From contig JAJEKV010000001.1 in the NCBI GenBank assembly GCA_021234155.1, positions 23,361,189 through 23,425,188 on the forward strand: DNA of 64,000 nt, given 5' to 3'. This stretch comes from Isoetes taiwanensis. Taxonomy: Eukaryota; Streptophyta; Lycopodiopsida; Isoetales; Isoetaceae. A program made the translations under genes and the position numbers. Positions within the stretch are counted from its first letter, which is position 1. The number at the start of each line of letters is the position of its first letter. This document shows positions 1-64,000 of the stretch, piece after piece. The notes below the pieces were generated by a model. The model did not search any database, had not been told where the DNA came from, and was given only the letters and a program-made list of their open reading frames with translations.

Positions 1-2043
1 CAGGCCCTTTTTAGGAACATGTACTAGGCCAACGACCATACGAGACTTGGAAAACAAGGTATCATGTCCCTAACTGGCTTGGCTCAAAACGAATTTGCAA
101 CCACAAGTGCAAGCAAACAAATTAATAAGTCCAACCAATGCCAGATCCATTTTGCACCAGGAGGGAAGGCCATGTGATAAGTAAAGGACACAAGGCAAAT
201 GCATATGAGATCAAGACATAAAATCCACAACAGGATGTAAATGCCATAATATACTAAAGCAGGGATACCGGAGCCATGTCCTCCCTTGATTACAAACAAA
301 CAGAAACTAGCAAGGCAGTGGTCCATGGTTTTGGGACGATACTTTATCAGACTATGTCACGTGGCACACAAACAATAAAAACAAAAAAACGTGTTAGAAT
401 ATGACATAATAGTCTGCCTTATAACTAGAAGAGACATGTACCCACAAAGAAATCCGAGAAATAACATACAGAGGTAACCATGAATAACAAGAACGATTTA
501 TTTAAAAACTGCCGTGGGACCAAACCCATGGAAAACTGGTGAGGATCTAATCATATAAAGAATATACGTGCTCTTAATCTGGTGCATCAACTATTACTTA
601 TCATACACAGTCCTGTAACTTGTCTTTTGATACCAGCATCATGTGTTGTGTGACAGTCCATGCATAACAAATAAATCCCTAAAAATTGAACCTATACAAT
701 CATACAAGCTGGAAAACAGTACGTTCTTTATCTGCAGAATGAATTTCATAGAAGATATGTACATGTTATAACAAAAAAAACCAGAATAGACTGCTAACCT
801 GTAGCATAATCATGTAGATGCTTGCTGCCTAACACATCTAGCAAATTGTACAACCTACTGCCCATGACAATCACTAGCCTTAAATCAACGAAGACCTATG
901 CTACATGCGCCATTACCGTAGCAAACTGTCCTGCAAAACTACCAGAAAATAACTAGCACAGACTTAGGCCTACAAAACGGTAACAAAAGCACTACAACAA
1001 TGCAAAATTATCATGCAACCTACCATGTAAAAGAATGACATAACATGCATGCCCTGCCTTTTCCATGTACTAGCTAAGATAGCTATATATCATGCTTGCA
1101 GTCCCTAGCTTTTGACATGCATATGCAAGGACATCAAAACTAGGCTACAGGAACATCCAAAAACAAGGCAATCGTTATGGATCTACACCTATGCAATCGG
1201 ATGCACTTTGTGTATCTAAGTACAAGTAAATCACTGACTGGGTAGCTCCCTAGACAACCCACAGAAGCAGCTGCCTGTTACTGGACAAACATAAAATCTA
1301 GCGCATCGGCACTTATGCAACCATTACAGGAAAATACGGAAGATTATAAGCAAATACCTTGGCCACACTATGCCCTAAGAGCTTGCAGCAAAATGCCATA
1401 GCAATGCAATACAAACAGTTAACATTTTCAATTCAAGTCAACAATAGCCGTTTATATAGTACTATGCAATAGATAGTCAAACCAATCCAATTTCTAAGAA
1501 AGATTTTTCCAAGACTTCAAAGAATTCCATCATATCTAAATACTCAAATGGATCAACCTTTTTCTTTAATGATCATATTACAGCTACAATATCTATCTGT
1601 CTTAAAATCATCATCAGATATCTGAAGATCCAAGGTGAACTAGACTTTCAATCATATTCTTTTATTGTGCCAGCCAGCTATAACAGACCTATGAATCGAT
1701 CTTGCAACACATTAATATTTATCAAGAGAAAACGAGATATCTTTTAGCTTTTCTTCCATTCATCTTTTTTACCTCACGCATGCAATTCATACCTGATTAT
1801 AGAAGCTTCCATCACGAGCACTCATCCTTGTCCATTTGTTTCTGCAGGCATTCATCGCTCCATCCATAGCTCTTTGAGAGGAAAAAATTGGCTACTCTGG
1901 GTTTCGCTACTGCATCATAAACACTTGTCACAAGTAAAACTCTTTTGGCACTGCTCAAACTGCAGAAAAGGCCAGTTTCCAGGCAAATCTCGGTGTCCAT
2001 GACGTCCAAGGCCCTGAGTACAATCACATATAAAATTGGAAGT

Positions 2044-2089
2044 GCAGAAGCCTCTGTTAAAATCCCGCAGAAGCCTCTGTTAGAATCCC
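2044..2089. repeat. Two-copy 23-bp tandem repeat
   Basis: The 23-bp unit starting GCAGAAGCCTCTGTTA occurs twice in a row (2044-2066 and 2067-2089) with one base difference. It is a simple local duplication with no evident function. Confidence 0.85.
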
Positions 2090-2969
2090 CGATTAGCTGA
2101 TGGAGATCCGCAATAGCCACGGAAAATAGAAGTTAGAAGCGAGGAGGCCCGCTGCAATGAAATGGTTCACCAAAGGAAGCTACCATGAGGTCGGAACCCA
2201 GTTATTCGGAAACCATTTGATGCATGCATCCTTAAGTGGCATAGGCTCTGATCTGAAGACAGCCACAGACAAAAAATAAAAGATGAAATCAACCCAAGCC
2301 AAAGAAGGCCTACCAAAAAACAGTTGCTTTGCAAGAAACGGGGCGTATAGAACAAAGGGTTTATCTGTCAATCGTTTCAACCATTCTAAATCAGCGGGTA
2401 GGCGGTTTGGCAGGAAAGGATTAGGCAAAAAACGGGCTTCATGCGGCAATGGAATGGCCACAGCCAAGAAAAAATGAAGCAAAGAAACCAAAGCCCCAAA
2501 TCGTTTGAAAAATCCATGCCACAAAAAAGACATAGAAGAGAATAGCAACTGATCTAGAAAAACTCGCTCCATATTGTTGAAGAACAGTCGCCTGTCGAAT
2601 CTTGGCAAACAAAATCAGACGAGTTTCTCTGCAAACTACAGTCCATAGTCGGCCAGCACCACCGACCCAAAGCCAAATCCAAAAAGGGTGAGAACTACCC
2701 AGGTACTCAATAAGCGTGAATGCCTACTTCTTAATCTGCCTAGGCCGCCTAACACCAGAATTGCAACAACAGATTAGATGCTCAACAGAATCGGGAGACA
2801 CGATAGGGAGAAGTTGAGACGAACAGAATAGAATAGGAATAGGGTAGGGAAACTGATAGGATAGAGAAGATGGAGAAATCTAGCTCAAGAGAACGCCGAT
2901 GATAGAACAATGAAGAGAGGCTGAATAAATAGGAGGAGTGACAAAGGGACGTCCCCATCCAAGGAATGT

Positions 2970-2997
2970 CGGTTCTATTGCTGTCGCAATAGAACCG
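2970..2997. repeat. Perfect 12-bp inverted repeat (hairpin)
   Basis: The arms CGGTTCTATTGC (2970-2981) and GCAATAGAACCG (2986-2997) are exact reverse complements around a 4-base loop. It could be a transcript hairpin or the scar of a small inverted-repeat element. No poly-U tract or target duplication was seen beside it. Confidence 0.7.
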
Positions 2998-4060
2998 TGG
3001 CATTATGCCCGATTATTTTGCACAGTCCTCTGACTCATTCTAGATGGGTCTCAACTTGTCACTTATGGCGGAGCCTTCTTATATCCAAGTTGTCCTCTAG
3101 AGTAGTATATATGATGGCATGCTTGCAATAAATTATATGCCAAAATGCTTTTCAGAAGATATAGGATCGGATTTCAAATAATAGTGCAAATCTGTTATGA
3201 TAGATCTCATTCAAGAATATTTCAATTTTAAGATTATACTAGCTACAATGGATTTCTATTAGCTTTCTAAAGGGCCATTAGTCATCGTATAGGAAATTCT
3301 TGCAAAAGTTTGCAAATTTTGTAAAAACGTTTGGAAGAATATTTCTTTTCTATCAAATTTAAAGTATAAAAGATCCAAATTGTCTATCAACTTTCTAAGA
3401 CATCCATAAAGTTATCTATAAAGACTGGGATGTCTTTAACGAGCAGAGTTAAGTTTATACGAGATTCAAGTTTACAAGTAACCCATAATTGCAATGGATT
3501 ATGTGAAAATAAATCAGTTTACACAACTGGGCATGCTGCCTTTGGTGGTAACTACGAAGTTGAACATTTGCAATATCACCATCATCAATACTTGCAGCAG
3601 TGCACATCACTTTATCCATTCGAACCGTTACATCATAACCAACCTCACTAAGATGATAACTGAGGTGATTCTCCTGATGTTTTTTTGGTGATTACAAAAT
3701 TAGAATGACATATAGCACTAAACCATACAAACCAATCGTAGATCGCATAAGCATCAAATGTCAAGCACCATAACTAGAGCTTGGATCTCTGATAAACAAA
3801 GGAAAAAAAGTTCAGGAATTTTTTATTGCGATAAGATAAATCAATTGTAATAACGATATTTAATCTAATATGGAGCAAAAACTTTCACCTGTCATTGTCC
3901 ATAGTTAAACTAGATATCATAAGCTTGTCTGACACTTAACAGTTCTGATTCATCGTCCTTTAATTGGGGCTTCAAGCTGAAAAAATAAATGGAAGATAAA
4001 CGCCTGGCACAAGATAGAACCATCAAAAATATATTAGACTACAGGAAAGGAAAGCCTTAC

Positions 4061-4133
4061 CTAAGCATGTTAAACACATGGACTCCAAATCCGCTAGGGA
4101 TTGCCGAAGTTCTTTATAAAAGAATCCCAGGAA
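4061..4133 (-). other. Possible exon, weakly ABC-transporter-like
   Basis: On the minus strand a 73-base open stretch lies between an acceptor-like TTGACAG and a donor-like GTAAGG. It reads FLGFFYKELRQSLADLESM, which resembles the segment FLG..Y.E..QSL.D..SM of mitochondrial ABCB half-transporters of the ATM type. A second open stretch below it (about 3910-3976, minus) does not continue in the same phase, so this is probably a gene relic. The LTR element at 4269 lies directly upstream. The family match is from memory and short. Confidence 0.25.
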
Positions 4134-4268
4134 CTGTCAAGAGATACAGGTTCTAGTTAAAAACAGCTACGTTATTTGTATCCATTGTTATATCTTCTCT
4201 TCTAGACCATAAAAAAAATTATCTTCTAAGACCATAAACCTGTAACGGTGTAGATATCAGTTTAATAT

Positions 4269-5770
4269 TGTGACGTTCCAGTACAATATACGGTCTCAAG
4301 ACGATACCAGATCTTTGCGGCCACGCCAGCGTACGCCAGCCCAATCGACGGTAATGCCCGACGTAATACCAAGCAAGGTCGCCCTAGGGGGCAACTTGCA
4401 ATGGTGCGCACACTTAGCAATGCGCGCACTTTTAGACCTTTAACCCATTAAAGGTAGACCAAGGGTCATGGAAACCCTAAACCTAACTGATAGCCTACAT
4501 AAGGCACCAAACCCTAACTTTCCTTTTTTCGCCCGCACCTTCCGAAGCTCCGATTCGCTACCGAGGAGTCAATTCCAACTCCCACGACCGGCCCCAGGCC
4601 CCCAAATTGTCGATCGTCCTCCACCGCATTTCGGGGCGTAACAAAGACATGGACACCTTTGGATCGAGAGGAGGAACCGTGGATCGTACTTAGTCGATTG
4701 AATAGTCTAAACCTTATTCCAGCCTTCAACCAAAAGGGTTTAGCCTATTAAATCATCCCTAGTAGCCAAGCTGCAGATCCGAGATTGACTCTAACTAAAG
4801 AACCTAACTCTATGTATGATATAGATTAGTTCTTATTCTTTAGTTCTATGATGATGTGATGGACGGATGAATTCTGTGAACTCACCAGTATTGGGAAGGG
4901 GGTAGAGACTTGAAGCTTAGTAGATGATGCTCCTAGATAGTCCCTCTTAGTGCATTACTAGATTTCGATCCCCCTGTACAAGAACCCCACCCAGGTTGTG
5001 GGTGAAGGGGCCAGACTGGCTTAGAATGAGGTTCGTGTTCTGACCCTTGACCGATCCCTCTGGTGTGTAAGGCCTACCGGGGATCAGAGTGACTAGGTCT
5101 AATGGCTTGCCACTGAGTGTGGGTAAGGCATGGGCTCGACACCGTGGGGTGGAGTTCACCTTCCAAAGGGTTAAGTCGAATAAGGGCAGTGGCCCTCTAG
5201 TCACCTTGGGTCAGCATGTAGATCTCTGGAGGGAGTGATCCCTACCTGCCCCATCGGGACTGGGGAGATGTAACCCAGGAATAGCCCCTTTGGCTATGCA
5301 CCCGGCGGGCTACAGTCAGGTCCCAACACTTTTCAACCTACTCTGCAAAGTGTGCACAGGAAGGGCGGATGGAGTGGACAACCCAATGCCATGTTCTTAT
5401 GCCAGCCCAATCCATTGTCATGATTCTGTTTGCAATGAACTCTGGAGGCCCAAGCTTGTCAGTCTATCCCTGTGTCTGAGCCTTCGGTAGGAACTTCCTT
5501 TGTATTGTGCTGATCTTTGTCTATGCAGATATGTGGTGAGCCATCCTTCGAGATGGTCATGATGTGCTTTGATGTATATGTACTTACATATGTTTACGCT
5601 TCCGCAGCTAGGTAGGCCCTGAGGGAGACAGGGTAAATGACGCCTTCATTCTTCCCACTGGATTGCAGTGATGTGTGGAGGGCCTAATTATATCAGCGTG
5701 GAGCTGATATAGGGGATGAACTCCTGTTTGTATACGATGAGTGCACCGTATACGAGTAGGGGACGTCACA
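4269..5770 (+). repeat. 5' LTR of the 11-kb element
   Basis: This is a direct repeat of 13839-15337 bounded by TGTGACGT and ACGTCACA. The start is set by the AATAT target duplication just outside, and the end by the primer-binding site beginning at 5772. A short open frame common to both LTRs (5290-5490 and 14860-15060) is explained by the LTR duplication itself and is not called as a gene. Confidence 0.93.
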
Positions 5771-5870
5771 GTGGTATCAGAGCGATGTTCTGGGATGAAC
5801 TCATGTTTGTATACGATGAGTGCACCGTATACGAGTAGGGGACGTCACAGTGGTATCAGAGCGATGTTCT
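5713..5870 (+). repeat. 79-bp tandem duplication doubling the primer-binding site
   Basis: The junction of the 5' LTR and the interior is duplicated in tandem with a unit of about 79 bp, so the last part of the LTR and TGGTATCAGAGC occur twice (primer sites at 5772-5783 and 5851-5862). A further small duplication of a GCGATGTTCTTGGAGACC segment follows to about 5930. The 3' LTR has only one copy of the terminal part, as expected if the duplication lies outside the LTR proper. Confidence 0.85.
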
Positions 5871-6029
5871 TGGAGACCAAGAGCAAAGTATACGAGTAGG
5901 GGGCGATGTTCTTGGAGACCAAGAGCAAAGCACTGACCATGCTCCCAGTAGTACTAACTTGATAGGATCCTCAAACATCTTGAGCTTGCGAGACATTGAT
6001 CCAAAACATCTTGAAAAGTCATAAAATTT

Positions 6030-6212
6030 AAAAAAAAAGTAACTTGGTAATTCGAATTTTAGCCTAGGAATTAGCTAGATTAGTCTAGTTTTTCAATCTA
6101 TTTGAACCTCATCTTAAAAGGATTCCCGCAGTAGCAGGAATTGAACCTCCCACCCACAGGGTTGAACCCCCTCAAACCCCCCCGTGCCAACCACTGGGGG
6201 CGGGCATCGTTT
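6030..6212 (-). mobile_element. Candidate tRNA-derived SINE
   Basis: Read on the minus strand, the stretch starts near 6212 with CCCCAGTGGTTGGCACGGG, which can serve as an A box. A perfect pol III B box, GGTTCAATTCC, lies at 6147-6137. A non-tRNA tail of about 100 bases ends in an oligo-T run at 6038-6030. Head, boxes, size and tail fit a plant SINE inserted in the LTR element. I could not define a target-site duplication, and the family is unknown. Confidence 0.45.
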
Positions 6213-6352
6213 GTGTTTGAATTATAATTCTTAATTAAATTTAAGCTTTAATAATGTTAGATAATATTAATGGCTAAGCCTTAGACTTAGAACCAAGACC
6301 CTTAAGCTAGATAGAGACAAAGATCTTGATAGACACCAGGGACTCCGACGAC

Positions 6353-6602
6353 ATGATGCGCACCAAATGCACCGCTCGACTTTCTCGACAAAGGCGAAAT
6401 GTTTTGAGGCCAAGGAGGCCGAAGGAAACAAGAAGAGGAGAGGGCAGAACGAGAGCGGGAGGCCAAGGCTCAAGAAGCAGCAGAGCAGAAGCTGGTCCAA
6501 CATTTTGAAGACTCAACAGCGTGCACTGTTCATGCGAAGCGAGTAACCCTCACGAGGAAGGACATGCAATTAGCTAATTTAATTAAGGGAGATCCCCAGT
6601 AG
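6353..6602 (+). pseudogene. Histone H3-like fossil inside the LTR element
   Basis: Two stretches on the plus strand look like histone H3. At 6356-6391 the translation MRTKCTARLS resembles the H3 amino tail MARTKQTARKS. At about 6469-6599 the translation contains QEAAE, LV..FED, C..HAKRVT and KD.QLA..I.G and then ends. By eye about 24 of 45 positions equal the end of canonical H3, including the last helix. The two stretches do not form one intact frame, and the central histone fold between them is not recognisable, so this is a broken relic. It lies about 0.5 kb inside the left end of the LTR element. Divergence from ordinary H3 would allow a centromeric or other H3 variant as the source. Capture of a host gene by the element is my inference. 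Confidence 0.65.
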
Positions 6603-6739
6603 ATATGTTGTAAATAATCAATAATTTTGTTAATACATGATAATTTTAAGTAGTTTATGTGTCAAATCTTGCTTAATTAGGACGAGTTAACAAGTAGTAG
6701 TTGTTATTTTAGTAAAATAGGATATTCTCAGACCAAAAA

Positions 6740-7032
6740 GTGTGATGTCTCACAGCTCGCGCCTTGTCAAGAAACTAAAGTTTAGTTTTTGAACGAGGCG
6801 CAACCTGTGAGACCTTCATACCTAGACCATGTCCAAACTAGACCAAAACACCTCCAAATTGACCAAGTAAGGGGTCCATTCTGCCTAACTCGAGGAGACT
6901 AGCATGAATAGACCCTTAGATCACCCAAATTGGACAAGTTTAACCCAATTTACAGCCAATGTCTCACAGCTCGCGCCTGGTCAAAGAACTAAACTTTAGT
7001 TTTTGAGCAGGGCGCAACCTGTGAGACCTCCA
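6740..7032. repeat. Two copies of a 70-bp near-perfect palindrome
   Basis: At 6742-6812 and again at 6960-7030 the sequence runs from TCTCACAGCTCGCGCC through a central AAACTAAAGTTTAGTTT to GGCGCAACCTGTGAGA. Each copy is almost its own reverse complement, so each could form a hairpin with a stem of about 30 bp. The copies are 218 bp apart and differ by a few bases. Confidence 0.85.
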
Positions 7033-7039
7033 AACTTTG

Positions 7040-10000
7040 AACTTCCATAACTTGAGCTACAGAGCTCCAAATCGCCTGAAAATTGTTGCAATAGAACCAT
7101 TAGACAGCCTAGAATCCGTTTATGACCTCAAATTAGGTTAGAAATGTCAAACCCCAGCTCAAAATGACCAAAATTGCTCAAACCCTTGAATTGTTTTTCC
7201 AAACTGTGGTTTGTTTGTAAATAGAAGCATACCCCATTAGTAGCTCGCAAGTATTGCTCTCAGCTCGAAGCTGATGCCTTACTCCTAGATAGAAGTGCCC
7301 AAGAACACCCCTTTGTTATAGTCATCTAGACCTCAGCATACCAACCCAAGTCCAACTGTTGGTACCGGGTCATGCCAAAGGCATAAACCTTGACCTAATT
7401 CTGTGTCCTTCTAATAGAGTTTGACTTATATAGCCGCCACATTAACACTCCCTATTGCCAGGGTACCTAGAAAGGAGCTAGAGTCTAGAGCTGCCCAAGC
7501 TGCTCCATGTGTAGAGATTGGACCCCTCCCTCAAACCAACTTTGCTAGGACCTTAGAGTATGCCTCAAACATCATGGAGGTCTTGCAAAACAACCCTCAT
7601 TTCATGCCATACCACACGTCCTAATATCCATAGACTTGTAGATTATAGATATGTCTCCAGTAATGCTGCTCGAGCCACCTTGCTTGCTTATAGAGCCCAA
7701 AATGTTGTAGGAGAGCCCTTCAAGTAGACCCTTAGACTCTAGAATATACGAGCGTTACTTTCGAAGGACGGGGCTAGAGCCACAGAAGAGGTAGAGGCGC
7801 AATCCCTTGAAGACATCAAGGTCCCAACCGACGTACAGACAGATAAGGAGAGGAGACCGAAAAGGCAGACCCAAGAGAGGGAAGCACAAGGACAAACACC
7901 TAAACTGACAAACGAGTAGAACAGGACACCATCGGCCTAGCATCAATCTTCATCAAATGGGAAGGATAGGCATCAAAAATTTTCTAGATGTCAACCTCTC
8001 GGCTACCACGTCCATGAGCTCACATCAGAAAGAAGATCTCGACGCCTTCACCAACTCGACGCACATGAGTTTCAAATGGAAGAACGCAAGGCAGCAAAAT
8101 ACAGGTGCAGGAAGACGTTAGAATCAATACCGCATCCACGACCTTGCAGCCCAGTAGCTCAAGCGAATATCATGCAATGTCAACAAAAGGAGCAACCAAG
8201 CTACGCAACCACAAAGCACCTAAGGCTGACCAGGACAAGCTTCCAGTTCCCTTGCACCAGCAGGAGAACTTTCATCGGTTCCAAAAAGTAGGAGACCATG
8301 AGGGGGAGGAGACGCATATCAGGGAAGGAACATCTCCGACTTGAAGGCTTATATCAACATTAGGGGCAAGATCAAGGAGGGAGCATATTCTGCTTGAACA
8401 AGAATTCTGGACCCAGAAACACCTAGAAACCAAAGGAAGGACGACCTTACTACGTCAGCCCAGGAGTACGAGACTCGAATGGATAGGACCCAAAGGACGG
8501 AGGAGACGACCTATCCCGCAGGTACAAATCACGCAAAGGCGACCAAAAGGAGCTATGATAGGTGCAATGAAGATGATCACACTTCCAGGCACAAGAGAGG
8601 CACCTCAGAACGAAGCAAAGCCCAAGCAACAGAAGTCGCACTCAGAAATTCAACCTGCGGAGGAATGCCAATGCCTGCCTACCGACCACGATCTTAGAGC
8701 TTCGAAGACATTCAAGAATGCCCAACTGCAACAGCTAGGTGATCTTACTCAAGCGATCAACGGCACCGCACATTGGCAACCCTGCAACGAAACACTGCAT
8801 GTAGGGACGTTGAGCGGTCACCGCACTCCTCACGACGAATATACACATTAAGGAGGAGCATCTTTCTCAAGGGATCACATCGACGAACACTCTTCGCAAC
8901 TGGCGTGACGAGCTTGGATCAGACATGAAGCTCAACAATAGTAGCAGCATCTCAAAGGAATCCTGGAGTCAACCAGAACAAAGAAGATGCAGCAAAACCA
9001 AAGGGTCAAACGCGATAGGAGGAGGGGAAACCCTAAAGGAGTATAAACAATTAAGTAGATCTTCGTAGTTGTTTTGAAAAAGTGGATGAATTAAAATCCC
9101 AATGTAAATGCGTATATGTCTATTGTATATCTCGGGTGCTCACAGATATAGTGGAGAAACATGAGTTTAAAGTCATGTTTTACGGATTTAGCGCTTAGAT
9201 CAGGAAGCTCCTTCACTTCGGCTACCAAAAGAGGAAGCAAGGAAGCACAACTATAGCCCAAGATCAAAATGGAAGAGCAAGTACGAGGGAGAAACGACTG
9301 GAGGCCAAGCAAATCTTCGACTCCAAACACTTCCGGAAGTGCCCTGAAGTAGAAGACAGCTCGTCCACCCAATGTCAGAATAAGAGACAACACCGGTCAT
9401 GTCAAGATCATCAGCGCTGCACCAGGACATCGTCAACATCTTGTGGCAGCAGCAACACTTGACGAACTTATGACACGAGTGGCCTCAACAATAGAAGGAG
9501 GAACGCCCCGACATCAACGAGCCAACTAAGAAGACAACATCTCGACGACCATAATTCCACCTTGTGGTAATATAGGGGAATGCGCTATGACACGTGGTTT
9601 AGATGGAGATGCACTTACGAAAGGCACCGCGACGAGGAGATATGCCTTCAACAACTAGGTGATGGCTTCGTCAGGTACTCCTACCAGTAATTAGAAGAGA
9701 AGAAGCCGATCATATCTCTGACATGTGGCACGTCAAACGCCCAAGGTAGAAGCATTCGACACCTTAACGACAAGGATAGCAACTGAAGCACCTTCGGCAA
9801 AAAGAGAGTTCAAGATAATAGCCAGGCTATTCAACGACAAGAGCATATCTAAGGCAGGTACTTCTTCAACTCAAGGGTCAAGCTGCGCAGATATAAGGAT
9901 CCATCATCCCGACAACATAGCCAGCAGGGAGGAGAGCCACGATGCCTTACCTGACAGAGAGACTGACATGCGTAGAGGGACAAAGGTCAGGAACTGAAAG

Positions 10001-13000
10001 CTGGAGAAGTGCTAGCAACCGACTTCTTCCACGAGCTCCCTAGAGGCAACAGGAGGATCAAAACTGACGAGCACAATCAAAGCCACCGGAAGGTACCTCA
10101 AGACAAGAAGACATCATAGCGCTGTGGAACGTGACAACGTCCAAGCCATGTGATCGAGGGGATCAAACAAGGAAGTTTGGAAGCTCGATGGAGAAGCAAC
10201 TAGGCGAGGCGAGGCGAGCCGATGACTTGCACGTGGACTTGCATGCAACTTGGTGAACCCAAGGATGGACGATTCAAAGAACAACTGCAGAAGAGAACAA
10301 CTCCAGAGGAGTATAGCCAAAGGAATCGCGCACAGCCTCAAGAGACGCCTTCAAATAGCTTCAAGTATCATGAAGGAGGAACAATTACCGCCCGAGAACA
10401 GGATCAGGAAGCAGACTGAAATGTCTAGGCATCAACGACCAGCACACCTTTAGTTAGAATGTGAGGCAAAGCGTGTTGTGCCATAGCCGACAAACGTCGG
10501 AGGGCCCAAGTATATCAACAAGTTACCCCGGAGTACGAGCCAACGTACAAATAGGAGAATATAGATCGTCAACACCATTGCACCGGGAGGAACACCGATG
10601 ACATCGCCAAGGAGTAGGTGTGCAACTCGAAGGGAGGCACAAGGGAGACCTAATAGCTCTAGTAGTAATTGTAATTATGTAAGTTAGATGCTTTGCATAT
10701 ATAGTTCCCTTGTTATTCCTCCCGTCCCATAGCGTAACAGATCAAAGGAAGAGATGTCAGGCAATTTGCAGGGGTGAAGCAATCAATATCGTCAACACTC
10801 TTCGGGCAACACGATAACGACAAGAGGACTCGACGTATGAGACGTCGATGGAGTCGAAGAAACAATATCGAATACAGAGTCGTCCTTTAGCTGCCAAAAC
10901 AAAGAGTTCAAGATGAAAGATCTTCTTCAACGGCGCCACCTTCAGGCTTTTGAAAGGCGGCATGGAGGATTTCAAGTGATCAACGACACCATCAAGCCAC
11001 CAGCAATGAGAGGCTTCTAACGAACAAAGTCAACCTCTACATAAAAGAGGAGCCACCGTCAAGGAGACTGAAGTATCGAGCGACTCGGAAGAACGTCACC
11101 TTGCTACTTCAAGCAGGCAACGAGTGGATGAGCTTCTAGCAAGGTCAAGGATCTAAGGCCATGGGGCCTAGTAGGTTAAAGGTAGGGATGGTAACATCCA
11201 TATTGGGATTAGAAGGCATTGTTAGATATTCTCGCCGAAAGGATTGCCCCAATATTGAGCTAAGCGTCAAGTATTGGGAAGGAAACGCATAGGAGTAACT
11301 AAAATTATACACGATTGTTAACAGACATCCAACATATTGAAACCACTTGGTGAGATTGATCTCTTCACTAAGAAGGAATCATTACTAGGATAATTGTTGA
11401 CCATGTATAAATTTAGTACCCCCAACAGAATAATCCAACTGAAAGAAAAGAAGTAATCTAACAAGTCCGGCCAACTTGTTACGATGACATCAATTCGATT
11501 GGTAGGAATATTCCAAGAGTTTAAATAACTAAGAAAGGGGGAATCTCTAGAATATAAAAGAATAGTACATGTAAGGTACATCTAAAATAAGAATTATAGT
11601 AATCAAATAGTCTTTTGAGACAAAAGGAATTGTCGTCATGACAAAACCTTGTGGGATAGAATCGTTCTAACTAAGTAGGTAACCCATAACTAGATTGAAA
11701 TAAATGATAACATAATATGTGCATCCATCTTAGATGGTTATATATGTAGCTAAGGCTAGTAAATTAATGCGCTAAGTAAGAAGCGTATAACCTCTTAAGG
11801 GGAGAGAATAGATATGACGTTGTGTACAACGTCATTGAAGGGGTGCAGGACCATTTTCTTTTCGAAGAAAGTGGGAGGGCTCAATCTTATGATTGAACGT
11901 ACTTGCATCGAATTGACCGACCTGTAGAATAGAGTTCACTCCGGCAATGGCCGAAGCGAATAGAGCGTAAAATAGATAGATACCTTAGGCTCAGGAGGCC
12001 TTCAACGTGCGAGACTGACGTAGTAGCTATCTACACCAATGAAGTGGAGCAAAACTATGGGAGCAACGCAACGACCAAGTCATCTCCAAATTACTCGAAG
12101 CCGGCTCAACGGGTGGATGCGTTCTAGCCTTAGATAAGGCGTGCGCATGCATTATAAGCTTTAATGTGTCTTATAGATAAGTTAAATATAGATCCTAATA
12201 ATTGCATAGAATTTACTGTACGTATATGTATCATACCGAAATAAGTTAAATAACAACGATAATGGAGGTAGGGTGTTAATTAATCCTTCGCAAGGATGAA
12301 ATTCCTTCCAAGGATAGCTATATGACCTCGGGGTCCTTATAAATATAAATAGAAAATAGAATTCGGATATACTTAAGTGCATCTTAGGGATATACTTCCA
12401 AGGGTAATGCAAGACCCAAGGAAGAGAATAAGAAGCACATCTAATTCTTGTGTATGATAATTAAAACCTTCTCTATGTAACAATAGGTCTAAAATCAGGG
12501 TTATTGTTTAAATAATCGCGATCTAAAAGTAATTAAATATTGTAAAGCTTAGAGTAAATATAATTGTACTATCGGAAGTAATGCATCCGATACTATGATA
12601 ATGTTAATTCATAAATATTACCTTAGGGTAATTATGTAAATCACATGCATTAAAGGAGCCAGCAAAAATCGGCTCAGGCATGTCGATTTGTGTAGATCTA
12701 TAGCTTGCCTAGTTAAGTATAATCTACGCATGCAACCTATGAGGTAAGGGTTGCATGCGTTGTTACCGATGATGAGATTACTACGGTGATCTCTAGGACG
12801 TGGTGTAATGTCAATGTAGGCATGACCGCGGTTCCGCTTGGAAAGTCTACTTCTGTCCCACGGAAGTAGACGACCTCGAGAGAAAGGAGGTCATTGAGGA
12901 ATGCATTGATAGGAAAAGCACCTCTAGCCCCATATATGCTTTGATAGGAGGAATCTGGCCTTCACACCCCATATACGGGAAGGACCTATCCTCCACGCTG

Positions 13001-13215
13001 GGCAACTAGGGTGTAGGCATGACCGACATATAGGCATATAGGCGCTGTCTCCACGGCCATAATGGAAGATTCACCCTCTTCCTACGCCGGGAGATTAGCC
13101 ATGCATCCATGTAGATAGGTGGGGTGGTCACCATATAACCAAAATTTTATTAATAATTAAAATGGTACTAACGTAGTGTCGACCTGCGGGCCAACAGAGC
13201 GGGCAAGGAGGTCGA
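7040..13215 (+). other. Interior of the LTR element without recognisable genes
   Basis: This is about 6 kb with only short open frames, none over about 100 codons, on both strands. Several plus-strand frames between 7420 and 10450 are rich in charged residues and could be eroded element coding sequence. I could not match any to gag, protease, reverse transcriptase, RNase H or integrase. Confidence 0.6.
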
Positions 13216-13219
13216 GCTA

Positions 13220-13750
13220 CGAAGACTTGCAACACAAATTTTGTTGGAATGTGTTGCAAGGGATGAAGAGTACCTTAGAAGTGTAAATTTTGTATGAAAT
13301 TGATAAACTTTGATAAACTTAAATGTTGTATTAAGTAAGGTTAATAATTACCCTGCGTGGATTAAGTTATGAAGTCATAAGTTAATTGGATAATGAAATA
13401 GTACAGTAATGTCTTAAACATTACCTTAGAGTAATTCTAATAATTAAGATAGTAAGTATGTAATTATAGATATTGTAAAATTAATACAGGGTTTTAAGGT
13501 GCGAAGACTTGCAACACAAGTTTTGTTGGGATGTGTTGCAAGGAATGAAGAGTACCTTAAATAATAATTGTATATGAAAGTGTTAAATTGTGATAAACTA
13601 AATGTTGTGATAACGGAGACTAATAAGTACCTTGTTTTAATAGAAGTTACGATTTGACAAGTTATTTGATAATGTAATGGCGTAATAATGATTTAAAAAT
13701 ATTACCTTAAGGTAATCTTAATAAATGTGTAAGTATTATAGTAGTATATC
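13220..13750 (+). repeat. Two-copy 282-bp tandem repeat near the polypurine tract
   Basis: The unit beginning CGAAGACTTGCAACACAA starts at 13220 and again at 13502, and similarity continues through most of each unit (for example GAAGAGTACCTTA and the TAATG..TTAAA..ATTACCTTA part). It sits just upstream of the 3' LTR, a place where plant LTR elements often carry tandem repeats. Confidence 0.8.
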
Positions 13751-13838
13751 GTATGCATCAGGTTGATTGCAGGTTAGAAAGATTCAAGGTGGGGGAGACA
13801 CGATCTTTGCGGACAAACATCATTTTAGGTGGGGAGAA

Positions 13839-15337
13839 TGTGACGTTCAAAGTCACGATATATGGTCTCAAGACGATACCGTCTTTGCCGCCACGCCGCA
13901 CACGCCCGTCCAATCGACGGTAATGCCTGCCGACGTGTACCCAAGCAAGGTCGCCCTAGGGGCAACTTGCAATGGTGCGCACACTTAGCAATGCGCACTT
14001 TTAGACCTTTAACCCATTAAAGGTAGACCAAGGGTCATGGAAACCCTAAACCTAACCGATAGCCTACATAAGGCACCAAACCCTAACTTTCCCTTTTAAG
14101 CCCACGGACCTTCCGAGCTCCGGATTGGCGCCGAGGAGTCAATTCCAACTCCCACGATCTGTCCGCGGCGCTGACTTGTCGATCGTCCTCCCGACCGCAT
14201 TTCGAAGCAGAACAAAGACATGGACACCTTTGGATCGAGAGGAGTGAACCAGGGATCAGGTATTTAGTCGATTGAATAGCCTAAACCTTATTCCAGCCTT
14301 CGAACCAGTAGGTTTAGCCTATTAAATCATCCCTAGTAGCCAAGCAGATCCCGAGATTGACTCTAACTAAAGAACCTAACTCTATGTATGATATAGATTA
14401 GTTCTTATTCTTTAGTTCTATGATGATGTGATGGACGGATGAATTCTGTGAACTCACTGTATTGGGAAGGGGGGTAGAGACTTGAAGCTTAGTAGATGAT
14501 GCTCCTAGATAGTCCCTCTTAGTGCATTACTAGATTTCGGCCTGTGTACAAGAACCCCACCTGGTTGTGGGTGAAGGGGCCAGACTGGCTTAGAATGAGG
14601 TTCGTGTTCTGACCCTTGACCGATCCCTCTGGTGTGTAAGGCCTACCGGGGATCAGAGTGACTAGGTCTAATGGCTTGCCACTGAGTGTGGGTAAGGCAT
14701 GGGCTCGACACCCGTGGGGTGGAGTTCACCTTCCAGTGGGTTAAGTCGAATAAGGGCAGTGGCCCTCTAGTCACCTTGGGTCAGCATGTAGATCTCTGGA
14801 GGGAGTGATCCCTACCTGCCCCATCGGGACTGGGGAGATGTAACCCAGGAATAGCCCCTTTGGCTATGCACCCGGCGGGCTACAGTCAGGTCCCAACACT
14901 TTTCAACCTACTCTGCAAAGTGTGCACAGGAGGGGCGGATGGAGTGGACAACCCAATGCCATGTTCTTATGCCAGCCCAATCCATTGTCATGATTCTGTC
15001 TGCAATGAACTCTGGAGGCCCAAGCTTGTCAGTCTATCCCTGTGTCTGAGCCTTGGGTAGGAACTTCCTTTGTATTGTGCTGATCTTTGTCTATGCAGAT
15101 ATGTGGTGAGCCATCCTTCGAGATGGTCATGATGTGCTTTGATGTATATGTACTTACATATGTTTACGCTTCCGCAGCTAGGTAGGCCCTGAGGGAGACA
15201 GGGTAAATGACACCTTCATTCTTCCCACTGGATTGTAGTGATGTGTGGAGGGCCTTATATCAGCGTGGAGCTGGTATAGGGGATGAACTCCTGTTTGTAT
15301 ACGATGAGTGCACCGTATACGAGTAGGGGACGTCACA
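13839..15337 (+). repeat. 3' LTR of the 11-kb element
   Basis: This is the direct repeat of 4269-5770 with the same terminal TGTGACGT and ACGTCACA. It follows the purine tract and is followed by the target duplication AATAT at 15338-15342. Confidence 0.93.
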
Positions 15338-15342
15338 AATAT

Positions 15343-18042
15343 GAGCCCATTTGCAAGAACAAGCTCTCCTAGAGTCCTAAGGTCATTGAAGCTTCTGTTA
15401 TACGCACGCCCCCTAGCCCTGTTACAATTCCTATAGCTTGATTACACGCTTCTCCAGCATTTAAAAGAGCTGACAGACACTCTGCATCCAGCTGTGTATA
15501 TTGAAGTTTTCCTTGCCGGTTTGCTCAGACTCCGCAGCAACATAGACAGGAATAGGCGTTAACTATAAATTACTTCAAAATTTAGACAATGAAAGGCTTC
15601 TTAGACCCAAAAAAAGTCTCTAAAGCTCAGATCTATTAATGTAAACTAGCATCAAATTGAAGAAGTAAGACCGAACAATGTAGATCAGTTAGTTGTAATA
15701 CCAAAAGCTATGAATTTAAGACAAATAAAGCGACAGTTTCAGATATTGAATAATGGAAAACTACCAAATCTTACAAACTGAATCAATGACAATGACAAGA
15801 AGCGCCATAGCTTACCACAAATTATAGAGGTGAGACAAAGACCACAAAGCTTTCCCAAATACAATGCCATCCTGTATCTCCGTCTAAATTTCTTTCCAGA
15901 TTTCTAATTTCTCTAAGCAAATGCATGGCCAGTTCATAGGGATCTTAGAATGTCCTGAAGTAATCCCTGTCCATGCATTTTTGCAATTACAACATATTAA
16001 TCACGGAAAAAGAAGGAAGTTTCACAAGCCTAAAATTGAAGCACCCAGTATACCTGATACTTTGGATGGGGATAGACTAGAAACAATGGTATCAAAGGAA
16101 ACGGTAATGCATAAAGCACAAAAACAGACCATGGCAATTAGTTGCCATGGTAAAGATGGCAATTAGCCTGATAAGGGTAAAGATGCAAGGGCCAAAAGGT
16201 ACCTTAGGCTTCTCGGTTGTTAACCGATCACCTAATGTAGACCTTTTGCCCATAGACCCAGTGAGCTATGTGAGAATAAACTAAATAATCAAGACAAATT
16301 TATTCGATACCAAAATATCAGCCATAACTGTTCATATCAGAAATAACTTCTTAAAAATTACCATTCTAAGATGGATAAGCTGTTGTATGCCTTAGTACAA
16401 ACTCAGATGCATTTCCCTGATCATTATCTTTATGTTTAGGTCATCCCAAGGCTACAACTATTAGCTTTCATGTGCATTCATGAATTAACCATAATAAAAT
16501 GGATAAACCTTAATGGAGATAAGGATCACTTAGCAAACTTAACCGGTATAGGTTTGAGAGCAGAAAAACTCTATAGATAATGATCTTAGTTGTTCCCTAA
16601 TGTATAAGCATCACAAACTATCACAGTAATACCTGGTATTCTTTCGATGTAAAACATAAGCCCATCCTCATCTTGAGTATGAGGAACATAATTGGAACAT
16701 TTAGCATATCCTTGCCTAAGGGATCTCCATATTTTCTTGAATAATAAAAGATTCGAACTCTACACTTGCCACAAGTATATAGACTAAATTTCACACTGGA
16801 AAACTGTCCAGGAACAAGACCCTGAATTAGTTTCTTGCAAATATAGATCACTTTGCTTATCTCTAGCCTGCGCTCAAGCTATAAGCATGGTCGAATCTAA
16901 ATCAAAAGCAAATTACCACATCGATTTTTACCTCGGAAAAACTTGTCACGTCAAAGTCTGTTAACTGGATTCCAAAGTGGAAAATATATCTTGAGGTAGA
17001 CTTCATACACAGAAGCATAGATTGCACATGCAAATGGACGATGATGCCACGATTTTTCAATGAGAAAAACTGACAAACTGTATTGGAAATTTGAGCTCCT
17101 ATTTTGTGGGAGGCCACTATAGCCCTGTTTGCCCCTTTTGCTAAAGCTCTCAATAACAGTACTGCTCTTGTGAAGATCCGTAGGTAGAATGCTAGCATCA
17201 TTTGCCATAGCCTTGCTTTGCCATACTACATGCTATGCCATGGAGTGCCACATCTACATTTACTTCTCATTAGAGAAGTCAAAAGGATGCCGTGATCAGG
17301 ATATGGAGCTCAAAAATTCGTGCTCATGCCGTTCCACATCTAAGTTTACTTCTTATCAGAGAAGGCAAAAGAAATTGCCGTAATCAAGATATAGAGCTCA
17401 AAAGTCCGTGAGCTCAAAAGTCCGTGCTCTGCGTGCTGGAGAAAAATAGTTAAAGCAGCTTCCTTCCATAAATACGAATGATCTGCCAAAAGCCATTGGG
17501 TAGCATCCATCGAATCTCTGCCTATCGAATCTCTGCCTATGTTAAACAGATAGGCCGCCTTTCATAAAGACGGAGAAGATGAGCCAAATTTCGGCCAAGG
17601 AGATAGGGTTTTCCATAACAAACTATGGCCAAGGAAAAAAGGTATTTCCAAATTTCAGTCAAGGCAAAATTACAAGCAACAAGTGTAGATAGGGTAACCA
17701 TTAGATGTATGCCCGATTAAAACTCCATGGTTTACATCTTTGCAAACCTATAGTCCAGACGCCAACAAATAGCACTCAGAAAGCCATAATGGCATGCCAT
17801 ACTTTACCGTGGAATTAATAGTGCAAAGGGAATTGCACTATCATGAAATTAATAATGAAACGGGCATTGCACTTCCAGAAATATTTTAAGTTGCCACTGT
17901 ACAAGTGTGTAAGCACACCAAGGGTCTAATTTAGACACCACAAGTTATCCTTAAGAAATGCAATCGGTTTAGTAAATAAGAAGAGCCAACCAAGCAAATG
18001 CGCACAAAAAAAAAAAAAAAAAAAAAAGGCCCGAGAGCTGCA
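15343..18042. other. Flank with exon-like scraps, no whole gene
   Basis: I recognise no family here. On the minus strand, 15369-15526 is an open stretch that reads like real protein (it includes YTQLDAECLSALLNAGEAC and TGLGGVRITEASMTLGL). An ATG-started frame of 85 codons lies at 16951-17208, and 16621-16851 is also open. They may be exons or relics of one minus-strand gene, perhaps the one whose possible exon lies at 4061-4133 beyond the LTR element. I cannot link them into one transcript. Confidence 0.35.
18004..18028. repeat. Poly(A) run
   Basis: About two dozen consecutive A on the plus strand lie just past the stop of the acidic pseudogene on the minus strand. It could be a slippage-prone homopolymer or the tail scar of a retroposed sequence. 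Confidence 0.85.
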
Positions 18043-18444
18043 TCACTTCTCCTCTTCAATGTCTGCAAGAAAGAATAGTGTTAGAATAGAACGACAAAAG
18101 TACGAAAAGGGAAAAAAAAGGCAAACCTGAGTCCTCTACAAGCCATGTCAAAAATTCGTCGAAGTCCCATTCTTCCTCTGAATCTTCTTCTTCTTCTTCT
18201 TCCTCTGACTCTTCCTCAGACAATTCATTCTTTATTTTAGGATCAAGCCAACTCTAACGCAAAGCGGTTAGGAATTCCTGTGAATCCTACTCTGATTCTT
18301 CCACTTCTTCCATCTCTTCATCCTCTGAATCGGAATCAGAGGATTGCTGCAAAAAACCATCAAAGGGGGGAATTCAACCCGGGGTCTTTTTGAAGAGATC
18401 TCGGGTTCTTCATGAAGCTCCACTGCATACGCTGAATACTTCAT
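18043..18444 (-). pseudogene. Broken gene for a small acidic protein
   Basis: From an ATG at 18444 the minus strand reads MKYSAYAVELHEEPEISSKR, then a run very rich in Ser, Glu and Asp (SSDSDSEDEEMEEVEE and SEEEWDFDEFLTWLVEDS). A donor CAG|GTTTGCC is at 18127, and an acceptor TTCTTGCAG leads into a last exon of 20 bases (18043-18062) ending IEEEK and a stop. The layout of about 106 codons in exon 1 and a 7-codon exon 2 looks like a real small gene. The frame is broken, however: one base is missing in the C run near 18367, and two in-frame TAG codons lie near 18285 and 18254. A GAA/TTC microsatellite underlies the acid run. I do not recognise the family. Confidence 0.45.
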
Positions 18445-20232
18445 GGCAGACAGAAAAAAAAAATGGAAGGAATGGAATTTTTGAGAGCATGAATTAAATT
18501 TATATAGGCATAATTAGAAATATATTAGCGTGAATAATTGATTGCCTCAAATAATTGATTCCCGCCAGATATAGCATCTAAGGTATATATGGAGAATAAA
18601 TTCTCACAGCTACCTTTTGGAAAATCAGAATTAAGATATTTAATATGTCTTTTCGTATCCTGAAAGCTAAATTTTCGATAATTAAAATTTGAATATATTT
18701 TAAATGTCATTTCCTTGTTGTTTACATTCATTACATTATTTGAAGTACTAGTAGTAGTGCCCAGCGTTGCTGGGCACAAGTCAAAATCTAATATAATTAG
18801 GCAAATCCATAAAAAGTATCATTGGGTTGTGGTGCCTTTGGACTAACAATAACAAATGCTAAAGGTATAGGAAGGCAAAAATGTTGCTCTAGATGTATAC
18901 GTGTGAGAATGATTCATTTTGTATTTAAGCAATGTTAAGAATGTTATATAAGGATCAATTGTCCATGACCTATTGGTCTCCGTGGACGTTAAAAAAACTA
19001 TTCTATTCTATTCTATTCCTTAATTTCAATCTCTCATACATCATGCACTTTCCATCAAATTATTCTATTTTTGCATCATGTGATGAGTTAGATTTAGCAT
19101 GATGGTGCTCAATATGATGATGGTTTTTAGAATTTTGAATGCCTTTATACTTAGCAGCATGATGGTGTTTAGTTGTTCCTTTATAGTTAGAAAGTTAAAG
19201 CAATTAATGGGGAACCTTTTTGAGTCTCCTAAGTCTGCAATAGGAAAAAAAAAAAAAAAAGGGCATCTAATGTGGAACTTTTTGAGTCTCTTAAGTCTAC
19301 AATAGGCACAAAAGTCTATGCCAGCCATGAGTTTCTTAAGTCATATTGTGCACCTTAGAGTAAACTCCCATTAAAATAATATAATCCAACGGTCACAATA
19401 GAATGTCTACATTTGAAATGTGTCTACGTTTGAAATGTTATTGTCAATGCATGAGGTAACTATAATATACCTTTCATGCAAGCATCCAAACAATGAAAAT
19501 AAAATGGTTTGTATACACGTCTCCGATGCTCATCAGATCATGTGGATGTCTCTTTCCATGCTCAACACAAATAGGCCACTTTCAACCTTTGGTGCCTTGT
19601 GTGTAGCAGTTCCAACTGCCTCATGAATATGCGACATTAAAACTGCTAGGCTGAAAGTTACCTTCTCAATGACACATTCTCCTCGAGGGAGCATATGCCT
19701 TAGCCATCTGCATACTTGTGCATCCCACTTATTTGGCAGCATAAACAAAATGCTAGCATTCATCTGCTAGATTTATCTAAGCCTCCAAAAAGCATACCAT
19801 AAAAACAATTGGGAGGCAAATGCCTGCAATAAATCCAATAATTAGAAGTAAAAGAAACCTAAGGACTATACATATGCAACATTTTATGCGACAAACATCA
19901 ATAAAATGATCAAACACAATAATTCATAATAGTTTGCACCTCAATCCCATTGATTTTTACAACTGCAAGTTTTACAGCCTTTAGAATTGCAAAAGCATCC
20001 AACATAATTCTGCAGGATCAACAACTACAGCTGGTAAGCTTCTGCAAAGAAGATGAACACGGTCACTGTATGCAACAGCTTTTTTAAGTCCTAAAACACC
20101 ATAAGACATCTTGAAGAATTACACCATCTAGTGATGTATGAATTTGTCACCCAAATATCCCCTGGATAGGAAATCATCATTGGTCTAAGACAATATAATT
20201 TTTAAAGAATTACATCGCGGAAGAATGGAATG

Positions 20233-20400
20233 GCAAACCTCAGGATCAAGTATTCTGGAAACATATGCTTCATTTTGGCCACGCTATTGGTAACTTTTTC
20301 CATGAAAATTGGCTTCCTCTCAAAATTCATGTTTTCAAATTTCCGTGTTACAGCCTCAGTTTGTGAGAAACAGCATTCAAAATGGCTTGTCAGACATTAA
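20233..20400 (-). pseudogene. Coding-like fragment in the Helitron, unidentified
   Basis: On the minus strand this stretch is open and reads like protein, including FENMNFERKPIFMEKV and VAKMKHMFPEYLILR, with a GT donor-like site after ILR. A faint likeness to replication-licensing factor CDT1 is too short to name it. It is probably an exon carried by the Helitron. Confidence 0.3.
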
Positions 20401-21749
20401 CAAAGGCCAATCAGGAATGTCAAGTGTTCCAAAGTTGTGATGTGTCTGTTGAAACCACATTTTTCACCATTGAAGTCTAGTTCAGACAAAGACCTAATTG
20501 TTAAAACGATGAAAAAATGGTTCTAAGATCCCTAATTGGTGGGAGCTGCCAAGAAGAAGAGTTTGGTCCTGATGCGATCCCTTTATCATAAATGTCTATA
20601 CCATATGATTGAGTTTTCAAGCCTGTATCTGCATAGGCGTTCCTCCAGTCAGAAACCTAGAGGTCAGAAAGGGGACAGCTGAATTTCCATCAAGTTGACC
20701 AATTACAGAATTATTTCTAGATTGCAAAGTACTCTTCATAATTTGGCTCTGCACATCTATCTTGGCTTGGAACTGTTTGCATCATAGAATCAAGCTGCAG
20801 AGAGTAATACAGTAATGTTAGCCTGGTGCATTCCCCCCATTATGTGGTTATCGATTGGCTTAAAAAAGACATTACCTCCTTTATATCATTTGCTATAAAG
20901 AGGTTTCAACGGATGCGTGCTGGCAAGACCCATCAATCTGAAAGTTATACAAAGCAAGAGCATCAGTTAACTTTTGACTCTAATAACACCAACCATGAGA
21001 GGTAACGACTTTACGTTGAAAATGTTACCTTATCATATTTTGTTCCCTGACTAATACAAAGCTGTGGGGCTGCAAAAGTTAAGCACAAATTAAACTTTGT
21101 AACCTATGAAAGTATTGCACAGAGCATCTGCAAAAGAAAAGCATACAACATTGACAGCACGTAGTCCATCAAATATTACTCACAAAGACAAAATAGCCAT
21201 GGCTTTACTTTCAAGCTAACAAACCAACTTAAACAGAATATAAGAACGTAAATGGTGGTCTAATAGAAGCAGGGGAATATAGAAAATAGAAGAATCGAAA
21301 TCAGTTGGCCATAGCTTTACCCTGCGGAAACCACCATATCCTGTTGTGCGTGATGTGCACTGAATTTGATGAGACACAGATTCGAGAAAAGCACCATTTT
21401 CGTGCTTTAAAAATGTAAATGCTCAAAATCTCCCAAACACTATATAGTTTTTACCTTTGTTTTGAAAGAATCAAACCATCGCCTTGCTCCAACGAAGTCA
21501 AGACTTTTGCAATATAAAGCCAAATTCAGAATACATCAGGTTGTAGGGTTTGTTGATATGAACAGATAGCCACAGCCCAAAACCTGTACCAGAATTTGTT
21601 ATGTGATAAACATGTGAAGCCGGTAGCCAAATAGAAGCAACCATGAAAATACATCAATTAGATATATGACGCAATCAAGCAGCAACAACTGAATGGCATG
21701 CCAGAAATTGTCATAGTTAACATTTCTTGTAGCTACTGGATTTGGTATT

Positions 21750-21878
21750 CTAAGCATTCATAACTTCGTCTCCATCAGGCATCAATCCATCTGAGCTCAT
21801 CGATTCAATATCAACTTTCAAAATCAAAACTGGAACTCCACCATCTGTGTAATCGGCTACTAAGCATGCAAACTTCAT
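21750..21878 (-). pseudogene. Coding-like fragment in the Helitron, unidentified
   Basis: An ATG-started 42-codon minus-strand frame reads MKFACLVADYTDGGVPVLIL, then KVDIESMSSDGLMPDGDEV. A similar KKLREEMK phrase recurs just upstream near 21960-21995, suggesting two related exons or a small duplication. The composition looks like genuine protein, but I do not recognise the family. Confidence 0.3.
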
Positions 21879-22472
21879 CTCCTCGAGTAGTTTCTTCTAA
21901 TGCAGTAAAAAACCTAAGAAAAAAACGTCAACATCTAACCTGGAACTAAAGTATTTTAACTTCATCTCCTCACGCAGTTTCTTTTGATGCAGAAAGCGGA
22001 TCCACAAGACTATCTCAAATGAGCTATAGTTAAAAAATGAAAAGAAAATAGCTTCACTTGGATTGGAACTGCAGTTGTGTACGCCATATTGGCAAGAGAA
22101 AAACTCATAGCAGAACCAAGAGCAGGAGCACCTTCGTGTAGATTGCCATGGGCAAAGCCGAAAACAGAGGAAGACAGAAAATTTTGGAGCGGAAACGAAA
22201 AGAACCCTAAGAAGAAAGCTTATCAACCTCCATACCCATGATATATTCAGGCTTCTGTTCTTCTCTCCTCCTAGATCCCAGGAGCATAGCGAAATTCCTA
22301 ACTCGTCATATCTCGACCACCAACTAAACAAACCCTAGCGTGAGAGAAAAAGGGCCATAGCCAACGCAAAAAAAGTTTTTGTTAAAGCATTCTGACCGTC
22401 GAATGGGCCAAACGAACATGGGCCGTTCGATTTAGGGCATGATACAACACTGGATAACATTATAATATAGGA

Positions 22473-24300
22473 TATGGCAAGCTTTATTAAATTAGGACTA
22501 CTGCACGAAATTTCTTTTTTTAAATAAATTTGATTATATTCATTGTTATTATTAAATTAAACCTATTTCTAAGGAATTTCTTACTTTTTAAATAGTTTGC
22601 TTTACCTCTATATTCCATAAATGTACGTACTTTTCTTATGGTGTATAATTATTTCCTACTCATTGACAAAAGAGGGTGCAATTTGCCTTGGTCAATGGTG
22701 CCTCTCAACTGAAGATGATGTGCAAAATATTGATAAGAGCAATTTCAATGAAGAAGCACCTCCTACCAAGAATGTTGAAGAAAAACAATTAGTCCTCTAT
22801 AGTAGGGTGCAATGGAGGAACAAGAAGGTGAGAATCATGCACAAGTGCAACAAGGAAATAGACGCCAAGGAATTAGTGTACTAGCAGATCCTGGTCAAGC
22901 TGTTAATGATGAAAGGTTAGGGGAAGACAATCTTGGTATTGCAATCTCTATGTTGGAAGACAACTGGAAAGGTAAGGGTTTGGGTGACATCATCATGGCA
23001 TGGCCTATAAGTAGTGTTCAATTTGTGTAGGATTACCTTTTTCCAGATTCTGAGGTTATTGGGGATATTGATTGTCTTGATCCTAATCCATTAGCAGTGG
23101 GAACCCTAAACCTAAGCAAAAGGGGAGAAGTATCAGTTGCCAGACATTATCCTAGCAAGAGAGCCAAGTTGATTAGTGACACTAAACGTGAGACTATGGT
23201 GAAGGTTAGGGGCTCAGACTATTGTTGGAGTGGTTGTACGCAATTCTTTGCAATACAACAATTAGTGGAAACAAGAGCCACTTTTCAAGAGTGTTTGGGG
23301 TCTGGGTTCGGGAACTCCTGGAAGGCAGCCCTCTGTGAGGACCCGTGGATCTAACAGGAGAGTCCGGGGGACTATGTCACGCGGGATTTGCAAGAAGAGA
23401 AGAAGAAGAAGAAAATAGAACAAATGAGAGAAAGATGATAAGCTTCCTTGATATCAATGATGAACATACATGAGCTCTCGCAATAGAGAGAAAACTGAAA
23501 GGAGACAAGACTCAAAACTCATCTAAAAAACTCATGTGCTAGCTCTACTCATATATATAGTACAATGGCCTTGGGCCCAATATAGACACTCTGACTGATC
23601 TCGGTGCCGACTCCTGGAAGGAGGCCTGATTTGCAGGAATGTTGGCGGTGCCTCTTGAAGTGCCTAGAATCACGCTGACGCTGACGCGGGCGGTGACGGG
23701 CCGTCACTTGTCTGAGCGGCGCCTCTTGTTGACGGCCAAAGGCTTTGACTGCGTGGTCTGCTGCTTGGGCTTCTGCTGAGCCTTTGATGGCTGACCCGTG
23801 GCTGACTGAGGATCCTTGAGCTTGACCTGGTCCGTTGTATGCATGAATAGTCCTGTACCAGGAGGCACAGGACTAACAAAGAGTATACTGTTGATGAGAG
23901 GAGGACCTATATGTACACAATCTTCGAGCATGCACTTTAGGATGAAAGAAATCCAAACAGAAAAAGATACAAAAAAGCGAATGGATATGTAAAAAAAGCA
24001 TGGCAGAATATCCATGCAATTCCAACTTCTTCATGGCATAATTTGCAAAAAAAGGCTGGCAGAAGGGATCAAGATTGCTTTGCATGGAAATAATGGTTTG
24101 TTGAGACCAACTGCTAGGATCTTGGCTGCCAGGGAGATATTTGAAAAATATATTGATTTCAATACAGAGTGTATGCTACAGAAAAGCAGAAGGAATGAAA
24201 TAGGGATAGGTTCAATAATGTATACGATTTATATGCAATACGTATTATTCGAAAGATAAGACAGAAATTTAAAGTATAATAAGTAAAAATATGGCAGAAA
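22473..24300. other. Stretch without a recognised gene; possible LTR relic
   Basis: Plus-strand open frames at 22621-22884 and 22812-23030 are coding-like but unrecognised, and could be the decayed front part of the hAT element further right. Between about 23370 and 23900, the minus strand has a TATA-like CTATATATATGAG followed by a leader-like pyrimidine-rich segment. That looks like the promoter half of an old solitary LTR, but I could not place its ends. Confidence 0.3.
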
Positions 24301-24313
24301 ACATTTCCGAGAA

Positions 24314-24396
24314 ATTTTTGCATAAGCGAAACAACTGTTCCGCTTATGCGAAAATATTTTCGCGTAAGGGAAACTGAAGTTTCGCTTACGCAAAAT
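24314..24396. repeat. Four alternating inverted copies of a 16-base motif
   Basis: TTTTGCATAAGCGAAAC, then GTTCCGCTTATGCGAAAA, then TTTTCGCGTAAGGGAAAC, then GTTTCGCTTACGCAAAA follow one another. They form two adjacent hairpins (24314-24355 and 24355-24396) whose four arms are all versions of one motif. It lies within hAT-derived sequence, just upstream of the DUF659-like region. Confidence 0.85.
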
Positions 24397-24447
24397 GCAA
24401 AAAAGTGGAGATGAAGTTATGTCGTGTCACTGAAGCCAGGTCGGCTT

Positions 24448-25600
24448 CACTAGTGACTGATGGAGCAATGTAAACAAGGACCACCTTATAAACTTCATGA
24501 TCGTGTACCCAGTGGGCAAAGTATTTTTGAAGACCGTGGAAACTAAAACTGATCAGGTGACAATAGATTGGATTTTTTAGAAAACAAAGGCTGTGATAGA
24601 GAGTTTTGGACCGAAGAGAATGTTTCAGGTTGTAATGGATAACGCGTCTAATTGTAAGTTAGGGGGTGAATTGTTGGAGTTCGAATTTTCAGAATTGCAC
24701 GCCACTAGCTAACAATGCCATTGCCTAAACTTGTTGCTCAAGGATTGGTTCTCACAGCACACTTGATTCAAAGATCCCATTCAAAAAGCGCGCCGTCTTG
24801 TGAAGTTCATCACAAAGAAGCCGGCAATTTATGCCATATACAAGTCATTGCGTCAGAAGGCCCTAGCACTCATGAATCCTGGCCAGACCCGTTTTGGTTC
24901 CGATTATATTTGTCGTGAAATAGTGCTTAGGTGTCGTGACCCGATTATCTCGACCTCCAATCATACAGACTTCTTTGAATGGGAGAGGAGGCAGAAAGGC
25001 AAACATACATCCAAACACCGGCAGTAAGCTACTGCCCTTCGAGAAATGCTTGGGCGGGAGACATTTTGGAAAGGCGTAAAGAATGTTGTGAGGTGTATGC
25101 AACCTGTTTGTCATGCCATCAAAACCCTTGATTCTTCGGAGGCAAGCACTGGTAAGGTCTGAAGATGTTGGCACTCAATTCAATCATTCTTAGAACGTGA
25201 TGGGCCCAAAATGCCAAGCGCGCAACACTGCTAAGGGACCTCATTGTACGATGGAAGAAGTCGTACAATGACCTTCATGGCGCCGCACATGCCTTAGACC
25301 TGCGCAACCATGATATGGACCAACATACAGATAAAGAAGTTATGGGTTCGTTAAAGAAGGTTGCAAAAATGTACTATCCTAACAGCTCGGACTACAAGCT
25401 TTTCATTGCCGAGTTAACAGAGTACCAAAATTTGAGTGGAAGGTGGGCAGATGAAGAGCTTCACTATTCATTTGAGAGTTATAAGAAGGAGCCCAATATG
25501 GAATCTTATGCATGGTGGCAAGCCCACGCACACGTTACTGATACATTACAATCCCTTGCAATGACTATCCTCTCCTTTCTAACAACCAAGCTTGGCTCAA
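24448..25600 (+). pseudogene. hAT-family transposase relic
   Basis: In pieces of the plus strand, the sequence reads as the DUF659 and later part of a plant hAT transposase. SDxWSNVNKDHLINFMIVYP and VFLKTVET occur near 24451-24530, QVVMDNASNCK near 24640, and VKFITKKPAIYAIYK and NPGQTRFGSDYI near 24797-24911. An acidic helical stretch at 25312-25500 is followed by WWQAHAHVTDTLQSLAMTIL near 25515-25575. The order matches known hAT transposases. In-frame stops (for example at 24460 and 24577) and frame changes between these blocks show it is dead. The conserved SSSGCERNWS motif expected after the last block is missing, because an A-rich tandem duplication begins there. No terminal inverted repeats were found. 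Confidence 0.75.
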
Positions 25601-25686
25601 AAAAAAAAAAAAAAAAAGTGCGTGAATATTTAAAACCTCTCTAACAACCAAGCTTGGCTAAAAAAAAAAAAAAGTGCGTAAATATC
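25579..25686. repeat. Tandem duplication of 62 bp with A-runs
   Basis: CTAACAACCAAGCTTGGCT followed by a long A-run and GTGCGT.AATAT occurs twice (from 25579 and from 25641). The A-run lengths differ, as expected for slippage. It truncates the hAT-like reading. Confidence 0.85.
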
Positions 25687-26043
25687 TTAGTTGAGGTTTC
25701 GAATATAGAAATATATTCCCCGCTATAGAGATTTTCGTCTCAAATACTTTGCCACTGCGATATTTTAGAACAGTTAACCTCTTCAATGAACTCGCTTTTA
25801 ACTATGCAACGAGTCTAATAGCAACCACAAATTATATAGTACCATATTCTCTGCTACATAGATTCATTATATGGTGGGTTTTATCTGAAAGTTTGCCACA
25901 GCAATCCTCCAGAGGTGTTTATCTTCTTCAGTAAACACAATTTTACTAAGCATTGAGTCTAACAACAACGATAAATAATCAAACGCATATATGTAGCATT
26001 TAGGAATTGAACTTCGATCGCCACATTTAGGTCAATATGAACA

Positions 26044-26393
26044 ATTTTTGGGTTGCCCCTAGGGGGGCAAACCCTTGTTTATGTGGGCTTTTGGCATATC
26101 CTAGGTATATCCTAGAATATCCCTAGGATATACTGGTGACTGCTAAAAACATGATGTTGGAGGTAAACTAGCGGTCGCCAGTGTTCTTGGGCGGTGTGGA
26201 AAGCGGGTAACCCGCAAGACGCGCCATAGCTAGGCTAGATCGCGATACACACCTTCCGAATTTCGGATGTTCCACGCTTGGCGGGAGGGCGGGGCGGAAG
26301 CTTCGGATTTGATGAATATGGCAGCACAAATTGCAAGAGCGGTCTTCTGAGCTGAGCAAGGCTACGATTTTCTTTTCTCTAACAGAGCAGTAG
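26044..26393 (+). repeat. Direct repeat, copy 1 (350 bp)
   Basis: This matches 31617-31966 over its whole length with scattered changes. It starts ATTTTTGGGTTGCCCC, a strong palindrome with GGGGCAAACCC, followed by several TATCCTAG words, and ends AACAGAGCAGTAG. Neither copy is followed by a primer site, so an LTR pair is unlikely. It may be a repeat family or a segmental duplication 5.57 kb apart. Confidence 0.85.
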
Positions 26394-28887
26394 TTGCTTG
26401 CATTTCTAGCTTATCTTTGATGCTCTGATTTCGGTTCCATTTCTGCATTTTTATTCACCGTTTAGAACACCGTTCCATGCCATGCGAAAATTTAAGGGCA
26501 AAGAACCAACGAAACAAATGGAGGAATTCTTAATTCCACCGCCTCGTTCCGCGGTTACGGCTGCCCACCAAACTTTCTTCCTTTGCATCCGAGGATTTGC
26601 AGTCCAGTTTGCATATGCTACCCTGGATATGCACCTAATTGCAGCCGAGTTGCGGGTTAGTGATGTTCTTTTGCATCTCACATTCAATTCTTTGTGCTAA
26701 ACTAGAAGTACTAACTGTGCATTCATTTTCTTGAATTGTTTCCTAAAGCATCCTACTCAAAGATCCTTCCATGAGATAAATGTGTCCTGCAACTAGTCTT
26801 CTTTAAACAATCACATTTTGAATCATACAGCAGGTGTCATAAAATAGCAAAGACTAGCAAGATAACCCCAATGATTACCTAGCGGCATGCTCCACATGTT
26901 TCAATGCTGGTGCATTAGAAAAAACTAGCTCACGTGGTTACATCTACATGCTTGAAGTTGGCGACGCGTTTATAGGTGGGGATCCATTTAACAAATTTTT
27001 TTCCAAGTAAAGCCTATGGATATCTCATGAGAAGAAGGCTGCCAATGCAAAAGTGGTATGACAAGGGAGGATCACGGGACTTGGACTTGACAAATAACAA
27101 TAAAGATTCCCAATTAGCGACAAATGGGCATGGAAACAGAAATTGCGAGGCCATGATGAAGAGGATCACCATAACAACAAAGTCGACAAGCTCTCCTTCT
27201 AAATCTGCTACTGGAAGACCATTTGTGGCATTTTTCAAGCGCGGCGTTCTTTGAATGTTCTTACGTTGGTCCATGTTCCATCTTTGCTTTGAAGGCTTTG
27301 GGCACAGTGGGCGTGGGTTGCATAAATGTGTAGTTATGGGAAAGAAATCATCCTCCACAACATCCAAGACAAACAGATGCAACATCTTCAATACCTGCAA
27401 TTTGTCTTACGGAGGATCACAAAGAAGAACATTTTGGCGATTTATTGGTGGATCCCGTGTGATCGTGTGATCGACATCAACCGCAATGCACTTCAAGTTG
27501 CCTAGATCCAATTCTTGGTAGTATGGATGCAAGTAAGGTTATGTTTTCTTTGTAGAATCCTCTAGAACCTTCTTAGGAGCATAACCCATAATTTAGAACT
27601 CTGCAAGATTGTCGGGCTTTCTCATTTATATGCTTTGCTTATCAATATTTTTACTTTTTGGATTCCTTACGAGGCCATAACAAGCATGACAAAGATGTTA
27701 ACTGAATGGATGTTCTAACTGCAGCAGTTGTGAATTTCATCCAATTTTGCATCTAATGAGAAAATGCATTTGTTGTTTCTTCATTATTACATTTGTTTCA
27801 TCGCCATCAGATACCCGGGCGAGATCAATTCGTTATCTTTGCTTTTCTTTTTTATGATCTCATATATATCTAATATACATGGACTTTCTTGTAGAATGGT
27901 GCATGTTTTAAATTCTTGTAAAATGATGCTTATGTATTTGACAGAGATGGAGAAGTCTAGCCAAGCTTTGCTCCCTTGTGCCTTCTAGATTCTCTCATTC
28001 AAGAAAAGGAATGCTCCGTCTTTGGCAATGAAGTCGGCTATGAAGCGTTGCAATTTTCTTTTGTATAGGTCAGCAAGATTGATTTTGGGCTATAGATTGA
28101 GGTTTTATGAGGTTTTATTTAGGATTAACTAGAAGTACTAACGTGCATTCATTTTCATTGCGGTTATTGAAGGATGGCGGTAAAATTTTTGCCTACACCA
28201 TTCGGGCCGGATTGCGATGAACAGTGCACATCCTCGGTCCTCTTTAAACAATCACATTTTAAATCCATAGCAAAGACTAGCGAGATAACCCCAATGATTA
28301 CCTAGCAAAGATGCTCCACATGTTTCAATGCCGGTGCATGCAACAAAGACTATGTCCGTGGGAACAATGGCTATGGTGTAATGGAAATTGGGGTCGGTGG
28401 CTTTGTTAATCGCTTTCTAGGAATAACACCAAGATGGCTGAAACAGACTCATTTGACAAGAGCCCCATTTGCAGAGGCAAGCATCGTCCCTATATTGACT
28501 ACTTCTAACAAGGAAATTCTAAGGAACCGGGTGTCTTTGGCATTATTCATTTTCCATGTCTTATGAGTATTACAATGGTGTAAGACTTTCTAATTACCGC
28601 TATGCATTAGCTCGTGGCGGGGCAATCTTGGTTATCTTATGGTTCTTGTCCCTGAGATAGAGGTACATTTGAAGGCAAAATATGAGAAGATAGCCGCAGC
28701 TTTTCAGACAGATGACATAGGTATGCGAGTGCACTTGCATTAAGTTATATATCCGTTTTTTTCTATCTGGATCTTAGGAATTTTACTGTTTCATTTAGAT
28801 AACATTGGTTCACACTTGGGAAAGGGTTCTCGCCTTTGCATGTTGTTGGTATTTACTATGTTTTGAGTTCCTCATTTTAAAATTTAG
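26394..28887. other. Stretch without a recognised gene; contains a duplicated 250-bp segment
   Basis: Short frames only. A segment beginning ACTAGAAGTACTAAC and ending near a TCC/ACGTGG context occurs at about 26700-26950 and again at about 28128-28370. The copies share phrases such as GATAACCCCAATGATTACC and CTCCACATGTTTCAATGC. The two copies have drifted and have different indels. Confidence 0.6.
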
Positions 28888-29625
28888 GAAAGGGAAGGGG
28901 TAGAGGATCAGCATCCATAAAGCCCGATGCAGTAAAACCTTCTATTGCCAGAGGATGTGGAGGATTTGGTAAAGGCGGGCATGGTCTCTATGGTGCGCCT
29001 CAAACAACTCCTCCACACAAAGGAGAGAAGGTTAGTATGTAAGTTTTATGAGAATTCTGGAAAATGAATGTGGCTTACAATATATTTACCTCATCTATAG
29101 GAAATCCCAGAGGGCGCAGATAACTGTTTGGCAGGGTTGACATTCGTCATTAGTGGGACACTTGATAGGTACTTACATATTAACTAGAATGGAGCTTTAA
29201 TGCTGAATGCTTGTAATATATGGGGATCGTGAATGTTCGAGGCATGACACTGTATTCTACTTTTCCAGCCGTGAGAGGGAAGAGGCAGAAGATCTTATCA
29301 AAAGATATGGTGGTCGAAGTCACCTCTGCATCCAAGAAAAAACTGTTGCATTATATGTTACATACAATATTCTTTCTTGGATGTGAATAAATTGTAATGT
29401 CTCAAAACAGAGCTATCTCGCTTAAGGATGAGGATGTTGGAGGACAAAAATCTAAAAAGGCTCCACGAGCTTCAATCAAGAAATATTCCCCTTGTTTTAT
29501 CTCTTTTGAGAGACTTCTGAAAGGCGATTATTGCTTGGGATTGCAGGATACCATTTCTTAAAGAGGACAGTCTTTTGGATATGATTCGAGTATCTAGGCC
29601 CAAGTCAACAATAACAAAAAGAGTA
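28888..29625 (+). pseudogene. RFC1: RFC1 (replication factor C large subunit) BRCT-region fragment
   Basis: Exon-like blocks with introns still in place read as the Gly-rich linker and BRCT domain of plant RFC1, the large subunit of the clamp loader. Block 1 (28888-29030) ends PPHKGEK before a GT donor. Block 2 (29101-29168) reads EIPEGADNCLAGLTFVISGT. Block 3 (from 29269) reads REREEAEDLIKRYGGR. Block 4 (from 29411) reads KDEDVGGQKSKKA after an extra base near 29424. Block 5 (from 29546) reads IPFLKEDSLLDMIRVSRPK. Typical intron borders separate them. The frame is lost after GGR and within block 4, and no clamp-loader ATPase domain follows, so this is a dead fragment. Retained introns exclude retroposition and point to DNA-level copying, for example by a Helitron, whose 3' end lies 1.6 kb downstream. 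Confidence 0.82.
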
Positions 29626-29629
29626 GATT

Positions 29630-31165
29630 TAACACCAACTCGTAGTTTGCAAAGACATGATAGGTTTTTTCTTTTAAAAGGTAAGCGTGATGTGTATAGT
29701 AAAGATTGAGGCCAGAATTATCAGTGGTGTCGGAGGAATCCTAAGAAAGCACAGCAGATAAAAATATGTATAGATATGGGCCAATTCATTTTCTAAAAAG
29801 ACTGGTACGCTAGAAAGCACAATGGATTTAAAGCCCCTTAGACCTGGCAAGGGGAAAAAAAGGTTGAAACAGCCTAAAATATGCAAGATCCTTTCGTCCC
29901 TGGTCCCCCCCCTTCTCTATGTGCATACAGAATTCTCAGAACTTGTGACAGTGCAGACTTTTCTAGCCTAAATAGTGTCTAGCCTAAATAGTGTATCCGT
30001 GACCAAAAAGGACACAGTAATTTTTGTGTCTTATTTGCCTATTCTTGAGCTGAATAGGCTTTCAAGTAAGCATGGCATGGCTTTACCAGTATATTTCACT
30101 GTGTAGTGTTGCAATGGAGGGGAAATTTATGTAGCAGATTGTTTTTGCAGGTTTTAGATCTAGCCGAAAAGAAAAAGGGTATGAACTACATTTTGCATTT
30201 GCAGATCTGGTTGTGTATCTTAAATTTTCAGGTATGGCCCATTCCAAGAATGGAGAAACACTTAAAGAAACTCAAAAATTTGAGCTTTCAACGCTTGGGC
30301 GGCTTTGGTTTTTTTGTTGTTTGACTTTGGACAAAGTTGAAGCTCTGTTATTGATGACTATTATTGTCTTTTCAATAAGGATAGTTCAACATTTCTATAT
30401 TGTTTATTGTTTTGTCCCTTTTGGTGTGTGGAAAGAAGAATTAGTTTATTTACACTTGCCCTTTTGTTAGAGGCCATATATTTGTTGCCACTTTTGTGTT
30501 GTGATAATGACTCCCACCTTGTGCCTTAACCTTAAAGCAATAAAAAGAATCCATCCATGTTCGTTCTGCTGTTAGATTCATGCACTTGAGCTTGACATAT
30601 CCATTTCTTGTCACCATCCAAATTCTTGCACATTTTGATCCTTCTCCATTTATCTTTTAATTTATAACTTGGGGCATTGTATTGTCTTTGCAATCAATAG
30701 ATTGCACTTCCAAAGGTGATGCATAATTCTTCAATGGCTACCTGGTTAGAAGGTAGTGAACCTATCCCCAAATGATGTGCTCTCTGTGTCAAATCTATAT
30801 AGTAAATGATGTAGAATTAAGTTCAAAGTTTGAGGTGCCATCCCCAATACTGCAAAGTAAACCATGTAGGGTTAAATCAAGTACACGGTTATAAGACAAC
30901 ACTCATGATCTGACAAGCTACAAATGAAAGTTTGAACACAAAATGAAATAAACGGTCCAAATGTGCACAGACTATCGTCGTATTTCTCTACTTACATGAC
31001 ACTTTCACAAAAAGACATAGACAAAATTTATTTTCCCATTTTTACTAAAGACCGATAGCACCGGTCTCTGTCATTATGTGCAACTCAAAATAATTCAAGA
31101 AGATAATGATTGTCCTCATATAATCAACCTGAAGCCACTTTTAATACAATTTCAATATTTTTATG
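29630..31165. other. Stretch without a recognised gene
   Basis: A/T-rich sequence with only short frames. If the RFC1 fragment was carried by the Helitron that ends at 31204, this is the rest of its cargo. An alternative, shorter element would start at the TCTATATAGTAAATG at 30793. Confidence 0.4.
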
Positions 31166-31204
31166 CGCGACAAAAAGCCCAGCAACGCTGGGCACTTTTT
31201 CTAG
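31166..31204 (+). mobile_element. Helitron 3' terminus
   Basis: The hairpin GCCCAGC-AAC-GCTGGGC (31177-31193) is followed by ACTTTTT and CTAG, then T. It is the same hairpin as in the minus-strand Helitron ending at 18748, so the two belong to one family. The 5' end is not certain (see the entry for 29630-31165). Confidence 0.65.
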
Positions 31205-31616
31205 TGTATACATAATTGCATGTACCATAATTCCATATTGCACTTTGCAGTCTTGGGTGCTCTATATTTTATATATGTGTGCCCAACATTGGCAAATTTG
31301 GAGGGGCTTTCTTGGTCGTCCATGTTTGGACATCTATTCTGGCCTAGGTTGAAGATGTTGCATGATATGGTTCAAAGATATCAAGAAGATTCGGAGCTAT
31401 GAAGGAAGGTTTAGTCCAGTTGTAGCTAAAATCTCCTTTAGTGAAGATGCATTAAAGAAGTTTATTCACATGGATGGTATGTTAAAATAGTTTCTTGTCA
31501 TTTGGCTCCTCATCAAGTGGCTACTTTTGCACATAATTTACCGCATCATACTTTTGAAACTCGATTTTGCTACAACATAAAACACGGGTACCCTATTACT
31601 TTTGCCTTTTTCCTGT

Positions 31617-31966
31617 ATTTTTGGGTTGCCCCTAGGGGGGCAAACCCTTGTTTATGTGGGCTTTTGGCATATCCTAGGTATATCCTAGAATATCCCTAGG
31701 ATATGCTGGTGACTGCTCAAAACCTGATGTTGGAGGTAAACTGGCGGTCGCCAGTGTTCTTGGGCGGGTGGTGTGGAAACTGGATAACCGGCACTGCCAT
31801 AGCTAGATACCTAGATGCAGTACCTGCCTTCTGAATTTCGGATGTTCCCTGTTAACTGGGAGGGCAGACGGAAGCTCGGATTTGATGAATATGGCAGCAC
31901 AAATTGCAAGAGCGGTCTTCTGAGCTGAGCAAGGCTACGATTTTTTTTTCTCTAACAGAGCAGTAG
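31617..31966 (+). repeat. Direct repeat, copy 2 (350 bp)
   Basis: This is the second copy of 26044-26393 in the same orientation. It differs by several substitutions and small indels, mostly in the GGGCGG..TGTGGAAA part. After its end at GAGCAGTAG the flanks of the two copies differ completely. Confidence 0.85.
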
Positions 31967-32039
31967 CTAAAGCGGGCAGCGTAACCCTCAACCCTTTTTC
32001 AGAAGCTTCAAGAACATTTCTTTTCTTTTAAACAGGGGG

Positions 32040-32400
32040 TCGCGGAAGCATGGTACAGCCGCCAGAGCTGAGCAAATGCCTAAGCATTGGGGGCCCATCA
32101 AAGCAAGGTGATAGTTTCAACATCTACAGGGAAAGCAATTTATGGTTGTTATCACGGAAGTCGCAAAGAGTAGAAAACAGAACTCCAAGTTGCTGTTTGA
32201 TTGCGTCAATGAAATTCTTAATGAAAAGCCATGGTGTTGCAACAAGGTGGTTCCCCTTGTTGGACATTCTCAATTGTTGTGGTTGCCCTCTAGGAAACAG
32301 ATGATGGAAGAAGTTCTCAAGCAATTAAGTGACTGGAAGTCATCATCTGCTTTGTCTATAGAAGACCATACCATGATAGGCCAGGAAACTGCCAACTGAT
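32040..32400 (+). pseudogene. Possible DUF4378 (TRM/LONGIFOLIA-type) protein fragment
   Basis: The plus strand from 32142 is open for 85 codons, reading KLLFDCVNEILNEK, MMEEVLKQLSDWKSSSAL and IEDHTMIGQE. This resembles the C-terminal DUF4378 domain of plant TRM/LONGIFOLIA proteins (K.(I/L)FD.VNE.L, a later helix, then an acidic ED..(M/L)...E end). These proteins act in cortical microtubule organisation. Nothing upstream continues the domain in frame: the overlapping frame from 32050 is a different one. I regard it as a fragment. The match is from memory and moderate. Confidence 0.4.
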
Positions 32401-33575
32401 GTTAGGCATCAACTACAAACAAATATCTATGTATGATTGGCAATGTTCTTTTCTTGGAATTGATTAGATGTGATTTTTCAGCTGAGATATGCTAGCTGTG
32501 TAAAGAACTGCCATGCCAAATGGTTTTCTTCTTGCCCTGTCGACTGGGATGAACTGTCAGCCATTTTTGACAGGAGACAACATTTCTCAATTCCTATAAT
32601 TAAATTCATTCACTTTGCACTATTGCCAAAGTAATACATTCAAATTTGAATGGCTATTTATAATGGCTAACATTTCAACAAATGAATTAGATATTAATTT
32701 TGCTAGATTTATTTTTGTCATCTCTTAGAAGTTTACACATGAAAATGACTCCAATGCTCCATGGTCAATGTTTTAAAATAGCAATTTCGATTGATTGTAA
32801 GGACATAACTTTCAAGTATGATTTAAGCCACCTTAACCTCCGGCCATAGAGGGCAACCCTCCGTGCACAGCACCTTATTTATATTCTAACAAGTGAAGAA
32901 CAACCTATTTTATGGTCAATTGAAAATCTCAAATTTCTCAAAGTTACAAAGGATCACCCCAATTAAGACTAGGAGATAGCTAGTGAATGAGATAAAAGCT
33001 AATGGGCAAAAGTATGCTGATGGGGTACAAAAGCAAGCGTCCGGACAGATGCTGACAACACACTCATATAGCACCCTGTATGGCAGCTTGTTTAGGGTGT
33101 TATTGGTACTAGCACATGGTAATTAGAAAGCAATAGAAATATGTAACAGCTCCAATGAATGACAAGTGGAATACTATGATAGAATAGTAGGTGCAGGGCG
33201 TTGATCTAAGTGCTAGGGTCGTGTTTTTCTGTACCCCACCAGAATACTTTTGCCCTAATCTTGGATGGATGGGTTAGAAAATAGAGCTTTAACCAACTTA
33301 GAGATGGAACAGGTAAATTGATGGTATATACAACCTCTAAGTGTAAATTGATGGTATCTACAATTGTTTTGAGAACCCAATTTATCTCCTCATTGTAAAT
33401 TGAAGGTAAATGTCATTCCCAAAGAGCCTTCAACGAATGTGCATCTTTTCTCGTTTCCTTATTGTTTCCTTATGCATATGCAACATAAAACTTCATGTTT
33501 GAAATCTACATGTTGAATATGTATAATAGACAGATAGATACATATTATTTTAATGTCCATGTGGCCATTCTTATA
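32401..33575. other. Stretch without a recognised gene
   Basis: A/T-rich sequence with no frame over 60 codons. The part next to 33575 is downstream of the receptor kinase stop and would contain its 3' untranslated region and polyadenylation signals. Confidence 0.5.
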
Positions 33576-36017
33576 TTAGCGTGGAAAGAGTACTGACGTG
33601 GAGACGGATACTGCTTGAGAAGATGTAGAGATATGTGATCGAGACTCCAACAATGCCATAAACTTATCATTAACTGTATCCTGAATTTTGGGATAAAATT
33701 GAGGTGCAGTAATGAATTGTGGAATCTCGACACTGCCTTCCAACATTTGGACTACATAAGGCATTTGAGGCCGCAAAGAAGGTTCATTATTTATGCAAAG
33801 AGCTGCGGTTTTAATAATTCGTCTGGCTTCTTCCAAATTGAATGCTTCTCCAAGCCTACTATCAACAAGACTATGGATATGGTCATCCCCGCTAAGGTTC
33901 CAAATCTCATCCCCCTTTGGTTGAACAGGTCTAGCTCCCATAAGGATCTCTAGCAATACCACTCCATAGCTATAAATATCACTCTCCACACCTATGGCCT
34001 CACCTCTCACCAATTCAGGTGCAAGGTAACCAGGTGTACCACATATTGTAGTCATAAAAAGGTGATCATCAGCTCTATCTAGAAGTCTTGAAAGTCCGAA
34101 ATCTGAAACTTTTGGACAAAAATTGATGTCCAAAAGAATATTCTCAGGTTTCACATCCAGGTGGAGAATTCTCTCAAGGCATTCTTCATGCAAGTATGCC
34201 ATTCCTTTTGCTGACCCTATAGCTATATCCATTCTAGCCTTCCAGCTAAGTAAGGAGAAGTTTTTTCCAAGCAGCCAATGATCAAGGGATCCATTTGCCA
34301 TATACTCATATACCAGAGCTCTAGCCTTCTGGTTACTACAGAATCCTAACAATTGCACCAAATTGAAGTGGCGCACTCTGCTGAGTATCGATAACTCAGC
34401 ATAAAAGTCCTTTGCCTCCTGCACTAGTCCATTTAGTATCTTCACTGCAACAAAATTGCCATTTTGTAGTTGCCCCTTGTAAACTGTTCCAAATGCTCCA
34501 TTCCCAAGCTTCTCACTAAAACTATTTGTAATCTGTTCTAATTCCTTTAAAGAGAATCGTTTTAGAGCTGCTTCTGACAAATAATTGCTTACATTTCCGT
34601 CCTCTTCCTCCCCGTCTTCCCTCCCTCTCATCTTGAGATAGGCAACAACTAGAAAGCAAATTCCTGCAGTAACTATTACAGCAATAAGGATACCACTAAT
34701 AGGGCCCCTCTTAGATGTTGTCCTAGGAGCCTCGCATAGCTTGAAAGAAGCTGAATAGTTTTTACTTTCAGCTTTAAGGCTATATATCTCATCTACTAAA
34801 AAGCAATATCTGGTATTCCGATTATAAAAGGCTGCATTACAGGTAGGGTGATTGAGACAAGATTTGTAGCATGAATCTTCTCTAATGCCAGTTTGGTTTG
34901 GGCTGGAATATGCAGTGGCATAATAATCAATTCCAGTTTGATTAACCATCTTGCAGTGCCGAGACTCAAATTGACTGTATCCTGATGCAAATTGGCAACC
35001 TGCAGCTTGATTTGACTCATCAATGGGTTTGAAGTAGGTCACACTCAGAGGGCAACTACAGGTACCATTAATAAAACACACACCATATTGGCCACAATAA
35101 TTAGGCAAGTTACAGGGGCTAGTACCTTGGGAACTTGATGGTTGCAGTGATAATTTGGCAACTGTAAGAACCCCATCTCCTCCTAGAGTGACTGCAGCCT
35201 GGTATGTTGCATTCTTATTGTCTGGCCGGAATCCCCCCCACCCTGTGTAGATCATATATTTCTTATAATTCTTGCAAGATTTATAATTTTGACGATAATA
35301 TCCCGCATCGATGTTTCCTTTATCAGATCTCAGCTGAAGTACTGCAGAAGATGCATCACAACATAAAACAACAAAAGTAGTGACGCTCAAATGTGGCAAA
35401 ATCCATTTTTGATAGATATTCTGATGGAAGTAAAGGGCAGCTCCATTTTCCTCTGCTCTGAAATGGTAATCTCCATTTGCAATCTGCATGCCGTGTTGTA
35501 AAACTTGGCCGCATACAAGCGTGTTTGTTGGGTTGTTGAAACTGCTCCATACTGTGAGGTTGCTACTGGTGAGAAGAAGCAGGGCTCCGTATTCAGTAAG
35601 CCGCATTCGTTGTACTCCTTGATGAGATGTGTTAGTAGACCACACAATCCCATGTGTCTCATTTTTAAGTGCCAGATTCCCATCAGCTTCAAGTTGCAAC
35701 GTGGCATTGTAGCCTACTTCTGGGCCTGCTGCCCATATAACATCTGCTACGTCCTGTGCCTCTGTATCCCAGGCCACTATGGACAGATTGAATTTTTGGG
35801 TCTTTTTATCTTTCAGGAAACACAATCGGAAACCGATTGTTGCATCGTTTCTGCGTCCGCGCAAACCCGCCCAGTTAAGGTTCAACCCCCTGCTGGTCGA
35901 ATTTTGCGATTGGTAATCGTTGGTTGCATTCCATCCCAGTTCCACGCTGTAAAAGCTATAGGCAGCGGAGAAGAATATGAAAAGGAAGAAGCAGAAAGGA
36001 AAGAAAAAGATGCCCAT
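33576..36017 (-). CDS. G-type lectin S-receptor-like serine/threonine kinase
   Basis: An uninterrupted 813-residue frame with no intron, as is usual for the SD2-type G-lectin receptor kinases. A hydrophobic signal peptide (about 1-20) is followed by a bulb-lectin-like domain (about 45-165, with LQLEADGNLAL and IVWSTNTS), an EGF-like Cys cluster (302-323), a PAN-like Cys region (about 355-428), a membrane helix (about 439-460), a short acidic juxtamembrane stretch and a kinase domain (about 501-765). The kinase keeps LGNGAFGTVYKG (504-515), Lys526, Glu541, HLDVKPEN (619-626), DFG (639-641) and APE (666-668), so it should be active. The residue before the catalytic Asp is Leu, a non-RD type often seen in immune receptors. 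The product should sit in the plasma membrane and sense an unknown extracellular ligand. The start codon lies inside an 11-bp repeat at a transposon inversion breakpoint, so its promoter may be new. Confidence 0.93.
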   Translation of the reverse strand: MGIFFFPFCFFLFIFFSAAYSFYSVELGWNATNDYQSQNSTSRGLNLNWAGLRGRRNDATIGFRLCFLKDKKTQKFNLSIVAWDTEAQDVADVIWAAGPEVGYNATLQLEADGNLALKNETHGIVWSTNTSHQGVQRMRLTEYGALLLLTSSNLTVWSSFNNPTNTLVCGQVLQHGMQIANGDYHFRAEENGAALYFHQNIYQKWILPHLSVTTFVVLCCDASSAVLQLRSDKGNIDAGYYRQNYKSCKNYKKYMIYTGWGGFRPDNKNATYQAAVTLGGDGVLTVAKLSLQPSSSQGTSPCNLPNYCGQYGVCFINGTCSCPLSVTYFKPIDESNQAAGCQFASGYSQFESRHCKMVNQTGIDYYATAYSSPNQTGIREDSCYKSCLNHPTCNAAFYNRNTRYCFLVDEIYSLKAESKNYSASFKLCEAPRTTSKRGPISGILIAVIVTAGICFLVVAYLKMRGREDGEEEDGNVSNYLSEAALKRFSLKELEQITNSFSEKLGNGAFGTVYKGQLQNGNFVAVKILNGLVQEAKDFYAELSILSRVRHFNLVQLLGFCSNQKARALVYEYMANGSLDHWLLGKNFSLLSWKARMDIAIGSAKGMAYLHEECLERILHLDVKPENILLDINFCPKVSDFGLSRLLDRADDHLFMTTICGTPGYLAPELVRGEAIGVESDIYSYGVVLLEILMGARPVQPKGDEIWNLSGDDHIHSLVDSRLGEAFNLEEARRIIKTAALCINNEPSLRPQMPYVVQMLEGSVEIPQFITAPQFYPKIQDTVNDKFMALLESRSHISTSSQAVSVSTSVLFPR

Positions 36018-36019
36018 AG
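36009..36019. repeat. 11-bp inverted repeat at inversion breakpoint (left)
   Basis: GATGCCCATAG here is the exact reverse complement of CTATGGGCATC at 38068-38078. The pair marks the two ends of the segment whose transposase half is flipped. It contains the start codon of the receptor kinase on the minus strand. Confidence 0.75.
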
Positions 36020-37389
36020 ACTACTTAGAAGGTTGTGAACCAGAGGCTGCTGTTAGCATGCAGAAAAGGGCTTGGATGACCAATGATCTTTTTAAAGATT
36101 GGGTGGCCCATTTCAGAAAAAAAGTGCCAGGTGGTGTTTCTAAGGCCAATCCTCATCTTCTTATACTTGATGGGCATGGAAGCCACGTCTCTTTAGAGAC
36201 ACTAAAACTAGCAGCTGAAAATGGAATACACATTTTGAAGCTCCCTCCCCATACGAGTCATAGACTTCAGCCCCTGGATGTTGCATGTTTCCGTTCCTTT
36301 AAGGAGGCTTTTAGGACAATTAGACACAATTATTCAATTAACCATTTAGGAATTGAGCCAGCAAAGGAAGACCTCACTGCTATGGTTAGGGAAGCTCTTG
36401 ACTCATCACTAACCGAAAATAATATCAAATCAGGTTTTAGAAGAACAGGGATCTTTCCATTTGATAGAACGAAAGTGCAGCCAGAGCTTCAAGGAGTTGG
36501 TGTTCAATTGCATGCACAAACTGATGTTCAGCCACAAGGTACTTCTCAACCTCATAATGCTGCAGTTCAGAATGGTGTAGAAGGTAATGTGAACATTCCT
36601 TCTAGCAGTAATTGTCTTCCTGCTGTAAGTCTAGATGGTAGAACTAGAGGCAGATCATTTGTACCAAAGGACATAAGTGGCACCTTGCTTGTAACAAAAG
36701 CTGACATGATAGCACGTTTTGAGAGGGAAGAAAAGGAGAAACAAGATAAAAAAAAAGGCAAGAGAAGAAGCTGCCAAAAAGAGAAAGGAATTACAAGAAC
36801 AGAAGAAGAAAATTAGAGAAGCTAAGGAACAAGAAAGGGCTGAGTTGAAGAGGCTCAAAGAATCTAACATGTTCCCTGCCTTTGGTCCAAGAAATCACCC
36901 TGTGATAGAGGCAGCCATATCAAGGCAAGCCAGAGCAGTAGCAGTTGCTAGGTTAAGAGAGAAAAGGATGAAGCAACGAGCAACAAAGGTATGTCATATG
37001 TTGTTTTTGGTTTTCTACTTTCTAGTATCAACACAATGTATTGTAGGCTGCTGCTGAAGAAGACGAATATCACAGCTGTGATGAAGAAAACCAGTTAGAA
37101 GACATGCAACAAGATAACTTCCATGTAAGTAATTGATTTCAAGTTATTTGGTCAAGTTTCTCTTTGTACATTTGTATTAAAATGGTACTTATTGCAGGAG
37201 GATATGGAGTTGGAGGTTGACCTCCAAGGTAATGAAAATGACAATCATGTTGAAGCACACCATCAACTGTATGAAGATAGTCACCGCCAGGTCAGCCCAA
37301 GTGAGGTAGATTGTAGCATTGAAGATACACCAGAATGCTATCATGGCACCGATCTGAAGCTCAAAATTCTGTCAATCTGTCTTCCATGA
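36011..37389 (+). pseudogene. C-terminal half of a pogo/Tigger-like DDE transposase
   Basis: From about 36011 the plus strand reads MPIDYLEGCEPEAAVSMQKR, AWMTNDLFKDWV, LLILDGHGSHVS and HRLQPLDVACFRSFKEAFR. This is the second half of a pogo-type transposase, with the second and third catalytic Asp in LILDGH and LQPLDV. The usual RRTGIFPFD motif follows, then a Lys/Glu-rich coiled tail. One base too many in the A-run near 36750 shifts the tail into another frame (36753-36989). Two introns with good borders (from 36990 and after 37122) lead to an acidic last exon ending near 37389. The first half of the same type of protein lies on the opposite strand at 38084-38953. The shared 11-bp repeat suggests inversion of 36020-38067. 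Confidence 0.85.
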
Positions 37390-38083
37390 AGATTCCCCAT
37401 GTTCCTCTATTCCATGCACCCACGGGATGCGGCTCTTGGCCTTGCACATCGTGAAGGCATGAACATTGGTAGAAGAACCTCACAAAGAATGAGGTCCATT
37501 AGTAGCATTCTGAGATCGATTATGTAATGTAATGTGCAAAGGGTTTATGTAATGCAAATTCCATTAAAAATTTGTGCAAAAAGGTTTATGTAATGCAAAT
37601 TTTATGAAAGCTGGTTTTGTGTTGACAATGAATGTTGATAATCTAATGCAAATCTTGCAAAGTATGTTGGCGTCTGTGTGTTTGTGTTGTTATTATGTGT
37701 GATAGATTGTGTATTGGCATGTTTAGAGTTCCAATTTGGGGATAAACAGGTGCTGAAACTGATGCAAGGGTGTTGCATCTAGGGTTCAAACTCGTTCCAT
37801 TGCAGGTACGTTCATGTTCTATTTCAGGGCTTTTCTTGTTCTAAATCAGGGATTTATGTGTTCCATTTCAGGGCAACTTGTGAACTATTGAAGTCCAAAA
37901 ACCAGCCTCTGTTTGCTCCGGATTTAGACCAGCTCAGGAATTTTTTACCCCACCAAAACCCATATCATTCTCTTCCTTAGCTTCTAAAGTTTCCAAAAAT
38001 GCCATTTCCGTGTTGGTTTGAGGTTTGTAACTGTAGTAATTTGAGTGGGAGCCCTTATTTGGACCAACTATGGGCATCCCACT
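37390..38083. other. 3' part of the inverted transposon segment
   Basis: No frame of note. It probably holds the transposase 3' untranslated sequence and flanking DNA carried along by the inversion. No terminal inverted repeat could be fixed. Confidence 0.4.
38068..38078. repeat. 11-bp inverted repeat at inversion breakpoint (right)
   Basis: CTATGGGCATC is the reverse complement of 36009-36019. On the minus strand it reads GMPI just past the N-terminal transposase half, the same MPI that begins the C-terminal half on the plus strand. Confidence 0.75.
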
Positions 38084-38953
38084 CTATTCCTCTCTAAACC
38101 TCATACCTTTTAAAATGTATAGGTTGGGTAGTTTCTCACCTGCAGCATTTACACAAGACAACACTGTCAACCACTCTCTATTCTTTGTGGTGACCTCATT
38201 AACAGTCTTGGCATTCCTCTTACTTAACACCTTCACCCCTGTTTCCTTACCAGCTTGGATGCCTGATTCATCAGCATTCCACACATGATTAGCATCAAAA
38301 CTATAAGTCCTATATGCCAACTCCAACTCATCATAAAAAGCATCTAGGTTAGGCTGGCTAACAGCATAAGCTCTAGCATTGTCAATAATTTGTGCCTTTC
38401 TTAATGCCATGTCTGGGTGACGATTTCTAAAGCACCTCCACCACTTCAATCCTGGGATTCCATCCTTGAATGGAGTCATTCTACCTGCACAAATATCAGC
38501 AACCTTCAGTCTCAACATGGTGACTGTAACTCCAGTACCTTGTGCAACCATTTGAAGGCACCACTCCACCAATTGATCTTCTTCCTGGACTGTCAAAGCT
38601 CTAGGTTTCTTGCCCATCTTGGACCAAGAAATGTGAAATAAATGGTTTCTTAGAGTAGTGTGAGGAATACCATACATCCTAGCAGCCTTTCTCACTGATA
38701 AGAAGCCCTCATCTACATCTAATTTTGCCTTCTCAAGGTTTTCAAGGGACCAACCACCACGTTTCATATTCCTTATAACCTTCTTTCTGGAATTGACATT
38801 GGCAGGTTGAGCAGTAGGGGCATCAGATGGATTATCAGCAAAGATTCTAGTCCTGTTAGCAGCTCTAGGCCCTGATGGCATGTCTCTCAAGATAGTGGCA
38901 ACATCTAGAGATGTCTGATCAAGGACTCTTCCTGATCTAGTAGAGATAGGCAT
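38084..38953 (-). pseudogene. N-terminal half of a pogo/Tigger-like DDE transposase
   Basis: From an ATG at 38953 the minus strand is open for 289 codons. It has a Psq-type helix-turn-helix (about residues 69-105: SLENLEKAKLDVDEGFLSVR then KAARMYGIPHTTLRNHL), a CENP-B-like second DNA-binding helix region (about 120-185, with VEWCLQMVAQGTG and PGLKWWRCFRNRHP) and the first catalytic motif VWNADESGIQ. It ends KGMRFREE at a TAG, where the second half of the protein would be expected. That half lies on the other strand at 36011-37389. The first catalytic Asp is separated from the other two, so no active transposase can be made here. Confidence 0.87.
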
Positions 38954-40326
38954 GATGGGAAGCGTATGCAATGAGGGGATGCAAGGAAGTGTTGCATGGC
39001 TGGTAGAAGCAGGGAGTAATATCTAGCAACTTGGCGCTCATCACAATTCAAAATTCAAACTATGAGCTGCTTTGGAAAGAACTGAAATCTTAATCAATGA
39101 TCAGGATGAAAAGCACACAAGGATTGGTGACATGGATGGTTTGCAGCCCTTGGAACCCAGATAGCACAAATGGTGGAGGAGTAGGCCTGTTTCGGATTGC
39201 TGCTGTGGCATCCCTAAACCCTTGAATTAGGAGGGAAAGACATGCATGACCTGAAAAAGAAAGATCTAGAAGAAGCCCAGATTGATAATCCTAATGGTTG
39301 AAGCATATACCATTATATGCACCTCTCCATGCAGTTGATCTTGACCATACCCAGTGGTTCTTGATCCTGCATAGAAGGTGAGTGGCTGATGTAAAAAACC
39401 TGGCGCCAAAATTGCATGCATAAAAAAAGCAGGTGGAGAAGACCTAATTGTGGTGGCTATAAACAATGAATCAGCCGAGAAACTTGATGAAATAAACTCT
39501 TCCCATGCACCAAAAATAGCTACTTCATGTTCCAGTCTGGGGCGAATCATGTTCCATAAGCGTGGCGTGTCTGCACCATCAACGGTCAGTAAACGCACCA
39601 TATTTAGACGCAGCTGCACCAATCAAAGCTGCCGCCATTTCCATTTCATGGCATTGAGTGACCCATTCAAGGGCACCGGGGTGTCGAGTGAGGGACGCTG
39701 CTGCACCAATTCAGGAACCCTAACGCACCAAAGTAGGGCACAAAAGTTTCTGATTTGTGGCACAATGCGTACTTTTTTTTTGGCACATCGCGACCCGTTG
39801 GGACGGGCGCGTTGCCAAATACGGACGCCCTACTCTACTGAAAATAAGCAGGCAAAACAGGGGAAGATATAAGCCCCTGTTGCAAATGCCAATACAACAA
39901 GTCAATATATGGTAATGGTGAGGCGGATTCGATGGGGTGTGTCAAAGATCCCACTTTAGGATATAAAAGCAGTTCTATTTTTTGGCCACTCGATTGATTC
40001 TTTCAAAGGGCCAGCTGCAATTGTGATACACTCAACAAACGACAGGTCTAGCTTTCAATGCCACCAGCATTGTAACCAGTGCTAACCACCATAGTAATGC
40101 TATGAAAATGGCATAGTAACCACCATAGTAACCAACAGCATCAATGCAGTAGGAGGATTTGACATTTCCTGCCGAACTGTAGGACCGCAAACAGTTCATT
40201 GTTGGAAAAGATCAACAGAATATGAACAGTAAATATGTGCCCAGCGTTGGCACTTACCATGCATAAGTATACTTAGAACATAATTTTTACTTTTAAATAC
40301 ATAAGTGTTAATGTGAATCTATAGCG
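38954..40326. other. Stretch without a recognised gene
   Basis: Overlapping open frames at 39266-39622 (minus) and 39450-39872 (plus) match nothing I know. The first part should be the leader of the pogo-like element. At 40234-40252, GTGCCCAGCGTTGGCAC resembles a shortened copy of the Helitron hairpin seen at 18757. Confidence 0.4.
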
Positions 40327-40331
40327 AAGAT

Positions 40332-40564
40332 TATTAACAGAAATGAATAAAGATTAATCTCCCTGAACAAACACAAATGATATTGTGCTTGTACACGTCA
40401 TCGATCCATGCCAAAGGACATGATGATGTGGAATGTGTCCATTCATGAAGAGATGCAACTCATGCCTCTTCATACACTATGTAAAGCCACAATCCAGGCT
40501 ATTTGGATTAACTCTGATCAATCTCAAATATATACAATTTTCCGCACAATTCTATTTCATAACA
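40332..40564 (+). repeat. 5' LTR of the short LTR element
   Basis: Starts TATTAACAG, ends TTTCATAACA, and is directly followed by the initiator tRNA-Met primer site at 40565-40576. Confidence 0.95.
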
Positions 40565-41812
40565 TGGTATCAGAGCCTCGTTAAAAGGCTAAATAAATCA
40601 AGATCTGCCTTGTAGAGCAGCCCAACCCAAGCAACCAAGCGATCCAAGCAATGGAAGCAAATGATCCTGGACACAAGCTTACGGAAGAAATTAAGGTTTA
40701 TTCAAATCTTAAATTTTTTTTCCCTAAATCTTAAGCAAGCACATAAAGCAGCAAGATTATGCTGCCATGATATTGCTCATTGAAGCAAATTCATAACGGC
40801 TTCTATACAAGAATTATTGAATTGGCATCCCCCTGCCAAATTCATCTTATGGTCTCAGCAAAGAAGGCTAAGAAGACCGAAAATTATGATGTAGCTATCA
40901 AACGATGCTCAGCCTGTATTCCAGTGAACAAGACACTGAGAAATATGCATAAAATTTGCATGAAAATCTCCAAAAGAGATGCCTTTAAGGCAATTGCAGA
41001 GATCCAGACCCATAATTCCTTTATACAAAAGAAATTGTAAAACGGGAAAATCTGAGCTCTCGGATCAATCTATGGAGGGCAATATGGATTTGCTACTCCT
41101 CTTGAACAACGCCAGCAGAAGAACGTCAAAACCTCCTGTTTTATCAAACGGGGCAAGGCAGGCCAAGAAAAAGGAGCAAGGCAGGCCAAGAAAAAGGAAC
41201 GATTTTTAGAAGAACAACCAAAATCTGGAGCAAGACAGCAGAAGGAAGTAAATATCTTCCTGTCTTCCTTGAATCCAGCCGTATCTGCTTGTAAGCAATT
41301 CAGTCGTTTTCTGGCGATGCCGAAGATCTGGTTTCTTTGACCAGACCAGTAACAAATATGGGTTCGCGGCAATCTGCAGACGTCGCCCAACGAAAAAAAA
41401 AATAATTCTTTTGGCACAAACATGCCACGTGGCTAGACATTAACAGGTGCGCCCTAATAGATGCATCCCTTCCGGCTCCTTCCTTCTGTTCCAAGCCCGA
41501 AATTCATATTTTCTGCTCCTCCAATCGTGCTACAATCCTCTTTCTGTTTTTCAAATTACTCTTGAAGAGCCTGATCACCTCCTCAAGACTCATATCTTAT
41601 AGCAGAAAATCATTCTGATTTTGGAGCATTTTTCCATCCCAACAAGCAAGAAAATTATTACAAGTTTTCACTTGGTGCTGATTATAATGGACAAAGGCAA
41701 AAGACCTGCTGAAGAAATTGATTCCAACAAATCTTCGAACTCCCAAGGATGTTCAAAGTACTCACCTCCTCCAAAGTGAAAGGTGAAGTATTCTCAGAAT
41801 TTATTTACCATA

Positions 41813-42193
41813 ATGCCAGAACTCTTTAATACTTCTAGTAAAAGAGTTAAAATCATGGATTGTGAATTAAATTCACATAATCCTAACCTGGACTTAAACT
41901 CATATTGTTGCTTTAAGCATCAACAAGAGCTTCAGCAACCGGTGTACATCTTACACCATCCAGGGGAAGAGACCAAGGAACCATGTTCCTTGAATGGTCC
42001 CCGGATTAATGAGAGTCCAATTGAGATCACTTCAGATGACGACACTCCAATGGAGTCTTATGACGATTACTCAAGCATAAGTACTCCTAATTCTGATAAT
42101 GAAGATTTGGCAACTGATGACGAATACCGCCAACTCTTAGAAGCAGCCACAACTGGAGCTCAAGAGTATACGGAGTCATCCAACTCCAGCTAA
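41813..42193 (+). CDS. Acidic open frame inside the short LTR element
   Basis: An ATG-started 126-residue frame occupies the middle of the young element. The first half is mixed. The second half is rich in Asp, Glu and Ser (EITSDDDTPMESYDDYSS and NSDNEDLATDDEYRQLLEAA). There is no zinc knuckle or other gag hallmark. It may be a remnant of host or element sequence, or a small protein of its own. Its openness in a very young element is weak evidence of function, because little time has passed for decay. Confidence 0.3.
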   Translation: MPELFNTSSKRVKIMDCELNSHNPNLDLNSYCCFKHQQELQQPVYILHHPGEETKEPCSLNGPRINESPIEITSDDDTPMESYDDYSSISTPNSDNEDLATDDEYRQLLEAATTGAQEYTESSNSS

Positions 42194-42762
42194 GTTGTTC
42201 AATTCTGCAAAAGTAATAAAAGCCATCCATAATAATTTGGATGCATAAACCCACGAATTAGTGGTCATCTATAAGATGTTAAAACCACATCTGTGTGGTA
42301 CTCCATAGGGCACTAACTCTTCTAGGTCCTTGACGATGAAAACGTTCATTCAAGGCCTAAAAACTCTCCACCTAGATCTTGTTGGAAGTTCCCAAGATCA
42401 AAAGGGGGACAAGTTAGGGAAAGCCATAAGTACATGGCACACCCATTTTATGTGTGAAGAGTAGTTGGAGTTATTCTGGAAGTTTGATCTTGTAAACTTC
42501 CAAAGACTTGAATAGTTCAAGTATTGCAGCTTATGAAGTTAAGGGTAAGTCCACAACCCTAGTGGCATCTAACTTGTATTTTGGGAATAAGCCCATACTT
42601 AATGGCACCCATAGTAATGAAGACCACGTTATGGTGGTAATGTTTATATTGATGAAGCTGCAAGTATACAAAGGAGCAATGAAAACTCCAAGGTAAGAAG
42701 TCACTACAAAATTCTCAAGAAGAAGATCATATGAAGGTTTGTTCATGAAGATTAAGGGGGAG

Positions 42763-42995
42763 TATTAACAGAAATGAATAAAGATTAATCTCCCTGAACA
42801 AACACAAATGATATTGTGCTTGTACACGTCATCGATCCATGCCAAAGGACATGATGATGTGGAATGTGTCCATTCATGAAGAGATGCAACTCATGCCTCT
42901 TCATACACTATGTAAAGCCACAATCCAGGCTATTTGGATTAACTCTGATCAATCTCAAATATATACAATTTTCCGCACAATTCTATTTCATAACA
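42763..42995 (+). repeat. 3' LTR of the short LTR element
   Basis: Same 233-bp sequence as 40332-40564, preceded by the purine tract and followed by the target duplication AAGAT. Confidence 0.95.
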
Positions 42996-43000
42996 AAGAT

Positions 43001-44159
43001 GGCAATAGTTGAGTTCATTTTTGCCCAATCCTCCCTTGTTACAAAGTTTTGCAACTTTAAATTTTAAATCGACCATTATCAATTATATGGAACCCCATGC
43101 AATAATGTCATTACTAGAAATGACATGCACACATGGACTTCTTTTTAGTGGCATCTCAGAATAATTTACATGCTGAAGGCATATTCAATTTAGAAAGTGT
43201 TGTTGATACCACATGGAAAGTATGTAACAGAGCATACGTTGTTGAAGATAAAAACCTGATTTACCATATGAAGATACCCTTAGTGATAATAAAGCGAAAG
43301 CAGTCATGTGTCACTCTGTTAACGTTCATTTACAGGCTGTAACAGCCAAACAGGCGTGGTTAACCCCTTCAACTGGCAGGCCGATCGATCAAGAACACCA
43401 AGCCTGGATTACGAGTTCCATACCTGCACCTAGCCTAGTTTATCATCCCCTAGCCTGGTTTATCAGCTTTCGAGCCTGGTTTATCATCCCCTAGCCTGGT
43501 TTATCACTATCCGAATCTAAAACCAAGGCAGGGCTGCTTGTTTTTGAGCTGAATCCAAGGCTTCTCAGCTTGCTTCTCACCTCAATCTGGAGGACTAAGC
43601 CCATTCTGCATTATCACAGGGTTGAAACAGGCGGCCATGATCAACCGAATCAAAAGGCCTGCCGATTAAGGCACTCAAATGTGCTAATGATGTGGTGGAT
43701 CTTAAAGTTGTATATTGCAAGAGTTGCATTAAAGATGAATTTTGTTAAGTGTAATGTGGATGCGTTACGAAAACAAATAATAGCTTTTGTAATAGTGTTC
43801 ATGTTATGCAAAATTGAAGCCACCAATATTATTATTACAAGAAATTTATCGCGACGGCCAAGACGCGAACATTTCTTTAGTTCTAGCCTTGTGTGAAGTT
43901 GGACTTTCTATAAGCTCCTCTAATTTCTCCATGGAGTTCTCACATCACCTTAGATACTTTGAACTTTATGTTTGATTAGGTAAAGGAACTTAGGACATGC
44001 CTTTAAAACTTGCATTTTGCTACTTATGTATGCCTGTCTTGAAGTGGTTAAGTTCATATTATAAGTGGTTAAGCTCATATTATAATAAGGTTTACAACAA
44101 ACACTTGGAAGAATTCATCATATGATACAGAGGCTTATCACAGAATATTCTCTACACAG
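43001..44159. other. Stretch without a recognised gene
   Basis: Short frames only. The stretch contains the minisatellite at 43432-43512. Part of the right-hand side may already belong to the 5' LTR of the Copia element whose primer site is at 44718. Confidence 0.4.
43432..43512. repeat. Minisatellite, four copies of about 20 bp
   Basis: The unit AGCCTGGTTTATCATCCCCT occurs at 43432, 43452, 43473 and 43493 with a few changes in each copy. Confidence 0.85.
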
Positions 44160-46160
44160 TTCAAGATCAAGGCATTCTTACTGAGAAAACTACAGGTTAT
44201 TGAAGAACAACATGGTTGAATGTAAATCTATGCAAAAGGAGTAAAGGTTAATATTATCTCAAGTTAACTTATATTTCAATGGTTAACCTATGTGGAAATA
44301 TTAAGGGTTAACATTATTACATGAGAACCTAAGGTCCAATGGTCGTGAAAACAAAGAAGATTGCGGTGAAGTGATCAAATGCCAAGTTTGTTTTCAAACT
44401 TAGAATGGAACGAAACCGACGACTGGTTTCGGTGCCGATTCCTAAAGAATTGGCGCCTACTGATTATAAATTGAAGAAGAATGATCAGATGGAATATCAA
44501 TGCAATGTATTCGATCGGATTCATTGAAGAATGAATGCCTGGGTTATCGAAGAATATTGAATAAAATTTCATTGCATTAGGTGAAAAGTTCCCTTTACAT
44601 AGTCTTTATTTGAATCATATGTTATTTGCATTCAACTGATATTTAAAGACTTGTGATTCAAGTGAAGTTAATAAGATTATAAAGAAGCTAGACATTTATC
44701 TCTAATAATCCTAACATTGGTATCAGAGCTAGGTTGCTTGAAATGTCTAGCAGATTTGGAGCTGGTCTTCTCAGTGGAATTAGGGCTTATGAAGGGGGTC
44801 CTAGTTTTCAAATTTGGAAAAAACAAATGAAAAATGTTCTAGAATGAATTACTGGAAGAAGAAAAATATAGTAATACTAATGGTTCGGCTAGCATTGTTG
44901 CAGGAAGAAGGGAGAGTAGCTCTTCTGCTGAAGCATCTGCAGCAGGAGGTTTGGATGCAACTGCAACAAGTAGTGGTCCTATTAGGGGAGCTGACAGAGC
45001 AAAATTAAAGGAAGCCTATGCAATTTTAACCCGCAAGGTTGGGGCATCAATTTTGCTGAAAGTAAGGGGTAAAACCCCTGGAGAAATATGAAAGTATCTT
45101 CTCAAACATTTTGAGGAAAAAAGTTCGCCTCAAATTGACATTTTGGATAAAGAGTTAAGGAAACTCAGGCTTAGAGAAGAAGATGACTGGAGTAATTTCT
45201 TTTCAAAATTTGATAATATTGTGGCAGATCTTGAAGGAGCAGGAGTTGTAACGACTGACCAACAAAATTTATTGCATGTAGCTAGAGCAGTTTGGAGAGA
45301 ATAAGCAATTAGCTACACTGATCAGGAATGTGGCCAAAACTAGAGAAAATGCTGAAGAAATGATAAGGACAGAGTTTGAGCAGAATAAAATCCTAGTTGA
45401 TGATTATGATGAAAATGTTGTATATGCAGGTCGATCTAAATTCAAAGGCAATAGCTCAAATCAAACAAAAACCAAAGGGAGTATAGGTCCATGCTATCAT
45501 TGCAAGGCTCATGGTCACCTTAAGGCAGAATGTCCTAAGCTTAAAGATGTTGAATGGTTTAATTGTGATGGCAAAGGTCACTTTGCAAACATGTGCTCCA
45601 GCAGTAAGGGAAAGAGAGATAAACCTAATAAAGGAAGAGCAAGACAAGGAAGAGATGGTGGAAGACAAGATGCAGCAGTCAACTTGACTTAAGAAAGTGA
45701 AGAAGAAACTAGTGAAGACGATGAGGATGCTGAGGTAAGTAATAATGCTTTAAATGTTTCAAGTAGGGAATCTAATGATGCAAATGATATGCTGATATTA
45801 GATAGTGAAGTAGAGAAAACAACAACAGGCTCAACCAAGTTACTTAAAGATGGAAAGCAAGAAAAGGAGGTTACATCAAATTAGGAAATGGAGATCTACA
45901 AAAAGTACAATATTCAGGAACTCTTGAATTATTTGATCTTCAAGTAAAAGCAGTAGTCTTAAAGGATGTTTTGTGTGTGCCTCCTACATCAGTGAGAAAT
46001 TTGATATCTGTCAGCCAGCTTGTGGACATGGGATATACTGTCATATTTGACAGAATGAAATGTACTGTTCTACTTGATAATGAAATCAAATTTCTGGGAA
46101 AAAGAGTTGGGAATCCTTTTGGTTTGGAAAACAATCCATTATCAGCCACTGCCACAGACG
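44160..46160 (+). mobile_element. Copia-type retrotransposon relic: LTR end, gag, protease region
   Basis: A primer-binding site TGGTATCAGAGC (44718-44729) follows an LTR end CTAACA. Downstream the plus strand reads as a Copia gag: ILDKELRKLRL and WSNFFSKFDNIVADLE, then two zinc knuckles CYHCKAHGHLKAEC and NCDGKGHFANMC (45491-45596). A protease-to-integrase segment with VLCVPPTSVRNLISVSQL follows near 45965-46030. It is a fossil broken several times and truncated on the right where the opposite-strand Copia LTR begins. The left edge of the LTR was not located. Confidence 0.8.
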
Positions 46161-46169
46161 TCAAGGTTT

Positions 46170-46501
46170 CGGCCACTGCCACAGCTGTCAAGTAAAAACT
46201 ATTCTTCTTCCAATCATGCCAGATGGTTAACACAAAAGCAATCTCAGTCAGCGCTTAGCACAAACGTGCAGACTCCAGGAAAATCCCGCTGTCGTTCGCT
46301 GCCCAAACAGGTTCAACAAACAACAGAATATTTCTATTTCTCCTTTTTCTTTTTTTCGTGATCTTCCTTGCTTTTACTTTCCTTTTAAAATAGCATAAGC
46401 ATGCAAATACAATATCTTAGGATAGTCCATGTGTTTTTACAAGTAATTGCCACGTGTTCCATCAACCATCACATGGGCATGACAAATACTTGACTCTAAC
46501 A
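46170..46501 (-). repeat. Copia-type 3' LTR (minus strand), partial bounds
   Basis: On the minus strand a purine tract, AGGCATGAGGAGGAGAT, is followed by TGTTAGAGTC beginning at 46501, the expected junction of a Copia interior and 3' LTR. A TATA-like TATTTTAAAAGG lies near 46390. The far end, near 46170, is uncertain because it abuts the plus-strand Copia relic. Confidence 0.55.
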
Positions 46502-46844
46502 ATCTCCTCCTCATGCCTATGTGATAGCAGTTCCAACATCTTCTACCCCTAATTCTTTTTGAAACAATTTGAATTTGGACTCAGGCAGAGCCTTTGTAAA
46601 TATGTCTGCATACTGCATATCTGTAGGTCTATATAGTACAGCTATTTCCCCACTTTTCACGTGATCGCATATGAAGTGATTATGCAGCTCAATATGTTTT
46701 GTTTTTTTATGCAAAACTGGATTTTTACTCATGGTAATACAGCTTGTACTATCACAGTATAGTGGTGTTAGCTCTCTCTGCACTAAACCTAATTCTGCAG
46801 GTTTGTTTCTTACTTTTCCAAGCGATTGCTATTTTGCCTGACAA
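46502..46844 (-). mobile_element. Copia RNase H terminal region (minus strand), left piece
   Basis: The minus strand reads as the end of a Copia RNase H domain: PLYCDSTSCITMSKNPVLHK, KTKHIELHNHFI and QYADIFTKALPESKFKLF. The upstream part of this domain is found on the far side of the 16.6-kb insertion, at about 63457-63640. It is a fossil. Confidence 0.85.
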
Positions 46845-46864
46845 CACAACAAGAAAAGGGTCAT

Positions 46865-47072
46865 TTAGCGACGTCTATAGCGGCGTCGAAGCGGCGCCTA
46901 TCGCGACGTCCCGACGTCGCCGCATTTACGTCGCACATATCGTCGTTGGCGGAACCGCGTCGCATCACGACGCGTCGGCGTCGCCGCTCAGACGTCAGCA
47001 GACGTGACTTCGGGCGGACTTCAGACGTCGCCGACGTCGCATCGGCGTGGCGTCGCGTCTGCGGCGTGGTGT
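46865..47072. repeat. Left subterminal GACGTC/GTCGC-rich domain
   Basis: About 200 bp packed with GACGTC, GTCGC and GGCGTC words in both orientations, very CpG-rich against an A/T-rich surround. The mirror domain is at 63185-63435. An A-rich tract of repeated AAAAAAATT follows (47076-47141). Confidence 0.85.
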
Positions 47073-47309
47073 ACGAAAAAAAAATTAAAAAAAAAATTAA
47101 AAAAAAATTAAAAAAAATTAAAAAAAAAAAAGGGAAAGAATTTTAATAGTTAGTTACAATATCATATACAAGAGGCAAGAGGCGAGTAGTGGCTATCTTT
47201 ACGTGTTCCCTGTTAGGGGAAAACCCGTATAGCCAATTCTATAACAATACGACCAATATTAGACAATGACATTGAAAGTTAACGTGAACTAAGAGTTTAT
47301 AGCACTTAC

Positions 47310-47764
47310 GAATCTATGTAAAAAGCCTTTTCGGCCGCCAGAACCCAAGTGAGACGGAATTCATTTGCTTGAAGTTGCCTTGGCAGTCCGTGAGGCAGAT
47401 GTTTTTTCTTGGAATCCTTTGCACGTTCGAAAGTGATCTGATTGCAAGGAATACAACATGACAAGTTAAATGTCTTATTTCGAATTGAACGAATGGCAAC
47501 AAATAACAAATACCTTGATATCTTCCTTATGGACAGATTAAGTGGTTTAGGGACCTTTGACCAATCGCCTCCCAATTTTTTGGCATTCGACTTCAATTTT
47601 GCAATCACTCTTTGCCTTTTCTATAAATCGATAGATTAACACAAAACAAAAGAATAAAAATAAGACTATGACTAGGTCATGTACCTTCTTTTTCGAAGCA
47701 GCCCCCCATCATCGAAATGAGCCCCTTCCAAATCTGGATTAGTCGGATTAAAAGCTAGAGTTGG
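47310..47764 (-). other. Coding-like exons in the CACTA-like element, copy 1
   Basis: On the minus strand, blocks at 47685-47764 (FNPTNPDLEGAHFDDGG), 47514-47620 (VIAKLKSNAKKLGGDW then PKPLNLSIRKIS) and 47310-47437 (HLPHGLPRQLQANEFRLTW then LAAEKAFYID) are each bounded by plausible AG and GT borders. They may belong to a gene of the element or a captured gene. The phases of the last two do not join cleanly in the frame that looks most protein-like. I do not recognise the family. The same blocks recur in copy 2 at 56723-57177. Confidence 0.3.
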
Positions 47765-47827
47765 CTAACATACGCTTTAGGGTTATAAGCTAGATTTGGC
47801 CACCTCTACCTAAGAATTACAAGAAAA

Positions 47828-48113
47828 GTCGACTTGGACCCGAACACCTGGTCGTCTCCACTCGTAGTGGAGCCTACCGGGGCCGTGAACAAGCCACTAC
47901 AATTTTATTTTAAACCTAAAAAATAACAAGTGGCTGTGGACTTGAACCCGGGTACGTGGCCCTCTCCACTCTAGGTGGAGCCGGCCGTGCCCTTGAACAA
48001 GCCACTCCTTAACCTAGGAAAAATATATGATCGTAGTGAAGTGGACTTCGAACCCGGGTACATGGTCCTCCCCACTCTAGGTGGAGCCGACCCGTGCCCT
48101 TGAACAAGCCACT
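47828..48113 (-). repeat. Three tRNA-like repeats in tandem, copy 1
   Basis: Three units (about 47828-47898, 47930-48005 and 48039-48113) each read, on the minus strand, from GTGGCTTGTTCA through a strong CTCCAC/GTGGAG hairpin to a B-box-like GGGTTCAAGTCC and AGCCAC or a variant. The ends GTGGCT and AGCCAC can pair like an acceptor stem. They look like a tRNA-derived sequence amplified locally. The T-stem is imperfect, so they are not functional tRNA genes. Confidence 0.5.
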
Positions 48114-48199
48114 CCATCAATTTTTTTTAACCTGCTTAAAATTATAAAAATAAAATGCAAGCGCGATCAACTTACCAAAAGAAGGACGTGTGTAACAAG

Positions 48200-48590
48200 A
48201 TCCTGACGGGTCCAAATCGAAATAGAAAGCAACAAAGAGTTAGAAGAATAAGAACAACGGAAAAAAAAGATCGAAGAAGAAACAAAAAAAAAAAAAAAAA
48301 AAAAAGATGAAGAAATAGTAAAACAAGAAAGAAAAAAAATGAATGAATCAAAGAAGAAGAGAAGGGTGGGAGAAAGAAGAGAAGGGGAAAGAGGAGAAAA
48401 AAGAAATTAGGGGAAGAAAGAGAAGAATGGAAGAAATAAGAGAATGAAATGGAAGAAGATAGAAGAATGGAAGAATGGAAGAGTGAAATAAGGGAAGAAT
48501 CAAGAAAGAAAAATGAGGAAAGAAGGAAAAGAAGAAGAATGAAGAAACAAGAAGAAGAAAAAGAAGGAAAGAGATAGAAAAAAAAATTTG
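48200..48590 (+). repeat. Long purine tract, copy 1
   Basis: About 390 bp almost free of C and poor in T, built of GAAGAA, GGAAGAAT and A-run words, with an A-run near 48285-48304. It is the type of sequence that expands by slippage and can form triplex DNA. Copy 2 is at about 57950-58320. Confidence 0.85.
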
Positions 48591-48764
48591 AAATCTACAC
48601 TAAATCATTCAATCCAAAAAACCATTCAATCCAAAAACCATGATCTACTAACCTTAAAAAGAGTGCTTGCAAGTCGCTCAAGGTCGAGCGCAAGATCGCC
48701 CAAAATAGTCGATAGAAGAAGCCTAGGAATGGTCCCTAAAAGACGGCCAGCGGATCAGAAAAAA

Positions 48765-48930
48765 CACCGGCGTCGCATGCGACGTCGCGGACGTCACATC
48801 TTGACGTAATTTTGAAATCGTATATCACGATTTCAAATCAGATATATCGATTTCAAAATCGTATATCTGGTTTAACGTCGCATGCGACGATGTCCGCTGA
48901 CGATATTTTGTTATAGCGGCGTCTAACACT
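48765..48930. repeat. Inner GACGTCGC patch with cgtatatacg palindromes, copy 1
   Basis: GGCGTCGCATGCGACGTCGC, then several AAATCGTATAT..GATTT inverted words, then CGTCGCATGCGACGATG and TTTTGTTATAGCGGCGTC. It resembles the subterminal domains but lies 1.9 kb inside the element, and may be a former end or a duplicated binding domain. Confidence 0.75.
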
Positions 48931-49110
48931 TTTTAATTTTTGGTGCCTTTTTTCATCCGATGGTCATGAAAGTTTGTCCTTATGCTAATTTGGACATTCC
49001 CGAGCCATGTATGCGATCAAAATCGCATTCCTGGGATTTAACCAATGTTCTATTGCTACTACTTACGAATGTTTGAGCCCTGTGGGTGGCATGTTTGAGC
49101 CCGGGGTGGC

Positions 49111-52100
49111 GGTTTGATAAGTTCTCCGGACGGATGTTGGATTTTTTTTGGCCTTATCGAACGAGGGCCCTTGAACGAAGGATTCAATGGTGGGATAGGG
49201 GAACCGAGATCCCGGAGTGTGGTCTTTAGCGTCACGGCCCCGGGAGCGCTGCCAGGAAAGGCTACCTTGGGAAACTTTTTGGGGCTCGCCTCTTGGGGTT
49301 CGGACTCTCCCCTCTAATGAGATGGCCTTGCAAGGTCCCGGCCTTGTTTGACTTGGGCAAGTGTGCCCGGCTTTCAACAACAACGCTGCCCGGACCGTTC
49401 TAATGCAAACACTTTGATCTAAACCTTGTCCGGAATTTTTGAAAACTGGCCTGTATGTTGGCGATGACTTAGGAAGCCTGGGTCGGCTGACACAAAAATC
49501 AGAATTTAATTCCGTACTATGCATTAATTACGAATTTATGAATGTCTTGCTACACGCAAAAGTTGCCCTTTACTTCTAACCGCCACAACGGGAGGAGTAC
49601 AGATCCAAACTCCATTCCGTCCGGTTCCCTTGCTTTCGTTCTCAATCGCATCTTATTGGCCAAGTCCCAAGTGCAAAGGACCAAAACTTCGGCACCCAAA
49701 ATGCAAACCACCTTAGAACACGGCAACTCATAGGGTTTACGTTTGGAGGCTCTATCCTTGTCGATTCGACTAGGACCTTGCGCCGTCTTGGCGTAGGGGG
49801 GTGTTGGCCTTGAGCACGGACCCTAAAACCACTTGGAAGCAGCTTGCCCCAAAAGTCCTCTCCGAAGGCCCCGGCGACGGACGGGCAACTTTCCCTCTCC
49901 GGGAATCGTGATTCGCTCGCCAATGGACTCGGAACATCGACATTGCCACGGGGACCAAGTTTCCTGGCCAAAAGACCACCCCTTCTCGAGGGTAGCGTCA
50001 AACTATCTCATGTCCAACACACTTTCGTGAGTCAATTGGCCTAGGAGGTGGTCATTCGAATCTCTTTAACGTGGGGCGTAGTGTTTCTTTCTTTTGCAAA
50101 ACTGACCGTGCAACTTGGTCTCTAGGGTAATTTCGGCCTCCCGGACGATGTGGCGAAGTCGAATCGCCATTCCGGAGCCTCCGCAATGTCCGAACGACAA
50201 AACACTTTGGTTTCTACACGGTCGACCGCAGAACGCTTCGCGGTTTGATAAGTTCTCCCGTGCGGATGTTGGATTTTGTTGGACCTTATCGAGCCAGGGC
50301 CCTTGAACGAAGGATTCAACGGTCGGATAGGGGAACCGAGATCCGGGAGTGTGGTCTTTAGCGTACGGCCCCCCGGGGGAGCGCTGCCAGGAAAGGCTAC
50401 CTCGGGAAACTTTTTGGGGCTCGCCTCTTGGGGTTCGGACTCTCCCCTCTAATGAGGCGGCCTTGCAAGGTCCTGGCCTTGTTTGACTTGGGCAAGTGTG
50501 CCAGCTCGGCTGCCCAACAACAGGCTGCCCGGACCGTTCTAATGCAAACACTTTGATCTAAACCTTGTCCGGAAATTTTGAAAACTGGCCTGAATGTTGA
50601 CGATGACTTAGGAAGCCTGCTGACAAAAAATCAGAATTTAATTTCGTACTATGCATTAATTACAAATTTATGAATGTCTTGCTACTGCAAAAGCTGCCCT
50701 TTACTTCTAACTGCCACAACGGGAGGAGTACAGATCCAAACTCCATTCCGTCAGTTCCCCTTGCTTCGCGCTCTCAACTGCATCTTATCGGCCAAGTTCC
50801 AAGTGCAAAGGACCAAAACTCGGCACCCAAAATGCAAACCCTGCTAGAACCTGGCAACTCATAAGGTTTACGTTTCGGAGGCTCTATCCTTGTCAGATTC
50901 GACTAGGGCCTTGCGCCGTGTCTTGACGTAGAGGGGGGGGTGTTGACGCCAGAGCACGGACCCTAAAACCACACAGGAAGCTTGCCCCAAAAGTCCTCTC
51001 CGAAGGCCACGGCGACGGACGGGCAACTTCCCTCTCCTAATCGTGATTCGGCTCTGCCAATGGACTCGGAACATCGACATTGCCCTGGGGACCAAGTTTC
51101 CTGGCCAAAAGACCACCCCTTCTCGAGGTAGCGTCAAACTATCTCATGTCCAACACACTCGTAGTCAATTGGCCTAGGAGGTGGGCATTAATCTTGCGTA
51201 GGGCGTAAGTGTTTCTTTCTTTTGCAAAACCGGCCGCAACTTGGTCTCTAGGGTAATTTCGGCCTCTCGGACGATGTGGCGAAGTCGAATCGCCATTCCG
51301 GAGCCTCCGCAATGTCCGAACGACAAAACACTTTGGTTTCTACACGGTCGACCGCAGAACGCTTCGCGGTTTGATAAGTTCTCCCGGACGGATGTTGGAT
51401 TTTGTTGGACCTTATCGAGCCAGGGCCCTTGAACGAAGGATTCAATGGTCGGATAGGGGAACCGGATCCCCCGGAGTGTGGTCTTTAGCGTCGGACCCCA
51501 GTGGCAGCCGCCGAGGAAAGGCTACCTCGAAACTTTTTGGGGCTCGCCTCTTGGGGTTCTGGACTCTCCCCTCTAATGAGACGGCCTTGCAAGGTCCTGG
51601 CCTTGTTTGACTTGGGCAAGTGTGCCCGGCTCGGCTGCCCAACAACGAAGTTGCCGAACCGTTCTAATGCAAACACTTTGATCTAAACCTTGTCCGGAAA
51701 TTTTGAAAACTGGCCTGTATGTTGGCGATGACTTAGGAAGCCTGTGACAAAAAAAATCAGAATTTAATTCCGTACTATGCATTAATTACGAATTTATGAA
51801 TGTCTTGCTCTTGCAAAAGGCGCCCTTTACTTCTAACCGCCACAACGGGAGGAGTACAGATCCAAACTCCATTCCGCTGGTTCCCCTTGCAGCTCTCAAC
51901 TGCATCTTATCGGCCAAGTTCCAAGTGCAAAGGACCAAAACTTCGGCACCCAAAACGCAAACCCCTGCTAGAACCCGGCAACTCATAAGGTTTACGTTTG
52001 AGGCTCTATCCTTGTCGATTCGACTAGGACCTTGCGCCGCGTCTTGACGTGAGGGGGGTGTTGACGCCGAGCACGGACCCTAAAACCACACAAGCGGCTT

Positions 52101-55100
52101 GCCCCAAAAGTCCTCTCCGGCCCACGGCGACGGACGGGCAACTTCCCCTCTCCCGGATCGTGATTCGCTCGCCAATGGACTCCGGAACATCGACATTGCC
52201 ACGGGGACCAAGTTTCCTGGCCAAAAGACCACCCCTTCTCGAGGTAGCGTCAAACTATCTCATGTCCAACACACACTCGTAGTCAATTGGCCTAGGAGGT
52301 GGGCATTTAATCTTTAAAGCGTAGGGCGTAAGTGTTTCTTTCTTTTGCAAAACTGACCGTGCAACTTGGTCTCTAGGGTAATTTCGGCCTCTCGGACGAT
52401 GTGGCGAAGTCGAATCGCCATTCCGGAGCCTCCGCAATGTCCGAACGACAAAACACTTTGGTTTCTACACGGTCGACCGCAGAACGCTTCGCGGTTTGAT
52501 AAGTTCTCCCGGACGGATGTTGGATTTTGTTGGACCTTATCGAGCCAGGGCCCTTGAACGAAGGATTCAACGGTCGGATAGGGGAACCGAGATCCGGGAG
52601 TGTGGTCTTTAGCGTACGGCCCCCCGGGGGAGCGCTGCTAGGAAAGGCTACCTCGGGAAACTTTTTGGGGCTCGCCTCTTGGGGTTCGGACTCTCCCCTC
52701 TAATGAGGCGGCCTTGCAAGGTCCTGGCCTTGTTTGACTTGGGCAAGTGTGCCACCGGCTCGCTGCCAACAACAGTTGCCCGACCGTTCTAATGCAAACA
52801 CTTTGATCTAAACCTTGTCCGAAATTTTGAAAACTGCCTGTATGTTGGCGATGACTTAGGAAGCCCACGACAAAAATCAGAATTTAATTCCGTTACTACT
52901 AATTTATGAATGTCTTGCTACCGCAAAGCCGCCCTTTACTTCTAACCGCCACAACGGAGGAGTACAGATCCAAACTCCATTCCGTCGGGTTCCCCTTGCT
53001 TCAAGGCTCAACTGCATCTTATCAGCCAAGTTCCAAGTGCAAAGGACCAAAACTTCGGCACCCAAAACGCAAACCCCAGAACCCGCAACTCATAAGGTTT
53101 ACGCTTTGGAGGCTCTATCCTTGTCGATTCGACTAGGACCTTGCGTGCCGTCTTGGCGTGGGGGGGTGTTGGCCTTGAGCACGGACCCTAAAACCACACC
53201 TGGAAGCGGCTTGCCCCAAAAGTCCTCTCCCGAAGGCCACGGCGACGGACGGGCAACTTCCCTCTCCTAATCGTGATTCGCTCGCCAATGGACTCGGAAC
53301 ATCGACATTGCCCCGGGGACCAAGTTTCCTGGCCAAAAGACCACCCCTTCTCGAGGTAGCGTCAAACTATCTCATGTCCAACACACTCGTAGTCAATTGG
53401 CCTAGGAGGTGGGCGTCCGAATCTTTAACGTGGGGCGTAAGTGTTTCTTTCTTTTGCAAAACTGACCGTGCAACTTGGTCTCTAGGGTAATTTCGTCCTC
53501 CCGGACGATGTGGCGAAGTCGAATCGCCATTCCGGAGCCTCCGCAATGTCCGAACGACAAAACACTTTGGTTTCTACACGGTCGACCGCAGAACGCTTCG
53601 CGGTTTGATAAGTTCTCCCGGACGGATGTTGGATTTTGTTGGACCTTATCGAGCCAGGGCCCTTGAACGAAGGATTCAACGGTCGGATAGGGGAACCGAG
53701 ATCCGGGAGTGTGGTCTTTAGCGTACGGCCCCCAGGGGAGCGCTGCCAGGAAAGGCTGCCTCGGGAAACTTTTTGGGGCTCGCCTCTTGGGGTCCGGACT
53801 CTCCCCTCTAATGAGGTGGCCTTGCAAGGTCCTGGCCTTGTTTGACTTGGGCAAGTGTGCCCATTTCGCTGCCCAACAACAGTCACTGGGACCGTTCTAA
53901 TGCAAAACACTTTGATCTAAACCTTGTCCAGAAATTTTGAAAACTAGCCTGTATGTTGGCGATGACTTAGAAGCCTGCTGACAAAAAATCAGAATTTAAT
54001 TCCGTACTATGCATTAATTACGAATTTATGAATGTCTTGCTACTGCAAAAGCTGCCCTTTACTTCTAACTGCCACAACGGGAGGAGTACAGATCCAAACT
54101 CCATTCCGTCAGTTCCCCTTGCTTCGTTCTCAATCGCATCTTATCAACCAAGTCCCAAGTGCAAAGGACCAAAACTTCGGCACCCAAAACGCAAACCCCC
54201 TTTAGAACCGGCAACTCATAGGGTTTACGTTTGGAGGCTCTATCCTTGTCGATTCGACTAGGACCTTGCCGCCGGTCTTGGCGTAGGGGGAGGTGTTGAC
54301 GCCTTTGCACGGACCCTAAAACCATCCGGAAGCGACTTGCCCCAAAAGTCCTCTCCCGAAGGCCCCGGGCGACGAACGGGCAACTTCCCCTCTCGGAATC
54401 GTGATTCGCTCTGCCAATGGACTCGGCGCCGACATTGCCCCGGAGACCAAGTTTCATGGCGAAGACCACCCCTTCTCGAGGCGTCAAACTATCTCATGTC
54501 CAACACACTTTCGTAGTCAATTGGCCTAGGAGGTGGTCGTCGAATCTTTAGGAACGTGGGCGTAAGTGTTTCTTTCTTTTGCAAAAATGACCGCAACTTG
54601 GTCTCTAGGGTAATTTCGCCTCCCTGACGATGTGGCAAAGTCGAATCGCCATTCCGGAGCCTCCGCACGTGTCCGAACGACAAAACACTTTGGTTTCTAC
54701 AAGGTCGACCGCGGGGCGCTTCATGGTTTGATAAGTTCTCCCGGGGCGGATGTTGGATTTTTTTGACCTTATCGAGGCAGGCCCTTGAACGAAGGATTCA
54801 ACGGTTGGGATAGGGGACCGAGATCCGGGAGTGTGGTCTTTAGCGTCACGGCCCGTGGGAGCCGCCCAGAAAGGCTGCCTCGGGGAAACTTTTTGGGCTC
54901 GCCTCTTGGGGTCCTGACTCTCCCCTCTAATGAGGTGGCCTTGCAAGGTCCTGGCCTTGTTTGACTTGGGCAAAGTGTGCCCATTTCGGCTGCCCAACAA
55001 CAGTTTGCCCGGGACCGTTCTAATGCAAAACACTTTGATCTAAACCTTGTCCAAAAATTTTGAAAACTGGCTCAGAGTTGGCGATGACTTAGGAAGCCTG

Positions 55101-56300
55101 GCCGACAAAAATAAAAATTTAATTCCGTACTATGTATTAATTACGAATTTATGAATGTCTTGCTATTGCAAAAGTCGCCCTTTACTTCTAACCGCCACAA
55201 CGGAGGAGTACAGATCCAAACTCCATTCCGTCGGTTCCCCTTGCTTCGCATTCTCAAGCGCATCTTATCGGCCAAGTCCCAAGTGCAAAAGACCAAAACT
55301 TCGGCACCCAAAAACGCAAACCCCCGCTAGAACACCCAGCAACTCATAGGGTTTACGTTTGAGGCTCTATCCTTGTCGATTAGACTAGGACCTTTAAGTA
55401 GATGTCTTGGCGTAGAGTGGTGGTGTTGACGCCGAAGCACGGACCCTAAAACCACACAGGCGGCTTGCCCCAAAAGTCCTCTCCCCGGCCCTCGGCGGCG
55501 GACCGGGCAACTTCCCTCTCTCCGAGAATCGTGATTGGCTCTCCCAATGGACTTCGGAATGTCGACATTGTCACGGGGACCAAGTTTCGCGGGCGGAAGA
55601 CCACCCCCTTCTCGAGGAAGCGTCAAACTATCTCATGTCCAACACACTTTCGTAGTCAATTGGCCTAGGAGGTGGTCAAGGAATCTTTACCGCGTACGAG
55701 GGGTAAGTGTTTCTTTCTTTTGCAAACTGACCCGTGCAACTTGGTCTCTAGGATAATTTCGGCCTCCTCGACGATGTGGCTAAGTCGAATCGCCATTCCC
55801 GAACCCTCCGCCGTCCGAACGACAAAACACTTTGGTTTCTACGATTGGCCGCAGGGCCCAGCGGTTTGATAAGTTCTCCCAGACGGATGTTGGATTTTTT
55901 TGGACCTTATCGAGCCAGGGCCCTTGAACGAAGGATTCAACGGTCGGATAGGGGAACCGACATCCGGGAGTGTGGTCTTTAGCGTCGGACCCTCCTGTGG
56001 GACCGAGGAAAGGTCGCCTCGAAAACTTTTTGTGGCTCGCCTCTTGGGGTTCGGACTCTCCCCTAATGAGGCGACCTTGCAAGGTCCTGGCCTTGTTTGA
56101 CTTGGGCAAAGTGTGCCCTTCGGCTCCAACAACAAAAGCCCGGGGACCGTACTAATGCAAACACTTTGATCTAAACCTTGTCTGGAAATTTTGAAAACTG
56201 GCATGTACGTTGGCGATGACTTAGGAAGCCTGCTGACAAAAAATCAGAATTTAATTCCTTACTATGCATTAATTATGAATTTATGAATGTCTTGCTACTG
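49111..56300 (+). repeat. Array 1 of a 1.13-kb tandem repeat (6 full copies plus a part)
   Basis: Taking GGTTTGATAAGTTCTCC as phase zero, copies start at 49111, 50242, 51368, 52493, 53602, 54725 and 55863, so spacings are 1109-1138 bp. Each is G/C-richer than the surroundings. Each includes landmarks such as CCTTGAACGAAGGATTCAA, GGGGCTCGCCTCTTGGGG, GAATTTATGAATGTCTTGC and TCATGTCCAACACAC. The last copy breaks off near 56300, and a diverged piece of the same repeat follows (56301-56470). Open frames of up to about 160 codons occur on both strands and recur in each copy, but I recognise no protein. Confidence 0.95.
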
Positions 56301-56722
56301 CCCAACAACATGCTGCCTAGACCGTTCCAATGCTACCTATTTGATCAGAACTTTATCCGGAAATTCTAAAAATTTGCCTGTATGCTGGGGATGACCTAGG
56401 AAGCCAACTGGCAAAAAATCAGAATTTAATTCCATACCCTGCATTAATTACGAATTTATGAAGCATGAATGCAAAAGAACGCATAACTAAAAAATTCTGC
56501 ATCGAAAAAAGGTGGAATTTTGACAAGCGGTGCAACGTGCCGGTACGGACATGAGAAAAATATTTCACTAGGATATGCAGTGTTGGTGCACGAGGCGAGT
56601 AGTGGCTATCTTTACGTGTTCCCTGTTAGGGGAAAACCCGTATAGCCAATTCTATAACAATACGACCAATATTAGACAATGACATTGAAAGTTAACGTGA
56701 ACTAAGAGTTTATAGCACTTAC

Positions 56723-57177
56723 GAATCTATGTAAAAAGCCTTTTCGGCCGCCAGAACCCAAGTGAGACGGAATTCATTTGCTTGAAGTTGCCTTGGCAGT
56801 CCGTGAGGCAGATGTTTTTTCTTGGAATCCTTTGCACGTTCGAAAGTGATCTGATTGCAAGGAATACAACATGACAAGTTAAATGTCTTATTTCGAATTG
56901 AACGAATGGCAACAAATAACAAATACCTTGATATCTTCCTTATGGACCATTAAGTGGTTTAGGGACCTTTGACCAATCGCCCTCCCAATTTTTGGCATTC
57001 GACTTCAATTTTGCAATCACTCTTTGCCTTTTCTATAAATCGATAGATTAACACAAAACAAAAGAATAAAAATAAGACTATGACTAGGTCATGTACCTTC
57101 TTTTTTTTGCGGCCCCCATCATCGAAATGAGCCCCTTCCAAATCTGGATTAGTCGGATTAAAAGCTAGAGTTGGCTA
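56723..57177 (-). other. Coding-like exons in the CACTA-like element, copy 2
   Basis: Duplicate of 47310-47764 with a few changes, for example a shorter C run and a longer T run near 57100-57115 that alter the DDGG..RK part. The divergence does not look constrained for protein, which argues against a working gene in this copy. Confidence 0.3.
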
Positions 57178-57239
57178 ACATACGCTTTAGGGTTATAAGC
57201 TAGATTTGGCCACCTCTACCTAAGAATTACAAGAAAAGT

Positions 57240-57849
57240 CGACTTGGACCCGAACACCTGGTCGTCTCCACTCGTAGTGGAGCCTACCGTGCCCTTGAAC
57301 AAGCCACTACAATTTTATTTTAAACCTAAAAAATAACAAGTGGCTGTGGACTTGAACCCGGGTACGTGGCCCTCTCCACTCTAGGTGGAGCCGGCCGTGC
57401 CCTTGAACAAGCCACTCCTTAACCTAGGAAAAATATATGAGGGTAAAAGCATGTTAGGGTGTCCCTTAAAAAGTATTATTTAGTGACCAAAAAAGTACCT
57501 AAAAAGGTATCCAGGACTGGGTACTGGGTACCTGTGTAATATCTCAATAAAAGGTACATTCTAGAACTTTTATATGTATTTTGGTCTCCGGTAGCATTAT
57601 CTTTATCTTAGCTTTGAATATTAATGCGTCCGTGACTTTTATTTTGGACTTTTGTACTAGTTTTAATGAAAATAAAAATGAGAAAGTACCCAGTTCTGAA
57701 GTACCTAGTGTATGTACTTTTGCAGGTTCCAAAAGTGGTACACCCTAACATGCTTTTACCCATGATCGTAGTGAAGTGGACTTCGAACCCGGGTACATGG
57801 TCCTCCCCACTCTAGGTGGAGCCGACCCGTGCCCTTGAACAAGCCACTC
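57240..57849 (-). repeat. Three tRNA-like repeats, copy 2, split by a MITE
   Basis: The same three units as at 47828-48113 (here about 57240-57311, 57343-57415 and 57775-57849). The MITE at 57441-57761 separates the second from the third. Confidence 0.5.
57441..57761. mobile_element. MITE, 321 bp, with perfect 22-bp inverted ends
   Basis: The ends GGGTAAAAGCATGTTAGGGT (57441 onward) and its reverse complement (to 57761) match over 22 bp. ATGA stands on both sides (57437-57440 and 57762-57765). The corresponding place in duplication unit 1 (48027-48030) has a single ATGA and no insert, an empty site that proves the boundaries. The superfamily is unclear: a 4-bp, or 3-bp TGA, duplication with GGG ends could be Harbinger-related. 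Confidence 0.9.
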
Positions 57850-57949
57850 CATCAATTTTTTTTAACCTGCTTAAAATTATAAAAATAAAATGCAAGCGCG
57901 ATCAACTTACCAAAAGAAGGACGTGTGTAACAAGATCCTGACGGGTCCA

Positions 57950-58320
57950 AATCGAAATAGAAAGCAACAAAGAGTTAGAAGAATAAGAACAACGGAAAAA
58001 AAGATCGAAGAAGAAAAAAAAAAAAAAAAAAAAAAAAGATGAAGAAATAGTAAAACAAGAAAGAAAAAAAATGAATGAATCAAAGAAGAAGAGAAGGGTG
58101 GGAGAAAGAAGAGAAGGGGAAAGAGGAGAAAAAAGAAATTAGGGGAAGAAAGAGAAGAATGGAAGAAATAAGAGAATGAAATGGAAGAAGATAGAAGAAT
58201 GGAAGAATGGAAGAGTGAAATAAGGGAAGAATCGAAGAAAGAAATGAGGAAAGAAGGAAAAAGAAGAAGAATGAAGAAACAAGAAGAAGAAAAAGAAGGA
58301 AAGAGATAGAAAAAAATTTG
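57950..58320 (+). repeat. Long purine tract, copy 2
   Basis: Duplicate of the GAAGAA-rich tract at 48200-48590, differing mainly in A-run lengths. Confidence 0.85.
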
Positions 58321-58496
58321 AAATCTACACTAAATCATTCAATCCAAAAAACCATTCAATCCAAAAACCATGATCTACTAACCTTAAAAAGAGTGCTTGC
58401 AAGTCGTTCAAGGTCGTAGCGCCGAAGATCGCCCAAAATAGTCGATAGAAGAAGCCTAGGAATGGTCCCGGAAAAGACGGCCCGCGGGACTGTAAA

Positions 58497-58670
58497 AAAC
58501 ACACGGCGTCGCATGCGACGTCGCGACGTAATTTTGAAATCGTATATACGATTTCGAAATCGTATATACGATTTCAAAATCGTATATACGATTTCAAAAT
58601 CGATATACTGCTTTTAACGTCGCGATGCGACGGTCCACGACGATATTTTGTTATAGCGACGTCTAACACT
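58497..58670. repeat. Inner GACGTCGC patch with cgtatatacg palindromes, copy 2
   Basis: The same patch as 48765-48930, but here the palindromic word AAATCGTATATACGATTT is repeated cleanly about three times (58536-58592), each copy being its own reverse complement. Copy 1 has degenerate versions. Confidence 0.8.
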
Positions 58671-58849
58671 TTTTAATTTTTTTGGTGCCTTTTTTTCATC
58701 TGATGGTCATGAAAGTTTGTCCTTATGCTAATTTGGACATTCCCGAGCCATATATGCAGTCAAAATCGCATTCCGGATTTAACCAATGTTCTATTGCTAC
58801 TACTTACGAATGTTTGAGCCTGTGGTGGCATGTTTGAGCCTGGGGTGGC

Positions 58850-61800
58850 GGTTTGATAAGTTCTCCCGGACGGATGTTGGATTTTTTTGGCCCTTATCGA
58901 ACGAGGGCCCTTGAACGAAGGATTCAATGGTCGGATAGGGGAACCGAGATCCGGGAGTGTGGTCTTTAGCGTACGGCCCCCCGGGGGAGCGCTGCCAGGA
59001 AAGGCTACCTTGGGAAACTTTTTGGGGCTCGCCTCTTGGGGTTCGGACTCTCCCCTCTAATGAGACGGCCTTGCAAGGTCCTGGCCTTGTTTGACTTGGG
59101 CAAGTGTGCCTGGCTTCCCAACCCAACAACAGGCTGCCCGGACCGTTCTAATGCAAACACTTTGATCTAAACCTTGTCCGGAAATTTTGAAAACTGGCCT
59201 GTATGTTGGCGATGACTTAGGAAGCCTGCTGACAAAAAATCAGAATTTAATTCCGTACTATGCATTAATTACGAATTTATGAATGTCTTGCTACTGCAAA
59301 AGCTGCCCTTTACTTCTAACTGCCACAACGGGAGGAGTACAGATCCAAACTCCATTCCGTCGGTTCCCCTTGCTTCGCGTTCTCAAGCATCTTATCAACC
59401 AAGTCCCAAGTGCAAAGGACCAAAACTCGGCACCCAAAACGCAAACCCTGCTAGAACCTGGCAACTCATAGGGTTTACGTTTCGGAGGCTCTATCCTTGT
59501 CAGATTCGACTAGGACCTTGCGCCGTGTCTTGACGTAGAGGGGAGGTGTTGACGCCAGAGCACGGACCCTAAAAACCATCCGGAAGCAGCTTGCCCCAAA
59601 AGTCCTCTCCCGAAGGCCACCCGGCGAGCGGGCAACTTCCCCCTCCCGGAATCGTGATTCGGCTCTGCCAATGGACTCGAAACGTCGACATTGCCCTGGA
59701 GACCAAGTTTCATGGCCAGAAGACCACCCCTTCTCGAGGAAGCGTCAAACTATCTCATGTCCAACACACTCGTAGTCAATTGGCCTAGGAGGTGGCTGTC
59801 GAATACTGCAACGTAGGGCGTAAGTGTTTCTTTCTTTTGCAAAACTGACCGTGCAACTTGGTCTCTAGGGTAATTTCGGCCTCCCGGACGATGTGGCGAA
59901 GTCGAATCGCCATTCCGGAGCCTCCGCAATGTCCGAACGACAAAACACTTTGGTTTCTACACGGTCGACCGCAGAACGCTTCGCGGTTTGATAAGTTCTC
60001 CCGGACGGATGTTGGATTTTGTTGGACCTTATCGAGCCAGGGCCCTTGAACGAAGGATTCAACGGTCGGATAGGGGAACCGAGATCCGGGAGTGTGGTCT
60101 TTAGCGTCGGCCCCGTGAGCCCGAAAGGCTACCTCGAAACTTTTGGGGCTCGCCTCTTGGGGTTTGGACTCTCCCCTCTAATGAGGCGGCCTTGCAAGGT
60201 CCTGGCCTTGTTTGACTTGGGCAAGTGTGCCAGCTCGGCTGCCCAACAACAGGCTGCCCGGACCGTTCTAATGCAAACACTTTGATCTAAACCTTGTCCG
60301 GAAATTTTGAAAACTGGCCTGTATGTTGGCGATGACTTAGGAAGCCTGCTGACAAAAAATCAGAATTTAATTTCGTACTATGCATTAATTACAAATTTAT
60401 GAATGTCTTGCTACTGCAAAAGCTGCCCTTTACTTCTAACTGCCACAACGGGAGGAGTACAGATCCAAACTCCATTCCGTCAGTTCCCCTTGCTTCGCGC
60501 TCTCAACTGCATCTTATCGGCCAAGTTCCAAGTGCAAAGGACCAAAACTCGGCACCCAAAACGCAAACCCTGCTAGAACCTGGCAACTCATAAGGTTTAC
60601 GTTTCGGAGGCTCTATCCTTGTCAGATTCGACTAGGACCTTGCGCCGCGGTGTCTTGGCGTGAGGGGGGTGTTGACGCCAGAGCACGGACCCTAAAAACC
60701 ACCTGGAAGCAGCTTGCCCCAAAAGTCCTCTCCCGAAGGCCCTGGCGACGGACGGGCAACTTCCCCTCTCCGGAATCGTGATTCGGCTCTGCCAATGGAC
60801 TCGGAACATCGACATTGCCCTGGGGACCAAGTTTCCTGGCCAAAAGACCACCCCTTCTCGAGGTAGCGTCAAACTATCTCATGTCCAACACACTCGTAGT
60901 CAATTGGCCTAGGAGGTGGTAAGGCCGAATCTTGCAACGTGGGGCGTAAGTGTTTCTTTCTTTTGCAAAACCGACCGTGCAACTTAGTCTCTAGGGTAAT
61001 TTCGCCTCTCTGACGATGTGGCGGTCGAATCGCCATTCCGGAGCCTCCGCAATGTCCGAACGACAAAACACTTTGGTTTCTACACGGTCGACCGCAGAAC
61101 GCTTCGCGGTTTGATAAGTTCTCCCGGACGGATGTTGGATTTTGTTGGACCTTATCGAGCCAGGGCCCTTGAACGAAGGATTCAATGGTCGGATAGGGGA
61201 ACCGAGATCCGGGAGTGTGGTCTTTAGCGTACGGCCCCCCGGGGGAGCGCTGCCAGGAAAGGCTACCTCGAGAAACTTTTTGGGGCTCGCCTCTTGGGGT
61301 TCGGACTTTCCCCTCTAATGAGACGGCCTTGCAAGGTCCTGGCCTTGTTTGACTTGGGCAAGTGTGCCAGCTTGGCTGCCCAACAACAGGTTGCCCGAAC
61401 CGTTCTAATGCAAACACTTTGATCTAAACCTTGTCCGGAAATTTTGAAAACTGGCCTGTATGTTGGCGATGACTTAGGAAGCCTGCTGACAAAAAATCAG
61501 AATTTAATTCCGTACTATGCATTAATTACGAATTTATGAATGTCTTGCTACTGCAAAAGCTGCCCTTTACTTCTAACTGCCACAACGGGAGGAGTACAGA
61601 TCCAAACTCCATTCCGTCAGTTCCCCTTGCTTCGCGTTCTCAACTGCATCTTATCAACCAAGTCCCAAGTGCAAAGGACCAAAACTCGGCACCCAAAACG
61701 CAAACCCTGCTAGAACCTGGCAACTCATAGGGTTTACGCCGTTTGAGGCTCTATCCTTGTCGATTCGACTAGGACCTTGCGCGCGTGTCTTGACGTAGGG

Positions 61801-62698
61801 GAGGTGTTGGACGCCGAGCCCGGACCCTAAAAACCATCCGGAAGCAGCTTGCCCCAAAAGTCCTCTCCCGAAGGCCCTGGCGACGAACGGGCAACTTCCC
61901 CTCTCCGGAATCGTGATTCGGCTCTGCCAATGGACTCGAAACGTCGACATTGCCCTGGAGACCAAGTTTCATGGCCAGAAGACCACCCCTTCTCGAGGAA
62001 GCGTCAAACTATCTCATGTCCAACACACTCGTAGTCAATTGGCCTAGGAGGTGGCTGTCGAATACTGCAACGTAGGGCGTAAGTGTTTCTTTCTTTTGCA
62101 AAAATGACCGTGCAACTTGGTCTCTAGGATAATTTCGGCCTCCCGGACGATGTGGCAAAGTCGAATCGCCATTCCGGAGCCTCCGCAATGTCTGAACGAC
62201 AAAACACTTTGGTTTCTACAAGGTCGACCGCAGGACGCTTCGCGGTTTGATAAGTTCTCCCAGACGGATGTTGGATTTTTTTGGACCTTATCGAGCCAGG
62301 GCCCTTGAACGAAGGATTCAACGGTCGGATAGGGGAACCGACATCCGGGAGTGTGGTCTTTAGCGTCTGACCCCTCCTCGGAGCGCCGCCAGAAAGGCTG
62401 CCTCGGGAAACTTTTTGTGGCTCGCCTCTTGGGGTTCGGACTCTCCCCTCTAATGAGGCGGCCTTGCAAGGTCCTGGCCTTGTTTGACTTGGGCAAGTGT
62501 GCCCGCTTCGGTACCGCCCAACAACAGTCACCTTTACCGCATTAAATGCAAACACTTTGATCTAAACCTTGTCCGAAATTTTGAAAACTGGCATGTACGT
62601 TGGCGATGACTTAGGAAGCCTGCTGACAAAAAATCAGAATTTAATTCCTTACTATGCATTAATTATGAATTTATGAATGTCTTGCTACTGCCCAACAA
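58850..62698 (+). repeat. Array 2 of the 1.13-kb tandem repeat (3 full copies plus a part)
   Basis: Copies start at 58850, 59985, 61108 and 62244. The longest open frame in either array is on the minus strand at 60869-61417 (182 codons). Array 2 shares private variants with array 1: the second copies both have AATTTCGTACTATG and ACAAATTTATG, and the last partial copies both have GGCATGTACGTTGG. The arrays therefore descend from one array that was duplicated and later changed in copy number. Confidence 0.95.
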
Positions 62699-63184
62699 CA
62701 TGCTGCCTAGACCGTTCCAATGCTACCTATTTGATCAGAACTTTATCCGGAAATTCTAAAAATTTGCCTGTATGCTGGGGATGACCTAGGAAGCCAACTG
62801 GCAAAAAATCAGAATTTAATTCCATACCCTGCATTAATTACGAATTTATGAAGCATGAATGCAAAAGAACGCATAACTAAAAAATTCTGCATCGAAAAAA
62901 GGTGGAATTTTGACAAGCGGTGCAACGTGCCGGTACGGACATGAGAAAAATATTTCACTAGGATATGCAGTGTTGGTGCACGATGAAATAGCTCCGAGTC
63001 TTCCAGAGCTCACATGCTGCCACAAAAGTTCTTTTACGAAGGCCCTGGCGATGGACGAGCAATTTTCCCTCTCCAAAACCATGATTTGGCTCTTCCAATG
63101 GACTCAGAATATCGACATTACCCTGGGGACCAACTTTCGTGGCCAGAAGACCACCCTTGTTCTCCAAAAAGAACAAAGTACACT

Positions 63185-63435
63185 AGACGTCCAGCAGACG
63201 TCCCGCGCGACGTCACGTCGCACGCGACGTCACGTCGCACAAAAGTGACGCACGCGATGCGACGTGGTCGTAGACGTGGCGCACCTGGCGTGACAGATCT
63301 GCCACGTCACGGTGTCAGACGTCGCACCACACGTCGCATGCGACGTGTCTGCGACGTGACGTCGCATTGACGTCGCATGGTGACGTTATTTGCGACGTCA
63401 CGTCGCACAGACGTCGCAAGCCCACGTCGCTAAAT
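63185..63435. repeat. Right subterminal GACGTC/GTCGC-rich domain
   Basis: Dense GACGTC, CGTCGCA and GCGACGT words in both orientations up to the right terminal inverted repeat, mirroring 46865-47072. Confidence 0.85.
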
Positions 63436-63456
63436 GTCCATTCTCTTGTTGTGTAA

Positions 63457-63640
63457 ATAAGCATATCCTGATCTTGACCTACGTATATCCACATCACCAC
63501 CCCAACACCACCCCAATCTGCATCTGCAAAACTTTCAAGCAATAGACTTTCCAATTTTACACCATGTTCACGTCTAAAAATAAGTCCATAGTTTTGAATA
63601 ACTTCCACACAAGTTCGAATAACAGATGCATGCAAAAATT
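63457..63640 (-). mobile_element. Copia RNase H region (minus strand), right piece
   Basis: On the minus strand, NYGLIFRREHGVKLES and SFADADWGG mark the start of a Copia RNase H domain. It lies immediately outside the right end of the 16.6-kb insertion, whose other side holds the rest of the domain. It is a fossil. Upstream Copia parts would lie beyond this point and were not recognised in the window. Confidence 0.75.
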
Positions 63641-64000
63641 AAAGCACTAGGCAGAAACTAATGCACTGAGGATGAATCTCTACCTGGTTGGCATACCATC
63701 CTAAAGCAAACAGTGGGTTATGTTTAACATCTTGTCATATTGGGTGCATGGATAGCACCAAACACAAAGCCTGCAAAGGGCCGTAATTTACCCTACTTTT
63801 TCATGTCTGATTGGCTATAGCATCTTGAAGCATGTATCTTGTCATATCAATTGTGCATGGAAAGCAGTGCAAAGTCTGCAGAAAGCCGTAATTCACCTTG
63901 ATTTTCCTCCTTGATTTTCCAGTTTACATATTCATCTAATGGTGTCCATCTTTGTGTGCCAAACGAAAACTCCATCTGTTTGCCAATTTGAAAAGGCAAA
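63641..64000. other. Right edge, no gene recognised
   Basis: A/T-rich sequence. A segment of about 65 bp with CTTGTCATAT, GTGCATGGA.AGCA and GCCGTAATT.ACC occurs twice (about 63730-63793 and 63836-63897) as an imperfect tandem repeat. Confidence 0.5.

Follow-up and report, generated by a model that had tools for sequence, protein, structure and literature searches.

A probable non-autonomous CACTA-like transposon of Isoetes taiwanensis with a duplicated interior and two arrays of a kilobase repeat

The stretch of DNA analysed here, referred to as the window, comprises 64,000 nucleotides of the Isoetes taiwanensis genome (GenBank assembly GCA_021234155.1, contig JAJEKV010000001.1, positions 23,361,189 to 23,425,188 of the forward strand). 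Towards its right-hand end lies a repetitive element of 16,609 bp (46845-63453), which has inverted terminal repeats, interrupts a Ty1/copia-like region, and contains two arrays of a long tandem repeat (Table 1). To the left of the element, a frame at 45282-45692 on the plus strand encodes a gag-like fragment with two zinc knuckles (zf-CCHC). Farther to the left, an uninterrupted frame of 814 aa (33576-36020, minus strand) contains B_lectin and protein kinase domains and corresponds to a lectin receptor kinase.

Table 1. Coordinates of the element, its internal parts and its insertion site, given as positions in the window.
Feature	Start	End	Strand	Remarks
Left flank: Ty1/copia-like RNase H region (interrupted), C-terminal part	46540	46841	-	frame read
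Left target-site copy, 3 bp	46842	46844		CAA; copia-like frame rejoined once one copy is removed
Left terminal inverted repeat	46845	46874	+	CACAACAAGAAAAGGGTCATTTAGCGACGT; 27/30 match to right end
Left CpG-rich subterminal domain	46863	47076		CpG observed/expected 2.01; ACGTCGC 4, GCGACGT 2
A-rich tract between left subterminal domain and unit A	47076	47131		TRF
Unit A	47181	56593	+	9,413 bp, shared GA counted at right end
Short direct repeats in unit A	47828	48115		about 108 bp; GGTTCAAGTCC-like box
Internal CGACG island, unit A	48765	48910		CpG observed/expected 2.71; resembles subterminal domain
Array A	49109	55860	+	six full monomers, 1109-1136 bp
Truncated last monomer, array A	55861	56297	+	
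Copy in unit A of right-end unique segment	56298	56593	+	includes founder-like piece 56298-56462
Unit B	56594	62983	+	6,390 bp; A/B junction
MITE, unit B only	57441	57761		321 bp; 22-bp perfect terminal inverted repeat GGGTAAAAGCATGTTAGGGTGT
Internal CGACG island, unit B	58495	58640		near-perfect 70-bp palindrome 58531-58600
Array B	58848	62241	+	three full monomers
Truncated last monomer, array B	62242	62690	+	end point as in array A
Founder-like diverged monomer pieces	62688	63156	+	62688-62852 and 63018-63156
Right CpG-rich subterminal domain	63185	63440		CpG observed/expected 1.83; ACGTCGC 9, GCGACGT 6
Right terminal inverted repeat	63424	63453	-	minus strand reads CACAACAAGAGAATGGACATTTAGCGACGT
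Right target-site copy, 3 bp	63454	63456		TAA
Right flank: Ty1/copia-like RNase H region (interrupted), N-terminal part	63457	63640	-	frame read

The limits of the element had been proposed in a preliminary description of this DNA and are exact, and the two kinds of terminal structure that it reported, namely 30-bp inverted ends and CpG-rich subterminal domains, are confirmed. A scan of 46-64 kb reveals no inverted pair of 30-mers other than the terminal repeats that has at least 27 of 30 matching bases and arms separated by more than 12 kb. The terminal pair is recovered in two overlapping registers, whereas five mononucleotide shuffles yield no such pair. The CpG observed/expected ratios of the subterminal domains (Table 1) compare with 0.52 for positions 1-46800 of the window. 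Both domains contain the 7-mer ACGTCGC/GCGACGT in both orientations, whereas its two forms occur once and not at all in 46.8 kb outside the element. The ends also share direct and inverted matches.

Both flanks belong to what we take to be one RNase H region of a Ty1/copia-like element. When the element and one 3-bp target copy are excised in silico, the flanks read GGDVDIRRSRSGYAYLSGKIAIAWKSKKQ in a single frame. This rejoined frame places ten residues between the tyrosine of GY and the W, presumably the usual spacing in RNase H of copia elements, and retention of all six target bases gives eleven. The two 3-bp flanks, CAA and TAA, differ by one mismatch. The interrupted region is itself decayed and contains stops as well as a frame change. 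When the rejoined peptide was searched against PDB sequences, no match was returned. The rejoined copia-like frame is the best evidence that the whole unit inserted as a single transposon.

The canonical termini of CACTA elements read 5'-CACTA, and a CACTG variant also exists. Both ends of the present element start with CACAA; because the fourth base is A rather than T, the literal CACTA motif is absent at both. An identical change on the two sides suggests a characteristic of the family and not a product of decay. The extended terminal sequence nonetheless resembles known CACTA ends. Published ends of Chenopodium CACTA elements, taken from the text of PMC8978399, were compared with the two element ends against backgrounds of 2000 shuffles and the 724 CAC-starting 28-mers of the window. 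The C. iljinii end is the best match, with no shuffle (0/2000) and no window 28-mer (0/724) scoring equally well for either element end. The ends of C. pamiricum and C. sosnowskyi give as clear a result for the left end (0/2000 and 0/724 for each species) and a weaker one for the right end (5/2000 and 18/724 for C. pamiricum, 12/2000 and 17/724 for C. sosnowskyi). The C. vulvaria end is intermediate, with 2/2000 shuffles for each element end and 5/724 and 7/724 window 28-mers. The C. quinoa end matches poorly, since 73/2000 and 20/2000 shuffles and 49/724 and 23/724 window 28-mers score as well.

Four terminal strings were also sought in print. One of them, CACTACAAGAAAA, appears as a CACTA end in radish in the matching text of PMC7210773; the same literature text search found it in one human cancer paper as well, and found CACAACAAGAGAA in three papers on Elymus. 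The pattern of the element ends is absent from the viral contigs searched and a looser pattern is absent from the prokaryote contigs, as expected for plant-type DNA.

The element is overlapped by 35 stop-to-stop frames with a length of 100 aa or more. All of them lack a Pfam family at cut-off, and no Transposase_21 (TNP2) gene is recognised among them. The element is thus non-autonomous as far as these frames reveal. Absence of Transposase_21 is expected for a non-autonomous element and does not disqualify it as a CACTA element.

Other superfamilies also use 3-bp target sites, PIF/Harbinger being one whose target preference is TAA or TTA and whose PIF ends begin with G. The right flank of the present element does read TAA, and the 3-bp duplications made by PIF/Harbinger are described in PMC2213677. 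Assignment to such a superfamily is nevertheless very improbable, given that the ends begin CACAACAAGA and resemble CACTA ends, and that subterminal repeats built of short units, present in both orientations, are described in PMC8195511 as a pattern of CACTA elements. We retain the label CACTA-like on the basis of the Chenopodium-like ends, the subterminal repeats and the 3-bp target. The label had been applied in the preliminary description, and it stands for the resemblance of the ends, the subterminal repeats and a non-autonomous structure without recognisable transposase; it fails for the terminal bases themselves, which are CACAA and not CACTA. We consider it probable that the locus holds a non-autonomous CACTA (En/Spm)-like transposon that entered a Ty1/copia-like retroelement and duplicated a 3-bp target, and that the interior and arrays of the transposon have the history proposed below.

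Between its two fixed ends the element consists largely of two head-to-tail units, A and B, which agree with the 9.4-kb and 6.4-kb halves initially described. Counted inwards from the breakpoints, the first 356 bp on the left side and the first 409 bp on the right side are identical in the two units; farther in, the mismatches between them are clustered. The copied right-end segment includes a stretch in which all 165 positions agree (56298-56462 versus 62688-62852). This head-to-tail arrangement supports the earlier suggestion that the element grew by internal duplication. At the A/B junction only 2 bp are common to both parents (GA, 56592-56593), and because the overlap is so short the duplication was probably not begun by unequal exchange between repeats. 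Instead, it looks like the product of end-joining or of a template slip during gap repair, rather than of homologous exchange. An overlap of 2 bp is common by chance and is no proof of gap repair, a route that is not proven because end-joining would also leave such an overlap.

Several smaller features distinguish parts of the units. Unit B alone contains 325 bp that consist of the MITE (321 bp) and one of its 4-bp target copies (ATGA, at 57437-57440 and 57762-57765). The CGACG islands inside the two units may be what is left of a related end that was nested there; the island in unit A has a 20-bp match of 90% to the left subterminal domain. For the direct repeats of about 108 bp in unit A, a tRNA or SINE origin was considered and rejected, as ARAGORN finds none and no Rfam match falls there. 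The 14 matches that Rfam returns lie at 58506-58610 or 63208-63418, and none of them attains the gathering score.

A head-to-tail duplication could also be created in assembly, by misjoining two haplotypes or two copies of the element. The duplication is seen in one assembly of apparently limited base accuracy, and clumped differences between near-identical copies, including a pair of LTRs serving as control, suggest local consensus errors. In the left unique part shared by A and B, the variance/mean of differences is 5.9 and 50 of 62 bins are empty; six comparisons within the element give values of 2.8-8.5. The control LTR pair (4269-5770 and 13839-15337) gives 4.0 and a further repeat pair 5.2; another LTR pair is short and has just one difference, so that it says nothing about clumping. 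Local consensus error is the likely cause of the clumped divergence, and short conversion tracts could have caused it too. Assembly misjoins, for their part, usually occur in long overlaps, whereas the junction here shares only 2 bp. Moreover, the units differ by a MITE with target copies and by three monomers. An assembly artefact is accordingly improbable, and we treat the duplication as a genuine part of the element.

The control pair is itself a set of 1.5-kb direct repeats with 94% identity, probably the LTRs of a retroelement of about 11 kb, and its clumped differences point to consensus errors throughout the window. Because clumping points to such errors, ages based on divergence are unsafe. 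Dating of the duplication by the divergence of A and B was abandoned, in view of the identical edges, the clumping of mismatches beside indels and the similar clumping in the LTR control. The CpG observed/expected ratio is high in the ends and also in the arrays (0.93 and 0.89), which suggests youth independently of divergence.

Each unit carries one array of the 1.13-kb repeat noted at the outset. The full monomers measure 1109-1136 bp (mean 1,127 bp); unit A has six of them and unit B has three, and each array includes one truncated monomer. The raw difference in length between A and B is 3,023 bp, or 2.7 monomers. Once the MITE is taken into account, A exceeds B by 3,348 bp, which is 2.97 monomers of mean length and agrees with the difference of about three monomers that had been claimed. 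The start and end points of the array are common to both units, which places the formation of the array before the duplication.

Comparison of individual monomers reveals exchange after duplication as a plausible source of their present variation. In the 428 gap-distant columns of 1188, monomers other than A6 are 96.7-99.8% identical and pairs that include A6 are 93.9-95.1% identical; in the remaining 760 columns, monomer identity is 77.9-94.6%. Sixteen informative clean columns form a mosaic in which B1 and B3 carry one variant set and A2 and B2 another. In gap-distant columns, A2 and B2 are 99.1% identical, and B1 and B3 99.8%. The mosaic supports later unequal exchange or gene conversion between monomers. 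Unequal exchange, which had been proposed together with internal duplication, thus fits the difference of about three monomers and the variant mosaic; it does not fit the duplication itself, where the junction overlap is only GA.

The origin of the array is suggested by sequences that remain beside it. Two diverged pieces of monomer separate the array from the right subterminal domain and keep the order and strand that they have within the monomer. The first (62688-62852) matches positions 272-436 of the monomer consensus at 85%, and the second (63018-63156) matches positions 744-881 at 83%. The first piece is 81.1-85.3% identical to the eleven full and partial monomers. The second is 80.5-85.3% identical to the nine full monomers, the two partial monomers having been left out with matches of 20 bases or fewer. 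Neither piece is closest to the neighbouring monomers. A decayed monomer at the edge of the array should be nearest the last monomers, and since these pieces are not, they look like the founder from which the monomer arose. With age, a copy at the edge could have lost its closeness to its neighbours as well.

Alternatively, a satellite array already present elsewhere in the genome may have been captured by the element rather than grown from its own interior. Such capture has been proposed in PMC8978399 for the closest precedent, a 171-bp satellite carried by CACTA elements of Chenopodium quinoa. The monomer frames contain no transposase or other domain, so that nothing in their coding content marks the monomer as derived from the element. 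Three Pfam matches far below cut-off (E 0.1, 0.17, 0.077) were set aside as chance, and with them a coding origin of the monomer. The resident diverged pieces, about equally far from all full monomers, fit a founder rather than capture. We consider capture possible though unlikely, and favour growth of the array from the element's own interior.

Taken together, these features are consistent with a history of four steps. First, a stretch of the element's own right-hand interior would have been amplified to a tandem array of 1.13-kb monomers. Second, the interior would have been duplicated as a unit, both ends being left untouched; the simplest cause would be slipped or template-switched repair of the gap that the excision of a sister copy left behind. 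Slippage or template switching in gap repair has been invoked for defective copies of Galileo (discussed in PMC4168063), and for the mechanism of sequence capture Belyayev and colleagues refer to Rubin and Levy (PMC8978399). Third, unequal exchange or conversion may have made the two arrays differ in number, in the end by about three monomers. Fourth, the MITE would have entered unit B. To move, the element would depend on a transposase provided in trans, which would recognise the ends that begin with CACAA and the ACGTCGC motifs of the subterminal domains; the arrays would then travel as passive cargo. The preliminary description supposed that the element could seed a genome-wide satellite; in a BLAST search with the monomer consensus, the other 46.8 kb of the window (1-46844) contain no match at E 1e-3. 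A broader proposal, namely that a CACAA-ended CACTA lineage repeatedly converts its own right interior to kilobase satellite, duplicates array-bearing interiors, spreads the arrays by transposition and later gives rise to free satellites, is rather doubtful at present.

CACTA elements that carry satellite arrays have already been published (described in PMC8978399), and a review table in PMC9659126 lists transposon-derived satellites that include ENSAT1, from an En/Spm-like element of Arabidopsis. The element described here resembles Jozin of Chenopodium and the 16,523-bp CACTA element of C. quinoa, as they are characterised in the sections of PMC8978399 used for comparison, in its similar 28-bp ends (C. 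iljinii being best), its short subterminal repeats in both orientations, the long array near the 3' end and, for the C. quinoa element, a nearly equal total length (16,609 bp here). By the same account, the Chenopodium elements have CACTA termini and a transposase, whereas here the termini are CACAA and no transposase is recognisable. The C. quinoa monomer of 171 bp is repeated 32.5 times in one 5.55-kb array; the monomer here measures 1.13 kb, and two arrays derive from a duplicated interior with founder-like pieces inside.

Other systems share single aspects of this organisation. The Chenopodium satellite CficCl-61-40, which the text of PMC7320549 traces to the tnp2 domain of Jozin, likewise has monomers from a CACTA interior. 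There, a transposase-domain fragment of about 40 bp starts the arrays, in contrast to the 1.13-kb stretch without a recognised coding domain that here still lies inside the element. LsC1 of lettuce, a non-autonomous CACTA element of En/Spm type, also has imperfect 28-nt ends and no transposase; its account in PMC8195511 gives a 3-bp target duplication and calls subterminal repeats typical of the superfamily. LsC1 is only 3.9 kb long, however, and the relevant part of that account mentions neither a duplicated interior nor an array. The Cg_HINE Helentrons of oyster are non-autonomous DNA transposons with satellite-like central arrays that they carry through the genome, according to PMC7492417, but they belong to the Helentron superfamily. 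Galileo of Drosophila willistoni, as outlined in PMC4168063, similarly grows by direct tandem repeats and internal duplication, yet it is a member of the P superfamily with repeats of about 140 bp inside its inverted repeats.

Among the titles and abstract beginnings of the open-licence literature, we recognised neither a CACAA-ended element nor two arrays from a duplicated interior. New at this locus are the interruption of a copia-like frame, the CACAA ends, the 2-bp junction, an array that predates the duplication, the founder-like piece and the MITE confined to unit B. The element exemplifies one known route by which mobile DNA may come to carry satellite-like repeats. Taken as a single locus, it is an example of a known phenomenon that appears to keep three stages side by side: a founder-like segment, an array made from it, and another array that was duplicated together with its flanks. 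Should copies elsewhere in the genome prove to have the founder without the array, it could be read directly within the family in which direction transposons and satellites are linked.

The window also holds other mobile DNA. Fragments of a pogo/Tc5-like transposase lie in opposite orientations at 35962-36816 (plus strand) and 38084-39022 (minus strand), with DDE_1 as well as HTH_psq and HTH_Tnp_Tc5 domains. Direct repeats of 236 bp with 99.6% identity (40329-40564 and 42760-42995), spaced 2.4 kb apart, possibly delimit a young short retroelement.
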